Positions 1 to 64,000 of a stretch of 64,000 bases of DNA are shown in pieces (positions within the stretch are counted from its first letter, which is position 1; the number at the start of each line of letters is the position of its first letter). Source of the stretch: Paenibacillus terricola (GTDB taxonomy: Bacteria > Bacillota > Bacilli > Paenibacillales > Paenibacillaceae). The stretch is taken from contig NZ_JACXZA010000004.1 of NCBI RefSeq assembly GCF_014779765.1, forward strand, positions 558,001 through 622,000, written 5' to 3'. The notes beneath the pieces are model-generated. The model was not told where the DNA came from. It was given only the letters and a program-made list of their open reading frames with translations, and searched no databases. Position numbers and translations under genes: made by a program.

Positions 1-81
1 AGCGAAGAAGGTATTCACCTTCACTTCGAAATCCGTCAGGATGGCAAAGTACTTAATCCGAACGAGTACATTAAGCGCTAA
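1..81 (+). CDS. spoIIQ: M23-family peptidase C-terminus, probably SpoIIQ (partial)
   Basis: Only the last 26 codons and the stop lie in the window. They contain HLHFEIR followed by DGKVLNP, the typical end of M23/LytM zinc endopeptidase domains, with the HxH metal-ligand motif present. The gene ends just upstream of spoIIID. SpoIIQ is a forespore membrane protein that docks with SpoIIIAH across the intermembrane space during engulfment. The SpoIIQ name is an inference from position and the M23 tail; another M23 peptidase is possible. A strong terminator follows. Confidence 0.6.
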   Translation, partial: SEEGIHLHFEIRQDGKVLNPNEYIKR

Positions 82-102
82 TACGCGAGCGCAAGATGCT
101 GG

Positions 103-137
103 ACGCCTTCCCTCTCTATAGAGGGAAGGCGTTTTTG
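103..137 (+). terminator. Rho-independent terminator after the M23/spoIIQ gene
   Basis: A perfect 13-bp stem (103-115 with 120-132) around the loop CTAT is followed by a T-run. It separates the upstream gene from spoIIID. Confidence 0.9.
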
Positions 138-234
138 TGTGCGCACAGATGGGCTTTATGGACCGTAAGTCCTACTTCTCGAACAAAAGATTGAAAATAA
201 TTGGCTATTGCGGCTTGTCAGGCTTGGCCTTAAA

Positions 235-262
235 GAATATATACCCGGACCCCTCATATAAT
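235..262 (+). promoter_or_regulatory. Probable SigE promoter of spoIIID
   Basis: CATATAAT at 255-262 matches the SigE -10 consensus CATACAAT at 7 of 8 bases. GAATATA at 235-241 resembles the SigE -35 and sits 13 bases upstream. spoIIID is known to be SigE-dependent in Bacillus subtilis. The start point was not tested. Confidence 0.6.
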
Positions 263-295
263 GTACCAAACTATCTCGAGTAGGGAGGCGGGAAC

Positions 296-580
296 GTGCA
301 CGATTACATCAAAGAGCGAACCATTAAAATAGGCCGATGCATCGTGGAAACGAAGCATACGGTTCGGACAATCGCCAAAGAGTTCGGGGTTTCCAAAAGC
401 ACGGTACACAAGGATTTGACCGAGCGGCTGCCCGAGATCAATCCCGACCTGGCGGATCAGGTGAAACACATCCTGGAATACCACAAGTCGATCCGGCACC
501 TGAGGGGAGGAGAGGCGACGAAGATTAAGTACAAGAAGAGCAGCAAGAAGCGTGAAGTGTTCGCCGCTTCAAAGAGCTGA
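296..580 (+). CDS. spoIIID: Sporulation transcriptional regulator SpoIIID
   Basis: This 94-residue DNA-binding protein acts in the mother cell during sporulation and activates or represses SigE- and SigK-dependent genes. It starts with GTG at 296, 5-6 bases after AGGGAGGCGG. The sequence shows the SpoIIID pattern: an N-terminal DYIKERT segment, a helix-turn-helix at about residues 20-43 (TVRTIAKEFGVSKSTVHKDL), and a basic C-terminal tail (KIKYKKSSKKR) that aids DNA binding. Length and gene order (followed by mbl) are as in Bacillus. Confidence 0.95.
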   Translation: MHDYIKERTIKIGRCIVETKHTVRTIAKEFGVSKSTVHKDLTERLPEINPDLADQVKHILEYHKSIRHLRGGEATKIKYKKSSKKREVFAASKS

Positions 581-714
581 TCGTAATAAATTTTTCTACA
601 AAAATAGAGGGTTTTCGAGAAATTCAGCGAATAATATTCGTAGGAAGTTCCTGCAATTTGTGGGGCTTACGCGAACGTGCACTATATTTATATTCGTTGG
701 AGGACTCACGCCTA

Positions 715-1722
715 ATGTTCAGCAAGGATATCGGAATTGACCTGGGGACGGCAAATGTATCGATTCATGTAAAAGGGAAAGGTGTCGTGCTAGATGAGCC
801 GTCAGTCGTTGCCATTGAGAGCGACTCCAAACGGGTTCTAGCAGTTGGTGAAGAGGCGCACCGGATGGTCGGGCGTACGCCCGGCAACATTATCGCGATC
901 CGTCCGCTGCGGGACGGCGTCATTGCGGACTTCGAGATTACGGAAGCAATGTTGAAAGCGTTCATCGATCGGATAGGCGGACGCAGCTGGTATGGCAGAC
1001 CGCGCATTCTGATCTGTGCACCTACGAACATTACGTCCGTAGAGCAGAAGGCAATTCGTGAGGCGGCTGAACGCAGCGGAGCACGCGAAGTATTCATGGA
1101 AGAAGAGCCGAAGGCAGCAGCGATCGGCGCGGGCATGGACATTTACCAGCCAAGCGGCAACATGGTTGTCGACATTGGCGGCGGCACGACGGATATTGCG
1201 GTTCTCTCGATGGGCGACATCGTTACCTCGTCGTCCATTAAGGTTGCAGGCAATAAGTTTGACGATGCAATCATGAAGTATATCAAGAGCAAGTACAAGC
1301 TGCTCATCGGAGAGCGGACAAGCGAAGATATTAAGATCAAGATCGGCACGGTCAACGGCGAAGGTCGCAATGGCGAGATCGACATTCGCGGCCGTGACAT
1401 GGTATCTGGATTGCCGCAGACGGTTACGATTCACTCGACAGAAGTGCGCGAAGCGCTTTGGGATTCGGTCATGTCGATCGTATCCGCAGCGAAGTCGGTG
1501 TTGGAACGGACTCCGCCTGAGCTTTCGGCGGACATCATCGACCGCGGCGTCATCTTGACGGGCGGCGGCGCGCTGCTGGACGGATTGGACACGCTCCTGT
1601 CGGAAGAACTGATGGTCCCTGTGCTCGTTGCAGAGGATCCCATGCATTGCGTCGTGAAAGGGACAGGCATTATGCTGGACAACCTGGATCGACTCATTCG
1701 CAAAAACAAATCGTTTAAATAA
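715..1722 (+). CDS. mbl: MreB-family actin-like protein Mbl
   Basis: This is a 335-residue bacterial actin homologue that polymerises under the membrane and guides lateral cell-wall synthesis with MreBCD, RodA and PBPs. Actin-fold nucleotide motifs are visible: the phosphate-1 loop GIDLGTANV near the N-terminus, DIGGGTTDIAV at about residues 162-172, and GVILTGGGALL near residue 280. The frame is open further upstream, but ATG 715 with GGAGG at 699-703 gives the usual MreB/Mbl N-terminus. I chose Mbl over MreB because of the conserved spoIIID-mbl-flhO-flhP order; MreB itself normally sits with mreCD. Confidence 0.9.
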   Translation: MFSKDIGIDLGTANVSIHVKGKGVVLDEPSVVAIESDSKRVLAVGEEAHRMVGRTPGNIIAIRPLRDGVIADFEITEAMLKAFIDRIGGRSWYGRPRILICAPTNITSVEQKAIREAAERSGAREVFMEEEPKAAAIGAGMDIYQPSGNMVVDIGGGTTDIAVLSMGDIVTSSSIKVAGNKFDDAIMKYIKSKYKLLIGERTSEDIKIKIGTVNGEGRNGEIDIRGRDMVSGLPQTVTIHSTEVREALWDSVMSIVSAAKSVLERTPPELSADIIDRGVILTGGGALLDGLDTLLSEELMVPVLVAEDPMHCVVKGTGIMLDNLDRLIRKNKSFK

Positions 1723-1729
1723 AGAAAAT

Positions 1730-1789
1730 GGAAGTCCGGCGGGTAGGGCGTTCTGGGGGGACGCGCCGAGGCCGGCTTCCGTTTTATTT
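1730..1789 (+). terminator. Terminator after mbl
   Basis: The outer stem pairs 1730-1740 with 1771-1780 and encloses a second GC-rich hairpin (GCGT/ACGC). It is followed by TTTTATTT. Confidence 0.75.
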
Positions 1790-1816
1790 GCATATAAGGT
1801 GAGCCCTTAGGCTTAT

Positions 1817-1843
1817 TAATGCTGTGCCCTTAAATGCCGATAT
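1817..1843 (+). promoter_or_regulatory. SigD promoter of flhO-flhP
   Basis: TAAT at 1817-1820, 15 bases, then GCCGATAT at 1836-1843. The -10 is identical to the SigD consensus GCCGATAT, and the -35 differs from TAAA by one base. flhO-flhP are SigD-dependent in B. subtilis. The transcript would have a leader of about 70 bases. Confidence 0.85.
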
Positions 1844-1921
1844 AGAGAAATAGAAGACTATCGAACTAGCACTTTCTATTACATATCCGGTTCGGACCGG
1901 ACAAGCCGGGAGGATTACCAG

Positions 1922-2788
1922 ATGCTAAGAGGACTCTATACAGCGGCTGCCGGACTGACGACGCAGCAGCGCCGTCATGATACGGTGACGAACAATATTG
2001 CCAATCTGAACACGCCGGGTTACAAACAGTCGAACGAAGTTACACGCTCATTTCCTGAAATGCTGCTTTCTCTGACGGGGACAAGCGACAACTCGGATAA
2101 GAGAATTGGCCGCGTCTCGACGGGCGTATTCGCAGAGGAAAGCCTGTCGCTGCAGCTGCAAGGCGATCTGACGGAATCAGGCCGCTCTTCGGACTTTGGA
2201 CTGTCGTCCAACATCGAAGTGCCGGGCGTCCAATTCGACGCATCTGGCAAAGCGTTTACAGCCAACGGAGATCCCGTCTTCCAGCCGCAAGCTTTCTTCA
2301 CCGTAGAAGGAACGGACGGGCAACCGCGTTATACGCGTGATGGTCGTTTCGATCTGAATGCGCAAGGGTATCTCATTACAGCGGAAGGTACGCGTGTGCT
2401 GGGTACGAATGGGCAACCGATACAGTTCCAGCAGGGCGTAAGCATGGATGACCTTGTCCTGACATCGGACTTCCGCTTCGTTAACGGGCTGACAGGCGAT
2501 GACACCGGCAATGCACTTCAATTGACGCGTATTAACAACCCGAACCTGCTCGTTCGCGAAGGCGACGGCAAGTTCCGTCTAGAAGGCGATGCCAGCATTG
2601 CCGTGCCTGTAACGGCAACTGACGGCGTTCAAGTGCGTCAAGGCTACTACGAGCGTTCCAACGTCGATGCGGCACAGTCGACGGTCGATCTGATGGCTGC
2701 TATGCGCGCTTATGAGGCTAACCAGAAGGTCGTGCAGTTTTACGACAAAAGCTTGGACAAAGCAGTCAATGAGGTCGGACGGGTATAG
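1922..2788 (+). CDS. flhO: Flagellar hook-basal body protein FlhO (FlgF/FlgG family)
   Basis: A 288-residue rod/hook-type axial protein of the flagellum. The N-terminus (MLRGLYTAAAGLTTQQ...) carries the flagellar rod signature NNIANLNTPGYK at about residues 24-35. The C-terminus has the matching coiled-coil segment ending MAAMRAYEANQKVVQFYDKS. Both ends are the heptad-rich D0 regions of FlgF/FlgG/FlhO proteins. ATG 1922 lies about 10 bases after GGGAGG. It forms an operon with flhP, 29 bases downstream, from the SigD promoter at 1817-1843. It is exported by the flagellar type III apparatus, so no Sec signal peptide is expected or seen. Confidence 0.92.
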   Translation: MLRGLYTAAAGLTTQQRRHDTVTNNIANLNTPGYKQSNEVTRSFPEMLLSLTGTSDNSDKRIGRVSTGVFAEESLSLQLQGDLTESGRSSDFGLSSNIEVPGVQFDASGKAFTANGDPVFQPQAFFTVEGTDGQPRYTRDGRFDLNAQGYLITAEGTRVLGTNGQPIQFQQGVSMDDLVLTSDFRFVNGLTGDDTGNALQLTRINNPNLLVREGDGKFRLEGDASIAVPVTATDGVQVRQGYYERSNVDAAQSTVDLMAAMRAYEANQKVVQFYDKSLDKAVNEVGRV

Positions 2789-2817
2789 AATAGCGTAGAG
2801 TCAGGGAGGCTGTCTGA

Positions 2818-3630
2818 ATGAACGGATCGATGATCAGTGCAATGGTATCGATGAACGGCTTGCAGCAGAAGCTGGACATTATGTCCGATAACATTGCGAA
2901 TATGAATACGGTTGGATACAAGCGCAAGGAAGCGTCGTTCGAGGATCTGCTGACGAATGCGAAGGAGCAGCCGTCTGCTTTCAAGGAGCCAGGCCGCTTG
3001 TCTCCAATGAACTATACGCAGGGCTGGGGAACCAGATTGCTGGGCATCCGTCCTGATCTGACGCAAGGGCCGCTGCAGGAGACGGGCAACCAATTCGATA
3101 TCGCAATTGCAGGCGATGCGTTGTACCAAGTACAGACGCCAGAGGGCACTGCTTATACACGTAATGGCGCGTTCCAATTGTCGCTGCAGAGCGATGGGAC
3201 GGCGCGTCTGACGACGAGTGACGGGCATCCGGTATTGGGTGATAACGATCAGCCAATCGTCATTCCTCCGAACCGTTCGATTCGTGTCAATGCGGACGGA
3301 ACGCTTGATGCAATCGCGCAGGATGGCACAGCTGCAACGTTCGGCAAGCTCAAGCTGGTACAGGTTACTCGCCCTTCGCTGCTGTCAAGTGTGGCGGATA
3401 ACTTGTATGCTGTGGCAGATGGTGTTAATGTAGAAGATGTGTTGAGAACCGTAACAGCCGGCGAAGGCAATGATATCTCGCTTCGTCAAGGCTTTCTCGA
3501 GCAATCGAATGTGGATCTAACAACCGAGATGACGGAACTCATAAACGTGCAGCGCGCCTATCAGCTGACTTCTCGAGCACTTAGCTCCAGTGACACGTTA
3601 ATGGGAATGGCCAACGGCTTGCGCGCATAA
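2818..3630 (+). CDS. flhP: Flagellar hook-basal body protein FlhP (FlgG family)
   Basis: A 270-residue paralogue of FlhO. The start MNGSMISAMVSMNGLQQKLD and the rod signature SDNIANMNTVGYKRKEASF lie in the first 45 residues. The C-terminus ends MTELINVQRAYQLTSRALSS, the paired D0 helix. A strong RBS (AGGGAGG near 2801) precedes ATG 2818. With FlhO it is expected to form distal rod/hook-junction structure in Firmicutes flagella. Confidence 0.92.
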   Translation: MNGSMISAMVSMNGLQQKLDIMSDNIANMNTVGYKRKEASFEDLLTNAKEQPSAFKEPGRLSPMNYTQGWGTRLLGIRPDLTQGPLQETGNQFDIAIAGDALYQVQTPEGTAYTRNGAFQLSLQSDGTARLTTSDGHPVLGDNDQPIVIPPNRSIRVNADGTLDAIAQDGTAATFGKLKLVQVTRPSLLSSVADNLYAVADGVNVEDVLRTVTAGEGNDISLRQGFLEQSNVDLTTEMTELINVQRAYQLTSRALSSSDTLMGMANGLRA

Positions 3631-3650
3631 ACGGAGTTGAATAAATCGAT

Positions 3651-4010
3651 ATGAGTAATGATTGGCAACCAACGACAGTCCAAGGCAGCAGAAGTAGCAA
3701 TGTAAGGGCATCTGCTCAGACCGATGGGGCTCGGCGTATTCCGGTACAGGAACGCGCTGCGTCTGAAGTACAACAGTCTGAGCGCCCACAAGCTTCCAAG
3801 TCCTCTGGCAAGCCTTCCAAGAAGCGTAAGAAGAAACGGAATCCGTGGCTTCGAATGCTGCGTTTGCTGGTCGTACCAGTCTTGTTGTTCTGGGCAGTTG
3901 TTGCGGGCTTATATGTGGGTTACAGCGTCCTCGGTCATCAGCCGAAGGGCGAAGTATTCGACATGCAGACGTGGAAGCATGTGTATGACCTTATGTTCTC
4001 GAATGAGTAA
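3651..4010 (+). CDS. Small EpuA-like single-pass membrane protein
   Basis: A 119-residue protein with a hydrophilic Ser/Lys-rich N-terminal half (residues 1-60), then a very basic KKRKKKRNPW stretch. One transmembrane helix follows at about residues 66-88 (LRLLVVPVLLFWAVVAGLYVG), then a short outside tail ending TWKHVYDLMF. The tail and topology match the EpuA family (PF11772), often mis-annotated as 'DNA-directed RNA polymerase subunit beta'. The basic stretch before the helix predicts the N-terminus inside. It is 20 bases behind flhP and probably co-transcribed. The long N-terminal extension is unusual for the family. Biochemical function is unknown. Confidence 0.65.
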   Translation: MSNDWQPTTVQGSRSSNVRASAQTDGARRIPVQERAASEVQQSERPQASKSSGKPSKKRKKKRNPWLRMLRLLVVPVLLFWAVVAGLYVGYSVLGHQPKGEVFDMQTWKHVYDLMFSNE

Positions 4011-4040
4011 CCACCCACCCAAACCACTCAGGTATGGCAC

Positions 4041-4310
4041 CCACCCAAACCCTCCCTCTCGAGGGAGGGCTCCAAAGGGCTGAGCTTATGCTTCCGATGT
4101 GGGTTCCTTACGGAACCCTTTACCTCTGGACACCCGTAGGACTGGTCTAGGTACTGTGAGTGATTGGGGTTGATACGGAGGGGTTTGGGGACGTTCGAAC
4201 GTTTGCATACGATTCGGCGCACCTGAGCTTGTACGTGGGAATGCTCGCTATCGTCCCTGCGGGACACGCTCTACGTTAGTGCGCCTGCAGGTTGATCCCT
4301 GCGGGATCTG
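4041..4310. repeat. Palindrome-rich intergenic stretch, no gene seen
   Basis: Between the EpuA-like gene and the terminator at 4343 there is no credible coding frame. There are several inverted repeats in a row: 4049-4056/4061-4068 (CCCTCCCT), 4101-4107/4112-4118 (GGGTTCC), a perfect 12-base palindrome at 4191-4202 (ACGTTCGAACGT), 4216-4222/4279-4285 (GGCGCAC) enclosing 4253-4257/4261-4265 (GTCCC), and 4294-4299/4303-4308 (GATCCC). The phrase CACCCACCCAAAC occurs twice just before. This could be a dispersed palindromic element or a structured RNA. Confidence 0.5.
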
Positions 4311-4342
4311 AGTCCTTCATTAAGAGGATACAATAGACATGA

Positions 4343-4376
4343 TAAGAGGCTGTCCAATTGGACAACCTCTTTTTTA
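4343..4376 (+). terminator. Terminator of the flhO-flhP operon side
   Basis: AAGAGGCTGTCC pairs with GGACAACCTCTT and is followed by a T-run at 4369-4376. It is the first strong terminator downstream of flhP and the EpuA-like gene. Confidence 0.75.
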
Positions 4377-4395
4377 TATACCTCTCGTTGTTAGT

Positions 4396-4438
4396 AAATA
4401 AAAAGCCGCAGTGAATACTTGAATGCATTCACTGCGGC
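4396..4438 (-). terminator. Terminator of the reverse-strand BIG2 gene
   Basis: A perfect 12-bp stem (4405-4416 with 4427-4438) lies just beyond the stop of the reverse gene. The A-rich run 4396-4404 reads as a U-tract on the minus strand. Confidence 0.85.
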
Positions 4439-4451
4439 CTTGCTGTTTCAC

Positions 4452-6641
4452 TTACTTTACGGTTACGCGCAGGGTAACGGTTTTGCCTTCGACTTTGGCT
4501 TTGATCGAAGCGGAGCCTTTGGCCTTGGCTACGATAATTCCGTTAACGATTGTGACAACGCTTGTATTCGAGCTTGTCCATTCGGCGTTCTCCGTCTGGT
4601 CGATGTACGTTCCATCATCGTAGAATGCTTTCAGCTTCAGCGTCTTTGCATCGCCAATTGAGAGCTTCAAAGTTTTCTCCGATAGGACGAGCGTTTTCAG
4701 CTTAGGGACCACGGAGAGTGAAATCGTTACGGATTTGTTTTGATAAGTACCGGTAATAACGGCAGTTCCTTTGCTGAGCGCTCTGACGGTGTTTTTACTA
4801 GAGAACTCAGCGACTTCATCATCCGAGATGCTCCAGTTTACTTTCGTGCTTACGATAACGCTCTTGCCGCTCTTGTAGAACGCTTTGATCTTCAGCGATT
4901 TCGACTTCTTCGGATTGAGCGTCAGACTCGTCGGATCAGCGACAAGCTTGACGACCTCTTCTTCAATCGTTACGCTAATTTTAACAGTTTTGTTTAAGAA
5001 TGTGCCTGTCAGCGTTGCATTGGCAGAAGTAAGACCCTTAATGCCAGATGGTTGAACGAGCAGGTTGGTGGACGATGATTTCCAATTGATTTTCTCCGTT
5101 ATGTCTTCCTCATTGCCATTCTCATAAACAACTCTAACTTGAGGGAACGAATAATCCTTGCCAATGATGAGGCTCAGTTCAGTCTGAGCAGCAATCAGCG
5201 TGAGCGGCTTGTCGTTTACGGTAATGGTTACCGATGCAGCGTAACCATTGACCGAAGCGGTCAAGACAGCCGTACCCGTTGCGACTGCTTTCCATTTGCC
5301 GCTGTCGATCGATACAATGTTGTTGTTGCTTGATGTCCATGTGACAAGCGGCGTAACGGTTACAGAGTCTCCGCCGTATGTCGTTGCTGTCAATTGCGGA
5401 AGGGTACCGGTCTGATCAAGGAACGTCTCGACCTTCTGGTCGGCTTCTTTAATCGTTAGTCCGTTGACCGTTGGGTATATCGTTACTTTAATCGAACGAG
5501 TTGCACCCTTGTAGGAAGCTTTAATCGTCGTTGTGCCGATGCCTTTTGGCGTTACAACACCGTTCGCGACAGTGGCAACCATAATGTCCGAGGACGTCCA
5601 TTCGGCCGAATCGGACACATTAGGCGTACTGCCGTTGAGCTCTAGAGCAGATGCGGTAATGACAACTGGCGCATCTTGCAGCTGCAGCGACAGGTCGGTG
5701 CTTGGCGTCAGCTTCAGTTCTTGCGTACCTTGTCTAACGGCAATCGTTACTTTATCCGAGGCACCCAGGTGCGAGACTGTAATTGTCGCCGTGCCTGTGC
5801 TTAGCGGCGTGATCGTACCATTCTCGACTGTTGCGACAGCCGTATTCGAGCTTGTCCAGTCCGCGTCTTTCGTAATATTAGCTGATGACCCATTCTGGGA
5901 CACAGCCGTCGCCGTTAGGTCGACACTTGCATCGCCGACCGTGAACTCAAGCAGATCCGGACCAGAGAGCGTAATCGATTTATAAGGAGAGATGACGGTT
6001 AGCTTGATTTTATCCGTCTTGCCCTTGTAACTTGCAGTAATGGTTGCTGTACCAGCGCCGAGAAGTGTCACATCGCCGTCCTCGACGGTAGCGACCGCTG
6101 TGTTGGAGCTCGACCAGCTTGCCGTAGTGGTTAGATTACTAGGCTGTAGACCAGTCTTTAAGCCGGACAGCGTATAGCTAATGTCTTGTCCTAATTGTAC
6201 TGAAGCTTCATCGGGTGCTTCGCTATTGTTCGATAGGATTTGAATGGAGTCATACAAATCATCAACGGTAACCGTAACCGACTTGGTATAACCGCCATAA
6301 GTGGCGCTGATTTTGGCTGTGCCTTTGGCAACGCCGGTAATCGTACCTTGCGTAACTTTCGCTACGGCTGTATTCGAGGATTTCCAAGTAGCGCTGTCCG
6401 TGACGTCAATCTGTGAAGAAGATCCTGACAACGTCGCATATAAGTTCAAATAATAGGGATCGTCAGCTGCAAAGACCGTGATGGTAGAAGCTGTAGTATC
6501 AAAGTTTAGATCAGTGACGGTGTCGGCGGCATAGGAACGGCTTGGCAATATCGCGAATACCATAAGGATGGCAAGCGTCAGAGCCGTTAGGGAACGTGCG
6601 GACCATTTGCGATGATGCATGGATGTTGTAGCGCGCTGCAT
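4452..6641 (-). CDS. Exported protein made of eight BIG2 Ig-like repeats
   Basis: A 729-residue protein with an N-terminal signal peptide: basic start, hydrophobic core at about residues 17-34 (LTALTLAILMVFAILPS), cleavage likely after SYA. The rest is a chain of about eight bacterial Ig-like group 2 domains. Each has the W-(T/S/K)-S-S-(N/S)-x3-(V/L) core and a later G-T-A-x-I/L-(T/S)-A strand. There is no SLH, LPXTG or transmembrane anchor, so it is released or held by other contacts. The start is ATG 6641; a later ATG at codon 8 is possible because no strong RBS stands before either. It is divergent from the pgsA-like gene. BIG2 domains occur in adhesins and enzyme stalks; the actual role is unknown. 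Confidence 0.85.
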   Translation of the reverse strand: MQRATTSMHHRKWSARSLTALTLAILMVFAILPSRSYAADTVTDLNFDTTASTITVFAADDPYYLNLYATLSGSSSQIDVTDSATWKSSNTAVAKVTQGTITGVAKGTAKISATYGGYTKSVTVTVDDLYDSIQILSNNSEAPDEASVQLGQDISYTLSGLKTGLQPSNLTTTASWSSSNTAVATVEDGDVTLLGAGTATITASYKGKTDKIKLTVISPYKSITLSGPDLLEFTVGDASVDLTATAVSQNGSSANITKDADWTSSNTAVATVENGTITPLSTGTATITVSHLGASDKVTIAVRQGTQELKLTPSTDLSLQLQDAPVVITASALELNGSTPNVSDSAEWTSSDIMVATVANGVVTPKGIGTTTIKASYKGATRSIKVTIYPTVNGLTIKEADQKVETFLDQTGTLPQLTATTYGGDSVTVTPLVTWTSSNNNIVSIDSGKWKAVATGTAVLTASVNGYAASVTITVNDKPLTLIAAQTELSLIIGKDYSFPQVRVVYENGNEEDITEKINWKSSSTNLLVQPSGIKGLTSANATLTGTFLNKTVKISVTIEEEVVKLVADPTSLTLNPKKSKSLKIKAFYKSGKSVIVSTKVNWSISDDEVAEFSSKNTVRALSKGTAVITGTYQNKSVTISLSVVPKLKTLVLSEKTLKLSIGDAKTLKLKAFYDDGTYIDQTENAEWTSSNTSVVTIVNGIIVAKAKGSASIKAKVEGKTVTLRVTVK

Positions 6642-6920
6642 GGAGTATTCAAAACCTCGCTTTCGTCTTTTTGCTCATTATGGCTTTTCTTTAATAACGG
6701 CTTTTGCGACGTAATAATGAAGAGAAAAACGACATTTTGCACTTATTGAGGGTTGTCAGTAGGAAGGGATGGCGCGCCTCTGGATTCATATTGTTGCACT
6801 TAGAGTAGCGCAAACTGCCAGCCGTCAAGTGCGAGGGGTGCGTTTCTGCATCTAGATGATGGCGATATGCGTGCGGATGTCGAGCAGGACGGGGGGAACG
6901 GTTTTATTTTTCAATAGCTA
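6642..6920. other. Divergent intergenic region
   Basis: About 280 bases between the divergent BIG2 gene and the pgsA-like gene. No coding frame, RNA gene or strong inverted repeat was recognised. Promoters for both genes must lie here and just downstream. Confidence 0.5.
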
Positions 6921-6924
6921 GAGG

Positions 6925-6930
6925 TATAAT
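6925..6930 (+). promoter_or_regulatory. Probable -10 box of the pgsA-like gene
   Basis: TATAAT at 6925-6930. The -35 region is weak (TTTTAT at 6902-6907 with 17 spacing). The predicted start near 6937 supports a translation start later than the in-frame TTG at 6943. Confidence 0.45.
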
Positions 6931-6984
6931 GGTTGGGTAACTTTGAAGCACTATCCATTTCGTGGTGATAAAGGACGTGAACGC

Positions 6985-7569
6985 TTGAATCTTCCGAATA
7001 TGCTCACCATATTGCGGTTTGTTCTCATACCGGTTTATATCGTTGTTTTTGCGGGAGGAGAGCGAATGATTCCGGCGTTTGTCGTTGTCGTTGCCGCTGG
7101 CGTGACAGATGTGCTGGATGGGTATATAGCTCGTAAGAGGGGTCAGATTACAACAATAGGGGCGATGCTCGATCCGCTTGCGGATAAGCTGATGCTTGGT
7201 ACGGTCATTTTATCGCTGCTGCTGACTGATCATATTCCATTGGCGGCTGCCATTCTTATGTTTGTGCGCGACCTTGGGATGATTGCCGGTTCGGCTGTGT
7301 TTCATTTCAGCGGTCGCAAGACAGTGCCCGCGAATTGGATGGGTAAGCTGACAACCGTGTTACTGTACTTTGCTATTCTGTTTATTTTCTTCGAAGCATC
7401 ATTTGCCAGGACGTATCTGTGGTGCGTCGTCGTATTCTCCTTCGTCACTTCGATCATGTATATGATCAAGATTTTTGCGATTAATCGCGATCAGGAAGGG
7501 AATGGCGCGCTGCCGTTCGACAGTCCGGATAAACCGGCGGGTCCTACGGGCAGCACACGCGAGTTGTAG
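6985..7569 (+). CDS. CDP-alcohol phosphatidyltransferase (PgsA-like)
   Basis: An integral membrane enzyme of the CDP-alcohol phosphatidyltransferase family. PgsA members make phosphatidylglycerophosphate from CDP-diacylglycerol and glycerol-3-phosphate. The signature D-G-x2-A-R-x8-G-x3-D-x3-D is complete in DVLDGYIARKRGQITTIGAM continuing LDPLADK. About five hydrophobic segments follow. I prefer TTG 6985, with AAGGA at 6971-6975, over the in-frame TTG 6943. It yields the usual family start MNLPNMLTILR and leaves room for the promoter at 6925. The hydrophilic tail after residue 175 ends in a Pro/Gly-rich stretch. Substrate is inferred; other CDP-alcohol enzymes share the motif. Confidence 0.8.
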   Translation: MNLPNMLTILRFVLIPVYIVVFAGGERMIPAFVVVVAAGVTDVLDGYIARKRGQITTIGAMLDPLADKLMLGTVILSLLLTDHIPLAAAILMFVRDLGMIAGSAVFHFSGRKTVPANWMGKLTTVLLYFAILFIFFEASFARTYLWCVVVFSFVTSIMYMIKIFAINRDQEGNGALPFDSPDKPAGPTGSTREL

Positions 7570-7608
7570 ACCGAAACATCATGCGAATACGCATATGCAT
7601 ACAAAGAA

Positions 7609-7648
7609 GCTCGTCTGCTCTGGCGCTTCTGGCCAACAACAGACGAGC
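7609..7648 (+). terminator. Hairpin after the pgsA-like gene (weak terminator)
   Basis: GCTCGTCTG (7609-7617) pairs with CAGACGAGC (7640-7648). The following run is C-rich with few Ts, so termination is uncertain. The stretch from here to fabZ holds no gene. Confidence 0.4.
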
Positions 7649-7764
7649 CCCCTTATCTTAACCTTCGCGAACTGCAGTTTCCGCGCAGGATAAGATTAGG
7701 TTGCCACAGATTGGCTGAATTATGCTCTGTTCTAGGGTTTATTTTAAAAATTGGAGGTACATAC

Positions 7765-8196
7765 ATGCTAGATATTAATGAAATTCAACAGATTATTCCT
7801 CATCGTCAGCCTTTTCTGCTCGTAGACCGCGTTCTTGAATTGGAGGAAGGCGTTCGTGCAGTCGGCATCAAGAATGTAACGATGAACGAGCCGTTCTTCG
7901 CAGGTCACTTCCCAGGCTATCCGGTTATGCCGGGTGTGTTGATCGTGGAAGCATTGGCGCAAGTCGGTGCGGTTGCCATTCTCAAAATGGAAGAAAACCG
8001 CGGCAGACTCGCCTTTTTCGCAGGCATCGACGAATTCCGTTTCCGCGGACAAGTGACGCCGGGCGATACGCTGCGTCTTGAGGTTGAGATTACCCGTCTT
8101 AAGGGTAAGATCGGTAAAGGACATGCGGTTGCGAAGGTTGATGACAAAGTTGTTGCCGAGGGCGGTATTATGTTCGCTCTATCCGATCCATCCTAA
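7765..8196 (+). CDS. fabZ: 3-hydroxyacyl-ACP dehydratase FabZ
   Basis: A 143-residue hot-dog fold enzyme that dehydrates 3-hydroxyacyl-ACP in fatty-acid elongation. The N-terminal [14 protein letters not shown] and the catalytic helix [20 protein letters not shown] (His at about residue 48, Glu at about 62) are complete. The frame is open upstream, but ATG 7765 with GGAGGT at 7753-7758 gives the standard protein length. fabZ follows flhP in the same region of the B. subtilis chromosome. Confidence 0.95.
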
Positions 8197-8314
8197 TGGA
8201 GGAAGATTGATTATCCGGCAGCAGTTAATAATTGTTCTAGCAAGAGTAACTATATAGAGAACGACGCAAAGTCGGCGCCATAGGCGAACATTGGGAGAGA
8301 GGAATGGTTTGTAA

Positions 8315-10027
8315 ATGTCGGTTAATGCAGCAGCAGTAGCAAAGTATGAGGAATGGCTTAACGACCCATCGATTGGCGAGGAGACGAAGAATGAGCTTCG
8401 CGCCATTGCAGGCAATGAAACGGAAATTGTCGACCGATTCTATCGCGATCTGGAGTTTGGCACAGGCGGACTCCGCGGTGTTATGGGTGCAGGTACGAAT
8501 CGGATGAATGCTTATACAGTAGGCAAAGCGACGCAGGGGCTTGCGGATTGGATTCTGTCATCGAACCCAGAAGCTCCGTCTGTCGTGATAGCCCACGATT
8601 CTCGCAACAATTCGCCTGAGTTTACGCTTGATGCAGCACTTGTACTTGCAGCGAATGGCATTACGACGTATTTGTTCCCGTCCCTTCGTCCTACACCTCA
8701 ATTGTCGTTCGCGGTCCGCGCGCTGAAAGCTACAGCTGGCATTGTGATTACAGCAAGCCATAACCCGCCTGAATATAACGGCTACAAAGCGTATAACAAA
8801 GATGGTTGCCAGCTTGTACCGCATGAAGCAGAGCAGGCGATTGGACGCATTAAGCAGGTAACGAGCTTTGATCAAGTCCGGACAATTACGCGTGAAGAAG
8901 CGGAAGCGCAAGGGCTGCTGCGCTGGCTTGGCGAAGACGCGGATGAGCAGTTTATTGAGACGGTTGCAGCACGCAGTGTCAATCCAGACCTGCTGAAGAA
9001 CGGTCTTGGCGAGCGTGTATCGGTCGTGTTCACTCCGCTTCATGGTTCGGGTAATTTGCCAGTGCGCGGCGTACTTGCGAAGGCTGGTTTCAGCAACGTG
9101 CATGTCGTACCAGAGCAGGAGCAGCCAGACGGCTATTTCAGCACGGTGAAATCGCCGAACCCGGAGGAGCGCGAAGCATTCACGAAGGCGATTGCGCTTG
9201 CGAAGGATGTTGATGCAGACATTATTATCGGTACGGACCCTGATGCGGACCGTATGGGTGCTGTTGTCCGTAACACGAATGGCGAATACGTTGTGCTGAC
9301 CGGTAACCAATCTGGTGCGATCATGGTCTACTACCTGCTCAGTCAACTGCGCGAGAAAGGCACATTGCCATCCAACGGTATTGTCGTGAAGACGATTGTA
9401 ACGAGTGAGATGGGTGCGGATATTGCGCGTTCATTCGGCGCGGATGTAACGAACACATTGACAGGCTTCAAGTATATCGGCGAGAAAATGACGCAGTACC
9501 AAGAAACGGGCGAGCGGACATTCCTGTTCGGCTATGAGGAGAGCTACGGCTATCTGACAGGCACATATGCGCGTGATAAAGATGCGGTAGTAGCTTCCTT
9601 GTTGATCTGTGAAGCTGCGGCATACTATAAGAGCCAAGGCAAGACGCTGTACGATGTGCTGCTCGAGCTGTACGCTCAGTATGGTACTTATCTCGAAGGC
9701 TTGCAATCACGTACGCTCAAAGGCTTGGATGGCGTTCAGAAGATCGGCGCTATTATGGACAACTGGCGTACGAGCCCGCCATCTGAGATCGCTGGCACAA
9801 ACGTCGACAGCGTCCTCGACTACAGTAAAGGATTGGATGGACTTCCGGCTGAGAACGTGTTGAAGTTCCTGCTCTCTGATGGCTCCTGGTTCTGCTTGCG
9901 TCCTTCAGGAACGGAACCGAAGATCAAAATCTATTTTGCCGTTCGCGGTCAGTCTCCTGATGAGGCATCAGCGAATCTTGAGCGTCTAACGACCGCTGTC
10001 ATGGAGCGAGTCGATCAACTAGCATAA
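8315..10027 (+). CDS. pgcA: Phosphoglucomutase/phosphomannomutase (PgcA type)
   Basis: A 570-residue alpha-D-phosphohexomutase converting glucose-6-phosphate and glucose-1-phosphate, which feeds UDP-glucose and envelope glycans. The four family motifs are present: the phosphoserine loop TASHNPPEYNGYK (about residue 145), the metal-binding loop GTDPDADRMG (about 307), the sugar loop GYEESYGYL (about 404), and the phosphate-binding loop RPSGTEPKIK (about 528). ATG 8315 follows GGGAGAGAGG. It is 13 bases upstream of the DUF5693 gene and likely starts a transcript that runs into csaB. Confidence 0.92.
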   Translation: MSVNAAAVAKYEEWLNDPSIGEETKNELRAIAGNETEIVDRFYRDLEFGTGGLRGVMGAGTNRMNAYTVGKATQGLADWILSSNPEAPSVVIAHDSRNNSPEFTLDAALVLAANGITTYLFPSLRPTPQLSFAVRALKATAGIVITASHNPPEYNGYKAYNKDGCQLVPHEAEQAIGRIKQVTSFDQVRTITREEAEAQGLLRWLGEDADEQFIETVAARSVNPDLLKNGLGERVSVVFTPLHGSGNLPVRGVLAKAGFSNVHVVPEQEQPDGYFSTVKSPNPEEREAFTKAIALAKDVDADIIIGTDPDADRMGAVVRNTNGEYVVLTGNQSGAIMVYYLLSQLREKGTLPSNGIVVKTIVTSEMGADIARSFGADVTNTLTGFKYIGEKMTQYQETGERTFLFGYEESYGYLTGTYARDKDAVVASLLICEAAAYYKSQGKTLYDVLLELYAQYGTYLEGLQSRTLKGLDGVQKIGAIMDNWRTSPPSEIAGTNVDSVLDYSKGLDGLPAENVLKFLLSDGSWFCLRPSGTEPKIKIYFAVRGQSPDEASANLERLTTAVMERVDQLA

Positions 10028-10040
10028 GGAGAGAACATCA

Positions 10041-12209
10041 GTGCTTCAATGGCAGCTTTGGAATCGTAAGTTTAGAGCCGTGCTCTGGACGCTTACCCTT
10101 ATCGGCGTAATCGCTGCATTGCCGCTTGGCATGCAGCGGTGGCAGATGGAGGGAACGTCTAAGCAGATCGAATATGTAATGAATTATAGAGATATCGAGC
10201 TGGTCGCTTCGTATCAATATAATCCGTCAGCATTCATTGATAAACAATTGCAGCAAATGAAAGAAGCTGGCGTGACGACGATGGCCGTCTTCGAGACGAC
10301 GCTGGACGATCTGGTTACTGCGAAGCGACTGACCGTCTATAATCAGTCTCAGCTCGCTTTGCTTCAAGGCAAAGCGGCTAACCTGGGATTGAATGAAACG
10401 TACGTCCTATTCGCAGGAAATGAAGAAGCACAGGTATTGAAGCCGCTTATCACTGCTTCCTTTGAACGCGCAGGCATCAGTGTTGCGCCGTGGGCAATGG
10501 ATGGCCGTACGGGACTTCAAATCAGTGCACCGATCGAAACAGCATCGCTCATCTCGATGAACCCAGACCCGCTTGCCATGGATCGTATCCATGCAGCTGG
10601 TTTCCGTATTCTTCCTCGCATCTCGGATCGGATACTTCCTTACAACGAGGATGAGGCGCGAGCGCAGCTGCAGCAGTTCAAGAGCTACGGCGTAGACCGT
10701 ATCCTGTTCGATGGCTCCGCGGTGAAAGGGTTCACCGACAATGCAGAACTGCACAGCTTGAACTCGTTCGCGAATCTTCTTAAAGAAGAGGGCATTGGTA
10801 TTGCGGCGATAGAGGGGCTGAAAGCGCCGCAGAGCGGATTTAATACGCTTGCTTATTTGACGGACTATAATGTCGTAAGGCTGCATTCGATTGCGAGCAC
10901 ACTATCGACTACGATTTCGCCAGAGACGCTGAAAGACCGGTTCTTGCTCGCTGCTAAAGATCGTAACATTCGCATGTTCTATCTCAATGCCGGTGCAAGC
11001 CGAAGCCTGGATAAGGGCGGCGTCGTAGATCCGCTGGACAAGCTTGCTTCTGCGCTTCAAGGTCCGGATGGCGCCATCCAGAAGCTTAAAGACTTCGGAT
11101 TCCCTCCTGGTCCAGCAGAACCATTCGATGTGAAGACAGCTAGCTGGGCGAAAGCGGCCAAAGCCATTGTATGTCTTGGCGCTGTCAGCCTGATCGCGCT
11201 GCTGATTGGCGCATTCGCTAACTGGCTTACGATTCCGGCATTCCTTCTTGGCCTTGTTGGCAGCGGAGGGCTGTATGTCCTGTCCAAGCAGACGCTTGAA
11301 CAGGGGTTGGCGTTGGGCGCTGCGATCAGCGCTCCGACGCTATCGCTGATCTGGGTGCTAAACGTCATCCGCAGACGGACGGAAGGGACCCGTCGCAATG
11401 TAGGCGGCGACTGGGGCTCCAATAACCGTCCGCAATCGAATGCTCCAACGGGCAATCGTGGAGAGAATGGCAAGTGGACTTCGCTGCTTGGCGATGTGTT
11501 TGCAGTAGGTCGCATCAAATGGATTTTCACTGGTTTGCCAGCGGGGCAGCGCTTCGGCAATGCGATTACACTCTTTGTCTTCGCTAGCTTGATCTCGATG
11601 CTAGGCATTCCCTTCGTATTCGGCTTGTTGAACAACATTACGTACAGTTTGCTGCTGGAGCAATTCCGCGGGGTCAGCCTGCTGCACCTCGCGCCGATTT
11701 TCCTCGTAGCGCTGTATCTGTTCCTGTATATGGGCTCTTCGGTGCTTGAGAATCTTCGCAAGCTGTTGTCGATCCAGATCACTGTATTTTGGATTATCGC
11801 AGCTGCGATATTGGGCATAGTTGGTTTGTATTATTTGTCGAGAACGGGCAATGAAGGACAAGCTTCTTCGCTAGAGATGATGATGCGCAATACGCTGGAA
11901 ACGACATTTGGCGTTCGCCCGCGGTTTAAAGAGTTTGCACTTGCGCACCCACTTCTGCTGCTCGGATTGTTCTTATCGCTTCGTTATCGCGCAGCATGGG
12001 TATTGGTAGTTGTAGGCTCCATTGGCCAATTGTCGATGGTGGATACATTTGCTCATATTCATACGCCGTTGCAAATTTCGTTGATTCGCGATCTGCTCGG
12101 CCTCTGCATCGGAGCAGCTATTGGCTGCGTACTCATCGCAGTGTGGCAGCTTGGGGAAGGGGTATGGCGCAGATGGGTAAGACCAGCAATCGTCAAGTCC
12201 GTCGGGTAA
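10041..12209 (+). CDS. DUF5693 family multi-pass membrane protein
   Basis: A 722-residue protein with one N-terminal membrane helix (about residues 14-30), a soluble part of about 330 residues that looks like a barrel-type domain, and then a helix-rich membrane half from about residue 370. A cytoplasm-like basic loop splits that half near residues 445-490. GTG 10041 follows AAGGAGA. The family is found in Firmicutes next to csaB, as here, where its 3' end overlaps csaB by 46 bases. A role in SCWP or surface-protein assembly is inferred from this position only; biochemical function is unknown. Confidence 0.75.
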   Translation: MLQWQLWNRKFRAVLWTLTLIGVIAALPLGMQRWQMEGTSKQIEYVMNYRDIELVASYQYNPSAFIDKQLQQMKEAGVTTMAVFETTLDDLVTAKRLTVYNQSQLALLQGKAANLGLNETYVLFAGNEEAQVLKPLITASFERAGISVAPWAMDGRTGLQISAPIETASLISMNPDPLAMDRIHAAGFRILPRISDRILPYNEDEARAQLQQFKSYGVDRILFDGSAVKGFTDNAELHSLNSFANLLKEEGIGIAAIEGLKAPQSGFNTLAYLTDYNVVRLHSIASTLSTTISPETLKDRFLLAAKDRNIRMFYLNAGASRSLDKGGVVDPLDKLASALQGPDGAIQKLKDFGFPPGPAEPFDVKTASWAKAAKAIVCLGAVSLIALLIGAFANWLTIPAFLLGLVGSGGLYVLSKQTLEQGLALGAAISAPTLSLIWVLNVIRRRTEGTRRNVGGDWGSNNRPQSNAPTGNRGENGKWTSLLGDVFAVGRIKWIFTGLPAGQRFGNAITLFVFASLISMLGIPFVFGLLNNITYSLLLEQFRGVSLLHLAPIFLVALYLFLYMGSSVLENLRKLLSIQITVFWIIAAAILGIVGLYYLSRTGNEGQASSLEMMMRNTLETTFGVRPRFKEFALAHPLLLLGLFLSLRYRAAWVLVVVGSIGQLSMVDTFAHIHTPLQISLIRDLLGLCIGAAIGCVLIAVWQLGEGVWRRWVRPAIVKSVG

Positions 12210-13303
12210 TCGTTTCTGGATACTATGGTTTCAATAACAGCGGCGATGAGGCGGTTCTGAAGTCGATTCTGAATGCGCTGCATGCGGAAGGCGAAGCGCA
12301 GGGCGTTACATTCGAGCCTGTTGTGCTCTCTGCCGATCCAGCATGGACTACGAAGATGTACGGTTGTGAGGCAGTTCCACGGATGAGCCCATCCGTACTG
12401 CTTCGCGAGATCCGTCGCTGCGATGGACTTATCAGCGGCGGCGGCAGCCTTCTGCAGGATGCGACAGGATGGAAGACGATTCCGTATTATACGGGCGTTC
12501 TTACGCTGGCGCAGATGCTCGGCAAACCGACTTTTATTTATTCGCAAGGCGTTGGTCCAGTCAATCGCGGATGGTTGTTCGCACCTATTCGCCGCGTCAT
12601 GAACAAGAGCAAATATGTATCTGTTCGTGACGCGGAATCAGCAGCGCTGCTCGGTCGAATTGGCGTCGCTCAAGAGCGGATCGAGGTCGTTCCTGACCCG
12701 GTAATGGGATTGCCGCTTCCGGAAGGCGCTGACCTGTCATTAGCGGCTGCAGCTAATGATATGCCGATCATCGGTGTATCCTTACGCCATTGGCGCAAGG
12801 ATGGCGCGGATCTGGAGCGTGCGGCTGCTGCGCTTGCGGCATTGGCATCCCGCCGCGCCGTTCGTTTCCGCTTCCTGCCGTTCCATACGCCTGACGATGC
12901 TGTTACATCGCAGGTCGTCATGGATCGGCTGAAGGCGATTGGCATTGGCAGCAGTGTTGCAGAGCTTGCAGCGCCAAGCGATGATCCGCAGCAGATGCTG
13001 CTGGAAGTCAGCCGCTGCGACATGATGTTCGGCATGCGTCTGCATGCGCTGATCTACGCTGCCAATCAGCGGATTCCGCTGATCGGTTTGTCTTACGATC
13101 CGAAGATCGATCAGTTCCTTAATCGATTGGGGCTAACCGCAGTCGGAACGACCGAACAGCTCGATCCGGAGCAGTTCGCTTCCGGCGCAGATGCGCTGCT
13201 TAACGATCTGGACGGGTGGCGCACACGGCACGGAGAAGCAATTGATCGGTTGAAGCGCGAGGCGCAGCGTCCGGCACAGCAAATTGCAGCGCTGCTGAGT
13301 TAA
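12164..13303 (+). CDS. csaB: Polysaccharide pyruvyl transferase CsaB
   Basis: A 379-residue enzyme that puts ketal pyruvate on the secondary cell wall polymer, the modification recognised by SLH domains. Family landmarks are the N-terminal SGYYGFNNSGDEAVL, SGGGSLLQD at about residue 96, a YSQGVGP motif, and the C-terminal MFGMRLHALIYAANQ. I chose ATG 12164 with GGGGAAGGGG just before it; ATG 12173 is an alternative with better spacing. The gene overlaps the DUF5693 gene by 46 bases, so translation is probably coupled. It is the functional link to the three SLH proteins downstream. Confidence 0.93.
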   Translation: MAQMGKTSNRQVRRVIVSGYYGFNNSGDEAVLKSILNALHAEGEAQGVTFEPVVLSADPAWTTKMYGCEAVPRMSPSVLLREIRRCDGLISGGGSLLQDATGWKTIPYYTGVLTLAQMLGKPTFIYSQGVGPVNRGWLFAPIRRVMNKSKYVSVRDAESAALLGRIGVAQERIEVVPDPVMGLPLPEGADLSLAAAANDMPIIGVSLRHWRKDGADLERAAAALAALASRRAVRFRFLPFHTPDDAVTSQVVMDRLKAIGIGSSVAELAAPSDDPQQMLLEVSRCDMMFGMRLHALIYAANQRIPLIGLSYDPKIDQFLNRLGLTAVGTTEQLDPEQFASGADALLNDLDGWRTRHGEAIDRLKREAQRPAQQIAALLS

Positions 13304-13326
13304 ATTACGAAAAGGTGAACGACGCA

Positions 13327-14121
13327 ATGACGACGACTGTAACGAACAATATAGAGACAGCACATTCACTGAAACAGATTCCGACCGTATCGATTTATGG
13401 TCTGCCATTCAGCAAAATGGGCATGGACGAGACGATCGCGACGCTGACTAGTGCAATTGACAACCGCAAGACGATGCATGTCATTACGGCAAATCCGATA
13501 ATGATCATGTCAGCGCTGGAAGATTCGTCTTATTACAGCATGATGCGTACGGCCGAGCTCATCGTACCGGATGGAACTGGCGTTGTATGGGCCGCAGGCT
13601 ATGTAGGTCAGCCTGTGGCGGAACGTGTGCCGGGCTTTGATATTTTGCACCGCCTGATGGCGCTGGGCGAGTCCAGAGGATGGGGCGTATACCTGCTTGG
13701 CACCGATCAGCAGACGATTGATCAAGCGGCGGCGAATTTGAAGCAGCAATATCCGGGCACACGCATTGTTGGCGTTCGAAATGGCTATTTCGGACCCGAG
13801 CAGGATGCGGAGGTTGTGGCCGAAATTCAAAAAGCCAAACCGGACATTTTGTTCGTGGCACGTTCGGCAACGACGCAAGAGCCCTGGATTGCACGTTATA
13901 AGGCGGAGCTTGGCGTCCCTGTCATTATGGGTGTTGGAGGCAGCTTTGACATCATTGCAGGCAAGCTGAAACGGGCGCCGAAGCTGTTCCAGAAACTGCG
14001 GTTAGAATGGTTCTACCGCCTTCTGCAAGAGCCTTATCGGTATAAGAGAATGCTCGTTTTGCCTAAATTTGTGATCAAAGTTGTTCGAGAGAAAGAAAAG
14101 GTGACAAAAGCACGTCCTTAG
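13327..14121 (+). CDS. tagA: WecG/TagA/CpsF family N-acetylmannosaminyltransferase
   Basis: A GT26 glycosyltransferase that adds ManNAc to lipid-linked GlcNAc, the second step in making wall teichoic acid or SCWP linkage units. Motifs: THVITANP-like HVITANPIMIM near residue 50, ELIVPDGTGVVWA near 75, RVPGFDI, and the C-terminal EWFYRLLQEPYRYKR. ATG 13327 fits AAAAGGTGA at 13310-13318 better than the in-frame GTG at 13315, which overlaps the RBS. It lies 23 bases after csaB and before tagO, forming an SCWP module with them. Confidence 0.9.
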   Translation: MTTTVTNNIETAHSLKQIPTVSIYGLPFSKMGMDETIATLTSAIDNRKTMHVITANPIMIMSALEDSSYYSMMRTAELIVPDGTGVVWAAGYVGQPVAERVPGFDILHRLMALGESRGWGVYLLGTDQQTIDQAAANLKQQYPGTRIVGVRNGYFGPEQDAEVVAEIQKAKPDILFVARSATTQEPWIARYKAELGVPVIMGVGGSFDIIAGKLKRAPKLFQKLRLEWFYRLLQEPYRYKRMLVLPKFVIKVVREKEKVTKARP

Positions 14122-14190
14122 TCGTCCAAAACTCGTGAAAATCGGTTATTTCGGCAAAAAACGAGGATGGCGAAAGTTTTTCACGCGGAG

Positions 14191-14196
14191 TATAAT
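14191..14196 (+). promoter_or_regulatory. Probable -10 box upstream of tagO
   Basis: TATAAT at 14191-14196, preceded at 17 bases by only a weak -35-like TGGCGA. It would give a leader of about 30 bases before the RBS GAGGAG at 14215-14220. Confidence 0.4.
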
Positions 14197-14232
14197 CAAT
14201 GCGGTAGAAAATAAGAGGAGTTGGGTACACCT

Positions 14233-15363
14233 GTGGGTATTCTCTACGGCATCTCATTTGCAATCGCTTTGATCCTTGCGCTCATAATGACACCATTAGT
14301 CAAGCGGTTTGCGTTTGCTGTTGGTGCCATTGACAAACCGAATTACCGCAAAGTGCATACACGAATAATGCCGCGTCTAGGCGGGCTAGCTATTTATATT
14401 GCGTTTGTCGGCGCTGTTCTGATCGCATTGCCTTTCGTTCCGGAAGGCACGCTTCGTCACTATGACCTTAATATGATCCGGGCTATCCTAGTCGGTGGAT
14501 CGATTATCGTCATCGTTGGCGGCCTTGACGATCGCTTCGAGTTATCGGCTAAAGTGAAGCTTCTCGGGCAAATCGCTGCAGCCTGCGTCGTTGTCTTCGG
14601 CTTCGGCGTTAAGATCGATCTGCTGAACATTCCGTTCGGCGATGCGATGCAGCCGATTGCTTCTTGGGTAAGCATTCCGCTGACGATCTTCTGGATCGTA
14701 GGGGTTACGAATGCGATTAACCTTATCGACGGATTGGATGGTCTGGCAGCTGGCGTGTCCGGCATCGCCATTGCAACGATTCTGACGATGGCTGCGATTA
14801 TGGGCTTCGTGCCAGTCATTCTGCTCTGCACGATTTTGCTCGGCGGCGTTATAGGCTTCCTGGTTTATAACTTCCACCCGGCGAAGATCTTCATGGGGGA
14901 CTCTGGCGCCTTGTTCCTAGGCTTCTGCCTAGCAACGCTGTCCATGCTTGGCTTCAAGCAGGTAACGATCGTCTCGTTCGTAACGCCGTTGCTCATTATC
15001 GGCGTACCGCTGTCGGACACGTTCTTCGCGATCATTCGCCGCTGGCGCAGCAAGAAGCCGATCTTTGCTCCGGACAAAGGACATCTTCACCATTGCCTTC
15101 AAGAGCTTGGCTTCGGCCATCGCAACACGGTATTGATCATTTGGGGGATTGCGGCATTCTTCGGCGGCTGTGCAATCCTGCAGTCGACGCTCACGCAATC
15201 GCACGCCGCGAACTGGATTACTTTCGTCGTCATCTGCGTTCTGACCTTCTGCTTGCAGATTGGAGCCGAACTGATCGGGATTGTCGACAAATCGAAACGT
15301 CCAATATTGGACCTGTTGTTACGTAATCGTCTGAAGACACATGCAGAATCGCGTTCGAAGTAA
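14233..15363 (+). CDS. tagO: Undecaprenyl-phosphate GlcNAc-1-phosphate transferase (TagO/WecA)
   Basis: A 376-residue polytopic membrane enzyme that transfers GlcNAc-1-P from UDP-GlcNAc to undecaprenyl phosphate, the first step in SCWP or teichoic acid synthesis. MraY/WecA family motifs are visible: GGLAIYIAF, DDRFELSAKVKL (Asp pair), NAINLIDGLDGLAAG, FMGDSGALFLGF and KGHLHHCLQELG. I chose GTG 14233, about 12 bases after GAGGAG, instead of the in-frame TTG 14221, which abuts the RBS. With csaB and tagA it provides the wall polymer to which SLH proteins attach. Confidence 0.93.
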   Translation: MGILYGISFAIALILALIMTPLVKRFAFAVGAIDKPNYRKVHTRIMPRLGGLAIYIAFVGAVLIALPFVPEGTLRHYDLNMIRAILVGGSIIVIVGGLDDRFELSAKVKLLGQIAAACVVVFGFGVKIDLLNIPFGDAMQPIASWVSIPLTIFWIVGVTNAINLIDGLDGLAAGVSGIAIATILTMAAIMGFVPVILLCTILLGGVIGFLVYNFHPAKIFMGDSGALFLGFCLATLSMLGFKQVTIVSFVTPLLIIGVPLSDTFFAIIRRWRSKKPIFAPDKGHLHHCLQELGFGHRNTVLIIWGIAAFFGGCAILQSTLTQSHAANWITFVVICVLTFCLQIGAELIGIVDKSKRPILDLLLRNRLKTHAESRSK

Positions 15364-15384
15364 CCATTATTAGCAATCATTCAT

Positions 15385-15418
15385 GCTCCGACCTCCTCAA
15401 GAGATCGGGGCTTTTTTA
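15385..15418 (+). terminator. Terminator after tagO
   Basis: GCTCCGA pairs with TCGGGGC (one T:G pair) around CCTCCTCAAGAGA, followed by TTTTTTATT. Confidence 0.75.
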
Positions 15419-15468
15419 TTGTTTGGTACAGAACGCTCAGATTAGAAATGAACGAATTGGTCGTTCAG

Positions 15469-15498
15469 CCTAAACTTTTCAGCGCGCCCCTCCGATAC
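15469..15498 (+). promoter_or_regulatory. ECF-like promoter block of the first SLH gene
   Basis: CCTAAACTTTTC at 15469-15480, then 11 bases, then CCGATA at 15492-15497. The same layout, differing at two positions within the blocks, stands before the SLH gene at 28389. TAAAC-N17-CGAT resembles B. subtilis ECF promoters of the SigX type (TGTAAC-N17-CGAC). A SigD reading (TAAA-N16-TCCGATAC) is also possible. Confidence 0.5.
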
Positions 15499-15548
15499 AT
15501 TTAAGTACATGTATCTAGCGAGACTTGAGGTAATGGAGGAGGCTTATT

Positions 15549-18500
15549 GTGGTTAAGAAATGTAGTATTTGGTTCGTTGTACTGTCGCTCTTGATCGGCA
15601 TGCTGCAGCTGACCGGAAGCGAGCGCGTCATCGCCGCGACTTCGGGCAACTTTGCTTTTCCTAGTGAGTTCGATCAGCCTGATAAAGCAAGAATCACGTC
15701 GAGCGGAATGGTGACGATCAATGGTACGATCAATGGCGTAAACCCGTCGACCATCTCCTACAGCGTGTATCAGATCGTCGACTATGACGTAAAAGATCCT
15801 TCGAAAGAGAAAACCGGCTCCCAACGTGAAGGCTTGACGAGCGGCGTTTATTTGAATGGCAGTTCGATTCAAGTGTTCAACGTTCAGTTGTTCTCCGGTC
15901 TTAACAAGATCACGTTCCAAGGTACGAAGGGCGGCGGACTTGTCGAGAACTCGATCTATATCGACTATCATGATGGTCCTACGCTGTACGATCTGCAAGC
16001 ATCCTTATACGGCAATAACTTCCCGATGAACGAGAATAGCACAACGGTCGTTCACTCGACCGCTACCAAGGGCAAATCCCAAACGGACATTTCGATTACC
16101 GGTAAAGCGCCTAACGCACAGAGCGTAACGGTCGAAGTGAATGGCAGCAGCCGTACGTTCAGCGTGAACAGCACGAACGGCTATACATTCGTTGCATCGC
16201 CGGTCAACGTCCTCAAAGGCAAGAACCTTGTCAAAATCAAAGTAAGCAACGGTACTCAAACCATCGAGACGACGCGTGAGGTTGCCTTCTACAATGGTGC
16301 GGTAACGTTCTACGATATGACGCTTTCGGATGATAAAGGCAATAGTGCTTCGCTTGAATATAATCCGAATTTAATTACTTCTAAGTCTGGCTTGGAGATT
16401 ACCGGTAAAGTTATCGTGCCGAACTATTATGGCAAGAAAACTTCGGATCCGGCGAATGTACCTCATCCGGATCCAAAGCTTGAATTGGATTCGCTGAAAG
16501 CGGAATTATACGAAGTTGGTGTAACGGCAGCGAAAGAAACTTTCGATAATGCAAAGATTACTTCTGCGGCTGTTCAACCTTATAGCGATACAGATGCTTT
16601 CTTCGTCTATGAGTTCTCCTTCGCTGTCGACGGCGCAAACGGCGGTAACAACTTAGCGTACAACAAACGATACAATGTGCGCATTCAAGCGAATAATGAA
16701 CAAAACATTGCGAATGGCACGACCCCAACGGTTGAAGGCAACAGTGCACTGTACTTCACGCTGCTTGACGCGAATACGCCATTCATTGAGCAAGTGAACT
16801 ATTTGCCGGGATATCAGCCGAACAATTACCTGGGCCTAACAGGTGACCCGTTGGATGGCAAGAGCCTGTATGGCATGCCAATCGGTATCGAGGTTCTAGT
16901 CGGCAACCCAGGAAATCTTGATTCTTCGAAGAGTACAGGCGACTTCCTGAATACCGGGCTTGGAATCGAGAACATTACGAATGCAGCCGGCAAATCTTCT
17001 AACGCCTATAAGATTAAGGTGTTGAGCCAGTCGGATGAACTGCTATCGATCAACGGCAAGACGGGCACTTATCGCCGTATTATTATGGAAGTGACCAAGC
17101 TGCCGTTCGAAGGCAAGCAGACGATCAGATTCCAAGCGCTAAGCTCAACGAGCGACCCGACCAAGCCGGCGACCTATAATTCCTACGATGTTACGGTTAC
17201 GATGCTGTTCGGACCGTATGTAAGTTATACGAAGCTGTTCGATTCGATGATTGTTAAGAACGACACAACATCACCGACCGCTGCCACAGATATAATAAAG
17301 ACAGAGCTTGGCCTGTTCGCAGGTACAATTCAGAACGTGAACAATACGGAAGAAATTCGTTATGTTCCGCAGAAGACCAATGGCAAAATAACGGGCGCAC
17401 AATCGATTTACTTCTATGTGAATAACGTTGCGTTCCCACTTATGCCGCAGGATTCGGCAGACGTTCATGACACAGACTTTGTGCTTGATAGCACCGTAAA
17501 GCTTGATGATGTGTTTGCGGTCATGTTCAACGGCGAGAACACGATTCGATTCGTATTCCAAGGTACGCAGACCTTCTACGAGCGCTCGGTCAAGCTGAAT
17601 ATCGTTCCGACTAACCTGCCGGTCATTCCAGTAGAGGGTTCGGCAGGGGTGTTCCCATTCACGTACGCGCCGACGATTAACGATGCTGATATCATCCCGA
17701 CGCCTAACGATCCGAACTTCCCGATGTCCGGGTCGATTTATACGACGTCTAAGTCGAAGATGAATATTTTCGGTACGTTCGACTTTATCGATTTGGGTAA
17801 ACTAGCTAACGATGGCAGCATCTCGGGCAGTATGCCGGCGAATCCAGAAGACTACATTCTCAAAATTAAGAGCTCATCCTCGGATAAAGAATATACATGG
17901 GATCTAACCATGCCATTCTCTGTTTATAGCAGTGAAGATCCGACGGTTAAATCGATTTACGATCCCAAAAAAGTAGGAATCTCAGGCTTGCTCGTTGTAC
18001 GCTATGACATTGCGAAACAGACGTTCTCCTTCATTCTGAAGGATCAGGATCTGAACAGCGATGGCAGCTCCAGCGTGTATAACTTCTTCGTTTATAACAG
18101 CGGCATATACGGTCCTAAGGCCAGCTACCGGATGGAAGTTGACCCGACTGCGCTGCCATATGATATTGTACGTCCGATTCTGCCAGCCAAGAGCATTGTG
18201 AATCAAAACTTCGTTGAAGTTATCATCAACGCAAAAGGTGCTCAAACGGTTGTCATCAACAAAGAGAATGCCGTGAAGACGCAGTTTGATGCTGACTACG
18301 ACGGCACGATTGATTATTACGATGCTTATCGCGCAACGATTACTGACCTGAAGGTCGGTAAGAATACGATCAAGTTCACGATTACGAGCGCTAATGATAA
18401 AACGACTGGTTCGATCGATATTACGTACGCACCTACGAATATCCCAGGCGCTCAATTCATGAAAACAATGGCTGCATCTCAGAAGGTATTCGACGGGGCG

Positions 18501-19700
18501 CTGTCGCTGACGTTCCCGAAAGGCACAACGCTCATCCGTCGCGACTATAACGTGCCGGCAGAGTTCAAGAACCAAGTCTTTACGAACCACAAGGTGTTGT
18601 ATTCGATCGCAAACTCTGAGGACGGCGTTGTTGACCGCCATGAATTCGATGGATGGCCGGCCGACTTTGACAAAGTGATCACGTCCAACGGTGAACAGTT
18701 CAAGTTCTCGTTCCCATCGCGCTTCTCGAAAGCTTCGCCAGTTTACTGGATCGATGCTGGTCTGGCCGATGATACGACGACCAAGGCAACTTATGATCCG
18801 CTTACTAATGGCGTTGAGCCTTATCAATTCCCGAACAGCGGAGTTCCTTCGTATAACGATCGCGCGAGCGATCGTGAATTGATTGCTTCGAAGTCAGGCC
18901 AACTGACGTTGTCGTTCGACAAGAATATGAAGGATGCGATCGGAACGCTCATAACGGTGTACCGTTATGACAATCAGAATAAGTACTGGGAGAATGTCGG
19001 CGGTGTCGTAGATAACAAGAAGAATACGATCACCGTTCCATTCACGAAGTTTGGCTATTATGTAGTTGGTAAGATGGTTTACTCGTTCAGCGATATTACG
19101 GGTCATCCATACGCACGTAACTACATGGAGGCGATCTTCTCCAAAGGTATTTCTAATCCGGTAGGCTATGATGATTTCGGTGCTGATATGTATACGACGC
19201 GCGGCGAGTTCGCCCGCATGATCGTCAAGGCACTTGATCTTCCGCTTAATTACGAGATGGGCAACCCGTCGTTCGACGATGTGCCGGTCATCGTCAATGC
19301 AGATGCGATCTGGGATTACCGTTACATTGAGACGGCAGCTCGCGCGGGTATTATCCGCGGTACGCAGCCTCGTACTTTCGATCCAAGCGGCAACCTGACT
19401 CGCGAAGAAGCGGCTGTTATTCTGGCAAGGGCGCTTGAATTGAAGCTGGATACAGATCCAACGAAGATCAGCAAGGCGTTGGAGAAACAATTCAAGGATC
19501 ACGGCGATATCAACTACTATGCGAAAGCGTCGGTATCTGCCATTGCTAAGAAGGGCTACATTGTAGGCGCTCCTGTCGATCCGAAGGATCCGAAGAAAGG
19601 CAATGTTTTCGAGCCGCGTTCGAATCTGCTTCGCTCCGACGCAGCGATTATCGTAGGCAAAATGCTCATTGATTTGAAGAAACTTCCGAAGTTGAACTAA
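15549..19700 (+). CDS. Large exported SLH-domain surface protein
   Basis: A 1383-residue protein with an N-terminal signal peptide (SIWFVVLSLLIGMLQL core, cleavage near VIAA). A long extracellular part follows, with no domain I can name with confidence; several stretches look like Ig-type beta domains. Three SLH domains close the C-terminus, at about residues 1180-1235, 1240-1300 and 1315-1383, with the motifs TTRGEFARMIVKAL, LTREEAAVILARAL and LLRSDAAIIVGKML. GTG 15549 follows GGAGGAGG. SLH domains bind pyruvylated SCWP made by the csaB/tagA/tagO genes immediately upstream. A structural or adhesive S-layer-associated role is inferred. Confidence 0.88.
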   Translation: MVKKCSIWFVVLSLLIGMLQLTGSERVIAATSGNFAFPSEFDQPDKARITSSGMVTINGTINGVNPSTISYSVYQIVDYDVKDPSKEKTGSQREGLTSGVYLNGSSIQVFNVQLFSGLNKITFQGTKGGGLVENSIYIDYHDGPTLYDLQASLYGNNFPMNENSTTVVHSTATKGKSQTDISITGKAPNAQSVTVEVNGSSRTFSVNSTNGYTFVASPVNVLKGKNLVKIKVSNGTQTIETTREVAFYNGAVTFYDMTLSDDKGNSASLEYNPNLITSKSGLEITGKVIVPNYYGKKTSDPANVPHPDPKLELDSLKAELYEVGVTAAKETFDNAKITSAAVQPYSDTDAFFVYEFSFAVDGANGGNNLAYNKRYNVRIQANNEQNIANGTTPTVEGNSALYFTLLDANTPFIEQVNYLPGYQPNNYLGLTGDPLDGKSLYGMPIGIEVLVGNPGNLDSSKSTGDFLNTGLGIENITNAAGKSSNAYKIKVLSQSDELLSINGKTGTYRRIIMEVTKLPFEGKQTIRFQALSSTSDPTKPATYNSYDVTVTMLFGPYVSYTKLFDSMIVKNDTTSPTAATDIIKTELGLFAGTIQNVNNTEEIRYVPQKTNGKITGAQSIYFYVNNVAFPLMPQDSADVHDTDFVLDSTVKLDDVFAVMFNGENTIRFVFQGTQTFYERSVKLNIVPTNLPVIPVEGSAGVFPFTYAPTINDADIIPTPNDPNFPMSGSIYTTSKSKMNIFGTFDFIDLGKLANDGSISGSMPANPEDYILKIKSSSSDKEYTWDLTMPFSVYSSEDPTVKSIYDPKKVGISGLLVVRYDIAKQTFSFILKDQDLNSDGSSSVYNFFVYNSGIYGPKASYRMEVDPTALPYDIVRPILPAKSIVNQNFVEVIINAKGAQTVVINKENAVKTQFDADYDGTIDYYDAYRATITDLKVGKNTIKFTITSANDKTTGSIDITYAPTNIPGAQFMKTMAASQKVFDGALSLTFPKGTTLIRRDYNVPAEFKNQVFTNHKVLYSIANSEDGVVDRHEFDGWPADFDKVITSNGEQFKFSFPSRFSKASPVYWIDAGLADDTTTKATYDPLTNGVEPYQFPNSGVPSYNDRASDRELIASKSGQLTLSFDKNMKDAIGTLITVYRYDNQNKYWENVGGVVDNKKNTITVPFTKFGYYVVGKMVYSFSDITGHPYARNYMEAIFSKGISNPVGYDDFGADMYTTRGEFARMIVKALDLPLNYEMGNPSFDDVPVIVNADAIWDYRYIETAARAGIIRGTQPRTFDPSGNLTREEAAVILARALELKLDTDPTKISKALEKQFKDHGDINYYAKASVSAIAKKGYIVGAPVDPKDPKKGNVFEPRSNLLRSDAAIIVGKMLIDLKKLPKLN

Positions 19701-19713
19701 ATAGGCGAGACGA

Positions 19714-19750
19714 GGCGGTGCTTGCTATGATGCAAGCGCCGCTCTTATAT
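19714..19750 (+). terminator. Hairpin after the first SLH gene
   Basis: GCTTGC (19720-19725) pairs with GCAAGC (19732-19737), extended by GCGG/CCGC. The T-run behind it is weak (CTCTTATATT). Confidence 0.5.
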
Positions 19751-19800
19751 TGTCGACCAGCTGATAGATTTCGACACGAACCGATTCATAGATTCTTGGT

Positions 19801-19827
19801 AAAACTTTAGCATCGACGTTATTCGTC
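19801..19827 (+). promoter_or_regulatory. Possible ECF-like promoter upstream of the S-layer gene
   Basis: GTAAAACTTT ends at 19808 and CGTC lies at 19824-19827, 18 bases after the AAAAC. CTATACTTAA at 19836-19845 is repeated exactly at 32897-32906 before another exported-protein gene. The match is looser than at 15469 and 28324. If used, the leader would be about 350-430 bases. Confidence 0.3.
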
Positions 19828-19845
19828 CTTACAAGCTATACTTAA

Positions 19846-20169
19846 GAAGTTCCTGAGAGGGAACGAATGTCTAGAACAAAAAGAATTAACCAAAGGAAGA
19901 AAAAGTTTTAGCTATACCGCAACTTTTCATTTCCTGCTGCGTCTAACGATAAGAACGAAGAAACACAAGCTACTTAATTCTCTGATAGAAGCGATACTTA
20001 TTCTTATCGACCTCTTTACGCTACAGGTAGTCTACTGTATAATGTTATAGTGGCCTAGCTTCTCTACCAGAATTTTCTTCATGTGTTTACAAGTTTCTGC
20101 GACATGTTTTTACATAATGGGTTTAACATGATTGCAGACATCATTTATATCCAATTACTGCTCAACTCT
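19846..20169 (+). promoter_or_regulatory. Long A/T-rich leader with tandem promoter-like sites
   Basis: About 320 bases without a gene. TTTACG (20015-20020)-N17-TATAAT (20038-20043) is a good SigA-type promoter. TTTACA at 20086-20091 with CATAAT at 20113-20118 is a poorer second candidate because of its long spacing. Several promoters and a long leader are typical of S-layer genes. Confidence 0.5.
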
Positions 20170-20270
20170 GGAAAGGGGGTGAATCGGCGATGAGGGAAAC
20201 GAGCAATTCACTATCCACTCAACACTCTCAACAACCGAAGCAATTTAGAGGAGGAGAAAAAAAGGTTATG
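20170..20270 (+). promoter_or_regulatory. Two tandem RBS-start pairs in one frame before the S-layer protein
   Basis: The first pair is AAAGGGGGTGA (about 20173-20183) and ATG 20190. The second is GAGGAGGAG (20248-20256) and ATG 20268, 26 codons later in the same frame. Only the second start gives a normal signal peptide. The same arrangement of dual in-frame starts is described for the cwp operon of Brevibacillus brevis 47. Confidence 0.65.
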
Positions 20271-23054
20271 AAGAAAAGTTTGTCTCTGCTCGTAGCTATC
20301 ACCATGGTGTTCTCGATGTTCGCATCGGTAGCATTCGCGGCTGATAAAGCGGCACCAACACAAAATGATAAATTCAACGCACTGAAAGATCTCGGTATTT
20401 TCACTGGTTTCCCAAATGGTGACGCAGGTCTTGACCAAAACATGACTCGCGCACAATTTGCTAAAGTTCTCGCATTGGGCCTTAACCTGGATGAGAACGC
20501 AGCAGCTTCTAAGTACAGCGACGTATCCGCTTCGCACTGGGCTAAGCCATTCATCGGTGCTGTAACGGCTGCTGAACTGATGCAAGGTAAAGGCAACAAC
20601 AAATTCGATCCTAACGGCAACGTAACGATCGAAGAACTCGCTAAAACGCTTGTTCTGGGTCTCGGCCTTGAAGAGGTTGAAGGCGCAACTGTTACAGGCG
20701 CAAGCGCTTGGGCAGCAGGTTATGTGCAAGCAGCACTTGATGCAAAAATCATTCCTACTTTCACGAACTACAAAGCAGCTGCAACGCGCGGTCAACTTGT
20801 TGACGCTATCTACGAAGTTGTAGGCGGCGAAGTAGTAACAGTTAAATCCGCAGTAGCAACTGATGCTAAAACGGTAGAAGTAACGTTCTCCGATGACAAA
20901 AAAGTAACGAAAACGCTTGACACGGCTCTTGAGATCGGTAAAGCGACTAAAGTATCCGTTGAGTACAACGGCAAAACGTATGAAGTTGAAGTGACGCTCG
21001 AAGGTCTGAAAGTAGCAAAAGCTACGCAAACAGGCGCTAAGAAAATCACGCTCGAATTCAACAAAGCAGTAACGAAAGATCTGGCGATCGAAGTTAAATA
21101 CCTGTCGACGACAGTTGCAGTAACGAAAACTTTCGCAGAAAACCTGAAATCGGTTGTTCTCGAAGCTGGTTACCTGCCTGCAGGCGACCTCACAATCAAA
21201 GCTGGCGATGCTGAAGCTGTAACGGTTAAAGCTGAAGCAGAAAAAGCAACGAAAGTAAGCATCACGACTGAATCCCTGCAAAAAGCTGATGGCCAAGATC
21301 TGGGCATCAAGAAGTTTAACCAATTCGGCGAAGAAACTTCCGTTGGTCAAACAGTAAACAAAAACGTTTACAACTCCACGCAAGGTAAAGACCTGGTAAC
21401 GGGTGGCTTTACGACTAGCGTAGCATCGAGCAAAGTAAACCTTTCGACTGATGCTGCTGCTAAAGTAGACGACACGATCATCGTTTCTGCATACACGAAC
21501 GATGGCCTGAGCGATACTAAATCGTTCAAAGTAACGGCTGCAAGCTCGGCAACGAAGATTGAACTGTCCGCTGTTCAACCTAAGAAAGACAAAACGCGTA
21601 TCACGGTTGGTGAAACAGGTCTGGTTCTTCCAGTTAAACTGACTGACCAATTCGGTAAAGAACTGAAACTGGCTGCTGGTACTGCAACTGTAGCTAACGG
21701 TCAAGTTAAACTGAGCGGTATCACGTTCCTCGTGGGCGGCGACGGCGCAGTTGATAACTTCACTGTAGACAGCAACAATGTAGTAACGGTTGATGCAACA
21801 AAAGCTGGTAACGTTATTCTTTCCGCAAGCAACCCAGCAACGGGCGCTTACAGCACGACTACGTTCAAAGTAGAAGCTGCATCAGCTTTGAAAGAACTGA
21901 AACTGCAAAACCCTGTTGGAATGGCTGTAGTTGGTGAAGATGTTGTAATTCCTTTCACAGCACTTGATTCGTTCGGTGGTACGATCGCAGGTAAAGACGT
22001 TGATCTGTCGAAAGTGCAACTGCTCACGACGCAAACGGTTGCTGCTAAATATCCAAAAATCAATGCTAAAGGCGAACTCGTTCTGAACTTCACGACGAAC
22101 GGCACTGCAACGATCCAAGCGGTAATCGGCGGTGTTATCACGTCGACGATCTCCTTCGACGTTCTGGCTAAAGCAAAGATTGAATCGGTTCAAGGTCTGA
22201 AAGACGTAGCTACGACGCTGGAAAGCGGCGCGAGTGTAGATCTTGCAGCTAAACAAATCAAAGTTGTTGACAACTATGGTCGCGTTAAAACGATCGACGA
22301 AATCAGCGCACTGAACCCTACGTTCAGCGTGGGCGTTGTTAGCGGTGACTTCACTTACGCTAATGGCAAACTGACTGCAACGGCTGGTAAAAACGGTACA
22401 GGTAAAATCCAAATTACGTACAACGATGCTGACCATGTAGGTGCAGCAAACGCACTGAAATCGTCCGAAATCGTTGTAACTTCGGTTAAAACGAGCGACA
22501 TCAAATCGTACGAAATCAAATCGGTTGGTACGGTTTATGGTAACAAAGACAACAAATTGGGTGACAAATACTCGAAAACAATTGAGCTGAACGGTAAAAC
22601 GGAAGGCGGCACAGTTGTTGCTCTGGTATCCCCTGCACCTGCATTCGTAACGAGTTCCGATGAGTCTGTACTGGCTGTAAATTCGGCTGCTGCAAACGTA
22701 TCGGGTCTGAAAGCTGGCAAGTCCACGATCGCAGCTTACCTGAACGGTAACAAAGTAGCAGAAACTGAAGTAACGGTTTCTGATGCTACTCCAGTTGCAA
22801 CGACAGTTAAGCTCGACAAATCGGAATACTCCGTATTCGTACTTGCTGCAAACGGTAGCCAAACGGCAACTGTTTCTGTAGAAGTTAAAGACCAATATGG
22901 TGTGGTTATTACGCCAAATGGCTTCCTTACTTCTAAAGACGACACGGTTTCGATCAGTGGTCTTACTGTAACAGCTGTTAAAAAAGGTACGGCTACAATC
23001 ACTTATGTAACGTCGAACGGTGCTTCGGCAACGGCTACGGTACTCGTAGAGTAG
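20268..23054 (+). CDS. Probable main S-layer protein with N-terminal SLH domains
   Basis: A 928-residue secreted protein. The signal peptide MKKSLSLLVAITMVFSMF ends near AFAA. Three SLH domains follow at about residues 30-200 (MTRAQFAKVLALGL, VTIEELAKTLVLGL and ATRGQLVDAIYEV). The long remainder is Thr/Val/Lys-rich Ig-like repeats, one near the C-terminus being BIG2-like (SSDESVLAVNS...). Codon use is strongly biased (AAC, GTA, CTG, CGT and few rare codons), more than in neighbouring genes, as expected of a very abundant protein. Together with the long leader, double start and strong terminator this points to the major S-layer subunit. The frame is also open to ATG 20190, so a 26-residue longer form is possible. 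It should be anchored by CsaB-pyruvylated SCWP. Confidence 0.88.
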   Translation: MKKSLSLLVAITMVFSMFASVAFAADKAAPTQNDKFNALKDLGIFTGFPNGDAGLDQNMTRAQFAKVLALGLNLDENAAASKYSDVSASHWAKPFIGAVTAAELMQGKGNNKFDPNGNVTIEELAKTLVLGLGLEEVEGATVTGASAWAAGYVQAALDAKIIPTFTNYKAAATRGQLVDAIYEVVGGEVVTVKSAVATDAKTVEVTFSDDKKVTKTLDTALEIGKATKVSVEYNGKTYEVEVTLEGLKVAKATQTGAKKITLEFNKAVTKDLAIEVKYLSTTVAVTKTFAENLKSVVLEAGYLPAGDLTIKAGDAEAVTVKAEAEKATKVSITTESLQKADGQDLGIKKFNQFGEETSVGQTVNKNVYNSTQGKDLVTGGFTTSVASSKVNLSTDAAAKVDDTIIVSAYTNDGLSDTKSFKVTAASSATKIELSAVQPKKDKTRITVGETGLVLPVKLTDQFGKELKLAAGTATVANGQVKLSGITFLVGGDGAVDNFTVDSNNVVTVDATKAGNVILSASNPATGAYSTTTFKVEAASALKELKLQNPVGMAVVGEDVVIPFTALDSFGGTIAGKDVDLSKVQLLTTQTVAAKYPKINAKGELVLNFTTNGTATIQAVIGGVITSTISFDVLAKAKIESVQGLKDVATTLESGASVDLAAKQIKVVDNYGRVKTIDEISALNPTFSVGVVSGDFTYANGKLTATAGKNGTGKIQITYNDADHVGAANALKSSEIVVTSVKTSDIKSYEIKSVGTVYGNKDNKLGDKYSKTIELNGKTEGGTVVALVSPAPAFVTSSDESVLAVNSAAANVSGLKAGKSTIAAYLNGNKVAETEVTVSDATPVATTVKLDKSEYSVFVLAANGSQTATVSVEVKDQYGVVITPNGFLTSKDDTVSISGLTVTAVKKGTATITYVTSNGASATATVLVE

Positions 23055-23061
23055 TCTATCC

Positions 23062-23099
23062 AAAACAGGTAGAAGCTTAAGCTTCTACCTGTTTTTTTT
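23062..23099 (+). terminator. Strong terminator after the S-layer gene
   Basis: A near-perfect palindrome: AACAGGTAGAAGCTT pairs with AAGCTTCTACCTGTT, followed by eight or more Ts. Confidence 0.93.
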
Positions 23100-23297
23100 G
23101 TGTTTAAAGTTTCGAGTATTTCTTAAATCTTAACCTTGCATTAGTTAACATCAAATCTCATGTGTAGTAAAAGTGAAAAATTATTCATGTAAAGTTCATA
23201 AATGGAAGTTATAATGAGAAGGGAGATATTTCGAATTTAGAGAAACTATCTGTAAGCTTTTTACGTCTATTTGATAAACCGATTAGGAGGAATATCA

Positions 23298-25805
23298 TTG
23301 AAGAAGAAATGGATTAAGAGAAGCACAACTAGTATCGCTGTGGCTGCATTGATGTTAGGCGCTGCTCCAGTATGGACAGAACAGGCAGTAGTAAATGCAG
23401 CAGTATCTGAGAAAACTCTAAGCTCACAGGTGGTTAATTTAAGTGCCAAGTCTACGATTTCAGTTCGCAGCGCACAATTCCTTATGCAGGATAAAGGAAA
23501 AGTGTTAGCGTTTACCGTCAATATTACGAATAATGAGAATAAAACAATTGATCTTGGTGACTACACGCTGCGCGTGAAAACAAAAGACGGTAAATCGTTC
23601 AAGGTGAATGTAGCGAGCGCCAATAAAGATACAACGTCAATTACAGCGAATACAAGTCAGTACATAACCTATTACGCAACTGTTGATAATGGTACCAAGC
23701 TTTCCGACCTTCAATTTGAAGTCGTGAAATGGGACTTCGATGCTCCGAATTATGAGAGAAAGCTTGGAACCATTAAAGCGGCAAGCAATGAGAGCAATCA
23801 GGTTGCACCATTCGCGGCGAAGACAATGAATGTGAATAATGCGAGTCTTCGCTCAGCAATCAAAGGTGCGTTTATTACGAAAGATCAGACAAGCGCTTAT
23901 CTAACGATTAATTATTTGTTCGAAAATACAGGGCTTCAAACGATTGATTTGTCCAAATATAGCTTTTACATTCAAACGCCTAGTTATTCTGTTTATAAAG
24001 TAAGCGCATCGGAGCTCTCGCAGCTAACATTGCAGCCTAATGAGAGAAAAATTTCGACAATGACGGTTAAGCTCCCATTAACAGTAGCAGGCAAGAAGCT
24101 TTCCCTCGTAGTAGCGACGACGGACGATGCGAACAAGGTCGACCTTCCAGCAGGCGAGTTTCTGCTTCCAGCGTTGGCAGCTGCGCCAATAACGGCTGTT
24201 GGTCAGAGCAGAAACGTATTCCTCTCCGGCCAGTCGGTCAAAACGACATTAGGGAAAGCATCGTTGGATGATTCGGGCGCTACCGAGAAGGGCATTTCGA
24301 TTGACTACACGTTGTTGAACCAAGGGACCGACTCGATTAAGCTGCCAGACCTTGAAGTGTATCTGAAGACGAAGCAAAACGTAAATTATCCGCTTACGTT
24401 CACGAAGGATGACACCAAGCTGCTGCCAGGCATTGAGAAAACATTGACGCTGACGGGCAGCATTCCAACAACTGTTAAAGTAGAAGACGCAGAAATCGTC
24501 GTCAGAACGGTTGGAACAGATAAAGATCTAGGCTATGTAATCGGCTCTTACAAGACGACTTCAACAATTCAACAAGGCAGTCTTGGAAGCACATTCGCCA
24601 TGGGAGATTATCGTGTGTCCCTGAACGCTATACAGAGATCGCCGCTTGAAGATGTGGATATGCTCGTAGCTGATATAAGCATTACCAATACGACTTCTGT
24701 ATCGAAGAAGATCCCAGTCCTTAGCGGTTATTTCCTCGTTAACGGCGTTAAGATTGAGAATGCATATAACGTAGTAGGTCTAGACGATTCGATTACGATC
24801 GCGCCAGGCCAGTCCTACAATATGATCGTTTATACACAAATTCCTTATACGGCGGTCGTCAGCAACATTGCTTTCGTGGCAACCGAGCCTGTGACGGATA
24901 AGACATCGAAGGTGCTTTATCAATTCACAAGCCAGAACCTGAGCACGATTCCGGTCATCAGCAAGGATAAAGCTTATGAGATTAATAGTACAGGCAAAAA
25001 AGCTTCCATTCAGCTTACGCGCAATGCGATCTTCAAAGGTACGGCGAATAACCAGTTCTACGCGGAATTCGTTATTCAGAACAAAGAAAGTCGTCTAGCC
25101 GCAGTGAGCAATCTTGGCGGATATCTACTTGATCTGAATGGACAAGTCGTACCAATAACGTTCGCAACGATGAAGAATAAAGTGCTTCCGAACGGCAAAG
25201 TGCTGTTGTCCGCGTATGCGACACTTCCGAACGGATTTGACGAAGGGCACTATGATCTCTATTTGGGTCAAGCCATATCGAAAGCAGCTGGAACCGGTGA
25301 GACGGCTGCACAAAACGCAATTGCCAAAATTGTATCCTATCGTCTGAATGGCGAGAAACCGGCAGCAATCAAAACCGATTTCCAGCATATTAAGATTGCC
25401 GGATTTGATATTTCGTTTAACAACATCCGTGCAAGTCTCAGATCAAGTGGAGGCTTTGCAGTTGACGGCATGAACTTGAACTTGGATTATTCGCTTGCTA
25501 GAGAGACAGAGTACGACTACGTTGCAGGCGACCACAAGCTGGTTATTGAATTTGTGAACAACGATAACCAAAAGCTGACTTTCAAGAAATCGTACAGTTT
25601 TACAGCAACAGAAGGATCGCAAAACGAGATTCTGAAAGAAGGCAAGGATCTCGCATTGTTAACTTCCTTCGACGAGAATTCGATTCAAGCGAAAATCACA
25701 GACTATAAAAAATATACAATTAACGTATATGACGAGTTCCAAGGCAACCAATTGCTGATTGCGAGCAGCAATTTCGATTGGTTCCCAACTAAATCATCAC
25801 AATAG
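23298..25805 (+). CDS. Exported repeat protein of unknown function
   Basis: An 835-residue protein starting at TTG 23298, 7 bases after TAGGAGG. The in-frame upstream codons have no RBS. A signal peptide is visible (KKKWIKRSTTSIAVAALML, cleavage near VNAA). The mature part shows about six similar beta domains of roughly 120-130 residues. Each has a strand pattern like (L/V)xFxVNITNNxxKTIDL followed by a YxLxVxTKDG-type strand; copies begin near residues 50, 190, 310, 430, 570 and 720. I do not recognise the family. There is no SLH or sortase motif. It sits between the S-layer gene and a small coiled-coil protein, so a role at the surface is a guess from context. Confidence 0.75.
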   Translation: MKKKWIKRSTTSIAVAALMLGAAPVWTEQAVVNAAVSEKTLSSQVVNLSAKSTISVRSAQFLMQDKGKVLAFTVNITNNENKTIDLGDYTLRVKTKDGKSFKVNVASANKDTTSITANTSQYITYYATVDNGTKLSDLQFEVVKWDFDAPNYERKLGTIKAASNESNQVAPFAAKTMNVNNASLRSAIKGAFITKDQTSAYLTINYLFENTGLQTIDLSKYSFYIQTPSYSVYKVSASELSQLTLQPNERKISTMTVKLPLTVAGKKLSLVVATTDDANKVDLPAGEFLLPALAAAPITAVGQSRNVFLSGQSVKTTLGKASLDDSGATEKGISIDYTLLNQGTDSIKLPDLEVYLKTKQNVNYPLTFTKDDTKLLPGIEKTLTLTGSIPTTVKVEDAEIVVRTVGTDKDLGYVIGSYKTTSTIQQGSLGSTFAMGDYRVSLNAIQRSPLEDVDMLVADISITNTTSVSKKIPVLSGYFLVNGVKIENAYNVVGLDDSITIAPGQSYNMIVYTQIPYTAVVSNIAFVATEPVTDKTSKVLYQFTSQNLSTIPVISKDKAYEINSTGKKASIQLTRNAIFKGTANNQFYAEFVIQNKESRLAAVSNLGGYLLDLNGQVVPITFATMKNKVLPNGKVLLSAYATLPNGFDEGHYDLYLGQAISKAAGTGETAAQNAIAKIVSYRLNGEKPAAIKTDFQHIKIAGFDISFNNIRASLRSSGGFAVDGMNLNLDYSLARETEYDYVAGDHKLVIEFVNNDNQKLTFKKSYSFTATEGSQNEILKEGKDLALLTSFDENSIQAKITDYKKYTINVYDEFQGNQLLIASSNFDWFPTKSSQ

Positions 25806-25867
25806 GAGTAGCCTCCACCCTCGTAATCTAGTATCCTAGAGACACGAGAAGGAGGAATGAACTGGAT

Positions 25868-26422
25868 ATGAAACAAACAGGAAGAAAGCTGATATTGGCG
25901 GCTGTCCTTCTCGGAGGCGGAGCGCTAATCGGGGCACAATTCACGGACAAGGCCAGTGGTGATGGAGTAACCGTCACGCCTGGTTCCATAGACGATCCGG
26001 TCGTTACGAAGAGTTATGTGGATCAGAAGTTGGGAAGCCAGAGCGGCGGTATGACAGCTGATGAGGTTCAACAATTGCTGGATCAGAATAAGCAGGAATT
26101 GACGAAGCAGCTGACCCAACAAATCACAGAGCAGCTAAGTGCTAACAGTAATGAAGTCGTCGTTGTCAGTGTGCCATCAGGCAAGACACTTATTGCAAAG
26201 GACGGAGCTGAATTCGTTGTACGTGCAGGCAAGGCTGTTGCTTACAGCAACGATGCCAACGGCATTTCGGATCTAACAGATGGCAAAGATATTACGAGCG
26301 GTAAATCCGTTCCTAATAATCATCTCATTCTGTTCCCTCGCGGCGGAAGAGGCGTTCAGCCTGATCCGAAGCAGAAGAATGGTCTGACTGTACTCGTTCG
26401 CGGTCAATATCAACTGCAATAA
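25868..26422 (+). CDS. Small exported or membrane-anchored coiled-coil protein
   Basis: A 184-residue protein. The N-terminal hydrophobic segment (residues 7-24, LILAAVLLGGGALIG) is a signal peptide or anchor. A Gln/Lys-rich predicted coiled coil spans about residues 58-92 (ADEVQQLLDQNKQELTKQ...). A compact C-terminal domain follows, with VPSGKTLIAKDGAEFVVRAG and a final NHLILFPRGGRGV stretch. ATG 25868 has AAGGAGG at 25851-25857. It lies 62 bases behind the exported repeat protein, with no terminator between, so the two are probably co-transcribed. The C-terminal part looks like a small beta domain; I cannot assign a function. Confidence 0.7.
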   Translation: MKQTGRKLILAAVLLGGGALIGAQFTDKASGDGVTVTPGSIDDPVVTKSYVDQKLGSQSGGMTADEVQQLLDQNKQELTKQLTQQITEQLSANSNEVVVVSVPSGKTLIAKDGAEFVVRAGKAVAYSNDANGISDLTDGKDITSGKSVPNNHLILFPRGGRGVQPDPKQKNGLTVLVRGQYQLQ

Positions 26423-26456
26423 TATTTTGTCACCATAGTAGGAAAAAGATGTACAT

Positions 26457-26487
26457 AAGGCGGTCTCCCCTCGGAGGCCGTCTTTGT
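26457..26487 (+). terminator. Terminator after the coiled-coil gene
   Basis: AAGGCGGTCTCC pairs with GGAGGCCGTCTT with two mismatches, then TTTGTG. It is a moderately convincing rho-independent terminator. Confidence 0.5.
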
Positions 26488-26623
26488 GTATTTGTTCACA
26501 CTATGCAATGCCACCTAATTCTTCCCTTGCTGACAAAAGGTTATACGCTTCAAAAGGGCTCGAAGCGAGCACGATAATAGCACGTTCCTAACTATCCATT
26601 ATGACTTCGGAGGTGCTCTAATT

Positions 26624-26914
26624 ATGGGTCGTTCTCGCTCTAATCGTAAGGTTGTTCCGGAATGTCGTGAGGCCCTCAATCAAATGAAATATGAGATTGC
26701 CGCTGAGCTCGGACTTGTTCAGCCATCAGGATTTGCAGGCGATGCTGATACCGAATTCGCCGGCGAGTTCGGAATGATGGGAGCTGCTACAAGCGGCAGC
26801 GTCCCATGGTCACAGCTGGAAACTCGCCAAGCAGGTGCCGTAGGTGGTGCAATTACGCGCAGGCTTGTACAGCAGGCAGAGGCTGTCCTGAATGGAAACG
26901 GGTCATTCCATTGA
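26624..26914 (+). CDS. Alpha/beta-type small acid-soluble spore protein
   Basis: A 96-residue SASP that coats and protects spore DNA and is degraded by GPR at germination. Both conserved blocks are present: EALNQMKYEIAAELG, which includes the GPR cleavage site YEIA, and VGGAITRRLVQQAEAVL. Between them is a linker of about 35-40 residues rich in Gly/Ala, longer than in the 60-70-residue Bacillus proteins. GGAGGTG at 26609-26615 precedes ATG 26624. It has its own terminator and no visible link to its neighbours. A SigG promoter is expected, but I could not place one convincingly. Confidence 0.9.
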   Translation: MGRSRSNRKVVPECREALNQMKYEIAAELGLVQPSGFAGDADTEFAGEFGMMGAATSGSVPWSQLETRQAGAVGGAITRRLVQQAEAVLNGNGSFH

Positions 26915-26965
26915 CACACCATATTCGATCGCGTATCATAATATGTTAGAAGTGTTGTAACTAAC

Positions 26966-26997
26966 AACCTTTTCCTACCGGAAAAGGTTCATTTTTT
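26966..26997 (+). terminator. Terminator after the SASP gene
   Basis: AACCTTTTCC (26966-26975) pairs with GGAAAAGGTT (26980-26989), then CATTTTTTG. Confidence 0.85.
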
Positions 26998-27058
26998 GTG
27001 TATGGGCATAACGCAATTATTGCGCATAATAAAGTAAAGGTTTTAGGAGGTTGATGAG

Positions 27059-28261
27059 ATGTCGTTGAAAGGTAAACATCTGTTTACTTCGGAATCTGTA
27101 ACAGAAGGTCATCCGGATAAGATCTGCGACCAGATCTCTGATGCAGTACTAGACGCATTCCTTGAAGCGGATCCGAACGCGCGTGTAGCGTGCGAAGTGT
27201 CGGTAGCGACGGGGCTCGTGCTTGTCATTGGCGAAATTAGCAGCCGAGCAGACTACATTGATATTCCAGCCATTGTGCGTCGCACGATCAAAGAAATTGG
27301 CTATACCCGTGCCAAATACGGCTTTGATTCGAGCACTTGCGCTGTTCTTACTTCGTTGAATGAGCAGTCGGCTGATATCGCGCAAGGCGTTAACGCTGCT
27401 CTCGAATCTCGTGACGGTAAAGACGTTCAGCAAGAGAATGAAGATATCGGAGCAGGCGACCAAGGCCTTATGTTCGGCTTTGCTACGAATGAAACGCCTG
27501 AACTGATGCCGCTTCCTATCGCGTTGTCGCACCGTATCGCACGTCGTCTGTCCGAAGTTCGCAAGAACGGTCAACTCGACTATCTGCGTCCGGACGGTAA
27601 AACGCAGGTTACGATCGAGTACCAAGACGGCAAGCCTGTTCGCGTCGACACGATCGTCGTATCCACGCAGCATGCAGAAGAAATTACGCTGGAGCAAATT
27701 CAGAAAGATATCCGTGAGCATGTCATTGCACCGGTTGTTCCAACGGAATGGCTGGATGAGCAAACGAAATACTTCATCAACCCTACGGGTCGTTTCGTCA
27801 TTGGCGGACCACAAGGTGATGCGGGTCTGACGGGACGCAAAATTATTGTCGATACTTACGGCGGATATGCTCGCCATGGCGGCGGCGCTTTCTCGGGCAA
27901 AGACCCAACGAAGGTTGACCGTTCGGCAGCATACGCAGCACGCTATGTTGCGAAGAACATCGTAGCTGCTGGTCTCGCTGACAAATGTGAAATCCAACTG
28001 GCATACGCAATCGGCGTAGCGCAGCCAGTATCGATTAACGTCGATACTTATGGTACGGGCAAAGTGAGCGAAGAGAAGCTGGTTGAAGTCATCAAAGCAA
28101 ACTTCGACCTTCGTCCTGCAGGCATTATCAAAATGCTGGATCTTCGCCGTCCGATCTATGGCAAGACAGCGGCATACGGCCACTTCGGCCGTACGGATAT
28201 CGACCTTCCATGGGAACGTGTCGACAAAGCCGAACTGCTCAAAGCTGGCGCACTCGCTTAA
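27059..28261 (+). CDS. metK: S-adenosylmethionine synthetase MetK
   Basis: A 400-residue enzyme making S-adenosylmethionine from ATP and methionine. Signatures: [20 protein letters not shown] at the N-terminus, the MetK signature [10 protein letters not shown] at about residue 120, and the phosphate loop [16 protein letters not shown] at about residues 275-290. The gene carries a strong RBS (TTAGGAGGTTG). Only about 60 bases separate it from the SASP terminator, so no S-box riboswitch fits, unlike many Bacillus metK genes. An inverted repeat CGCAAT-T-ATTGCG at 27012-27024 lies in that gap. Confidence 0.97.
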
Positions 28262-28283
28262 GCTGCTCTAGTGATCCAATATG

Positions 28284-28316
28284 AACCGAATCGCAAATTG
28301 CGATTCGGTTTTTTCG
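28284..28316 (+). terminator. Terminator after metK
   Basis: ACCGAATCGCA pairs with TGCGATTCGGT around a short loop, followed by TTTTTTC. Confidence 0.92.
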
Positions 28317-28323
28317 TGTGCAA

Positions 28324-28353
28324 CCTAAACTTTCCCACGACTTGAACCGACAA
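28324..28353 (+). promoter_or_regulatory. ECF-like promoter block of the third SLH gene
   Basis: CCTAAACTTTCC at 28324-28335, 11 bases, then CCGACA at 28347-28352. Seen as TAAAC-N17-CGAC it fits a SigX-like ECF promoter. It matches the block before the SLH gene at 15549 in sequence and spacing. Confidence 0.55.
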
Positions 28354-28388
28354 AATAGGTACGACTGTCTTGCTGGGGAGAGGATATT

Positions 28389-31300
28389 TTGAAACATTAT
28401 CGGAGAAGCATAAGCTTCATTATTGCCGCAGTTCTTATGCTGCAGCTAGGAATGCCTGACTGGACAGGTTTGTCTGGTCAAGTAGAGGCTGCGACGACAA
28501 CGCCAGTCATTGTAGGCACATATCCTGCCAACGGCGCTACTAACGTTCCAGGCAATGCTAATTTAAAGATTACTTTCGATGAACCAGTAATTAAGGGATC
28601 TTCATCTGCCTATATTCATGTCCGTAGAGTAGATACGAACGAGGAAATCAATACGATTGCAGCGTCCTCGTCTTACGTCTCGCTTAACGCGACTGGGTAT
28701 GTGGCGACGATTGGACTACCTACTAATCTGACTGCCGGCTTAGCTTATTATGTACGGATTGATCAAGGCGCTTTCGTTAATGTATCGAATGGAGCGAACT
28801 TCGATGGATTGAGCGACGCTACGGCATGGCGTTTCGAAGTAGGAGCAGCGGACACGACAGCGCCCTACGCGACTGTCTATTCACCGGCTCTGAGCGCAAC
28901 GAACGTTGTACCTACAACGCCTTTGACCATTACGTTCAATGAGCCCGTCTATGCCTCCACCGGCTATATTACAATTACAAGAACGGGCGGAGATACGCAG
29001 AGCATTGATGTCGGCTCAGCATCGGTTACTGGTAGCGGGACTAGCATAATCACGGTTATACCTGATCTGCGTCTGCAATCCTCCAGCGATTATTCAGTGA
29101 GCGTACCGGCTGGCGCGTTCAAAGATAGCGCGGGCAACAATTACGCTGGTATTTCAAACTGGAATTTCAGTACGGCAAAGCCGCCTATGACTGTGAAATA
29201 TACGCCTTCGAATTATGCAATGGGGATAAACACAACGGATGATTTAGTAATGACCGTAACGAATTTCTCCTCACTGACTAAAGGATCCGGCAACATCACC
29301 ATTAAACGAATTGGGGACAATTCGCAATTTCAACAAATTGACGTAAATTCAAGTGCAGTCTCGATTAATCAAAATGTCATTACGATTCGTCATTCTTCTT
29401 TTGAATCGAACAAAAGCTATTATGTGCTGGTCGATGCAGGAGCATTCCTGTCCGGCAGTACGGTGTATCAAGGCATCAATAACGCATCAGAATGGACATT
29501 CTCCACCACTTCAGGAGTTGATACAACAGCACCTAAAGTGACAGCGTTAACCCCTGTCACGAACGGGGCCGTATCGGTAGCATCCGCAAGTCTTGTGATG
29601 ACATTCGATGAGCCGGTCTATCCGAGCGGCGGCAGCATCGTGATCAAGAATAGCAGCACGAATGCTGTCTTCCAGACAATTATGCTGACTTCCTCGAACG
29701 TAAAGGGCGGGGGAACGAATACGATAACGATCGACCATAATCCATTCATTACGAATACCTCGTATTATGTGGAAATCGGTTCGCAGGCGTTCCGTGATCT
29801 TGCGGGCAATTATTATGTCGGCATGACAGCGAGTACGGATTGGTCATTCCGCGTGACGACGGATTCTGTTCCGCCAGTCATTGCATCGCTGGCACCCGTT
29901 AACGGAGCAGACAATGTGCCGATTGATTCCAAGCTGTCCATTACGTTTAATGAGTCTATCCAGCTGCTGAAAAGCACAGGAAGTGCTGTCATTCGTCGGA
30001 GCGGTTCGACCACAGGTGCGATAAATGCGACATTGTCGCTCGATTCAACGGATTCGAAGAAACTGATTCTTACACCGCAATCGAGTATGACAGCTTCGGC
30101 AACCTATTATGTTGAACTGGCAGAAGGCGCAATAGCCGATCTGGCGGGCAATCGATTCGCAGGCATTCAGAACGAAGTGCAGTGGAAGTTCGGCACGGTT
30201 GGTTCGGACCGCACTGCGCCAATATTCAGCAACGCTGTTATGTCTGGCTCTTCGACCATAGTACTGACCTATAACGAAAACCTTGATACGACATCGGTGC
30301 CATCAACGGGCAACTATTATGTGACGGTCAATGATGAGCCGCGAGGCGTCATTCAGGTACAGGTTTCGGGTAACACCGTCACATTGACGTTGGCAAGCGG
30401 CGTTATTTACGGACAGACCGTGAGACTGACGTATTCCAAAGGCACTCGTCCTATTCAGGACTTGTCGGCTAACACAGCATCAAGTATGTCCAACGTGAAC
30501 GTCACGAATACGATTAATACGACACTGCCTAAGCCTATAAGCGGATCCGTTAGCGGAAATGTAATTATGCTGACGTTCAATCAGGAATTGGCAACACTCA
30601 ATAGTTATGCTTACACGCAGTTTAATGTCAAATTTAATGGATACTCGGTTTCCATTGCAGGCATCGAGAAGGCGGGGGCAGTATTGTTGATTCGTTTAGG
30701 ATCTACAATATCATCGGATTCCGCGGTATCGGTCAGTTATACGCAAGGTTCATATCCGGTGTATGACAACAACGGCAACGCGCTGCAGACGTTTGGCGAT
30801 TTCTATGTGACGAATAGCCTTGATACTACCGCTCCTGTTCTGCAATCGATATCGGCAAGCGGTTCGACTTTGATCCTCACTTACAACGAAGGATTGAATA
30901 CTTCGTATTTGCCAGGAAAATCATCGTACTCGGTTCTCGGCAATGGAATATCGAGGACGATCAATGCGGTTGAAATCTCGAATAATCAAGTCATTCTGAC
31001 GCTGACAAGCTCACTGGCAGGTATAGGGAATATTCTTGTTACGTATGTGCCAAGCACATCGGCGCTGCGAGATTTGAACGGTAACCTTGCCAGCGGTTTC
31101 AGCGGCATTCAAGCTGTTTCTACCGGCAATTCAAGTGTGGCTTCCGCCATTGTGAATGGCACGACACTGACATTGCAGTTCAATCAGACGTTGCATTCAT
31201 CCTATGTACCGAAGACGAATCAATTCACCGTTAGAACAGCAGGTTTAACAACGCCTGTCGCCAATGTACAAGTATCCGGAAGCAGCGTGACGCTTACGCT

Positions 31301-32747
31301 GTATACGGCGATCGTAGCGAACAATACGGTAACCGTCAGCTATTCATCGGATTCAGGCGGATTGCGGAACACATCCGGCGTATTAGTATCTTCCTTTAGC
31401 GACATCAATGTATTTAACCAGACATCGTCGGGATCAACGGGCGGCGGCAGCGGCGGTGGCGGCGGAGGAACGTTCGATGCAACGCCAGACGGAGCGATCG
31501 TCCTGCAGCCAGGTCATTATACGACTGGCTCGTCGATGTCACCAGGCAGTCAACTGGCGAACCAGTACACGGTCCTTGAGGAGAGCTTGAACAATGCCTA
31601 CAAGGCAGCACGCTCGATTAGCACGTCGAACCCGCGGGTACAGCTGAATATTGGTGATTCCGAGAAAGCAGGGCTTGCTTCCATTCCGCTGCAGGCGCTG
31701 GAGAACGCCAAGAACTCAGGCGGCACGCCAACCTTCATCGTAAAGTATGGTGATATCACGTATGAAATCCCATGCAACGCGCTGGACTATGCACAAATTG
31801 CGAAAACGCTGAATGTCGGGGGCACAACGGGTTACTTGCAAGTTAAGATCGACAAGAATGCACCAAGCTTGTCCTACACGCTTACAAGTGCAATTAACCG
31901 TGCCGGTGCGATTACTTATGTTAGCCCGGTACGCTTTGAACTTGACGTCACAGCAGGCGGCGTGGTGAAAGAGTGGACGGATCTCACGCAGTATGTGACA
32001 AGAAGCTTCACAACGACGGCGGCGGTAACGGGACGCCAGGCGGCAGTTGTGTGGGTAGACCCGGCAACAAACGTTCTCTCCTACTTGCCGACGAAGGTAA
32101 CGACAGAGGGGAACAGCTATAAAGTATCCTTCATGAGCAAAGGAAACAACAGCTACGCAGTCGTGAAGGGGAATGTGACTTACAGCGATACAAGCTCGCA
32201 TTGGGCGAATACGAATATTATGCTGATGGCGAACAAGTATATCGTTGAAGGACGCAGTACGTCGAAATTTGAGCCAAGCAAGCCGATTACGCGTGGCGAA
32301 TTCGCGATGTTCATCGCTCGCGGGCTTGGACTCTCCGGCGATAAGAATGCTGCTGCAGCATTCTCCGACTTGAAGACGAATACAGCGCTTGCCGCTTATG
32401 TCGGCGCTGCATCGAAGGCGGGCATTGTCCAAGGCAACTCGGATGGAACCTTCAAGCCGAACAACTTTATTACAAGACAGGAAGCGGCTGCGATGTTGAA
32501 CCGTGCGGCATCGGTAGCAGGCAGCAATGTTACGCTGCCTCAGACAGCGACAGCTTACCTGCAGCGGTTCAAGGATAAGAAGCAGATTGGGCAATGGGCG
32601 CAGCAGGATGTTGCTAAGTCGGTCTATACAGGCTTTATTACTGGAACGACCTCGACAACATTCGCCCCGCTATCGAACACAACGCGTGCGGAAGCAACCA
32701 TTATGATTCAACGGCTGTTAACGTACGTCGGGTTTCTTCAGTCTTAA
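28389..32747 (+). CDS. Exported SLH protein with Big_5 and SwmB-type repeats
   Basis: A 1452-residue surface protein starting at TTG 28389 after GGGAGAGG. A signal peptide core (ISFIIAAVLMLQLGM) ends near VEAA. About five Big_5-type Ig-like domains follow in the first 600 residues, each opening with a P-x-NGATNVP-x-LxITFDEPV-like strand. Four SwmB-type repeats then run over about residues 610-1015 (LILTYNE-x-LNT...VTLTL). A Gly/Ser linker at about residue 1018-1028 leads to a beta domain, and three SLH domains end the protein (ITRGEFAMFIARGL, ITRQEAAAMLNRAA, TTRAEATIMIQRLL). The SLH motifs are close to the TRAE consensus for SCWP binding. Likely an anchored adhesin or S-layer-associated fibre; the ligand is unknown. 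Confidence 0.9.
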   Translation: MKHYRRSISFIIAAVLMLQLGMPDWTGLSGQVEAATTTPVIVGTYPANGATNVPGNANLKITFDEPVIKGSSSAYIHVRRVDTNEEINTIAASSSYVSLNATGYVATIGLPTNLTAGLAYYVRIDQGAFVNVSNGANFDGLSDATAWRFEVGAADTTAPYATVYSPALSATNVVPTTPLTITFNEPVYASTGYITITRTGGDTQSIDVGSASVTGSGTSIITVIPDLRLQSSSDYSVSVPAGAFKDSAGNNYAGISNWNFSTAKPPMTVKYTPSNYAMGINTTDDLVMTVTNFSSLTKGSGNITIKRIGDNSQFQQIDVNSSAVSINQNVITIRHSSFESNKSYYVLVDAGAFLSGSTVYQGINNASEWTFSTTSGVDTTAPKVTALTPVTNGAVSVASASLVMTFDEPVYPSGGSIVIKNSSTNAVFQTIMLTSSNVKGGGTNTITIDHNPFITNTSYYVEIGSQAFRDLAGNYYVGMTASTDWSFRVTTDSVPPVIASLAPVNGADNVPIDSKLSITFNESIQLLKSTGSAVIRRSGSTTGAINATLSLDSTDSKKLILTPQSSMTASATYYVELAEGAIADLAGNRFAGIQNEVQWKFGTVGSDRTAPIFSNAVMSGSSTIVLTYNENLDTTSVPSTGNYYVTVNDEPRGVIQVQVSGNTVTLTLASGVIYGQTVRLTYSKGTRPIQDLSANTASSMSNVNVTNTINTTLPKPISGSVSGNVIMLTFNQELATLNSYAYTQFNVKFNGYSVSIAGIEKAGAVLLIRLGSTISSDSAVSVSYTQGSYPVYDNNGNALQTFGDFYVTNSLDTTAPVLQSISASGSTLILTYNEGLNTSYLPGKSSYSVLGNGISRTINAVEISNNQVILTLTSSLAGIGNILVTYVPSTSALRDLNGNLASGFSGIQAVSTGNSSVASAIVNGTTLTLQFNQTLHSSYVPKTNQFTVRTAGLTTPVANVQVSGSSVTLTLYTAIVANNTVTVSYSSDSGGLRNTSGVLVSSFSDINVFNQTSSGSTGGGSGGGGGGTFDATPDGAIVLQPGHYTTGSSMSPGSQLANQYTVLEESLNNAYKAARSISTSNPRVQLNIGDSEKAGLASIPLQALENAKNSGGTPTFIVKYGDITYEIPCNALDYAQIAKTLNVGGTTGYLQVKIDKNAPSLSYTLTSAINRAGAITYVSPVRFELDVTAGGVVKEWTDLTQYVTRSFTTTAAVTGRQAAVVWVDPATNVLSYLPTKVTTEGNSYKVSFMSKGNNSYAVVKGNVTYSDTSSHWANTNIMLMANKYIVEGRSTSKFEPSKPITRGEFAMFIARGLGLSGDKNAAAAFSDLKTNTALAAYVGAASKAGIVQGNSDGTFKPNNFITRQEAAAMLNRAASVAGSNVTLPQTATAYLQRFKDKKQIGQWAQQDVAKSVYTGFITGTTSTTFAPLSNTTRAEATIMIQRLLTYVGFLQS

Positions 32748-32759
32748 TTAATCGTGAAG

Positions 32760-32812
32760 AACGTCCTCCACAGGATCGATAGATGATCCTTGGGAGGACG
32801 TTTTATTTTGGA
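32760..32812 (+). terminator. Terminator after the third SLH gene
   Basis: AACGTCCTCC (32760-32769) pairs with GGAGGACGTT (32793-32802). A second inner stem AGGATC/GATCCT lies between them, and TTTTATTTT follows. Confidence 0.85.
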
Positions 32813-32871
32813 GACAAGTTGATAGAGGATTTTTCATATGACTGCACCGTTAATAGAGTTATTCTATCGGC

Positions 32872-32906
32872 TGTAACTTTTCTACCGTATCGTAGTCTAT
32901 ACTTAA
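32872..32906 (+). promoter_or_regulatory. Possible ECF-like promoter of the phosphodiester-glycosidase gene
   Basis: TGTAAC at 32872-32877 equals the SigX -35 of B. subtilis. AGTC lies at 32894-32897 (16 spacing), and CTATACTTAA at 32897-32906 is the same 10-mer seen at 19836 before the S-layer gene. The -10 match is weaker than for the two blocks at 15469 and 28324. Confidence 0.35.
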
Positions 32907-32939
32907 TAGACTTTACGGATGGGAGAGTTGCGTAAAAAC

Positions 32940-35669
32940 ATGGTTGTGAACAACAAGAACCTTCAGATGATATCATCGCGAAGCGTATCGAAGCTTGTCA
33001 TATTGGCGCTAGGGGGCGTACTGCTGCTGCAGCCGCTCCAGTCGGGCGCCGTCATTTATGCAGAAACGGTTCAGACGCAGACGACAGCTACTTCGGCAGC
33101 AGTTGAGATAAAGACGGCAAATGCAAAGCTGACGCAGCAGAAGCAGGAAATGATCGCTTCAGGCGTGAAGCGGGTTGATTATGTATGGTCACCCCTCACA
33201 GGTACTGGGACAGTCAACATTCATGTAGTCGAAATTGATTTGACGAACCCTTATGTGCAATTAAATGCAATCAGCGGCAAGAACAACACGGTTGCTAGTT
33301 TGAATAACGTATTGAACATGGCGAAGGAAACGGGCGCAGTCGCAGCGATTAACGCCGACGTGTTCCAGACAAGCAGCTCCTCGGAAGGCTCGCCAATGGG
33401 ACCGCAGATCACGAGCGGCAAGCTCATGTCGGGGCCGATGGCGCTTCAGGGCATGTATGCGTTCAGCGTATCGAAGGACAAGGTGCCATCGATTGATCTC
33501 TACGGATTCGACGGCATCGTAACGGCTGCAGACGGTACAACATTCCCTATCGCGGGGATGAATGAATCGGCCTATACGACAGAGCCGGACAAACAGTCAA
33601 GCCATAAGAACTCTATTTATTTATATACGGATTCGTGGGCTGCATCGAGCCATCCGAAGGACAGCAGCACAACGCCAACCGAGGTGCTGGTATCTGGCGG
33701 CATCGTACAGCAAATCTCGGATGGGACGACGCTCACTGTAACGCCGCCTGCAGACGGTTATATTTTGCGTGCGCATGGCACGGCAGCGAAGTTTGTGCGA
33801 GAGCATCTGACGGTCGGTTCGAATGTGACATCCGATTATAATCTTGTCTCGAAGACGACGGGCGCTAAAGTGGACGCTTCTTCGATGCAAATGATGGTCG
33901 GCGGACATACGATTCTCGTCGATCAAGGCAAGGCCGCAACGTTCTCACGTGATATTACAGGTGTGAGCGGTGCTAGTAACGTATATCGTACGGCAGTCGG
34001 CTATACGAAGGACGCGAATAAGGTACTGCTGTTCACAGCGGAAGGGACGTCCACACGCAATGGCATGTCGCTGAAGGAACTGCAAGAAGCGATGGTCGGA
34101 CTTGGCGTATGGAAAGGCGTCAATCTCGATGGCGGCGGTTCGACGACGATGGTGGAACGTCCGCTCGGCGAGTTTGCGCTGAAAGTAACGCATCCAACGA
34201 CCGGCGGTACATATCTGCGTCCAGTGGCTAACGGAATCGGCGTATACAGCACGGCGCCGCAGGGCTCGCTGAAAGGGCTGGTAGCCAGCGGACCAAGCAC
34301 GATGTTTATCGGACAGACGGCGACTTTCGGACTTAAAGCATATGACAGCTACTACAACCCGGTTGATGCGAGTACGCTGCAGCAGCAGTGGAAAACGAAT
34401 GGGTCTATCGGAATGTTCGCAGGAAACACGTTCACAGCGCTGAAGAGCGGATCGGGATCGATCCAAGTTGCGTCCGCGGGCATTACGGGCGAATACCCGG
34501 TTTCAGTAATTGGCGCGGATCAGATTGCATCCATGTCTATTGACGCATCGGCTGCAGGACTCGCTGCTGGGACCAATATAACAGCAAACGTAAAAATTAC
34601 GACAAAAGACGGACTTAATTTGACAGTTCCTCCCGAATCGATTAAGTGGGAATTCAAAGGATTCAAGGCAACGACGAATGGTAATGCCATTACGATTACC
34701 AGCGTGAATGATAGCGCGGAAGCAGGATATGCAATCGCACGCTATGACGGCTATCCAGTCATGCTCACGCTGACGAAGGGCTCCGCTCCTGTTATGTGGG
34801 AGTCGTTCGAGAAAGTCGGTTACGGTATCACATTCCAAGGAACGGAAGGTGCGGCTGGCAAGGTTGCGATTGTATCGGGACTTCAAGGAAAAGAAGCATC
34901 GAATGCGCTTCAGCTAACGTATGACTTTACGAGCGGCATTGGCAACGGGAAGACGCTTGCAGCATACGCCGTGCTGAACGGCAATGGCAAAGAGGTAAGC
35001 GGTTCGCCTACCGGCATGCAACTCGATGTTTATGGCGACCAAAGCTTCAACTGGCTGCGGATGGAAGTGAAGGATGGAGCGGGTAAGCTCCAGTATGTCG
35101 ATCTGGCAAAGTCGATTGACTGGACAGGCTGGAAGACGCTGACGGTTGACCTCTCTTCATACGGCTTAACAGGGCCAATAACGATCAAACGGATGTATGT
35201 GGCTAACATTGCGCAGGACCAGGATGAGCGTGCTGCCGCTGGGGCGATCGCCTTTGACGATATGAAGATGCTCTATCCGCCGGTCGTGTCTGATTTAACG
35301 CGCCCTGCGATCAAGCTGACGATCAATAAGAAGACCGCAACGGTCAACGGAGCAGATGTTAAGCTGGATACTGCACCAATCGTGTTGAGCGGCGTTACGT
35401 ACCTTCCGCTTCGTTTCATTGCAGATGCTATGGGAGCAGAAGTTGCATGGGATCAAACAAGCAAGAAAGTAACCGTTATTCGGGGAGACAAGCTGCTGGA
35501 GCTCCAGATCGGCAACGCTGATCTTATTGCAGGCGGCATTAGACAACCAGCGCCTGCGGCGCCATTGGTACGTGATGGTCGTACGCTTGTACCGCTCCGA
35601 TTGATCTCCGAGCAACTGGGATTGCTAGTGAACTGGGACGGGTCAGCGAAGACCGTTACAGTGAAGTAA
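32940..35669 (+). CDS. Exported phosphodiester glycosidase-like protein with stalk domain
   Basis: A 909-residue secreted protein. A signal peptide (VSKLVILALGGVLLLQPL) ends near AVIYAE. Residues about 65-435 form an NAGPA-like phosphodiester glycosidase domain (DUF2233), with AAINADVFQ, MMVGGHTILVDQG and GVNLDGGGSTTMV; proteins of this fold cleave sugar-1-phosphodiester links. A BIG2-like Ig domain follows at about 440-520, then a carbohydrate-binding-like beta domain at about 600-770. The end is a copper-amine-oxidase N-terminal (stalk) domain with the PLRFIADAMG and PLRLISEQLG repeats. GGGAGAG at 32921-32927 favours ATG 32940 over the in-frame ATG 32919. Activity on teichoic acid or SCWP phosphodiesters would fit but is inferred. 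Confidence 0.8.
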   Translation: MVVNNKNLQMISSRSVSKLVILALGGVLLLQPLQSGAVIYAETVQTQTTATSAAVEIKTANAKLTQQKQEMIASGVKRVDYVWSPLTGTGTVNIHVVEIDLTNPYVQLNAISGKNNTVASLNNVLNMAKETGAVAAINADVFQTSSSSEGSPMGPQITSGKLMSGPMALQGMYAFSVSKDKVPSIDLYGFDGIVTAADGTTFPIAGMNESAYTTEPDKQSSHKNSIYLYTDSWAASSHPKDSSTTPTEVLVSGGIVQQISDGTTLTVTPPADGYILRAHGTAAKFVREHLTVGSNVTSDYNLVSKTTGAKVDASSMQMMVGGHTILVDQGKAATFSRDITGVSGASNVYRTAVGYTKDANKVLLFTAEGTSTRNGMSLKELQEAMVGLGVWKGVNLDGGGSTTMVERPLGEFALKVTHPTTGGTYLRPVANGIGVYSTAPQGSLKGLVASGPSTMFIGQTATFGLKAYDSYYNPVDASTLQQQWKTNGSIGMFAGNTFTALKSGSGSIQVASAGITGEYPVSVIGADQIASMSIDASAAGLAAGTNITANVKITTKDGLNLTVPPESIKWEFKGFKATTNGNAITITSVNDSAEAGYAIARYDGYPVMLTLTKGSAPVMWESFEKVGYGITFQGTEGAAGKVAIVSGLQGKEASNALQLTYDFTSGIGNGKTLAAYAVLNGNGKEVSGSPTGMQLDVYGDQSFNWLRMEVKDGAGKLQYVDLAKSIDWTGWKTLTVDLSSYGLTGPITIKRMYVANIAQDQDERAAAGAIAFDDMKMLYPPVVSDLTRPAIKLTINKKTATVNGADVKLDTAPIVLSGVTYLPLRFIADAMGAEVAWDQTSKKVTVIRGDKLLELQIGNADLIAGGIRQPAPAAPLVRDGRTLVPLRLISEQLGLLVNWDGSAKTVTVK

Positions 35670-35729
35670 AAAGATCCGCTGTTTACCAATCTGTTTATTG
35701 AAAATGGTTTCCTTGGAAAGCGGCAAGTT

Positions 35730-35738
35730 TGCTATAAT
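35730..35738 (+). promoter_or_regulatory. Extended -10 promoter of degS-degU
   Basis: TGCTATAAT is a perfect extended -10 (TGnTATAAT). A -35-like TTGGAA at 35713-35718 has a short spacing of 14, so the extended -10 probably carries most of the recognition. Confidence 0.6.
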
Positions 35739-35825
35739 AGAAAAGCTGGACTATTGAACAACCTCTATAAGTTCACTTTCAAAAAGTGAAGCAGCTTTCG
35801 TTGTAGAAAGGAAACCGACGCAACC

Positions 35826-36986
35826 ATGGACAACCGGATTAATGATATCAATCGGATTATTAGCAATGCGATCAATGTCATGGAAGACAGCAAGGTGCAA
35901 ATTTTCGAAATATGCGAATCGGCGCGCCAGGAGCTGCAGATGCTGGAGCTTGAGCTGAATACGGTTATTCAAGAAACATCCGAAATCATCAAGAAGGCGG
36001 ATGAGCTTGAACGTCAGTATCGGTTGGCGCGCATTCGCTTGACTGAAGTAAGTCGTGATTTTGTCAAATATAACGAGCATGATATTAAAGCCGCTTACGA
36101 GAAAGCTACACAAATTCAGATTGAGAAAATAATGGTGGCCGAGAAGGAACAGCATTTGAAGGCGCGCCGGGACGAGCTTCAGAAGCGAGTGAAGAACGTT
36201 GATCTGTCCATTGAACGGGCGCAGACGATTCATTCGCAGATTAACGTCGTACTGGAGTATTTGTCAGGCGACCTCAATCATGTAACCCGAATTCTCGAGT
36301 CCGCTAAGAACCGCCAGTTGATTGGACTGAAGATTATTCTTGCGCAAGAAGAGGAACGAAAGCGGATGGCGCGCGATATTCACGACGGGCCTGCGCAGTC
36401 TCTTGCCAATCTAGTTCTAAGGATGGAAATTGCCGAAAGAATGATTGTAAAGCAGGAATTTCAAATGGTGCAACACGAATTAATAGATTTGAAAGCACAA
36501 GTACGCTCCGGCTTAGAAGAGATTCGAAAAATCATTTTCAATCTGAGACCGATGGCATTGGACGATCTAGGATTAGTCCCTACGTTGCGTAAATATGTGC
36601 AGGACTTTGAGGAAAAAACGAGGATTCGAACCACATTCGAAACCGTCGGCCGAGAGATTCGTTTGCCTTCGGCAATGGAGGCCGGCATCTATCGTCTCGT
36701 CCAGGAAGCGTTCACGAATGTCATGAAGCATGCTAATGCGACGTATGTGTCCCTCGAGATGACGTATCAAGCCCAATTGGTTAAATTTATTGTATCGGAT
36801 AACGGTATCGGCTTTCAGGCCGAGCATCAGGAGCCGATATCTACTAATGGGGCGCATTTCGGCTTAATCGGAATGAGAGAACGCGTCGAGCTGCTGGAGG
36901 GGAGGATGGACATCGAATCAATTAAAAATCAGGGAACGAAGATTATAATCCAAGTTCCTATAAACGCACAGGATAGAAAGGAGTAA
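35826..36986 (+). CDS. degS: Sensor histidine kinase DegS
   Basis: A 386-residue soluble kinase with no transmembrane segment, as is usual for DegS. Residues 1-170 are a long coiled-coil sensor region (Glu/Lys-rich heptads). The HisKA_3 box follows (EEERKRMARDIHDGPAQ, phosphorylated His near residue 190), then the HATPase domain with AFTNVMKHANAT and DNGIGF at about residues 295-335. It phosphorylates DegU, which controls exoenzymes, motility, competence and biofilm. A weak-to-medium RBS (GAAAGGA) precedes ATG 35826. degU follows after a few bases. Confidence 0.95.
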   Translation: MDNRINDINRIISNAINVMEDSKVQIFEICESARQELQMLELELNTVIQETSEIIKKADELERQYRLARIRLTEVSRDFVKYNEHDIKAAYEKATQIQIEKIMVAEKEQHLKARRDELQKRVKNVDLSIERAQTIHSQINVVLEYLSGDLNHVTRILESAKNRQLIGLKIILAQEEERKRMARDIHDGPAQSLANLVLRMEIAERMIVKQEFQMVQHELIDLKAQVRSGLEEIRKIIFNLRPMALDDLGLVPTLRKYVQDFEEKTRIRTTFETVGREIRLPSAMEAGIYRLVQEAFTNVMKHANATYVSLEMTYQAQLVKFIVSDNGIGFQAEHQEPISTNGAHFGLIGMRERVELLEGRMDIESIKNQGTKIIIQVPINAQDRKE

Positions 36987-36993
36987 CATGACG

Positions 36994-37722
36994 ATGGAAC
37001 AGAAAACCCCAGGCGATAAGAAAAGAATCAAGCTGCTAATCGCAGACGATCATCAATTGTTTCGCGAAGGTCTGAAGCGCATATTGAATATGGAAGATGA
37101 CATCGAAGTTATCGGAGAATGCTATAACGGTATTCAAGTGCTTGAGTTTTGTAATCATACGCAGCCCGAGATCGTACTCATGGACATCAATATGCCAATC
37201 GAGAACGGTGTTGTTGCAACCGAACGGCTGCGCGATATGTTCCCAGAAATTAAAGTCATTATCCTATCGATTCATGACGACGAAAGCTATGTGTTCGAGA
37301 CGCTCCGCAAAGGAGCTACGGGTTATCTGCTGAAGGATATGGAGGCAGAAGCACTCATTAATGCTATTCGTTCCGTTATGAACGGTTACTCGTACATTCA
37401 TCCGAAGGTGACGGGCAAGCTGATCAATCAGCTGCGCCGCATGACGTATCTCGATGAGATGGGCGCGGTGTCGGCTGCTGCAGCAAGCAAAGAGCCGGGC
37501 GTGAAGTTCATCGCAAGCGAAGACAATCCGCTGACGCGCCGCGAAGCCGAAGTGCTTCGTCTGATGGCGGAAGGCAAGAGCAACAAGACGATCGGCGAGT
37601 TCTTGTTCATTAGCGAGAAGACGGTCAAAAACCACGTCAGCAGCATTTTGCAAAAGATGGAAGTGGACGATCGTACGCAAGCCGTTATTCATTCGATCAA
37701 ATTCGGTTGGGTCACGTTATAA
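36994..37722 (+). CDS. degU: Response regulator DegU (NarL/LuxR family)
   Basis: A 242-residue DNA-binding regulator. The receiver domain is near residues 10-130, with the acidic pair in [10 protein letters not shown], the phosphorylated Asp in IVLMDINMP, and the K of GYLLKDM. The C-terminal LuxR-type HTH ([15 protein letters not shown]...[12 protein letters not shown]) occupies the last 65 residues. I prefer ATG 36994 over ATG 36988 because AAAGGAG at 36977-36983 stands only 4 bases before the latter. It pairs with degS just upstream. The neighbouring com and flagellar genes are typical DegU-responsive functions, although no DegU site was identified here. Confidence 0.95.
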
Positions 37723-37742
37723 TTGGAATTATAAAATGCAGA

Positions 37743-37775
37743 GCCGTTCTCGGACATTCCGAGGACGGCTTTTAT
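37743..37775 (+). terminator. Terminator after degU
   Basis: GCCGTTCTCGG (37743-37753) pairs with CCGAGGACGGC (37759-37769), one T:G pair, followed by TTTTATT. Confidence 0.88.
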
Positions 37776-38032
37776 TGTGCTGTCGCGGAGGAGCGGGATC
37801 GTAGAAGGCGCGGCATGAAGCATGAGGAAGAGCGAACATGCAAGATTGATGCTAAATATATAGCCGCGGTCAAATGAACCTTTATAGCTGATTATGGTCG
37901 TTTTCGAATATTGTTGTCCTTTTCGCCCGTAACCGATGGGCGGTGCGGCGCATATATTGTCGCATAAAGTGTGAGTTCAAAAAGTTCGGTTTTCAGCACT
38001 TTTTGAACGACCTCATAAAGGAGGTGGCCGAG

Positions 38033-38482
38033 ATGATTTCATTAATTGCGCTTGTACTCGGCAGCTACGTGCTTGCGGCGTTGTCGGTGCACCTACTCCG
38101 ATATTACGGCAGAAGCAGTCATACGAACAGAAGTCGGCATTATGTAATATATGCACGCAATGAAGAGACGCGAATGGAGTGGTTTCTCCGCTCGATCCAT
38201 TGGTTCGCTCATCGCTCGGGTACAGATGTACGAGTGACCGTCGTTGATTGCGGTTCATCGGATGAAACGTTTGCGATTGTTGGGCATTTTGCCGCCAAGG
38301 ACGGTTGTACGATAGAGTCGGTAACGCCGGAAACGCATCGGCTCATTCGCGCAAGCGGCATCGAGCGCGGAACGGGAGGAACGCATTTTGCCCATGCAGG
38401 GGAACCGTCCTCGCGTGCTAATCATGCGGTATTCGTCGATTTGAACTGTCCGGATGATTTGGCGAAGCTGCCTTTGTTCTGA
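38033..38482 (+). CDS. Short membrane-anchored glycosyltransferase-like protein
   Basis: A 149-residue protein at ATG 38033 behind an excellent RBS (AAAGGAGGTG). It begins with a membrane helix (residues 1-21, ISLIALVLGSYVLAALSVHLL). A piece resembling the start of a GT-A (family 2) fold follows: YARNEETRMEWFLRSI and VTVVDCGSSDETFAIV. Family 2 enzymes continue for at least 100 more residues with a DxD motif, which is absent. It is either a degenerate remnant or a small dedicated protein. The good RBS and open frame argue against simple decay. The 250 bases between the degU terminator and this gene hold nothing recognised. Confidence 0.6.
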   Translation: MISLIALVLGSYVLAALSVHLLRYYGRSSHTNRSRHYVIYARNEETRMEWFLRSIHWFAHRSGTDVRVTVVDCGSSDETFAIVGHFAAKDGCTIESVTPETHRLIRASGIERGTGGTHFAHAGEPSSRANHAVFVDLNCPDDLAKLPLF

Positions 38483-38597
38483 ACGAGCAGCGCTTGTTAA
38501 GGGCGAACGCAGAATTCCAATAGCCAAAGGCAATGTCACAATGCCGCTAGCATTGTATACGCTTGCGTGTCGATGTGGAATTGATTTACAATGAGAA

Positions 38598-38722
38598 GAA
38601 AGTTAGCTGAGTGGGAATCAATTGATGTTAAGACATGGATAGAAAGTTAGTTGAAACAATTGATAGTAAGACAGTGGATTGAAAGTTAAATGAATAGGCA
38701 GCAATTGATGATTAGGACGTGA
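38598..38722. repeat. Three imperfect direct repeats of about 40 bases
   Basis: Units start at 38598, 38642 and 38681, each with GAAAGTTA near the left and CAATTGATG/CAATTGATA near the middle, then a TAAGAC/TAGGAC-like part. They fill most of the gap between the glycosyltransferase-like gene and comFA and run up to a terminator-like hairpin. Confidence 0.6.
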
Positions 38723-38723
38723 A

Positions 38724-38766
38724 GCACACTCCTTACGCCGGAAACGGCGAAGGAGCGTGCTTTTTT
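38724..38766 (+). terminator. Terminator-like hairpin upstream of comFA
   Basis: GCACACTCCTTACGCCG (38724-38740) pairs with CGGCGAAGGAGCGTGC (38745-38760), with two mismatches, around GAAA and then TTTTTT. An open frame through it exists, but the hairpin shows that comFA must start later, at 38806 or 38812. Confidence 0.75.
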
Positions 38767-38805
38767 GCGTTTTCAGGAGAAAATCAGCGGAGTAGGGAGA
38801 GGGGA

Positions 38806-41346
38806 ATGAAAATGAAGGTTCAGCTTTATTTGGTACGAGCGAGAGGCAGTTGGTCGGTAAGATGGACGCTTGCGATGGAGGTTGATTTGGCTTATTGGGA
38901 GAGAGTGCTGGCGGGGAAGGAATGGTGTGAAGTGTCTGGTGAAAGGAATGATGGAGGGCTGCTAGGCAGCGATAGACAGGGAGATGGGAGGGATAAGGAA
39001 GGCAGGAGTGACCTAATGGTGAGGGAGGGGGCAGGAGGAGAAAAGGGGGAAAGGAGTGAGGTAGGGACGAGTGAGGGGGACCGAAGGCAAAAGGGAAGCA
39101 GGATAGACACAAGGACGGGAGAAGAAGAGCGAGCGGAAATTGTACTGCATGTGTGGCGTACGCTGCTGCCGCTTGGCTTGGCCGAGGAGGCGGCTGCAAG
39201 ATGGAAGACAGAGAACGGTGGCCGTATTGCTGAAGAGCTGGCGGCGGTGCGAGCGTTTAGGAAAGTCGTTCAGGCGGCGGTAGGGTTCGAGATTAGAGGG
39301 AAGGGCGAGGAGAATTGGACGGAGCGGGTTGTGGTTGGGGGAGGGGGTCTGAGGCGAGGACTTAGGGGAGCGGGAAGATTAGGTCAAGGGCATATTCGAG
39401 GGAATGAACGAGAACAAGTGCAAGTGCAAGGGCTAGTGCAGGGACAAGTGCAAGTGCAAGGACAAGGGGAAGCGCAGGGACAAGGACAAGTGCAAGGGCA
39501 AGGGCAAGTGCAAGGACAAGTGCAAGGGCTAGTGCAGGGACAAGTGCAAGGACAAGGGCAAGGGCAACGGCAAGTGCAAGGGCGAGTGCAAGGGCAAGTG
39601 CAAGGGCTAGTGCAGGGACAAGTGCAAGGACAAGGACAAGGACAAGTGCAAGTGCAAGGACAAAGTGAATGGGGGTATTTCGAGGGAGAGAATTATAGGG
39701 TGATCGATGATGGTCTGGTACAGGCGATTGCCGATCGGCTGCAAGGACGGGCTGCGCTGCTAAGCGAAGCGCAGGAGCTGCTCGCCGCGGGACCGCCAGC
39801 ATGCCGGGCGGTCGCCGCCGGCGGCTGGAGCGCGCTGGCTCCCGCGCTCCAATGGGCCGCGCTTCGCGGCCTCGTGCGACTGCGATGCGCAGTCGCACCG
39901 CAGCAGCCGGCGGCTTCGCCGCTTGGCCGGCTGCTGCTGCCCGCGCCGATGCGGCGCGGGCGTTGGCTTCGCCGCTGCATGCGATGCGGCAGCGGCGAAG
40001 CGCGGATGAACCGCACCGCATGCGCAGCGTGCGGTTCATCCGCTTGCGCGTACTGCGAGGCCTGCCTCACCATGGGACGCAGCCGCGAATGCGGGCTGCT
40101 GATCCTGGGTGGAGGCATGGCAGGCCTCGCAGACGCGCAAGGCGCCGCCATGCCTGGGGCGGCGCCTGCCGTTGCCGCGGCGAGTGCGCACAGCGTGCAC
40201 GCGCCGACGGCGGTAGCTGCGCGGTGGGGCCTAAGCCCCGCGCAGCAGGCTGCTGCCGAAGCGGCGCTGCGCTACGCGCGGCCGAGGCTAACTACTGCAT
40301 CCCGGCAGCCCCTCACAAACGTCGCCTCACAGTTGCAGTTCCTCATCTGGGCTGTAACAGGTGCCGGGAAGACCGAGATGGTGTTCCCGCTCATTGAGGC
40401 GGCGCTTGCGGCTGGCGGGCGAGCCTTGATCGCAACGCCGCGCCGGGACGTTGTACTGGAGCTGGATCCTCGTATTAGGCGCGCCTTTCCTGCTGCCGAT
40501 GTTGTCACCTTATACGGTGGCAGTGAACAGCGCTGGGAGGATGGTGATATTACCATCGCAACGACCCATCAGCTTTTCCGATTCCAAGAGCGGTTTGATC
40601 TGGTCATTATAGACGAACTTGATGCCTTTCCCTACCATGGCGACGAACGGCTTCATTATGCGGCGGCAAAGGTTGGTGTTCCTGGCGGGGCTATCATTCT
40701 ACTGTCAGCTACACCTCCCCGCGCGATGCAGCGGGATGTCCGACGAGGGAAGGTCGGCTGCGCACGGGTGCCGGTAAGGTTTCATCGCCATCCGCTGCCT
40801 GTTCCTCTCCAAACCCGAATGCCGCGTGTATCGGAGCTGCTGACTAAGCGCAAGCTGCCGCGTCCATTGCTTGCCCGTCTTGCTGCATCTCTAACCCGGG
40901 GCGCTCAGTGTTTTGTATTCGTCCAGCAAATCCGGCATGCAGAGCCGTTGGCTCAGCTGCTTCGAGCTGCGCTTCCTGACATTTCGATCGGTGCAACCTC
41001 CTCGAAGGATGCAGAACGAGCGCAGCGCGTGCAAGCTTTTCGCAATCGGGAGATCCGCGTCCTTGTTACGACGACTATTCTTGAACGTGGTGTTACGGTA
41101 CCGTTCAGCGATGTTTTCATCCTTGATGCGGACGGCAAGTTATTTGATGAATCGTCGCTTGTCCAGATGGCGGGACGGGCAGGCCGGTCTGCCGACGATC
41201 CGAACGGGAGAGTTTATTTCTTCGCCTCTACAAGCAGCCAATCCCAGCGTCGAGCTATTGCCCAGATCCGAAGCATGAACCGCGAGGCCAAACGCAATGG
41301 CTACTTGCTTCAGCCGAATCCTACAACGCATAGGCAGGAGGGATAA
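38806..41346 (+). CDS. comFA: Competence helicase ComFA, with two large low-complexity insertions
   Basis: An 846-residue DEAD-family ATPase that powers uptake of single-stranded DNA in transformation; B. subtilis ComFA has about 460 residues. The helicase core is intact at about residues 500-846: GAGKTEM (Walker A), IIDELDAF, LLSATPP, TTTILERGVTVP and QMAGRAGRS. A four-cysteine zinc motif (CMRCGS...CAACGSSACAYCEAC) lies at about residues 390-415. The extra length is a Gly/Arg/Glu-rich stretch at about residues 45-110, a Val-Gln-Gly-Gln repeat at about 204-286, and an Ala-rich section from 330 to 500 coded by very GC-rich DNA. ATG 38806 or 38812 fits the purine RBS AGGGAGAGGGG. The stop is 4 bases before comFC, and comFB is absent. 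Confidence 0.9.
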   Translation: MKMKVQLYLVRARGSWSVRWTLAMEVDLAYWERVLAGKEWCEVSGERNDGGLLGSDRQGDGRDKEGRSDLMVREGAGGEKGERSEVGTSEGDRRQKGSRIDTRTGEEERAEIVLHVWRTLLPLGLAEEAAARWKTENGGRIAEELAAVRAFRKVVQAAVGFEIRGKGEENWTERVVVGGGGLRRGLRGAGRLGQGHIRGNEREQVQVQGLVQGQVQVQGQGEAQGQGQVQGQGQVQGQVQGLVQGQVQGQGQGQRQVQGRVQGQVQGLVQGQVQGQGQGQVQVQGQSEWGYFEGENYRVIDDGLVQAIADRLQGRAALLSEAQELLAAGPPACRAVAAGGWSALAPALQWAALRGLVRLRCAVAPQQPAASPLGRLLLPAPMRRGRWLRRCMRCGSGEARMNRTACAACGSSACAYCEACLTMGRSRECGLLILGGGMAGLADAQGAAMPGAAPAVAAASAHSVHAPTAVAARWGLSPAQQAAAEAALRYARPRLTTASRQPLTNVASQLQFLIWAVTGAGKTEMVFPLIEAALAAGGRALIATPRRDVVLELDPRIRRAFPAADVVTLYGGSEQRWEDGDITIATTHQLFRFQERFDLVIIDELDAFPYHGDERLHYAAAKVGVPGGAIILLSATPPRAMQRDVRRGKVGCARVPVRFHRHPLPVPLQTRMPRVSELLTKRKLPRPLLARLAASLTRGAQCFVFVQQIRHAEPLAQLLRAALPDISIGATSSKDAERAQRVQAFRNREIRVLVTTTILERGVTVPFSDVFILDADGKLFDESSLVQMAGRAGRSADDPNGRVYFFASTSSQSQRRAIAQIRSMNREAKRNGYLLQPNPTTHRQEG
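39415..39662 (+). repeat. In-frame hexanucleotide repeat inside comFA
   Basis: About 41 copies of six-base units, mostly CAAGTG, CAAGGG, CAAGGA and variants, code for a Val/Gly-Gln tract. A larger unit containing GGGCTAGTGCAGGGACAAG recurs three times, 96 and then 78 bases apart. Both intervals are multiples of six, so length changes keep the frame. Confidence 0.92.
39855..40138. repeat. Chain of perfect inverted repeats inside comFA
   Basis: Back-to-back palindromes with short loops: 39855-39861/39865-39871 (7 bp), 39874-39884/39888-39898 (11 bp), 39901-39910/39927-39936 (10 bp, with an inner CGGC/GCCG), 39940-39948/39952-39960 (9 bp), 39966-39978/39989-40001 (13 bp), 40002-40016/40029-40043 (15 bp), and 40046-40066/40119-40138 (about 20 bp, one mismatch). 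All are perfect unless noted. They cover almost every base of 39855-40066. Confidence 0.85.
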
Positions 41347-41350
41347 CCCT

Positions 41351-42235
41351 ATGCAGATGTCTCGCAATCCCATCATCCAATCCATTCGTCGCTTTGCGGG
41401 CGTATTAGGCGACCTCTTAAGCGAATCGCATGCACCATGTCCGTTATGTCAAATGCCGGCTCGAAGGTCTGATCCCGATCCATTCCTACGTACGTCACTC
41501 CCGCGTGATGCAAGGCTGCTCCAGCTCTGCCGCAATTGTTCGGCTGCTGTTCCATGGATAACGCATATTGCTTGTGCTGTTTGCGGGCGGCCAGATCCTT
41601 GTCCCGATTGCAGGAGAAGGAGCGATGCTCATTTCATAATCAGTCGAAGCGCTGTTCGCTATGATGATTCCGTTCGGGAGTGGCTTGCTCTGTTCAAATA
41701 CCGCGGAGACGAGCGGCTGGTTCACCCGCTCGCGGACATGCTTGACGTCGCCTACATACGGCTTGATCGGGAGCTTCGCAGTCGAAGGCCGACTCTTCGT
41801 TGGGATGCCGTCATCCCTGTCCCGGTCAGCTCGGATCGGCTGATGGAGCGCGGCTTCAATCAGGCGGAGCGAATCGCTTCTCAGTTAAGTGCTAGAAGAG
41901 GAATCCCGATGGCTGAGCTTCTAGTAAGGACGAGGCACTCGGAGAAAAAGAGCCTTCAGTCCCGCCTCGCGCGACTGAAGAGCGTCGATGGCCTTTTTAC
42001 CGCGGATCCCGAGGTAGTCGCTTTATTCATCTCCAATTGTCTAAGCCGGGGATTGATTCCATCTCCAAACCACCGATCCGTCCCGCGGCATCCTATTCGT
42101 CTACTTATCGTTGACGATATCTATACAACTGGCAGTACAATTGAGGCATGCGCAGCGGCGCTTCATCAGGCATTCGGCAGCCAAGCACCACGTCTGCAGC
42201 TGGATATTTATGCGATAACTTTGGCGCGATCATGA
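41351..42235 (+). CDS. comFC: Competence protein ComFC (phosphoribosyltransferase-like)
   Basis: A 294-residue protein needed for efficient DNA uptake, working with ComFA. Two zinc-finger cysteine pairs lie in the N-terminus (CPLC, CRNC, then CAVCGRPDPCPDC at about residues 75-88). The type I PRTase fold follows, with the PRPP loop LLIVDDIYTTGST at about residues 254-266. A stretch of about 25 residues just before this loop is longer than in B. subtilis. ATG 41351 follows AGGAGGG at 41337-41343; the frame is open upstream inside comFA but without an RBS. Confidence 0.9.
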   Translation: MQMSRNPIIQSIRRFAGVLGDLLSESHAPCPLCQMPARRSDPDPFLRTSLPRDARLLQLCRNCSAAVPWITHIACAVCGRPDPCPDCRRRSDAHFIISRSAVRYDDSVREWLALFKYRGDERLVHPLADMLDVAYIRLDRELRSRRPTLRWDAVIPVPVSSDRLMERGFNQAERIASQLSARRGIPMAELLVRTRHSEKKSLQSRLARLKSVDGLFTADPEVVALFISNCLSRGLIPSPNHRSVPRHPIRLLIVDDIYTTGSTIEACAAALHQAFGSQAPRLQLDIYAITLARS

Positions 42236-42351
42236 ACTTTCGACAAGCTAATTGTATAATCGACACAAAACCTCTATGAAAATACCATTCATCTGCGTTA
42301 AAATAGGGCTAATCAAACGAAGCGGCCGTATGGGCCAAGGGGGATGACGTA

Positions 42352-42753
42352 ATGAATATTGACAACTGTCCTCGCTGCGGAAGACTATACACGAAGAATG
42401 TCCGTGATATGTGCCCGGCTTGCATCAAAGAACAAGATCAGAAGTATGAGATGTGCGCCAACTATTTGCGCGAGAACCGCGGTGCTACTATCTACGAGCT
42501 TTCAGAAGCTACCGAAGTCAGCATCGCGCAGATTACGCGTTTTATACGTGAAGGCCGTATTTCTCTTATGGATGTACCCAACATGGGTTATCCATGCGAG
42601 ACATGTACCAACCTAATCCGCGAGGGCAACCTATGCGAGTCCTGCCGTTCGCGACTGATCAAAGATATTAACAAGCTTAATATCGATAAAAACAAGTCGT
42701 CTTTTGCGAGCAAGAACGGTAGCGGGACCTACCAGACCTATGAACGTGAGTAG
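42352..42753 (+). CDS. yvyF: Flagellar operon protein YvyF
   Basis: A 133-residue protein with four CxxC pairs: CPRCGRLYTK and CPACIKE at the N-terminus, and CETC and CESC at about residues 83-102. These probably bind zinc. A winged-helix-like middle (ATIYELSEATEVSIAQITRFIREGRISL) resembles MerR/HTH folds. TIGR03826-type proteins of this kind always lie before flgM. AAGGGGGATG precedes ATG 42352. Function is unproven; regulation of the late flagellar operon is an inference. Confidence 0.9.
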   Translation: MNIDNCPRCGRLYTKNVRDMCPACIKEQDQKYEMCANYLRENRGATIYELSEATEVSIAQITRFIREGRISLMDVPNMGYPCETCTNLIREGNLCESCRSRLIKDINKLNIDKNKSSFASKNGSGTYQTYERE

Positions 42754-42787
42754 GACGACCTAACATTTATACACTTTTTGCATTCTA

Positions 42788-42815
42788 TAAAAAAATCCAA
42801 TACACTGGCCGATAA
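42788..42815 (+). promoter_or_regulatory. SigD promoter of flgM and the late flagellar operon
   Basis: TAAA at 42788-42791, 16 bases, then GCCGATAA at 42808-42815, seven of eight bases of the SigD -10. The -10 lies in the left arm of the terminator stem that ends the yvyF transcript. The run of As allows alternative -35 placement by one base. Confidence 0.7.
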
Positions 42816-42850
42816 TACAAGTAGTTGATTATCGGCCAGTTTTATTTTTA
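42804..42850 (+). terminator. Terminator between yvyF and flgM
   Basis: A perfect 13-bp stem pairs 42804-42816 with 42828-42840, followed by TTTTATTTTT. It separates the competence/yvyF transcript from the SigD-driven flgM operon. Confidence 0.9.
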
Positions 42851-42876
42851 GGCCTGAGTGAACGGAGCGATTAATA

Positions 42877-43161
42877 ATGAAAATCAATGAAACCCAGCGG
42901 CTTGGAGCCGTCAATCCATACCGGAACAAAAGCGACTTGCGCGCTGCTCAAACGAATAACAAGCAGAAGCGCGACAACTTGCAAATTTCATCCGAAGCGA
43001 TGGAAATGCTGCAGTCGCAGAATGTCGAAGGCGCAAAGTCGCCTGAGCGTCAACGCCAGCTCGACGAGCTGAAGAATCAAGTGTCGACCGGGACCTACCA
43101 TGTAGAGTCCGGCAAGCTTGCGGAGAAGCTGCTTCCTTACTTGTATCGGAATAAGAACTAG
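42877..43161 (+). CDS. flgM: Anti-sigma factor FlgM
   Basis: A 94-residue inhibitor of SigD that is relieved when the hook is complete. The family pattern is present: N-terminal MKINETQR, DNLQISSEAMEML in the middle, and a C-terminal VSTGTYHVESGKLAEKLLPYL that binds the sigma factor. It lies between yvyF and flgN as in Bacillus. The RBS is modest (CGGAGCG). It should be made from the SigD promoter at 42788-42815, closing an autoregulatory loop. Confidence 0.93.
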   Translation: MKINETQRLGAVNPYRNKSDLRAAQTNNKQKRDNLQISSEAMEMLQSQNVEGAKSPERQRQLDELKNQVSTGTYHVESGKLAEKLLPYLYRNKN

Positions 43162-43179
43162 AAGCGGGTGTGACACCAG

Positions 43180-43677
43180 ATGTCAGTACAAGTTATTTTA
43201 GACATTTTGCACAAGCAATCCGAGGTGTATGAGCAATTGCTCGAACTTGCCAATCAGAAGACGCCCGTACTCGTGAGCAATGATGTTCAGCAGCTTAATG
43301 CGATATTGCAGCAGGAGCGCAAGCTGGTTAAGCGGTCGGAGGAACTCGAGTTTTCTCGCATGCAGCATACGAACATTTTTTTTGCCAATATGAGATCGCA
43401 CTATCGTCTCGGCAAACTCAGCGATTTGATTAAGGCGGTTACCAATGCGGACGACAAAGTCGCTTTATCCCGCTATCACCGAATACTGGTAGATCTGCTT
43501 GATGAGCTGAAGAGGAAGAATGATCAGAATCAACAACTTATCGAGCAATCGCTGTCGTTTCTCGATTTCTCCATTCAGCTGCTGACAGACGATCCTAACG
43601 ATGAGTACACCTATAAGCATCCGCAGTCGCTCGCGTACGGGAAGTCGCAGGGTTACGGCCTAGATATCAAACGGTAA
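43180..43677 (+). CDS. flgN: Flagellar export chaperone FlgN
   Basis: A 165-residue helical protein of the FlgN family, the export chaperone for hook-associated proteins FlgK and FlgL. The features visible are long amphipathic helices, notably residues 5-60 (ILDILHKQSEVYEQLLELAN) and 85-125. They are followed by a hydrophilic tail. It lies directly before flgK and flgL, its clients. Confidence 0.88.
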   Translation: MSVQVILDILHKQSEVYEQLLELANQKTPVLVSNDVQQLNAILQQERKLVKRSEELEFSRMQHTNIFFANMRSHYRLGKLSDLIKAVTNADDKVALSRYHRILVDLLDELKRKNDQNQQLIEQSLSFLDFSIQLLTDDPNDEYTYKHPQSLAYGKSQGYGLDIKR

Positions 43678-43746
43678 GCGAGATTACAAGAACACGGAGC
43701 GCCAGGCAATGGTTGCTACCCTATGAGACAGTAAGGAGTGTAACGG

Positions 43747-45282
43747 ATGAGATCGACATTCCATAGCATAGAAACGGCCAAGCGTGCCCTATTCACAGAA
43801 CAGGCGAACATCAGCACAACGGGCCATAATATCTCGAATGCAAACACCCCAGGCTTTTCCCGCCAGCGTGTTAACCTCGTAGCTTCGCGTCCGATCGAGG
43901 CGCCTGGCTATATGCGAAGCAACATCCCGGGCCAGCTCGGCACCGGCGTCGAGTTCACGTCCATTACGCGTGTGCGCGAGAAGTTTCTGGATGACCAATT
44001 CCGCAATGCGAACCGCAGCCTGGGAGAGTGGTCAGTTAAGGCTGATTCACTAAGCAAGTTGGAGTCTGTATTCAACGAGCCATCCGATTCCGGTGTGCGT
44101 ACCGTTATGGATAACTTCTGGAAATCATGGACCGACCTCAGCAAAGATCCCGAGAGCATTACCGGTCGTAAAATCGTCCGGGAGAACGCGCTTGCCCTCG
44201 TCGATGCATTCAACGAGACAAGCAAGCATCTGACGGACCTGCAGGCTGATTTGACGACGAGTATTTCGACAATGACGGACCAGATCAATTCAATGTCCAG
44301 TTCTATCGCGGATTTGAACCTCGAGATTAAACGTCTGGAAGCCTATGGCGATAATCCGAACGACCTGATGGATCAGCGCGATTACCTGGTTGATCAACTG
44401 TCCAAAATGATCAATGTATCGGTAGTCAACACATCGGACGGTTACGATGTTTCCGTTGGCGGCATCACGCTGGTAGACGGGGTGAATGCTGTCGGCACTA
44501 GTGTCGACGCGCTAGAAGCGCAGTTCAATGGCGGAGGCGTCGTCGGCGGACAAATTGAAGGGATGATCGTCTCGCGCGACCAGATCGTAACCGACTATCA
44601 GAGTCAGCTCGATGCCATGGTGGACACGCTTGCGAACGGTGAGATTACACTCACGTTACCTGCGGGTTCGACTTACCAAGGAACAACTTTGGCGGCAGAT
44701 CAGACGGTTACGGTCAAAGGCATTAACGGGCTTCATCAGCTGGGCTTCCTGTTCAATGCGCCTTCTGCCGCTCCGCAGCAGGCAGGTGATATATTCGTGA
44801 CGAGCGACGGATCGGGCACGTTCACGGCTGCCAATATCCGTCTCAGTCAAGCGATCGTCGACGATCCGATGAATATCGCGACCTCCATGCGAACCGTCAT
44901 ATTGAACGGCAACGAAGAGACGGTCAAAGGTAACAACACATTGGCGAACCTCATGGCAGGGCTGAAGGAGACGAAATTCAAATTCACGCCGATTGCAAGT
45001 CAGAACGGCATTACGGACGGCACGATCGACGAATTCTATGCATCGATGATTGGTCAACTAGGTCTTCAGTCTCAAGAGGCGGATCGTCAGTCAACGAACC
45101 AACAGGATATCGTAACACAAGTCGATTCCCGCCGCCAATCGGTCAGCGGCGTCTCGCTCGACGAAGAGATGTCGGATCTCATTAAGTACCAGCATGCCTA
45201 TTCCGCTGCGGCACGCTTCATGACGGCAATTGACGAGACGTTGGACAAAGTCATTAACGGCATGGGCGTAGTGGGACGTTAA
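43747..45282 (+). CDS. flgK: Flagellar hook-associated protein 1 FlgK
   Basis: A 511-residue hook-filament junction protein. The N-terminal D0 region has the rod-hook signature HNISNANTPGFSRQRVNL at about residues 29-46. The C-terminal D0 helix is in DLIKYQHAYSAAARFMTAID. A variable middle of about 250 residues separates them. ATG 43747 follows AAGGAG. It is exported via the flagellar apparatus with FlgN. Confidence 0.95.
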   Translation: MRSTFHSIETAKRALFTEQANISTTGHNISNANTPGFSRQRVNLVASRPIEAPGYMRSNIPGQLGTGVEFTSITRVREKFLDDQFRNANRSLGEWSVKADSLSKLESVFNEPSDSGVRTVMDNFWKSWTDLSKDPESITGRKIVRENALALVDAFNETSKHLTDLQADLTTSISTMTDQINSMSSSIADLNLEIKRLEAYGDNPNDLMDQRDYLVDQLSKMINVSVVNTSDGYDVSVGGITLVDGVNAVGTSVDALEAQFNGGGVVGGQIEGMIVSRDQIVTDYQSQLDAMVDTLANGEITLTLPAGSTYQGTTLAADQTVTVKGINGLHQLGFLFNAPSAAPQQAGDIFVTSDGSGTFTAANIRLSQAIVDDPMNIATSMRTVILNGNEETVKGNNTLANLMAGLKETKFKFTPIASQNGITDGTIDEFYASMIGQLGLQSQEADRQSTNQQDIVTQVDSRRQSVSGVSLDEEMSDLIKYQHAYSAAARFMTAIDETLDKVINGMGVVGR

Positions 45283-45303
45283 TCACCTATTTAGCGGTTA
45301 AGG

Positions 45304-45327
45304 GGCGGGCATCGGTAGCCCGCCTTT
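45304..45327 (+). terminator. Weak hairpin between flgK and flgL
   Basis: GGCGGGC (45304-45310) pairs with GCCCGCC (45318-45324), followed by only three Ts. It may act as partial attenuator or RNA-stability element rather than a full terminator. Confidence 0.35.
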
Positions 45328-45372
45328 ACCCTAAATGAATCAGCCAGCCTATATTCCGAGGAGGAACCGAAC

Positions 45373-46281
45373 ATGGCACTTCGCGTAACGCCAGGCATGA
45401 TGCAGAGCCAGCTCATGCGCAACATCAACCATAACCTGACCCGCATGCAGGGGCTTCAGAATGAGCAGTCGACAGGCCGTAAGCTGAATAAGCCATCGGA
45501 CGACCCGGTCGGCATCACTTATTCGCTGCGCTATCGCAGCGAGCTTTCGATGAACGAGCAGTATGACAAAAACATCGCACAGGCCAAATCCCAGTTAGAA
45601 CACACGGATACAGTGTTGGGACAGTTGAGCGAACTAGTCCAAAGAGCGCAAGAGTTGGCGGTTCAAGCTCAGAACGACACGAATCCGCAGACTGCATTGG
45701 ATGCAATCGCTGTCGAGATAAATCAAATTTATGAGCAGGCTATTATGATTGGCAATGACCAGTTGAATGGCAAATATATTTTTAATGGACAGATGACGGA
45801 TATCGAGCCGTATGATTCGGCTACTGCAGCTACTGCTGCTGCTCCAGATACAGACGATCAAACCGTTAAGGTAAGGTTTTCTGCGGGGGTAACGGTTGCT
45901 GTTGATATAACCGGAGGGGAAGTCTTCGGCAAGACGGGTGACAATGATAATCTCTTTAAAACCTTAAAGGATATCTACAACTCCTTGACTCCGACAGCCA
46001 ACAAAGCTGCATTGCAGACTGCTGCTAATCAGTTGAATTCCCGTTACGAAAAGATAATCAATACGCGTTCGGAAGTTGGGGCACGAACTAATAGGGTTGA
46101 CCTTATCGATCAGCGTATGCAGGACTTGAACTATAACTTGACAGAGCTGCAAAGCAAAACAGAGGATGCCGATATGGCGGAAACGATTCTGAAGTTTAAT
46201 CAAGAAGAAGCGGTTTATCAAGCTTCCTTGTCAGTTGGTGCAAAAGTGATTCAAAGAACGCTAGTTGATTATTTGAATTGA
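45373..46281 (+). CDS. flgL: Flagellar hook-associated protein 3 FlgL
   Basis: A 302-residue flagellin-like junction protein. The N-terminal TPGMMQSQLMRNINHNL and the signature RMQGLQNEQSTGRKLNKPSDDPVG match FlgL. The C-terminus (ETILKFNQEEAVYQASLSVGA) provides the other D0 helix. GAGGAGGA precedes ATG 45373. The middle domain (residues 140-190) is small. Confidence 0.95.
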   Translation: MALRVTPGMMQSQLMRNINHNLTRMQGLQNEQSTGRKLNKPSDDPVGITYSLRYRSELSMNEQYDKNIAQAKSQLEHTDTVLGQLSELVQRAQELAVQAQNDTNPQTALDAIAVEINQIYEQAIMIGNDQLNGKYIFNGQMTDIEPYDSATAATAAAPDTDDQTVKVRFSAGVTVAVDITGGEVFGKTGDNDNLFKTLKDIYNSLTPTANKAALQTAANQLNSRYEKIINTRSEVGARTNRVDLIDQRMQDLNYNLTELQSKTEDADMAETILKFNQEEAVYQASLSVGAKVIQRTLVDYLN

Positions 46282-46302
46282 TGTTGAGGAACAAGGGGGC
46301 AG

Positions 46303-46881
46303 ATGGAGGCCATGAATGATTTAAGATTGTCGATTCGGCAGACCTATGCTGCAATTGGAATCCACTCGGAGCCATCTCGTTTGGAAATCAACTCATCCCC
46401 TGGAGAGCAAGCAATTGAGCAGCCTGCTGCAAAGATGGAGTTTGAATCTACGTCCTCGAAACTGACGATTGATTCGACCGAGGCGTGGCACGCACTCGGA
46501 CACGGACCGAATCTGGAATGGAACAGCGGGATTTATAGCCAAATGCCGTCCATTTTTTTGCAGCAACTGGCAAGGAAGGTTGAAGAGGGACGGCGAATGG
46601 CGGATATTACGAATCCGCGCAGTGCATTTGCGGATCTAGCGAAGGATGCGTTATTCCGGTCCAATCCGGTCAATTATCAGATCAAGGCTCCCGGCTACAA
46701 TAATGTAAAGGTAGAGTATGAACCTGGCACTGTTCATACGGAGATTGAGGCATCAGCTGTCCAAATTGACTACACACCGCATCGACCGGAAATAAAGGCG
46801 CAACGTGGGAATTTTGAAATATATATGCGCCAGAAGAATGAAATCAATATACAGGTTACACCATACGATTGGTATAAGTAG
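46303..46881 (+). CDS. yviE: YviE/DUF6470 family flagellar-locus protein
   Basis: A 192-residue protein at the position of B. subtilis yviE between flgL and fliW. The first 60 residues are a beta-rich segment with SIRQTYAAIGI and LTIDSTEAW. The middle is alpha-helical (PSIFLQQLARKVEEGRRMADI). The end contains beta repeats (VKVEYEPGTVHTEIEASAVQIDY). I see no catalytic motif. ATG 46303 follows AAGGGGG; ATG 46312 is a possible second start. Function is unknown in the family. Confidence 0.8.
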   Translation: MEAMNDLRLSIRQTYAAIGIHSEPSRLEINSSPGEQAIEQPAAKMEFESTSSKLTIDSTEAWHALGHGPNLEWNSGIYSQMPSIFLQQLARKVEEGRRMADITNPRSAFADLAKDALFRSNPVNYQIKAPGYNNVKVEYEPGTVHTEIEASAVQIDYTPHRPEIKAQRGNFEIYMRQKNEINIQVTPYDWYK

Positions 46882-46884
46882 GCG

Positions 46885-46915
46885 TGCTATAGCGAAAGCT
46901 ATAGCATTGTTTTTT
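46885..46915 (+). terminator. Terminator after yviE
   Basis: TGCTATAGC (46885-46893) pairs with GCTATAGCA (46898-46906) around a GAAA tetraloop, followed by TTGTTTTTT. Confidence 0.85.
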
Positions 46916-47025
46916 AACGACCATTAATTGTGATTGAGTAGTGAAAAATTGATTCCTTGAATTTTTATGTTTCTGTTTTAGAGCTGGATGTGAATAAGAT
47001 CGAAATCGGGTTTGGAGGTTAAGCG

Positions 47026-47436
47026 ATGAATGTGTTAATAAATAAAAAACTGGATTTGGGGGATAGTATTTTTGGATTTACGGAATTCCGCTACTTTCGG
47101 GTAGAAGAAATGGATGATGAGGCGGGGTTCCTACTGCTGCAGAGCGAAGAGAACGAAAGCGTTGGCTTTATAGTTGTGTCACCTTTTCACTTTTATCAGG
47201 ATTACGAATTTAAATTAAACGATGAAGTGATAGCAGGGTTGCAAATCGAAAAGCCGGATGATGTTGCTGTATTCACCATTGTTACTATTAATCAGCCATT
47301 TAGTCGTTCTACAATTAATTTGGTAGCACCGATCGTAATAAACATCAAGACTGGTCACGGAAGACAGGTCATTTTGAATGATACATCGTATTTGATTCAT
47401 TCGGCTCTATTCCCCACTACGGAAGGCGGGATCTGA
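47026..47436 (+). CDS. fliW: Flagellar assembly factor FliW
   Basis: A 136-residue protein that binds flagellin and CsrA, allosterically blocking CsrA. It has the FliW pattern: an early GFTEFRYFRVEE, LLQSEENESVGFIVVSPF in the middle, and a C-terminal VAPIVINIKTGHGRQVIL. ATG 47026 follows TTGGAGGTT. Its stop is two bases before csrA, as usual for this pair, and hag is downstream. These three form the partner switch that controls flagellin translation. Confidence 0.95.
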   Translation: MNVLINKKLDLGDSIFGFTEFRYFRVEEMDDEAGFLLLQSEENESVGFIVVSPFHFYQDYEFKLNDEVIAGLQIEKPDDVAVFTIVTINQPFSRSTINLVAPIVINIKTGHGRQVILNDTSYLIHSALFPTTEGGI

Positions 47437-47438
47437 CC

Positions 47439-47705
47439 ATGCTCATATTGAGCCGGAAGAGGGGACAAACGATCGTTATTAATCAGAATATCGAAATTGT
47501 TATTACAGCGATCGAAGGAGACCAAGTAAAGATCGGAATCCAAGCGCCAAGAGAATATAGTATAGTGCGAAAAGAAGTCATGGAGGATGTCAAAGCATCC
47601 AATCGAAAAGCTATATCGACTTCTACGAGTATGAAGGATTTGAAGGAATGGGTACAAAGTCGCAAAAAAACGGATAAAAATAAAAATATAATTAGAAAAC
47701 TATAA
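47439..47705 (+). CDS. csrA: Carbon storage regulator CsrA
   Basis: An 88-residue RNA-binding protein that represses hag translation in Gram-positive flagellar systems. The core MLILSRKRGQTIVI and IGIQAPREYSIVRKEV (RNA-binding residues near Arg44) are conserved. After about residue 55 there is a Ser/Thr- and Lys-rich extension of about 30 residues, longer than the 74-residue B. subtilis protein. Translation is probably coupled to fliW. Its stop codon TAA is part of the SigD -35 of hag. Confidence 0.94.
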   Translation: MLILSRKRGQTIVINQNIEIVITAIEGDQVKIGIQAPREYSIVRKEVMEDVKASNRKAISTSTSMKDLKEWVQSRKKTDKNKNIIRKL

Positions 47706-47730
47706 ACTCTTCTTCGAAAACTGCCGATGA
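47703..47730 (+). promoter_or_regulatory. SigD promoter of hag
   Basis: TAAA at 47703-47706, 16 bases, then GCCGATGA at 47723-47730. The -35 overlaps the csrA stop codon. The resulting leader of about 65 bases contains the two CsrA sites. Confidence 0.8.
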
Positions 47731-47755
47731 TAATTATGCAGGCGGAAACGACTGC

Positions 47756-47792
47756 TCCACAAGGAAGTGGATAATACAAATTCAGGGAGGAA
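47756..47792 (+). promoter_or_regulatory. Two CsrA-binding sites in the hag leader
   Basis: Site 1: TCCAC-AAGGAA-GTGGA (47756-47771) is a hairpin with GGA in its loop and matches the CsrA consensus ACARGGANGU fully. Site 2: CAGGGAGGA at about 47783-47791 overlaps the Shine-Dalgarno sequence of hag. B. subtilis hag has the same two-site design, where CsrA blocks ribosome access. Confidence 0.8.
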
Positions 47793-47799
47793 ATAAATC

Positions 47800-48609
47800 A
47801 TGATTATCAACCACAATCTTAACGCAATGAACTCGCATCGTAACCTGGTGTTCAACAACATCCAACAAGGCAAGTCCAGCGAAAAACTTTCTTCGGGCTA
47901 CCGCATCAACCGTGCTGCTGACGATGCAGCAGGCCTGTCGATCTCCCAAAAAATGCGTGCTGACATCCGTGCAATGAACCAAGGTATGCGCAACACGCAA
48001 GACGGTATCTCGATGGTACAAGCAGCCGAGGGTGCGATGAACGAAGTTTCCGATATGCTGACACGCATGAAGGAACTTACTACTCAAGCATCGAACGGAA
48101 CGTTGACTGCGGCTGATGATATCGCTGCGATTCAAAACGAATACAGCAACCTTGCTGGTGAAATCAACCGCATTGGCACGAACTTCACATTCAACGGCAT
48201 TACGTTGCTCGACGGCACAGGTGGCAATGTCACGATTCAAACGGCAGGTAAAGATGCTGACCAAATCGTACTTGATATGAGCGGAATCGATGTTAAGAGC
48301 CTCACTTTCGGAACAATTACGAGCCAAACTGATGCTCGTACAGAAAACGGTGTTGTTGATACTGCCATCTCTACGATCAATACGGCGCGTTCGACGCTGG
48401 GTGCTTACCAGAACCGTCTGGAACATGCATACAATAACGTTGGCGTGAACGCAGAAAACCTGCAAGCAGCAGAATCCCGTATCCGCGATACGGACATGGC
48501 TGCAGAGATGATGAACTACACGAAGCTCAACATCCTGCAACAAGCTTCGACAGCAATGCTTGCGCAAGCTAACCAAGCGCCACAAGGCGTACTGCAATTG
48601 CTCCGTTAA
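47800..48609 (+). CDS. hag: Flagellin
   Basis: A 269-residue flagellin, shorter than B. subtilis Hag (304). The N-terminal D0/D1 (MIINHNLNAMNSHRNL, SSGYRINRAADDAAGLSISQKM) and the C-terminal D1/D0 (NTARSTLGAYQNRLEHAYNN, ILQQASTAMLAQANQAPQ) are complete. Between them only about 60-70 residues remain, so no D2/D3 domain exists. Codon use is strongly biased, as expected of an abundant protein. The gene has its own SigD promoter, CsrA sites and a terminator. Confidence 0.97.
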   Translation: MIINHNLNAMNSHRNLVFNNIQQGKSSEKLSSGYRINRAADDAAGLSISQKMRADIRAMNQGMRNTQDGISMVQAAEGAMNEVSDMLTRMKELTTQASNGTLTAADDIAAIQNEYSNLAGEINRIGTNFTFNGITLLDGTGGNVTIQTAGKDADQIVLDMSGIDVKSLTFGTITSQTDARTENGVVDTAISTINTARSTLGAYQNRLEHAYNNVGVNAENLQAAESRIRDTDMAAEMMNYTKLNILQQASTAMLAQANQAPQGVLQLLR

Positions 48610-48629
48610 TTCATTTATTGCAGCAAGGA

Positions 48630-48660
48630 GGGGTCCACGATATTTGTGGACCCCTTTTTA
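48630..48660 (+). terminator. Terminator after hag
   Basis: GGGGTCCAC (48630-48638) pairs with GTGGACCCC (48646-48654) and is followed by TTTTTA. Confidence 0.92.
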
Positions 48661-48729
48661 ATAGATAAGTTATGAAGATAGCACATAGGACATAAGTATT
48701 TGTTCTCATAAATTTTAACTAACGGTCTA

Positions 48730-48757
48730 TAAATTAATGTCACTATGAATTCGATAT
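48730..48757 (+). promoter_or_regulatory. SigD promoter of the fliD operon
   Basis: TAAA at 48730-48733, 16 bases, then TTCGATAT at 48750-48757, six of eight bases of the SigD -10. It would drive fliD-flaG-fliS-fliT. Confidence 0.65.
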
Positions 48758-48796
48758 ATATATTAAAGAAGAAGATTACGGAAAGAAGGGGACAAC

Positions 48797-49729
48797 GTGC
48801 CTATTCGGTTGACCGGTATGAGTTCGGGACTTGACGTAGAGTCAATGGTTAAAGAGCTTATGAAAGCCGAACGTATTCCTGTGAATAAGCTGCAGCAGAA
48901 GAAGCAGACCATTCAATGGAAAGTAGATGCCTACACTGGCTTTAACCTCAAGTTTTCGGCAATGCGCGAATCAATATCGACTTTGAGGTTTTCAAGCGGC
49001 TGGAAGAAGACGGATTCCAATGGTAATACTGTTCGACTTAGCACGGATGAAATGGTAACTAAGATCAAGGACTTTGTAAGCAAATATAATGAAATGGTCA
49101 CTTCTGTGAACGGTGATTTAACAGAAAAAGTTGACAACAATTATAGACCGCTTACTTCAGACGAGAAAGCTGCCATGAACGAGACTGATATTACAAACTG
49201 GGAGAACAAAGCGAAGGAAGGATTGCTTCGTAATGATTCTATCCTACGGACTGTACTCAGTGATATGCGTGGAATTCCATCTGCCGTTCTAACAGGCACT
49301 GGTGTAAACACGAATTATGACACATTGAGTGAAATTGGTATTAAAACGAATATGTTCGTTATCGGTTCCTCTGAGAATGGCAAACTGCAAATCGACGAGA
49401 CGAAGCTTCGGGCGGCAATCGAAGCAGATCCTGACGCTGTCGTTTCTCTATTAACCAAACAAGGAACAGGTTCGGATCGAGGACTCCTTCAGCGAGTCTA
49501 CGAAACAATGAACACAGCTATGACGCAAGTATCTCGCAAAATTAATGGCGGTATAGGAACGGCAGCTAGCCTAGTAAAGCAAATGTCCGATATTGATAAA
49601 AACATAATCAGTAAGAATACTATGTTGGACAAACGCGAAGAGTTCTACTATAAAATGTTCTCTAATATGGAAGCGGCTGTGAATAAAGGAAACGCTCAAA
49701 TGGCTTGGCTATCGCAACAATTCGGATAA
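48797..49729 (+). CDS. fliD: Filament cap protein FliD, very short form
   Basis: A 310-residue FliD; most family members have 450-600. The N-terminal coiled-coil part is normal (RLTGMSSGLDVESMVKELM...) up to about residue 66. The C-terminal part is also normal, from STDEMVTKIKDFVSKYNEMV at about residue 82 to YKMFSNMEAAVNKGNAQMAW. The joining stretch is only about 15 residues (GWKKTDSNGNTVR), so the whole D2-D3 head region is missing. The frame is intact and no stop or frameshift is seen. GTG 48797 follows GAAGGGG. It fits a short flagellin filament. Confidence 0.9.
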   Translation: MPIRLTGMSSGLDVESMVKELMKAERIPVNKLQQKKQTIQWKVDAYTGFNLKFSAMRESISTLRFSSGWKKTDSNGNTVRLSTDEMVTKIKDFVSKYNEMVTSVNGDLTEKVDNNYRPLTSDEKAAMNETDITNWENKAKEGLLRNDSILRTVLSDMRGIPSAVLTGTGVNTNYDTLSEIGIKTNMFVIGSSENGKLQIDETKLRAAIEADPDAVVSLLTKQGTGSDRGLLQRVYETMNTAMTQVSRKINGGIGTAASLVKQMSDIDKNIISKNTMLDKREEFYYKMFSNMEAAVNKGNAQMAWLSQQFG

Positions 49730-49748
49730 TGAAAGGGCTGTGAGTAGA

Positions 49749-50102
49749 ATGGAAATTTCAACTCAAGTACAGCCGGTTCAGTCACAAACGTTCAAAGAGT
49801 CTGCTTCATTTCAACGAGTAGCCGGGGAGTATCAGGTTCTGAAGGTTAAAGGTAAAACTAATATTCTGTCCGTCAGTGAACAGGCGCTGGTTAAAGCGAT
49901 TGAGAAAGCGAACCGAGCCGTGCAGGGAACAGAGCATACGTTCCATTACAAAATTCATGAGGCGACACACGATGTCATTGTGCAAATTCTAGACAAGAAA
50001 ACGAATGAAGTCGTACATGAGATCCCTTCCGAGAAATTTATAGACTTGATCGAAAAGCTGAAAGAGCTAACTGTGGGAGCTATCATTGACGAAAAAAGGT
50101 GA
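49749..50102 (+). CDS. flaG: FlaG family flagellar protein
   Basis: A 117-residue member of the FlaG/YvyC family, affecting filament length. The first 40 residues are variable. The conserved domain follows: ALVKAIEKANRAVQGTEHTFHYKIHEATHDVIVQILD continuing NEVVHEIPSEKFIDLIEKL. ATG 49749 fits AAAGGG at 49731-49736 better than GTG 49740, only a few bases away from it. It lies between fliD and fliS. Confidence 0.88.
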   Translation: MEISTQVQPVQSQTFKESASFQRVAGEYQVLKVKGKTNILSVSEQALVKAIEKANRAVQGTEHTFHYKIHEATHDVIVQILDKKTNEVVHEIPSEKFIDLIEKLKELTVGAIIDEKR

Positions 50103-50110
50103 GATAAAAT

Positions 50111-50500
50111 ATGCAGCAGGCACAAAATAGTTATTTGCATACGAAAGTTCAAACTTCTTCTCCGGGACAATTGACGCTTATGCTTTACAATGGATGCCTA
50201 AAGTTTATCAAGCTAGCTGTAATCAGCATCGAGAAGCGGGACTATGAAGGAAAGCATGTAAACTTTGTAAAGGCACAAAATATAATTGAAGAGCTTCAGT
50301 CAACCCTGAAGATGGAATATGAATTGTCGGTGCAGTTAAGTCAGCTGTATACTTTTATCAATCAGAAGCTCATAGAGGCGAATGTGAAGCAAGATATTAA
50401 AGCTGCGGAAGACTGCATTCATTTAATATCAGAGCTTCGCGACACATGGGTTGAGGCTTTGAAAGAGTTGGGTCAAGGCGGAATGGTATCATCACTATGA
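50111..50500 (+). CDS. fliS: Flagellin chaperone FliS
   Basis: A 129-residue helical chaperone that binds flagellin's C-terminus and delivers it to the export gate. Typical elements are the N-terminal YLHTKVQTSSPGQLTLMLYNG, then FVKAQNIIEELQSTL, and the C-terminal DLIHLISELRDTWVEAL-like helix. RBS GGTGAGATAAAAT is weak. It overlaps fliT by four bases. Confidence 0.93.
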   Translation: MQQAQNSYLHTKVQTSSPGQLTLMLYNGCLKFIKLAVISIEKRDYEGKHVNFVKAQNIIEELQSTLKMEYELSVQLSQLYTFINQKLIEANVKQDIKAAEDCIHLISELRDTWVEALKELGQGGMVSSL

Positions 50501-50856
50501 AAACAGTAGATGAATTGCTGAAAGAGCTGAAGGATGTCGCCCATTCAGTTCTACAAATTAATCTGAAGGAAGAAGCAAACCATGGTTTGCTTCTTTTATT
50601 GCAAGATCAACAAGCCGATATTAGGAAGAAAATCGATGAAGTCACCTCGGATTCATTTAGTGGATATACGCCCGAGCAACTAGATATACTGAGGGATTGC
50701 ATAGAGATGGAACAAGAAAATATAAATCGGGTGGAATTGATGAAAGCGGAGATAGGCGAGAAGATCGCTAATTTATCCAAGAGTAAGATAGGTCGAAATG
50801 CCTATCAAGGTGAAATGATTCAACATATCGGGTATTTTATTGATAATCATCAATAA
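50497..50856 (+). CDS. fliT: FliT-like flagellar protein
   Basis: A 119-residue helical protein at the fliT position; ATG overlaps the fliS stop (ATGA), so the two are translationally coupled. It is rich in Glu/Lys/Leu with long predicted helices (residues 1-45 and 60-105) and has no catalytic motif. FliT proteins act as FliD chaperones, but sequence conservation is low. The assignment rests mostly on position and length. Confidence 0.75.
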   Translation: MKTVDELLKELKDVAHSVLQINLKEEANHGLLLLLQDQQADIRKKIDEVTSDSFSGYTPEQLDILRDCIEMEQENINRVELMKAEIGEKIANLSKSKIGRNAYQGEMIQHIGYFIDNHQ

Positions 50857-50929
50857 ATTAATTGTATTTATGGTTAAAATATACTAAAATTACTATTGTA
50901 AATAGTTGTTTCTGTATTAATCGAACATA

Positions 50930-51018
50930 TTGGCAAAACTGTAGAAATACAGCGACGCAAAGCTATGGGTCTTCATTCCTGGGGGGAAATCACTAGGATT
51001 AAGATTGCCAGGTTGCCC
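50930..51018 (+). promoter_or_regulatory. c-di-GMP-I (GEMM-I) riboswitch aptamer
   Basis: Consensus GEMM-I elements appear in order: GGCAAA (50932-50937), a small stem CTGT/ACAG closed by a GAAA tetraloop (50939-50951), GACGCAAAGC (50954-50963), and the 3' segment GCCAGGTTGCC (51007-51017). GGCAA pairs with TTGCC (51013-51017) to form P1. The terminator/antiterminator switch begins right after it. Confidence 0.9.
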
Positions 51019-51068
51019 ATTGTTTTTGTATTCCAAAACAATAGCAACCTGCTATTGTTTTTTTTTAT
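51011..51068 (+). terminator. Riboswitch expression platform: terminator and competing antiterminator
   Basis: The terminator is AAAACAATAGCA (51035-51046) with TGCTATTGTTTT (51050-51061), 12 perfect pairs, then Ts. The antiterminator is GGTTGC (51011-51016) with GCAACC (51044-51049), plus ATTGTTTT (51019-51026) with AAAACAAT (51035-51042). GGTTGC is also needed for aptamer P1, so ligand binding should favour the terminator and switch transcription off. Confidence 0.8.
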
Positions 51069-51089
51069 TACATATTAGGGGGAAATGGT

Positions 51090-53987
51090 ATGGTTAAAGC
51101 AAGGCAAGGTATTATGCTCTTGTTTGCGATGTGGATTGCAATCAGCGGACTATTCCTGCAGCCACAGCAAACAAATGCAGCGACTACTGACTACGTTACA
51201 GTAACAAAGTCAGCTAATCCGTCTGCAATCACGACATTGGATGAGGTTGATGTTCAACTTAGTATTACGGGCACACCACCTGTTAATGTGACAGTGCCAA
51301 ACGATGTCGTTTTAGTAATTGACAAGTCGGGCAGTATGGCTCCATCTTATAACAATGGCGAAGACAAAATGAAGAACGCGAAAGAAGCGGCTAAAGGCTT
51401 CGTCGATTTGATGGATTTATCGGTACATCGAGTAGCGGTCGTCGATTTTTCCTCGACGAACATGATTGGAAGCCTTGATTTTACAACGGATAAACAGCAG
51501 GCTAAAAATTATATCGATACAATCTCGGCAAATGGATCTACCGCTACAGGCGATGCAATTGATGTTGCGAGAGGTTTGCTTGCCAACCACCGTCCTGAGG
51601 CTCAGCCGGTGATCGTAATTATGACAGACGGAGATGCAACGCAACCATCTACAGATCCTTACCAGTATGCAAAAGATAAGGCGATGCAAGCCAAAGCGGA
51701 AGGAATTATCTTCTATACGATTGCATTGCTTAAATCAACTGATAACCCAGATACAAGCGGTCCCAACATCTTGCTAAAGGATATGGCTACGACAGCGAAC
51801 CATCACCACTTTGTATTGGGGTCAACGGGTCTAAGTGAAATCTATGCGGCCATTGTCAAAGAAATCGGCTTGGCCAGTGCGTATGATGTTAAGGTGACAG
51901 ACATAGTAAGTAATGATTTCGAGATTGTGCCTGGTTCCTATGATAATAATATTCCGAAACCTGTTGTGAATGGGAATACATTGACTTGGACCTTTAACGA
52001 ATTGAAGAACAGCACGTTGAACTTTACTTATAAGATTCGTCCGGTAAGTAAAACGAAAACAGGCAAATTGCCTATATCATTGACGACTTCGAATATTTCT
52101 TACAAAGACTATGCGGGTGCGACTCGTACTAAGGCTATTCCCGTTGTAAGTGTGGACGTCAAACTGCCGGCTCCAATCGTAACGTCCGTAACGGAGCCTT
52201 CCGGACCTCCGGCAGGAGGACAAACGGTTACAATCAAAGGTAAAAATTTCGTTCAAGGCGCGACTGTAACATTTGGTTCTACCCTTGCGAAAAACGTAGT
52301 TGTCGTAAGTGACTCGGAAATTACGGTGACGGCACCGGCTGGAGCACAAGGAACAGTAGACGTAGCTGTTCGAAATCCAGATGGCCAAAATGCAAAGGGC
52401 TCTTATCAATATATTATTGATCCTATTGTTACTGCAATAACTCCGCCGAACGGACCGCTTGCTGGTAGCAATATCGTTACAATTGATGGGAATTATTTCA
52501 TGAAAGGCGTAACGGTTTTGTTTGGAGATAAGGCCGGTTCAGTTTCAGTCTTCTCTGTCGCTCAGTTGAAAGTGGTTGTACCGGTAGGGGCGCAAGCTGG
52601 TCCAGTAGATGTGAAGATTACAAATCCTGATGGAACCAGTGTTACTGTGTCTGGAGGTTATACGTACGATGCAGCGCCGTCTACAGATCCAGAAATAACG
52701 TCTGTATCTCCTAACTCCGGGCTTGTAACTGGCGGAAATACAATCTACATTAATGGTAAAAACTTTAAATCAGGCATGAAAGCAGTTGTAGGCGGTAAAG
52801 ATGCAGCAACTGTATATGTTACTAATGCGCAATTGAGATTAACGGTTCCTGCCGCTGATCAACCAGGAACGGTCGACGTTGCAGTTCGTGATCTGGATGG
52901 AAAGTTATTCGTTAAAGAACAAAGCTATACGTACAATCCCATTGTATATCCGACTCCAACAGTGACATCCATTGCACCTGTTAGTGGTCCGCTGGCTGGT
53001 GGAAATACGGTTTACATTTATGGTACAAACTTTGTTAATGGCGTTTCGAAAGTTTTTATCGGATCAAAAGAAGTAACGGCGGTATATGTGAACTCAACAA
53101 CACTGCGTTTCACTATGCCGGCAGGTGATGCCGCTGGTAAAGTCGATGTAAAAGTGGCAAATACAGACCAAGAAGCTGTGCTGCCGCAGGCCTATGAGTA
53201 TATCGCACCAGTTATTTCACAGGTTAAAATCACAGACATCAGTCCCAATACGAGTACTGTTTCCGGTGGAATTATCGCTTATATTAACGGAGAGAACTTT
53301 ATGTCAGGGGCTACCGTTACGTTAGGCGGCACCAATGCCAGTACGGCATACGTGAATGCAACACAACTTCGAATCACCGTACCTGCAGCGACTGCACCAG
53401 GTTTAGTCGACTTGACGGTAACTAACAAAGACGGTGGTACTGCAACATTGACGGGTGGGTTTGAATATACACCGGTGCTTCCGCAAATTACGGGTGTGAG
53501 TCCAGGGAATGCGAGCCGTGCCGGCGGAGCATTGATCTATGTTAATGGTACGAATTTTAACACGTCCGCAATCGTAAGCATCAACGGTGTAAATGCTACT
53601 ACGGCTTATGTTAGCACTCAACAATTGCGGGTAACGGTGCCAGCAAGCTCGACTGTTGGAACGGTTCCGCTTGTTGTTACATTATCAAATGGACAGACGG
53701 CATCGACTACTTTTGTATACGATGATCTGCCTACTACGCCTCCCCCTACATTGACGAGTCTGACTCCGACAAGCGCGAAGGTAGGAGCTACGATTTATAT
53801 TTACGGTAAAGACTTCAAGAATAAACCGAAAGTGTTCTTCGGTTCTGTAGAAGCTACGAGTGTCACATATGTAAATACGACGACCGTACGGGTAGTTGTA
53901 CCTGCTGGAAACACCGGCACAGTTGAGGTGAAAGTCGTAAATCCAGATACACAAGAGAGCAATACGCTAACATTTACGTATAACTAA
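51090..53987 (+). CDS. Secreted vWA protein with seven IPT/TIG repeats (probable adhesin)
   Basis: A 965-residue protein with signal peptide (GIMLLFAMWIAISGLFL, cleavage near TNAA). A von Willebrand A domain at about residues 72-255 has an intact MIDAS: DKSGSMAP, a Thr in STATGDA, and MTDGDA. A linker beta domain follows, then seven IPT/TIG Ig-like domains. Each begins near PxVTSVxPxSGxxxGGxTVxIxGxNF and ends with VxVxNPDG-type strands. There is no SLH, LPXTG or C-terminal helix, so attachment is unclear. It lies behind a c-di-GMP riboswitch and between flagellar genes. The architecture suggests matrix or cell adhesion in the motile/sessile switch. Confidence 0.87.
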   Translation: MVKARQGIMLLFAMWIAISGLFLQPQQTNAATTDYVTVTKSANPSAITTLDEVDVQLSITGTPPVNVTVPNDVVLVIDKSGSMAPSYNNGEDKMKNAKEAAKGFVDLMDLSVHRVAVVDFSSTNMIGSLDFTTDKQQAKNYIDTISANGSTATGDAIDVARGLLANHRPEAQPVIVIMTDGDATQPSTDPYQYAKDKAMQAKAEGIIFYTIALLKSTDNPDTSGPNILLKDMATTANHHHFVLGSTGLSEIYAAIVKEIGLASAYDVKVTDIVSNDFEIVPGSYDNNIPKPVVNGNTLTWTFNELKNSTLNFTYKIRPVSKTKTGKLPISLTTSNISYKDYAGATRTKAIPVVSVDVKLPAPIVTSVTEPSGPPAGGQTVTIKGKNFVQGATVTFGSTLAKNVVVVSDSEITVTAPAGAQGTVDVAVRNPDGQNAKGSYQYIIDPIVTAITPPNGPLAGSNIVTIDGNYFMKGVTVLFGDKAGSVSVFSVAQLKVVVPVGAQAGPVDVKITNPDGTSVTVSGGYTYDAAPSTDPEITSVSPNSGLVTGGNTIYINGKNFKSGMKAVVGGKDAATVYVTNAQLRLTVPAADQPGTVDVAVRDLDGKLFVKEQSYTYNPIVYPTPTVTSIAPVSGPLAGGNTVYIYGTNFVNGVSKVFIGSKEVTAVYVNSTTLRFTMPAGDAAGKVDVKVANTDQEAVLPQAYEYIAPVISQVKITDISPNTSTVSGGIIAYINGENFMSGATVTLGGTNASTAYVNATQLRITVPAATAPGLVDLTVTNKDGGTATLTGGFEYTPVLPQITGVSPGNASRAGGALIYVNGTNFNTSAIVSINGVNATTAYVSTQQLRVTVPASSTVGTVPLVVTLSNGQTASTTFVYDDLPTTPPPTLTSLTPTSAKVGATIYIYGKDFKNKPKVFFGSVEATSVTYVNTTTVRVVVPAGNTGTVEVKVVNPDTQESNTLTFTYN

Positions 53988-53991
53988 TAGC

Positions 53992-54033
53992 AAAAGGCAG
54001 AGCTGATGGTTACATCAGCTCTGCCTTTTTGCT
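53992..54033. terminator. Bidirectional terminator between the vWA and glycosyltransferase genes
   Basis: A 17-bp perfect stem pairs 53992-54008 (AAAAGGCAGAGCTGATG) with 54013-54029 around GTTA. Terminal A and T runs make it work on both strands, serving the convergent genes. Confidence 0.92.
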
Positions 54034-54059
54034 GTGCCCTAACGACGTTCCGTAGACCA

Positions 54060-55985
54060 CTAGAGAAATACACAAGTGGATTTGTCAGGAAACATATTAA
54101 AGTAATTAGGGGAAAACGAGCGGTAATCGGTTTTGTCCGCGTTTTCTTTAATTCTACCTATTACATCCAAACTTGGAGCTGTAGCAAACGCAGCCTTGTA
54201 AAACATTGTTCCATCAGATGTATTGCCGTTATTGTAGTACCATTGACCAACATTAGCATGCCCTTGTGCTTGTAAAGCTTCATTATCCAGTAATATGCTG
54301 TAGAGATCGATTGCTAATTCTATCAGTCCATGATCATAAAACCAATTAGCTATAAAATTTATTGTTTCCGTATTCGCCATATTTTGTATAAGAGCTGTAT
54401 ATTCGGCGATATATTCATATTTCCACATGTTTAATATTACATTTGCCAATAATTCTTCGTTTTCGATAATAGTTTCTTGGTTCCAATCTTTTTGTTCAAG
54501 GACTAACATTGCTTGAACAGAGAGTTGCTTGCATACTTCGAAGTTATACCAGCTCGCCGGTATGAAATTAAGATTCTTGCTAAGAATGGCTGAGGTAACT
54601 GCTAACGAATCAGGTACAGATTGAAGGTCATGTTGAATGTACTCGTGAAGCGATTCTTTTTGAGACATTCTTCTGATTAGTAAATCGGATATATCTAGAT
54701 TTATATGTAATTCATCTATTTGATATCCATAATGTTCAATGAGCTTGCGGTTTCCGATTTTCAATGAAATTTTAAATAAAACGATGGAATTAAGCTGATC
54801 TTGTGGCGGGTATATTCGCTCAATGAAAGGAATCACCGCATCAACAGGTTCAAATAGTAGTAGATGCTCAATAAGGCGCTGCAGAACGTTATAGTTTTTG
54901 GGCTGCAACTGTAGTGTCTTCACCCAATGATTTATGGCTCTCGAGAAGTCTCCTCTTTTACGTGCGATTTCGGCTAACATCTGATGTGGAACGATTTGTG
55001 CATAGGTTGGTTGAACGGGTTTGTGTTGAAGTGATCTACCATTCGATACAAATCGATTTGAGATGTCAATACAATGCAGAAACTTCTCCTCAGCTGCAGT
55101 CCATAGACCTAACGTTTCATAAAGCAGGCCCTCCATACAGTGGAGATCCGTATTGAGTGGGGCTAGTTTAATTTCCTTTTTCAAGAGGGATGAAGCTTCA
55201 CTATGTTTGCCCTCTTTTAGAAGTAATGAAATGTACCGGTCTAGAAGATGATAGTACCATGCATCAGCTGGTTTGGATTTTGCATAAGAACGTCGATATA
55301 TGGTCAATGCCTCGCTATTACGTTCAGCATTACTATATTCATTTCCGAGCGTAAAACAGAAGTACGGATCATGCTGTTTTTCAATTGTATTTATTTTCTC
55401 GAATAAGGCTAGGTTACGCTCCGACTTATTCTTGTTACGTACGATAGAATCAGTATAGCCAGTATGATAAATAGTAGTTGTGATCGGCAATGGCGAGAAA
55501 GAAATATGTCCTAGATTTGAAACGAGTTGCTCGTGAATGATACCGTTATAACGGATGGAACCGTCATTGAAAAATAAACGGGCTCCCGTCGAGGCCATTA
55601 CATTTTGTTCGTCATAACCACTTCCGGTAAAATTCAAAATATTCAAGGTGAATCCGATTGGGTGGTTTATATTAGCGTTGTTCTGTAATAGGTCACGAAG
55701 TTGCTGATGTCCATCTGTGCTCATATACTCATCGGCATCCAGAACTAGGATCCATTTACCTGTGGCGTGGCGGATAGATTCGTTGCGTGCAGCCGCAAAA
55801 TCATTATTCCAGCAGAAATCGTATACGCGATCGGTGTATTGAAGCGCAATTTGTTTTGTTTGGTCGTTAGAACCCGTATCAACAATAATGATTTCATCTA
55901 CAAGCGTTTTCACGCTATCCAGACATCGGGCCAGGACATTCTCTTCATTCTTGACGATCATACATAACGATATTAAATTGCACAT
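54060..55985 (-). CDS. Family 2 glycosyltransferase with TPR repeats
   Basis: A 641-residue cytoplasmic protein. The N-terminal GT2 domain (residues 1-220) begins ISLCMIVKNEENVLARCL, with IIIVDTGSNDQT, RNESIRHATGKWILVLDADEY (DxD metal-binding motif) and HTGYTDS. After residue 230 there are helix-pair repeats of TPR type (EALTIYRRSYAKSKPADAW, LEGLLYETLGLWTAAEEKF-like). TGGAGGACCT precedes ATG 55985. A SigD-type promoter lies just upstream, and the gene is located among flagellar genes. GT-TPR proteins in such positions are known flagellin or surface protein glycosylators; this substrate is an inference. Confidence 0.85.
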   Translation of the reverse strand: MCNLISLCMIVKNEENVLARCLDSVKTLVDEIIIVDTGSNDQTKQIALQYTDRVYDFCWNNDFAAARNESIRHATGKWILVLDADEYMSTDGHQQLRDLLQNNANINHPIGFTLNILNFTGSGYDEQNVMASTGARLFFNDGSIRYNGIIHEQLVSNLGHISFSPLPITTTIYHTGYTDSIVRNKNKSERNLALFEKINTIEKQHDPYFCFTLGNEYSNAERNSEALTIYRRSYAKSKPADAWYYHLLDRYISLLLKEGKHSEASSLLKKEIKLAPLNTDLHCMEGLLYETLGLWTAAEEKFLHCIDISNRFVSNGRSLQHKPVQPTYAQIVPHQMLAEIARKRGDFSRAINHWVKTLQLQPKNYNVLQRLIEHLLLFEPVDAVIPFIERIYPPQDQLNSIVLFKISLKIGNRKLIEHYGYQIDELHINLDISDLLIRRMSQKESLHEYIQHDLQSVPDSLAVTSAILSKNLNFIPASWYNFEVCKQLSVQAMLVLEQKDWNQETIIENEELLANVILNMWKYEYIAEYTALIQNMANTETINFIANWFYDHGLIELAIDLYSILLDNEALQAQGHANVGQWYYNNGNTSDGTMFYKAAFATAPSLDVIGRIKENADKTDYRSFSPNYFNMFPDKSTCVFL

Positions 55986-56022
55986 AGGTCCTCCAGAAGA
56001 TGTGTCGTTGATTCTATTTAAT

Positions 56023-56050
56023 ATATCGGATTGCAGCCATGTGTCAATTA
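56023..56050 (-). promoter_or_regulatory. SigD-type promoter of the glycosyltransferase gene
   Basis: On the minus strand: TAAT (plus 56047-56050), 16 bases, TCCGATAT (plus 56023-56030). It differs by one base each from the SigD -35 and -10. The leader would be about 30 bases. Confidence 0.65.
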
Positions 56051-56099
56051 ATCAAAGAACGCAACGGCATTTGCGTTCTACAGATAGGCCGGATGCTTC

Positions 56100-56148
56100 C
56101 TTAAAAATAACAAAAGCGATTGATCGAGGGATGCAATCGCTTTTGTTA
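56100..56148 (-). terminator. Terminator of the subtilase gene
   Basis: A 14-bp perfect stem pairs 56109-56122 with 56134-56147 (AACAAAAGCGATTG / CAATCGCTTTTGTT). On the minus strand a U-rich run follows. Confidence 0.85.
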
Positions 56149-56153
56149 AGTGG

Positions 56154-59100
56154 TTATTGAACAGTTACGTTGATTGTTGCCACCGTTTGAAATCCTGCAG
56201 CGTCGATAACGGTTATTTTAACCGTATAGATTCCTGCAGCTGCTGCGACGTTGGTTGATTTTGTGCCGTTCCAAGCTGCTGTATAAGAGCCGGCATCTTG
56301 TTGAGTACTAGATTGAATAGTTCGAACTAACGTGTTCGTAGAAGTATACACAGCGATCGTTACTTTGCTTGCCTCGGAGATTGTATATCCGATTGTTGTC
56401 GTTCCGCCAACTGCAATCGTCATCGGGGATGCCGATAAATTAGTTACGCTAGGAGCGGTTTTATCAGTATCGATCGTGCCGGACGCTTCCTCAGCCGAGT
56501 GGCCCTCAAGATCAATGGCATTAATCTTGTAAGTATACGTGCCATCCTCGACAAGTGCTCCTGCATCGTTCTTGCCATTCCAAGCAATTGATTTGGCGCC
56601 GGCAGTTGTAGCGGCTTGATACAGTGTCCGTACAAGAATGCCTTCAGCATTATAAATGTTAATCGTTACATTGGCTTCCTCGGACAACGTGTACTTAATG
56701 GTAGCGGTTGATGTTCCGGTCACTTTCAACAAAGCAGGCGTTGCACTTACGGACGTAATCTTTGGAGCGCCAGTCTCAATATCGAACGGAACCGACTGTG
56801 TACTAGTGAAGCCGACAGCATCTGTTGTCGTTACTTTGATGGAATAAGCGCCGTCGGTAGCGAATGTCGTTGTCGTAACTTTACCGTCCCATTCAACCGT
56901 TTGGGCCCCAGCTTCTGTAGCTTTGCTGCTCCAGAGCGTCTTCACCGTTGCGTTCTTGCTGTTGACAATTGCTACGGTCGTCTTGCCGCTCTCGGATACG
57001 TTAAAGCCGATCGTCAGGCTATTGCTACCGGTAGGAGCGAAGACGGAAGGTGATGCGGATAGATTGCTAATCACAGGTGTTGTTTTGTCGGTTGTGATCG
57101 TTCCCTGCGACTCAGCCGTTAGTCCGGTTCCATCCTCAACCGAAATCTTATACGTGTATGTTCCATCCTCGACAAGTGCGCCCGCATCGTTTTTGCCATT
57201 CCAAGTGATAGACTTGGTGCCAGTCGTTTGGGCTGTTGCATTCGCGAGCGTGCGAACGACATTGCCTTGTGAATTAACAATAAGAACGGTTGCGGCTACT
57301 GGTTCGGACAGCGTGTATTTTATTGTAGCATTGGCTGTCCCTGTTACCTTGAAAGGATTCGGTGTTGCGCTGACCGAAGTGATTTTCGGGGCGCCCGATT
57401 CAATTGAGAAGGAAACCGATTGCGTTGCGGTCAAACCGACAGTATCGGTCGTCGTTACTTTTAACGTATACGTTCCGTCTGGTGCAAATGCAGTTGAGGA
57501 GGTTTTACCGTCCCAAGTCAGCGTCTGAGTGCCGGTCGTTGTAGCTGCATTGCTGGCGAACGTTTTAACAGTAGCGTTACTGCTGTTAATTAATGTAACG
57601 GTTGTTTTTCCAGGTTCAGAGAGCGTGTAGTTAAAGGTAATCGAATTGCTGCCGTTAGGCTCGAATAGCTCAGTTGATGCGGCTAGCTCAGTAATCGCAG
57701 GAGCTGTGGTATCGACTGTAATGGTTCCTGTTGCTACATTGCGGAATCCAAATTCATCGATCTCCGCAGTAATGAGATAGGTATAGATTCCGTCTGGCAC
57801 AATTAATCCGGAATCGTTTTTGCCATTCCAAGCAACTGATTTTGAACCTAATGTTTGCGACACATGGTCAATAAGTGTACGTACGATGACTCCATCGGCA
57901 TTTTGAAGCGTTACTGTAATAGCGGCGTCATCGGACAATGTATATTTGATCGCTGAAGTATTCGTTCCAGTCGGCTTAAAGGGATTTACTGTTGCGCTGA
58001 CCGACGTTAAGTACGGCCCTTTATAATTGATATAACCAAACTTTTCAATTTTCGTTACGTGACCCGCGGAGTCTTTTGCCTCTACACGGTATGTATATTT
58101 ACCTTCAGCTGTGATGCCGATATTGTTGGCAGTATCATGAATAATGACCGAGTTGTATCCAGCACTCTGCGGCTCGTTCGATAAGAAGGTATACACGAGT
58201 TTATTCAGATTATTGTATGCCGTTACTGTAACTAAGCTATCTTCTGACAACTCATATTCATATCCGAATACCCCACCTTCATAATAAAAGTGTTTGAAAC
58301 CTTCCAAAGCAGGTGCTTCGCTATCGACCGTAATGGTGGCGTACTGGGTCTGGAATCCGATCCCGCTTGCTGAAGCGTCAAGCTCGATCTGGTAGTCGCC
58401 GGATGGCACGAGCGCGTTCGAATTGTTTTTGCCATTCCAGGTAAAGGTATATGTGCCGGCGCTTTTCGTGACATTGGTTTGAACAGTTTTAACCAGATTC
58501 ATGGCCGAGTCGTAGATTTTGATAGAAACAGATGCTGATTTATCCAGTGAATAGGATACAGAAGTTGTATTAGAGCCGGTTGGTCCGAATGGATTGGCCG
58601 ATATTTGATTAAATCTCAGGCCAAGCGTATTAGCATTAGGATTAGCGTTTAATGCGGCGTTAACGTCGACCAGCCCGTAGCCAAATGTGTTATCTCGTCC
58701 GACAGTGCCGAGATCAACTGTAGTCGTCATGAGCAAGCGGGTAAGGTCTGCTGTTCCGAGTTCAGGGTGATGAGACCAGACAAGAGCGGCAGCGCCTGCT
58801 ACTACAGGAGACGCCATAGATGTACCCTGCTTGTACTCGTAACCGCCGCCTGGAACGGTACTCAATATTTCGGTGCCTGGCGCGGAAATGTCGACTGTTG
58901 ATCCATAGTTGGAGAAGCTTGCCTTCTTATTGTTCTGATCCGTTGCAACGACACTAATAACATTGTCTAATGCAGCCGGATAGTTCGCAGCCGAAGAATT
59001 GTTGTTCCCCGCGGCAGCTACGACCAATACGCCATGGCTATTTGCATAATTCACGGCATCCTGCATAGCTTGCGAGTAGCTGCTGAAACCTAGGCTCATA

Positions 59101-59852
59101 TTTATAATAGAAGCGCCATGGTCAGTAGCCCATTGAATAGCCTCAATAACATCCAGTGATGATCCTGTTCCGCCGTCGTTCATTGCTTTAAGGGGCATGA
59201 TTTTGCTTGAAGCAGCAATGCCTGCTATTCCTTGGCCGTTATTCATCGTTGCAGCAATAATGCCTGCTACATGGGTGCCATGACTATGAATATCTTCCGT
59301 GTTAGTCGTATTGTCTATCGTATTATAGCCTGCTACTAGGTTGGTTACGAGATCGGGATGGTCGGAGTCAACGCCTGTGTCGATAACGGCAACGACTGTA
59401 CTTTGGCTCCCGGTGGTGGTGTTCCATGCTTGATCGGCTTTGACTCTAGGTACGTACCACTGCTCGGCATAACGTGTGTCGGATGGGTTGTCGAATACGG
59501 TGCCGATATAGTTAGGTTCTGCATACTCGACTCGTGCATCTGCCTGCAGTTTAGGCAATTCTGTAGCTACAGTGGCACCTGGAGCGAGTTCAATCGTCGA
59601 AACATCGAGTGGACCACTGGCTGCACCAGCGGCAACGTCGCCATTCACGACTTCGGCTACTGTGTCGGGATTCACGCCAGGCTTGAATTTCACGATTAGC
59701 TCTCCTTCTATATAAGGAAGGTTTGCATTGTACACCTCGCCTGACTGATTACTGGATTGCTCCCCGAATGCAACAGGGGAAGCGAAGGCGAGACTTTGCG
59801 CTGTAACTAAAGCAGCGAGCGCAATTTTCCACTTGCGAGATTTTAAAGCCAT
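56154..59852 (-). CDS. Secreted subtilisin-like protease with eight FlgD-type Ig repeats
   Basis: A 1232-residue S8 protease precursor. The signal peptide (residues 1-30) is followed by a Fervidolysin-like/inhibitor-I9-type propeptide of about 90 residues (EGELIVKFKPGV). The catalytic domain lies at about residues 130-400, with Asp158 (VIDTGVDSDHPD), His191 (HGTHVAG), oxyanion Asn283 (AAGNNN) and Ser345 (GTSMASPVVAG). The rest is eight FlgD-like Ig domains. From about residue 615 these alternate between two types, one ending WNGKNDAGALVEDGTYTYK and one WDGK..F..DG.Y.LKVTTTD. RBS CAGGAGGG precedes ATG 59852. There is no wall anchor. It is possibly SigD-linked, like B. subtilis epr. Confidence 0.92.
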   Translation of the reverse strand: MALKSRKWKIALAALVTAQSLAFASPVAFGEQSSNQSGEVYNANLPYIEGELIVKFKPGVNPDTVAEVVNGDVAAGAASGPLDVSTIELAPGATVATELPKLQADARVEYAEPNYIGTVFDNPSDTRYAEQWYVPRVKADQAWNTTTGSQSTVVAVIDTGVDSDHPDLVTNLVAGYNTIDNTTNTEDIHSHGTHVAGIIAATMNNGQGIAGIAASSKIMPLKAMNDGGTGSSLDVIEAIQWATDHGASIINMSLGFSSYSQAMQDAVNYANSHGVLVVAAAGNNNSSAANYPAALDNVISVVATDQNNKKASFSNYGSTVDISAPGTEILSTVPGGGYEYKQGTSMASPVVAGAAALVWSHHPELGTADLTRLLMTTTVDLGTVGRDNTFGYGLVDVNAALNANPNANTLGLRFNQISANPFGPTGSNTTSVSYSLDKSASVSIKIYDSAMNLVKTVQTNVTKSAGTYTFTWNGKNNSNALVPSGDYQIELDASASGIGFQTQYATITVDSEAPALEGFKHFYYEGGVFGYEYELSEDSLVTVTAYNNLNKLVYTFLSNEPQSAGYNSVIIHDTANNIGITAEGKYTYRVEAKDSAGHVTKIEKFGYINYKGPYLTSVSATVNPFKPTGTNTSAIKYTLSDDAAITVTLQNADGVIVRTLIDHVSQTLGSKSVAWNGKNDSGLIVPDGIYTYLITAEIDEFGFRNVATGTITVDTTAPAITELAASTELFEPNGSNSITFNYTLSEPGKTTVTLINSSNATVKTFASNAATTTGTQTLTWDGKTSSTAFAPDGTYTLKVTTTDTVGLTATQSVSFSIESGAPKITSVSATPNPFKVTGTANATIKYTLSEPVAATVLIVNSQGNVVRTLANATAQTTGTKSITWNGKNDAGALVEDGTYTYKISVEDGTGLTAESQGTITTDKTTPVISNLSASPSVFAPTGSNSLTIGFNVSESGKTTVAIVNSKNATVKTLWSSKATEAGAQTVEWDGKVTTTTFATDGAYSIKVTTTDAVGFTSTQSVPFDIETGAPKITSVSATPALLKVTGTSTATIKYTLSEEANVTINIYNAEGILVRTLYQAATTAGAKSIAWNGKNDAGALVEDGTYTYKINAIDLEGHSAEEASGTIDTDKTAPSVTNLSASPMTIAVGGTTTIGYTISEASKVTIAVYTSTNTLVRTIQSSTQQDAGSYTAAWNGTKSTNVAAAAGIYTVKITVIDAAGFQTVATINVTVQ

Positions 59853-59882
59853 GATAGACCCTCCTGTATGGTAATGCTTTAA

Positions 59883-59910
59883 ATATCGGCTTTAAGAAGG
59901 AGGGAAATGA
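59883..59910 (-). promoter_or_regulatory. SigD-like -10 upstream of the subtilase gene
   Basis: On the minus strand GCCGATAT (plus 59883-59890) is a perfect SigD -10. No good TAAA stands 15-16 bases upstream (TCAT at best), so the promoter is uncertain. Confidence 0.35.
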
Positions 59911-60002
59911 GAGTTTCTACTAATTTTTTATTACTAAAGTCTTGGTTTATAAGGGTCGAAAGTCCTTGTTTCATGCTCTTGTATCCGTTTTCAAAAAAAT
60001 GT

Positions 60003-60031
60003 TTGACAATTATATGAAGTCAAGGTATATT
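60003..60031 (+). promoter_or_regulatory. SigA promoter of the cold-shock gene
   Basis: TTGACA (60003-60008), 17 bases, TATATT (60026-60031): a perfect -35 and a five-of-six -10. A small GGCC/GGCC hairpin lies in the leader. Confidence 0.85.
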
Positions 60032-60092
60032 CGTGTTGTGGGCCTAACATCAAGGCCGGACACAGCATTTGAAGATGAAGGGAATGTTATGC

Positions 60093-60290
60093 ATGCAAGG
60101 TAAAGTAAAATGGTTTAACGCAGAAAAAGGCTACGGATTCATCGAGACGGAACAAGGTGGCGACGTTTTCGTACACTTCTCCGCAATCCAAGCTGAAGGC
60201 TTCAAAACGCTGGAAGAAGGCCAAGCTGTAGAATTCGACATCGTCGAAGGCGCACGTGGTCCACAAGCTGCAAACGTAGTTAAACTGTAA
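60093..60290 (+). CDS. Cold-shock protein (CspA/CspB family)
   Basis: A 65-residue single OB-fold RNA/DNA-binding protein. RNP1 (KGYGFIE) and RNP2 (VFVHFS) are complete. I chose ATG 60093, about 9 bases after GAAGGGAA at 60076-60083; this gives the normal length [13 protein letters not shown]. Longer in-frame starts at 60069 and 60084 have no RBS. It has its own promoter and terminator, so it is an independent unit inserted between the subtilase and hpf. Confidence 0.95.
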
Positions 60291-60348
60291 TTATCGGCTT
60301 ATTATAAGCCCACTTCATAGATGGTGTCCACACCAGACATGAGCGACG

Positions 60349-60375
60349 AAACCCCGGGTTCCCCGGGGTTTTCTT
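60349..60375 (+). terminator. Terminator after the cold-shock gene
   Basis: AACCCCGGG (60350-60358) pairs with CCCGGGGTT (60362-60370), loop TTC, followed by TTTCTT. Confidence 0.88.
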
Positions 60376-60521
60376 ATGTCTTTCAATCGCCAGGATCAGG
60401 AAAGCTCAAAACTCGACTAATTCCATCAATTTCATAGCGAAAAGAATGCAGTATTTTGAGGGTCGGACTCGAAACAATAGAGCGTTTCCGTAATGATTTT
60501 TCAGAAAATTCACAAATAACT

Positions 60522-60561
60522 GAAAATACTTATGTTCGAGGCCGATATCATATGTTATAAT
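60522..60561 (+). promoter_or_regulatory. Overlapping SigD-like and SigA-like promoter elements of hpf
   Basis: GAAA (60522-60525), 15 bases, GCCGATAT (60541-60548) is a perfect SigD -10 with a one-base-off -35. TATAAT at 60556-60561 is a separate SigA -10 with a poor -35. Either would give a short leader. In B. subtilis hpf uses SigB and SigH, so a SigD element would be new. Confidence 0.45.
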
Positions 60562-60587
60562 AAGAACAAGTAAAGGAGGAGTGCCCC

Positions 60588-61133
60588 ATGAAATACAACA
60601 TTCGAGGTCAAAACCTACCAGTGACGGAAGCGCTGCGCGAGTACGTCGAGAAGAAGATCAGCCGCCTGGAAAAGTATTTTGAAGCACCAATCACCTCCGA
60701 AACAAACGTTACCCTATCGGTAACCAAAGGATACCACGCAGTCGAAGTTACGATACCGCTTACAGGTGTCATGCTTCGGGCAGAAGTGAAGAGCGAGGAC
60801 ATGTATGCTTCCATTGACGAAGTAGTGGACAAACTGGAACGTCAAATCCGGAAGCACAAGACGAAGGTTAATCGTAAAATCCGCAACGAGAGCGGCATTC
60901 GCACCTTCTTCAGGGATTCGGGTTCTGCCGCGCGCGTACTGGAAGATGAGGAAGACTTCGAGGTCGTTCGCACGAAGCAAGTCACGTTAAAGCCGATGGA
61001 TGTGGAAGAGGCAATCCTTCAGATGAACATGGTCGGGCATAATTTCTTCGTCTTCGCGAATGCGGATACGAAAGAGGTAAACGTCGTTTACAGACGCCAT
61101 GATGGCAGATACGGGCTTATTGAACAGAGCTAG
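60588..61133 (+). CDS. hpf: Ribosome hibernation promoting factor, long form
   Basis: A 181-residue HPF that dimerises 70S ribosomes into inactive 100S particles in stationary phase. The N-terminal ribosome-binding domain has the MKYNIRGQNLPVTEALREYV start and KLERQIRKHKTKVNRK basic helix. The C-terminal dimerisation domain ends KPMDVEEAILQMNMVGHNFFVFANADT. AAAGGAGG precedes ATG 60588. It lies before secA as in Bacillus. Confidence 0.95.
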   Translation: MKYNIRGQNLPVTEALREYVEKKISRLEKYFEAPITSETNVTLSVTKGYHAVEVTIPLTGVMLRAEVKSEDMYASIDEVVDKLERQIRKHKTKVNRKIRNESGIRTFFRDSGSAARVLEDEEDFEVVRTKQVTLKPMDVEEAILQMNMVGHNFFVFANADTKEVNVVYRRHDGRYGLIEQS

Positions 61134-61182
61134 TATATTAATGAAACGAAAATATATGCAGGACATATTCGGGTAAATCAAG

Positions 61183-61211
61183 CCCCTTTTCCTTACAGGA
61201 AGAGGGGTTTT
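61183..61211 (+). terminator. Terminator after hpf
   Basis: CCCCTTTTCCT (61183-61193) pairs with AGGAAGAGGGG (61197-61207), one T:G pair, followed by TTTTC. Confidence 0.8.
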
Positions 61212-61419
61212 CAACTATTAAGCAGCAATTGAGTCTTATGGCAATACTGGAAACGCTATTCGGCTCATTGCGACAAGGTTCACAAACTGTTACAATTTAT
61301 GCATTAAGAGATAGCGCAAAGGTCGTCATCTGATTACTCGGCGACCGCTGAGGCAGAAGACAGACATAAGTTTGACGTTTATAGAAGACGGGGAACGATG
61401 AAAGGAAGGGCGGTTGCTG

Positions 61420-63933
61420 ATGCTCGGATTGGTGAAGAAAATATTCGGCGATGCGAATGAGCGCGAGATTAAACGGTTGATGCGCACCGTCGAGGAGATT
61501 AACGGAATAGAGTCAAAGTTCACGGGACTGTCGGACGAAGAGCTGCGCGGCAAGACGGCAGAGTATAGAGCGCGCCTGGAGAAGGGCGAGGATCTGAATG
61601 ATCTGCTGCCAGAAGCGTTCGCTACCGTTCGCGAAGCGGCTAAGCGTACGCTCGGCATGCGTCATTTTGACGTACAGTTGATCGGTGGTATGGTGCTGCA
61701 CGAAGGCAAGATCTCCGAGATGAAAACCGGTGAAGGTAAAACGCTTGTCGGTACGCTGCCGGTTTATTTGAACGCGCTGCTCGGCAAGGGCGTGCACGTC
61801 GTTACGGTCAATGATTACTTGGCACAGCGCGATAGCGCGCTCATGGGTCAAGTATATGAGTTCCTTGGCTTGACAGTAGGCTGTAACCTTCATGGCCTGA
61901 CGCATGCTCAGAAACAAGAAGCCTATGCATGCGATATTACGTATGGTACGAATAACGAATTCGGATTCGACTACCTGCGCGATAACATGGTTCTTTATAA
62001 GGAACAAATGGTTCAGCGTCCGCTCTACTTCGCGATCATTGACGAAGTGGACTCCATTCTCGTCGATGAAGCAAGAACGCCGCTTATCATTTCCGGTCAA
62101 GCAGCGAAGTCAACGGAAATGTATTTTGCAGCAGACCGTTTCGTTTCGCGTTTGAAAGTGGAAGAAGACTTCACGATCGACATCAAGCTGCGTAACGTTA
62201 CAATGACTGAAGCAGGCGTTGAGAAAGCGGAGAAAGCATTCGCGATCGAGAACCTGTTCGACCACGCGAACGTTCTGCTCAATCATCATATCCAACAAGC
62301 ACTCAAAGCACATAACATTATGAAACGCGATGTTGACTATGTTGTTCAGGATGAAGAAGTAGTTATCGTCGACGAATTTACTGGCCGTCTGATGGCTGGC
62401 CGTCGTTACAGCGATGGTCTGCACCAAGCGATTGAAGCGAAGGAACAGATCAAGGTGCAGAACGAGAGCATGACGCTCGCAACGATCACGTTCCAGAACT
62501 ACTTCCGTATGTACCGCAAGCTGGCCGGCATGACGGGTACGGCGAAGACAGAGGAAGAAGAGTTCAAGAAAATTTACGGCCTCGAGGTCATTCAAATCCC
62601 GACGAACCGGACGAACATCCGTAAGGATACACCGGACGTCGTATACAAATCGGAGAATGGCAAGTTCAAAGCGGTTGTCGAAGAAATCGTCAAACGCCAT
62701 GCGAACAATCAGCCAGTGCTCGTCGGTACCGTATCGATCGAGAACTCTGAGCGTGTATCCGAGATGCTGAAGAAACGCGGCATCCAGCATAAAGTACTCA
62801 ACGCGAAGTACCATGCCGAAGAAGCAGAGATTATCTCGCACGCTGGCCAATGGGGAGCGGTTACGATCGCAACGAACATGGCTGGCCGCGGTACAGATAT
62901 TTTGCTTGGCGAGGGCGTAAGTGAACTCGGTGGTCTTCACATTATCGGTACGGAGCGCCATGAGAGCCGCCGAATCGATAATCAGCTTCGCGGTCGTGCA
63001 GGCCGTCAAGGCGACCCGGGTTCTTCGCAGTTCTATCTGTCGCTTGAAGATGAACTGATGCGCCGCTTCGGTGCGGAGAACATCATGGGCATGATGGAGC
63101 GCCTCGGCTTCGACGAAGATCAACCAATCGAGAGCCGTATGATCTCTCGTGCCGTTGAATCGGCTCAGAAGCGCGTTGAGGGCAACAACTTCGATATGCG
63201 TAAAGTTGTCCTGCAATACGACGATGTCATGAACCAACAGCGTGAAATCATCTACAAACAGCGCCGTGAAGTGCTGGAGTCGGAGAATATCCGCCTCATC
63301 GTCATTGAGATGATCAAGCCGGTTATTGAACGTATCGTTGCTGCACACTGCGAAGGCGACATTCCAGAGGAATGGGATCTGCAGGCAATTGTGGATTACG
63401 CGCATGGCAACCTGCTGCAAGAGGGCACGCTGACGAAGGAAGAGTTGTGGGGCAAGGAAACGGAAGAAATCACCGACCTGCTCTTTAGCAAAGTCGAGAA
63501 GCTGTACGACGAGCGTGAAGAACAGATCGGCACGGAGACGATGCGTGAGTTCGAGAAGGTTGTTGCGCTTCGCGCGGTAGACTCGAAGTGGATGGACCAT
63601 ATCGATGCAATGGATCAACTCCGTCAAGGTATCCACCTTCGTGCATACGGCGGTACCGATCCGCTGCGTGAGTACCAGTTCGAAGGCTTCGAGATGTTCC
63701 AAGAGATGATCGAGAACATTCAAGAAGAGATTACCAAATACATTATGAAGGCGCATGTCGAGAATAACCTCGAGCGTCAAGAAGTTGCGAAGGGTCAGAC
63801 GGAATCAGGCGGCAGCGGCGAACCAGCGGCGAAGCGTCCGGCTAAAGCTTCAGAAGCTGACCGAATCGGTCGTAACGATCCATGTCCTTGCGGCAGCGGC
63901 AAGAAATATAAGCTGTGCCACGGCAAAGCTTAA
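61420..63933 (+). CDS. secA: Preprotein translocase ATPase SecA
   Basis: An 837-residue motor of Sec export. Nucleotide-binding motifs: [13 protein letters not shown] (Walker A, about residue 103), [14 protein letters not shown] (Walker B, about 210), and the NBD2 motifs [10 protein letters not shown] and [13 protein letters not shown]. The C-terminus carries the zinc-binding SecB/membrane-type tail [17 protein letters not shown] chose ATG 61420, which gives the standard [14 protein letters not shown] start with AAAGGAAGGG at 61401-61410; the upstream TTG 61414 is too near the RBS. It exports the many signal-peptide proteins encoded nearby. Confidence 0.97.
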
Positions 63934-64000
63934 CAAGCATTAACGATCATAACGTTTAATGCGCAATAAAGTTAATGCTCAGTAAAGTTAATGATCCCAA

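Follow-up and report, generated by a model that had tools for sequence, protein, structure and literature searches.

In C. difficile, Cd1 (Cdi-1-3) is a class I c-di-GMP riboswitch of the flgB flagellar operon and a proven OFF switch, in which the ligand leads to termination (PMC9262584). It acts on a motility target and has a terminator that is separate from the aptamer and can coexist with it (PMC6366702, PMC9262584). In C. difficile, every class I switch that functions is described as OFF (PMC6366702). In Bacillus thuringiensis, Bc2, a class I aptamer with terminator control that lies before cap, the gene for a large exported surface protein, is instead an ON switch, and its target is a collagen adhesin (PMC4933901). 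Since the C. difficile switches of class I are OFF but Bc2 is ON, the polarity of a further member must come from its platform, not from its class.

The protein that concerns us has a likely counterpart in Paenibacillus sp. NAIST15-1. As described in PMC5072692, CmoA of that strain is secreted and has a signal sequence, one vWFA domain and eight IPT/TIG domains; flagella-driven movement of colonies over hard agar depends on it. Deletion of cmoA leaves the strain unable to spread on 1.0 and 1.5% agar, although flagella are still made; CmoA is induced on agar, and exogenous CmoA restores movement to the mutant. The cmoA gene is located behind yvyC-fliD-fliS and a small gene. The authors speculate that CmoA might help cells cluster, and they name Cohnella thermotolerans as a carrier of a CmoA homologue. 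The terms c-di-GMP, GGDEF, cyclic and riboswitch are absent from the main text of that paper, and a literature search, thin on subscription journals, found no report of a riboswitch at cmoA.

We propose, with a probability of roughly 0.8, that the leader of a cmoA orthologue in Paenibacillus terricola is a transcriptional OFF switch composed of a c-di-GMP-I aptamer and an intrinsic terminator. The leader is a new instance of a known riboswitch class, and cmoA is a newly recognised target gene. The aptamer, the terminator, the alternative pairing, their conservation, the gene order and the domain match to CmoA can be read from the sequence itself, as follows.

The aptamer and its place behind the flagellar genes

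The DNA analysed, referred to here as the window, is a 64,000-nt stretch of P. terricola (contig NZ_JACXZA010000004.1, assembly GCF_014779765.1), and coordinates are window positions unless another locus is named. A cmscan search against Rfam places a c-di-GMP-I (GEMM-I, RF01051) aptamer at 50922–51020 on the + strand; the match scores 63.6 bits, where the gathering cut-off is 35, and has an E-value of 4.1e-10. The match covers the whole model, positions 1–87 of 87, and is the sole Rfam match in the 64-kb window at gathering scores. An earlier note, which had proposed this covariance search, read all the GEMM-I landmarks at 50930–51068; its coordinates are correct within about 10 nt, and the landmarks are borne out by the full-model match together with intact contact bases. 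The candidate ligand-contact bases, read from the sequence, are G50933, A50960 and C51016, which we take, by our own mapping onto Vc2, to be the equivalents of Vc2 G20, A47 and C92. Vc2 G20 is described as equivalent to Cd1 G11 in PMC9262584, where the role of Cd1 C87 is also treated. The selectivity G and the conserved GACGCAAA are seen in all ten aptamer-bearing cmoA leaders, the ligand-pairing C of the window being C51016.

An A at the GEMM-I selectivity position marks the cGAMP type, and the window has G50933 there. The genome also supports signalling by c-di-GMP, with five RF01051 aptamers, 17 GGDEF matches and 9 EAL matches. That the aptamer senses 3',3'-cGAMP in place of c-di-GMP is therefore extremely improbable, although cGAMP-type GEMM-I aptamers are closely related and the selectivity position is presented as a factor and no hard filter (PMC9262584). 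The class II c-di-GMP riboswitch, RF01786, has no match in this genome, but as the control genomes gave none either, the search is no evidence of its absence.

The gene order in the window is fliD, flaG, fliS, a small gene, the riboswitch and cmoA, all on the + strand. The fliD gene (48797–49729) is short, encoding 310 aa, with FliD_N and FliD_C both present; it is followed by flaG/yvyC (49740–50102; Pfam FlaG, 9.4e-20), fliS (50111–50500; Pfam FliS, 7.2e-38) and, at the fliT position between fliS and the riboswitch, a small gene without a Pfam match whose product ends in GYFIDNHQ (50497–50856). The cmoA-like gene (51090–53987) encodes 965 aa with one vWA domain (Pfam VWA, 3.8e-18) and seven TIG repeats (Pfam TIG, 3.6e-93 in seven stretches), which bears out the vWA/IPT protein that had been placed downstream of the riboswitch. 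By eye, the N-terminus resembles a signal peptide and no LPXTG-like anchor is seen; Pfam finds no SLH domain. On the - strand beyond cmoA lie a glycosyltransferase/TPR gene (54060–55985), with a similar gene by eye at 10688–12601 of locus L020 (Paenibacillus sp. Root444D2), and then a large subtilase (56154–59852) with seven FlgD Ig-like repeats in Pfam.

The window protein matches CmoA in its domains and gene order: both loci have a secreted, or secreted-looking, vWFA and IPT/TIG protein behind flagellar genes and a small gene, and by this analogy a link to surface motility is supported. The loci differ in that no terminator between the genes is described in NAIST15-1, where the authors inferred co-transcription (PMC5072692). 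The switch could also act on a vWA/TIG surface protein that shares only architecture and place with CmoA and has another function. The TIG count, seven here and eight in NAIST15-1, would suit such a protein, and the likeness to NAIST15-1 CmoA rests on domains and place. We consider it unlikely, given that 42 of the 43 distinct cmoA loci assembled below (46 of 47 with duplicates) have fliS upstream in the same orientation, and that the homologue of Cohnella thermotolerans, listed as such by the authors of PMC5072692, was found with the window protein as query, at 75% identity N-terminally. The exception is L036, where transposase-like genes stand upstream, near prfB and secA (named by eye).

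The small gene between fliS and cmoA is called 'different' in each species in PMC5072692. At the cmoA loci compared here, its product mostly ends in a (G/A/S)(F/Y)F(I/V)D-like motif, with exceptions that include L033, L043 and L056. Because position and C-terminal motif are mostly common to the loci, the sequences suggest that these small genes are one diverged FliT-like family.

As for transcription into the leader, the best promoter site before the aptamer in the window is TTGTAT-17-TAAAAT, a score that 25% of shuffles reach. Over the ten aptamer-bearing loci the mean promoter score is 11.97, against a maximum of 11.14 among 200 shuffled means, in a scan with author-made weights and no published matrix; L026 and L028 score strongest, and L036 falls below its shuffles. 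A local promoter is likely in some of the relatives and unproven in the window. For the interval from the small gene to the aptamer in the window, two scans list no terminator-like site on the + strand, so read-through from the flagellar operon into the leader is possible. Hairpin-plus-T sites ahead of the aptamer were found in two of the ten leaders, L033 and L029, by a script whose rules do not admit the downstream terminators of L026 and L028, so that it missed them; in L029 it found no downstream terminator.

Competing helices and the proposed direction of the switch

The intrinsic terminator (51035–51066, +) has a 12-bp stem at 51035–51061, a triloop and a U tract. A scan of 1.5 kb on both strands gives four terminator-like sites, against 1.1 ± 1.3 in shuffles, and this one has the most pairs. 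Two further helices make up an antiterminator. In the outer one, AGGUUGC at 51010–51016, which holds the 3' strand of aptamer P3 and the ligand-pairing C, can pair with GCAACCU at 51044–51050, which overlaps the 5' arm and the loop of the terminator (AGGTTGC and GCAACCT in the DNA). The inner hairpin, 51019–51042, joins AUUGUUUU (51019–51026) to AAAACAAU (51035–51042) in eight standard pairs, or, in DNA letters, ATTGTTTT to AAAACAAT; over both helices, 15 of 15 pairs are standard. The antiterminator excludes both the aptamer and the terminator. These two do not overlap and can coexist.

The fold energies come from a nearest-neighbour model that includes neither the ligand nor tertiary contacts. 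When successive transcript ends are folded, the inner hairpin enters the minimum free energy (MFE) structure at ends 51041–51045 and stays until the terminator arm emerges; the outer helix is absent up to 51045, the full antiterminator is present at ends 51049–51057, and the terminator takes over from 51061 on. Thus, in this model, the ligand-free RNA adopts the antiterminator before the terminator arm has emerged. At full length the best folds are almost balanced, with −38.4 kcal/mol for the antiterminator and −39.7 kcal/mol for the terminator. At length 51020 the aptamer fold costs 5.3 kcal/mol more than the free MFE. At 51057 a fold that keeps the aptamer costs 9.1 kcal/mol more than the antiterminator, and at full length the combination of aptamer and terminator still costs 4.9 kcal/mol more than the antiterminator. 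Since the model never favours the aptamer fold, ligand and tertiary contacts must pay for the aptamer state.

The pre-terminator segment of the window folds at −14.6 kcal/mol, against −3.9 ± 1.9 kcal/mol when its downstream part is shuffled, and none of 500 shuffles is as low. The same fold in L019 and L020 is likewise below all 500 shuffles, and in L024 and L027 it beats all but 1 and 3 of them. It is moderate in L026, L028 and L033, where 7.2, 5.0 and 2.6% of shuffles are as low, the leader of L026 preferring another fold than the antiterminator. L036 does no better than its shuffles and has no convincing antiterminator.

The switch is proposed to work as follows. At low c-di-GMP, GCAACCU would capture AGGUUGC on emergence; aptamer P3 and the ligand pocket would be lost, the 5' arm of the terminator would be held, and polymerase would read into cmoA. 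Bound c-di-GMP would lock P3 and C51016 and block the antiterminator, so that the 12-bp hairpin would form and transcription would end near 51066. Expression of the secreted vWA/TIG protein CmoA would thus be shut off at high c-di-GMP, and the upstream filament genes would be unaffected by this element. Ligand binding, the direction of switching, the promoter that feeds the leader and the same job for CmoA in this organism are what we infer as parts of this best explanation.

The layout is like that of Cd1, with the terminator outside the aptamer and the antiterminator overlapping both the aptamer 3' strand and the terminator 5' arm. The Cd1 antiterminator includes the pairs G147–C87 and C148–G86 (PMC9262584), and that of the window the pairs C51016–G51044 and G51015–C51045; in both, it takes up the ligand-pairing C together with the G beside it. 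Since aptamer and terminator coexist and the antiterminator takes the P3 3' strand with C51016, as in Cd1, OFF logic, in which the ligand favours termination, is the best reading, and the folding models fit it. In contrast to the window switch, which comes after the filament genes and before the gene of one secreted protein, Cd1 heads an early flagellar operon that includes sigD.

The opposite logic would have c-di-GMP favour read-through into the gene of a sessile-state adhesin. Bc2 of B. thuringiensis sets a precedent, since it is of class I, switches ON and precedes the gene of a collagen adhesin (PMC4933901), and in the leader of P. harenae (L021/L029) the 3' strand of a GGC-type aptamer would need to form the terminator arm. 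In the window, however, the terminator (51035–51061) is outside the aptamer (50922–51020), so the ligand cannot prevent the terminator by locking the aptamer; the competing helix destroys the aptamer, and the motility of NAIST15-1 requires CmoA (PMC5072692). An ON switch at this locus is thus very improbable.

Several claims of the earlier note can be judged here. It had GGTTGC of the aptamer pair alternatively with GCAACC inside the terminator arm: the pairs are confirmed, but GCAACC is only partly in the terminator 5' arm (GCA), the rest (ACC) being in the loop. Its prediction of termination with ligand is supported as the best reading by the layout and the likeness to Cd1. It further suggested a role in the motile state, as opposed to a biofilm adhesin. 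That role gains independent support from the match to CmoA in domains and place and from the upstream fliS, but OFF logic alone would not show it, because class I polarity varies between species; nor should the contrast with an adhesin be drawn sharply, because CmoA may itself help cells cluster.

Spread, conservation and decay of the leader

Matches to the cmoA product with E-values up to 1e-60 were found in 33 of 295 family genomes, and 30 of these 33 entered the later counts as loci. Searches of three genera with E-values up to 1e-100 gave matches in 3 of 37, 2 of 51 and 14 of 100 genomes, partly overlapping, of which the third adds 11 loci. Six named loci were added, four of them duplicating others (L017 and L053, for example, have the same leader), and the distinct cmoA loci number 43, window included. 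An aptamer precedes cmoA in ten of them, nine assigned to RF01051 and one to RF03167. Five aptamer-less loci (L022, L025, L030, L031 and L035) were searched in Rfam at E-values up to 10, which gave five chance-looking matches and no c-di-GMP family; the remaining ones were searched at gathering scores. No riboswitch or remnant is seen at 31 of the 43 loci, and so cmoA is not generally in need of a riboswitch.

In a midpoint-rooted tree of 42 of the 43 proteins, which leaves out one locus with masked sequence, the ten aptamer-bearing loci fall in one clade of 15, read off the drawn tree and supported at 96/91. This clade also takes in two loci with decayed leaders and three that have no such leader, and several forks within it are poorly supported. 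A label test compares the ten aptamer-bearing rows with the two decayed rows only (40 of 500 shuffles as low) and therefore does not address clustering against the 30 other rows.

The distance from the preceding stop to cmoA is 232–478 nt in the ten riboswitch loci, the value of 478 belonging to L036, where the preceding frame is perhaps no gene. The two loci with decayed leaders have distances of 157 and 244 nt, and the 31 loci without a riboswitch have 13–111 nt, with a median of 18. Since the spacing is wide only in riboswitch and decayed loci, the leader seems to be an insertion in an operon that is older than itself; the simplest reading of the sequences would be a single insertion of a regulatory leader into a tight ancestral operon.

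Conservation was followed in an alignment of eight leaders, that of the window and seven more, taken from all further aptamer-bearing loci except L036 and the GGC-type L029. Standard pairs fill 98.6% of the aptamer cells, where three P2 pairs have changed on both sides, and 96.7% of the terminator cells, where two pairs have done so. The outer antiterminator helix is paired in 51 of 56 cells (91.1%), with one pair changed on both sides; mismatches in L024 and L033 are among the five unpaired cells. One G-U pair of P3 is lost in L028 through a U-to-A change, for which the antiterminator arm carries a compensating change; the antiterminator pair concerned is mismatched in L024. Because 126 of 500 shuffles reach the observed values, the antiterminator covariation is only suggestive and falls short of proof, L028 being the most telling case.

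Among ten aptamer-less leaders compared with the riboswitch leaders, those of L022 and L035 are similar and the other eight are within shuffles. The Cohnella thermotolerans leader (L022) aligns with three riboswitch leaders at scores of 75–101, against shuffle maxima of 33–41. At about 4815–4985 of that locus the aptamer survives in its 3' half and is eroded in its 5' half, the terminator is kept, and by its sequence this leader is a decayed c-di-GMP riboswitch before cmoA. The terminator region of L035 scores 43, 44 and 34 against shuffle maxima of 30, 36 and 38, the comparison with L026 being the one not above its shuffles.

These remnants bear on the idea that the window aptamer binds c-di-GMP with little switching in the cell, the terminator being a simple attenuator that keeps cmoA expression below that of the flagellar genes. 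The Cohnella leader, which retains the aptamer 3' half and the terminator with no c-di-GMP family at E-values up to 10, and the related terminator region of L035 agree with it, as do the ligand-free aptamer fold that the model never favours and Bc1 of B. thuringiensis, described as binding c-di-GMP while its genes are without response (PMC11218506). Nevertheless, the contact bases and the alternative pairing of the window are intact, the antiterminator helix is largely paired across the eight leaders, and the pre-terminator fold of the window beats 500 of 500 shuffles. A mere attenuator is thus quite unlikely, and a working OFF switch is the reading we retain for the window.

P. harenae (L021/L029) has a separate terminator-like hairpin ahead of the leader, and its aptamer is GGC-type. 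In L029 the only candidate terminator arm, read by eye, lies in the aptamer, before a T9 run, and ON is therefore predicted; the candidate hairpin is weak, at −4.6 kcal/mol, and absent from the terminator scan list. Tentatively, the cmoA leader of P. harenae, seen in one genome, may have been rewired to ON. It is tempting to propose that one Paenibacillaceae clade inserted a c-di-GMP gate into the ancestral flagellar operon, that the gate decayed in some members, such as Cohnella, and that the opposite polarity was rebuilt in at least one, P. harenae, a history that we regard as possible and still rather doubtful.

Other c-di-GMP aptamers and the meaning of the proposed cmoA switch

Aptamers of the same class lie before other genes as well. 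Directly after cmoA, L020 has a second c-di-GMP-I aptamer (7849–7941 of that locus, 71.5 bits), with a T run almost directly 3' of it, preceding a gene at 7980–10640 for an exported-looking protein of 886 aa that has a long Pro/Thr repeat and, by eye, CmoA-like TIG repeats. Elsewhere in the P. terricola genome, such aptamers stand before an MCP/HAMP chemotaxis receptor (L001) and before exported-looking proteins without a Pfam match (L002 and L005). In five of six genus genomes, P. terricola included, a c-di-GMP-I aptamer precedes a similar gene (L003, L008, L010, L014 and L015), the other four being matched to the P. terricola copy by eye. Because that copy has a PilZ domain, a c-di-GMP riboswitch may here control a c-di-GMP receptor.

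The collective motility of Paenibacillus, with its 'wandering colonies', depends on CmoA in the single strain examined (PMC5072692), and the riboswitch in the cmoA leader offers a direct, single-gene test of c-di-GMP control over it. The related leaders, intact, decayed and possibly reversed in sign, form a natural series for the gain and loss of a riboswitch within an operon. If the proposals made here are true, c-di-GMP would cut just the secreted factor for collective movement, with the filament genes still transcribed, and the sign of the switch on one and the same gene would differ between relatives.
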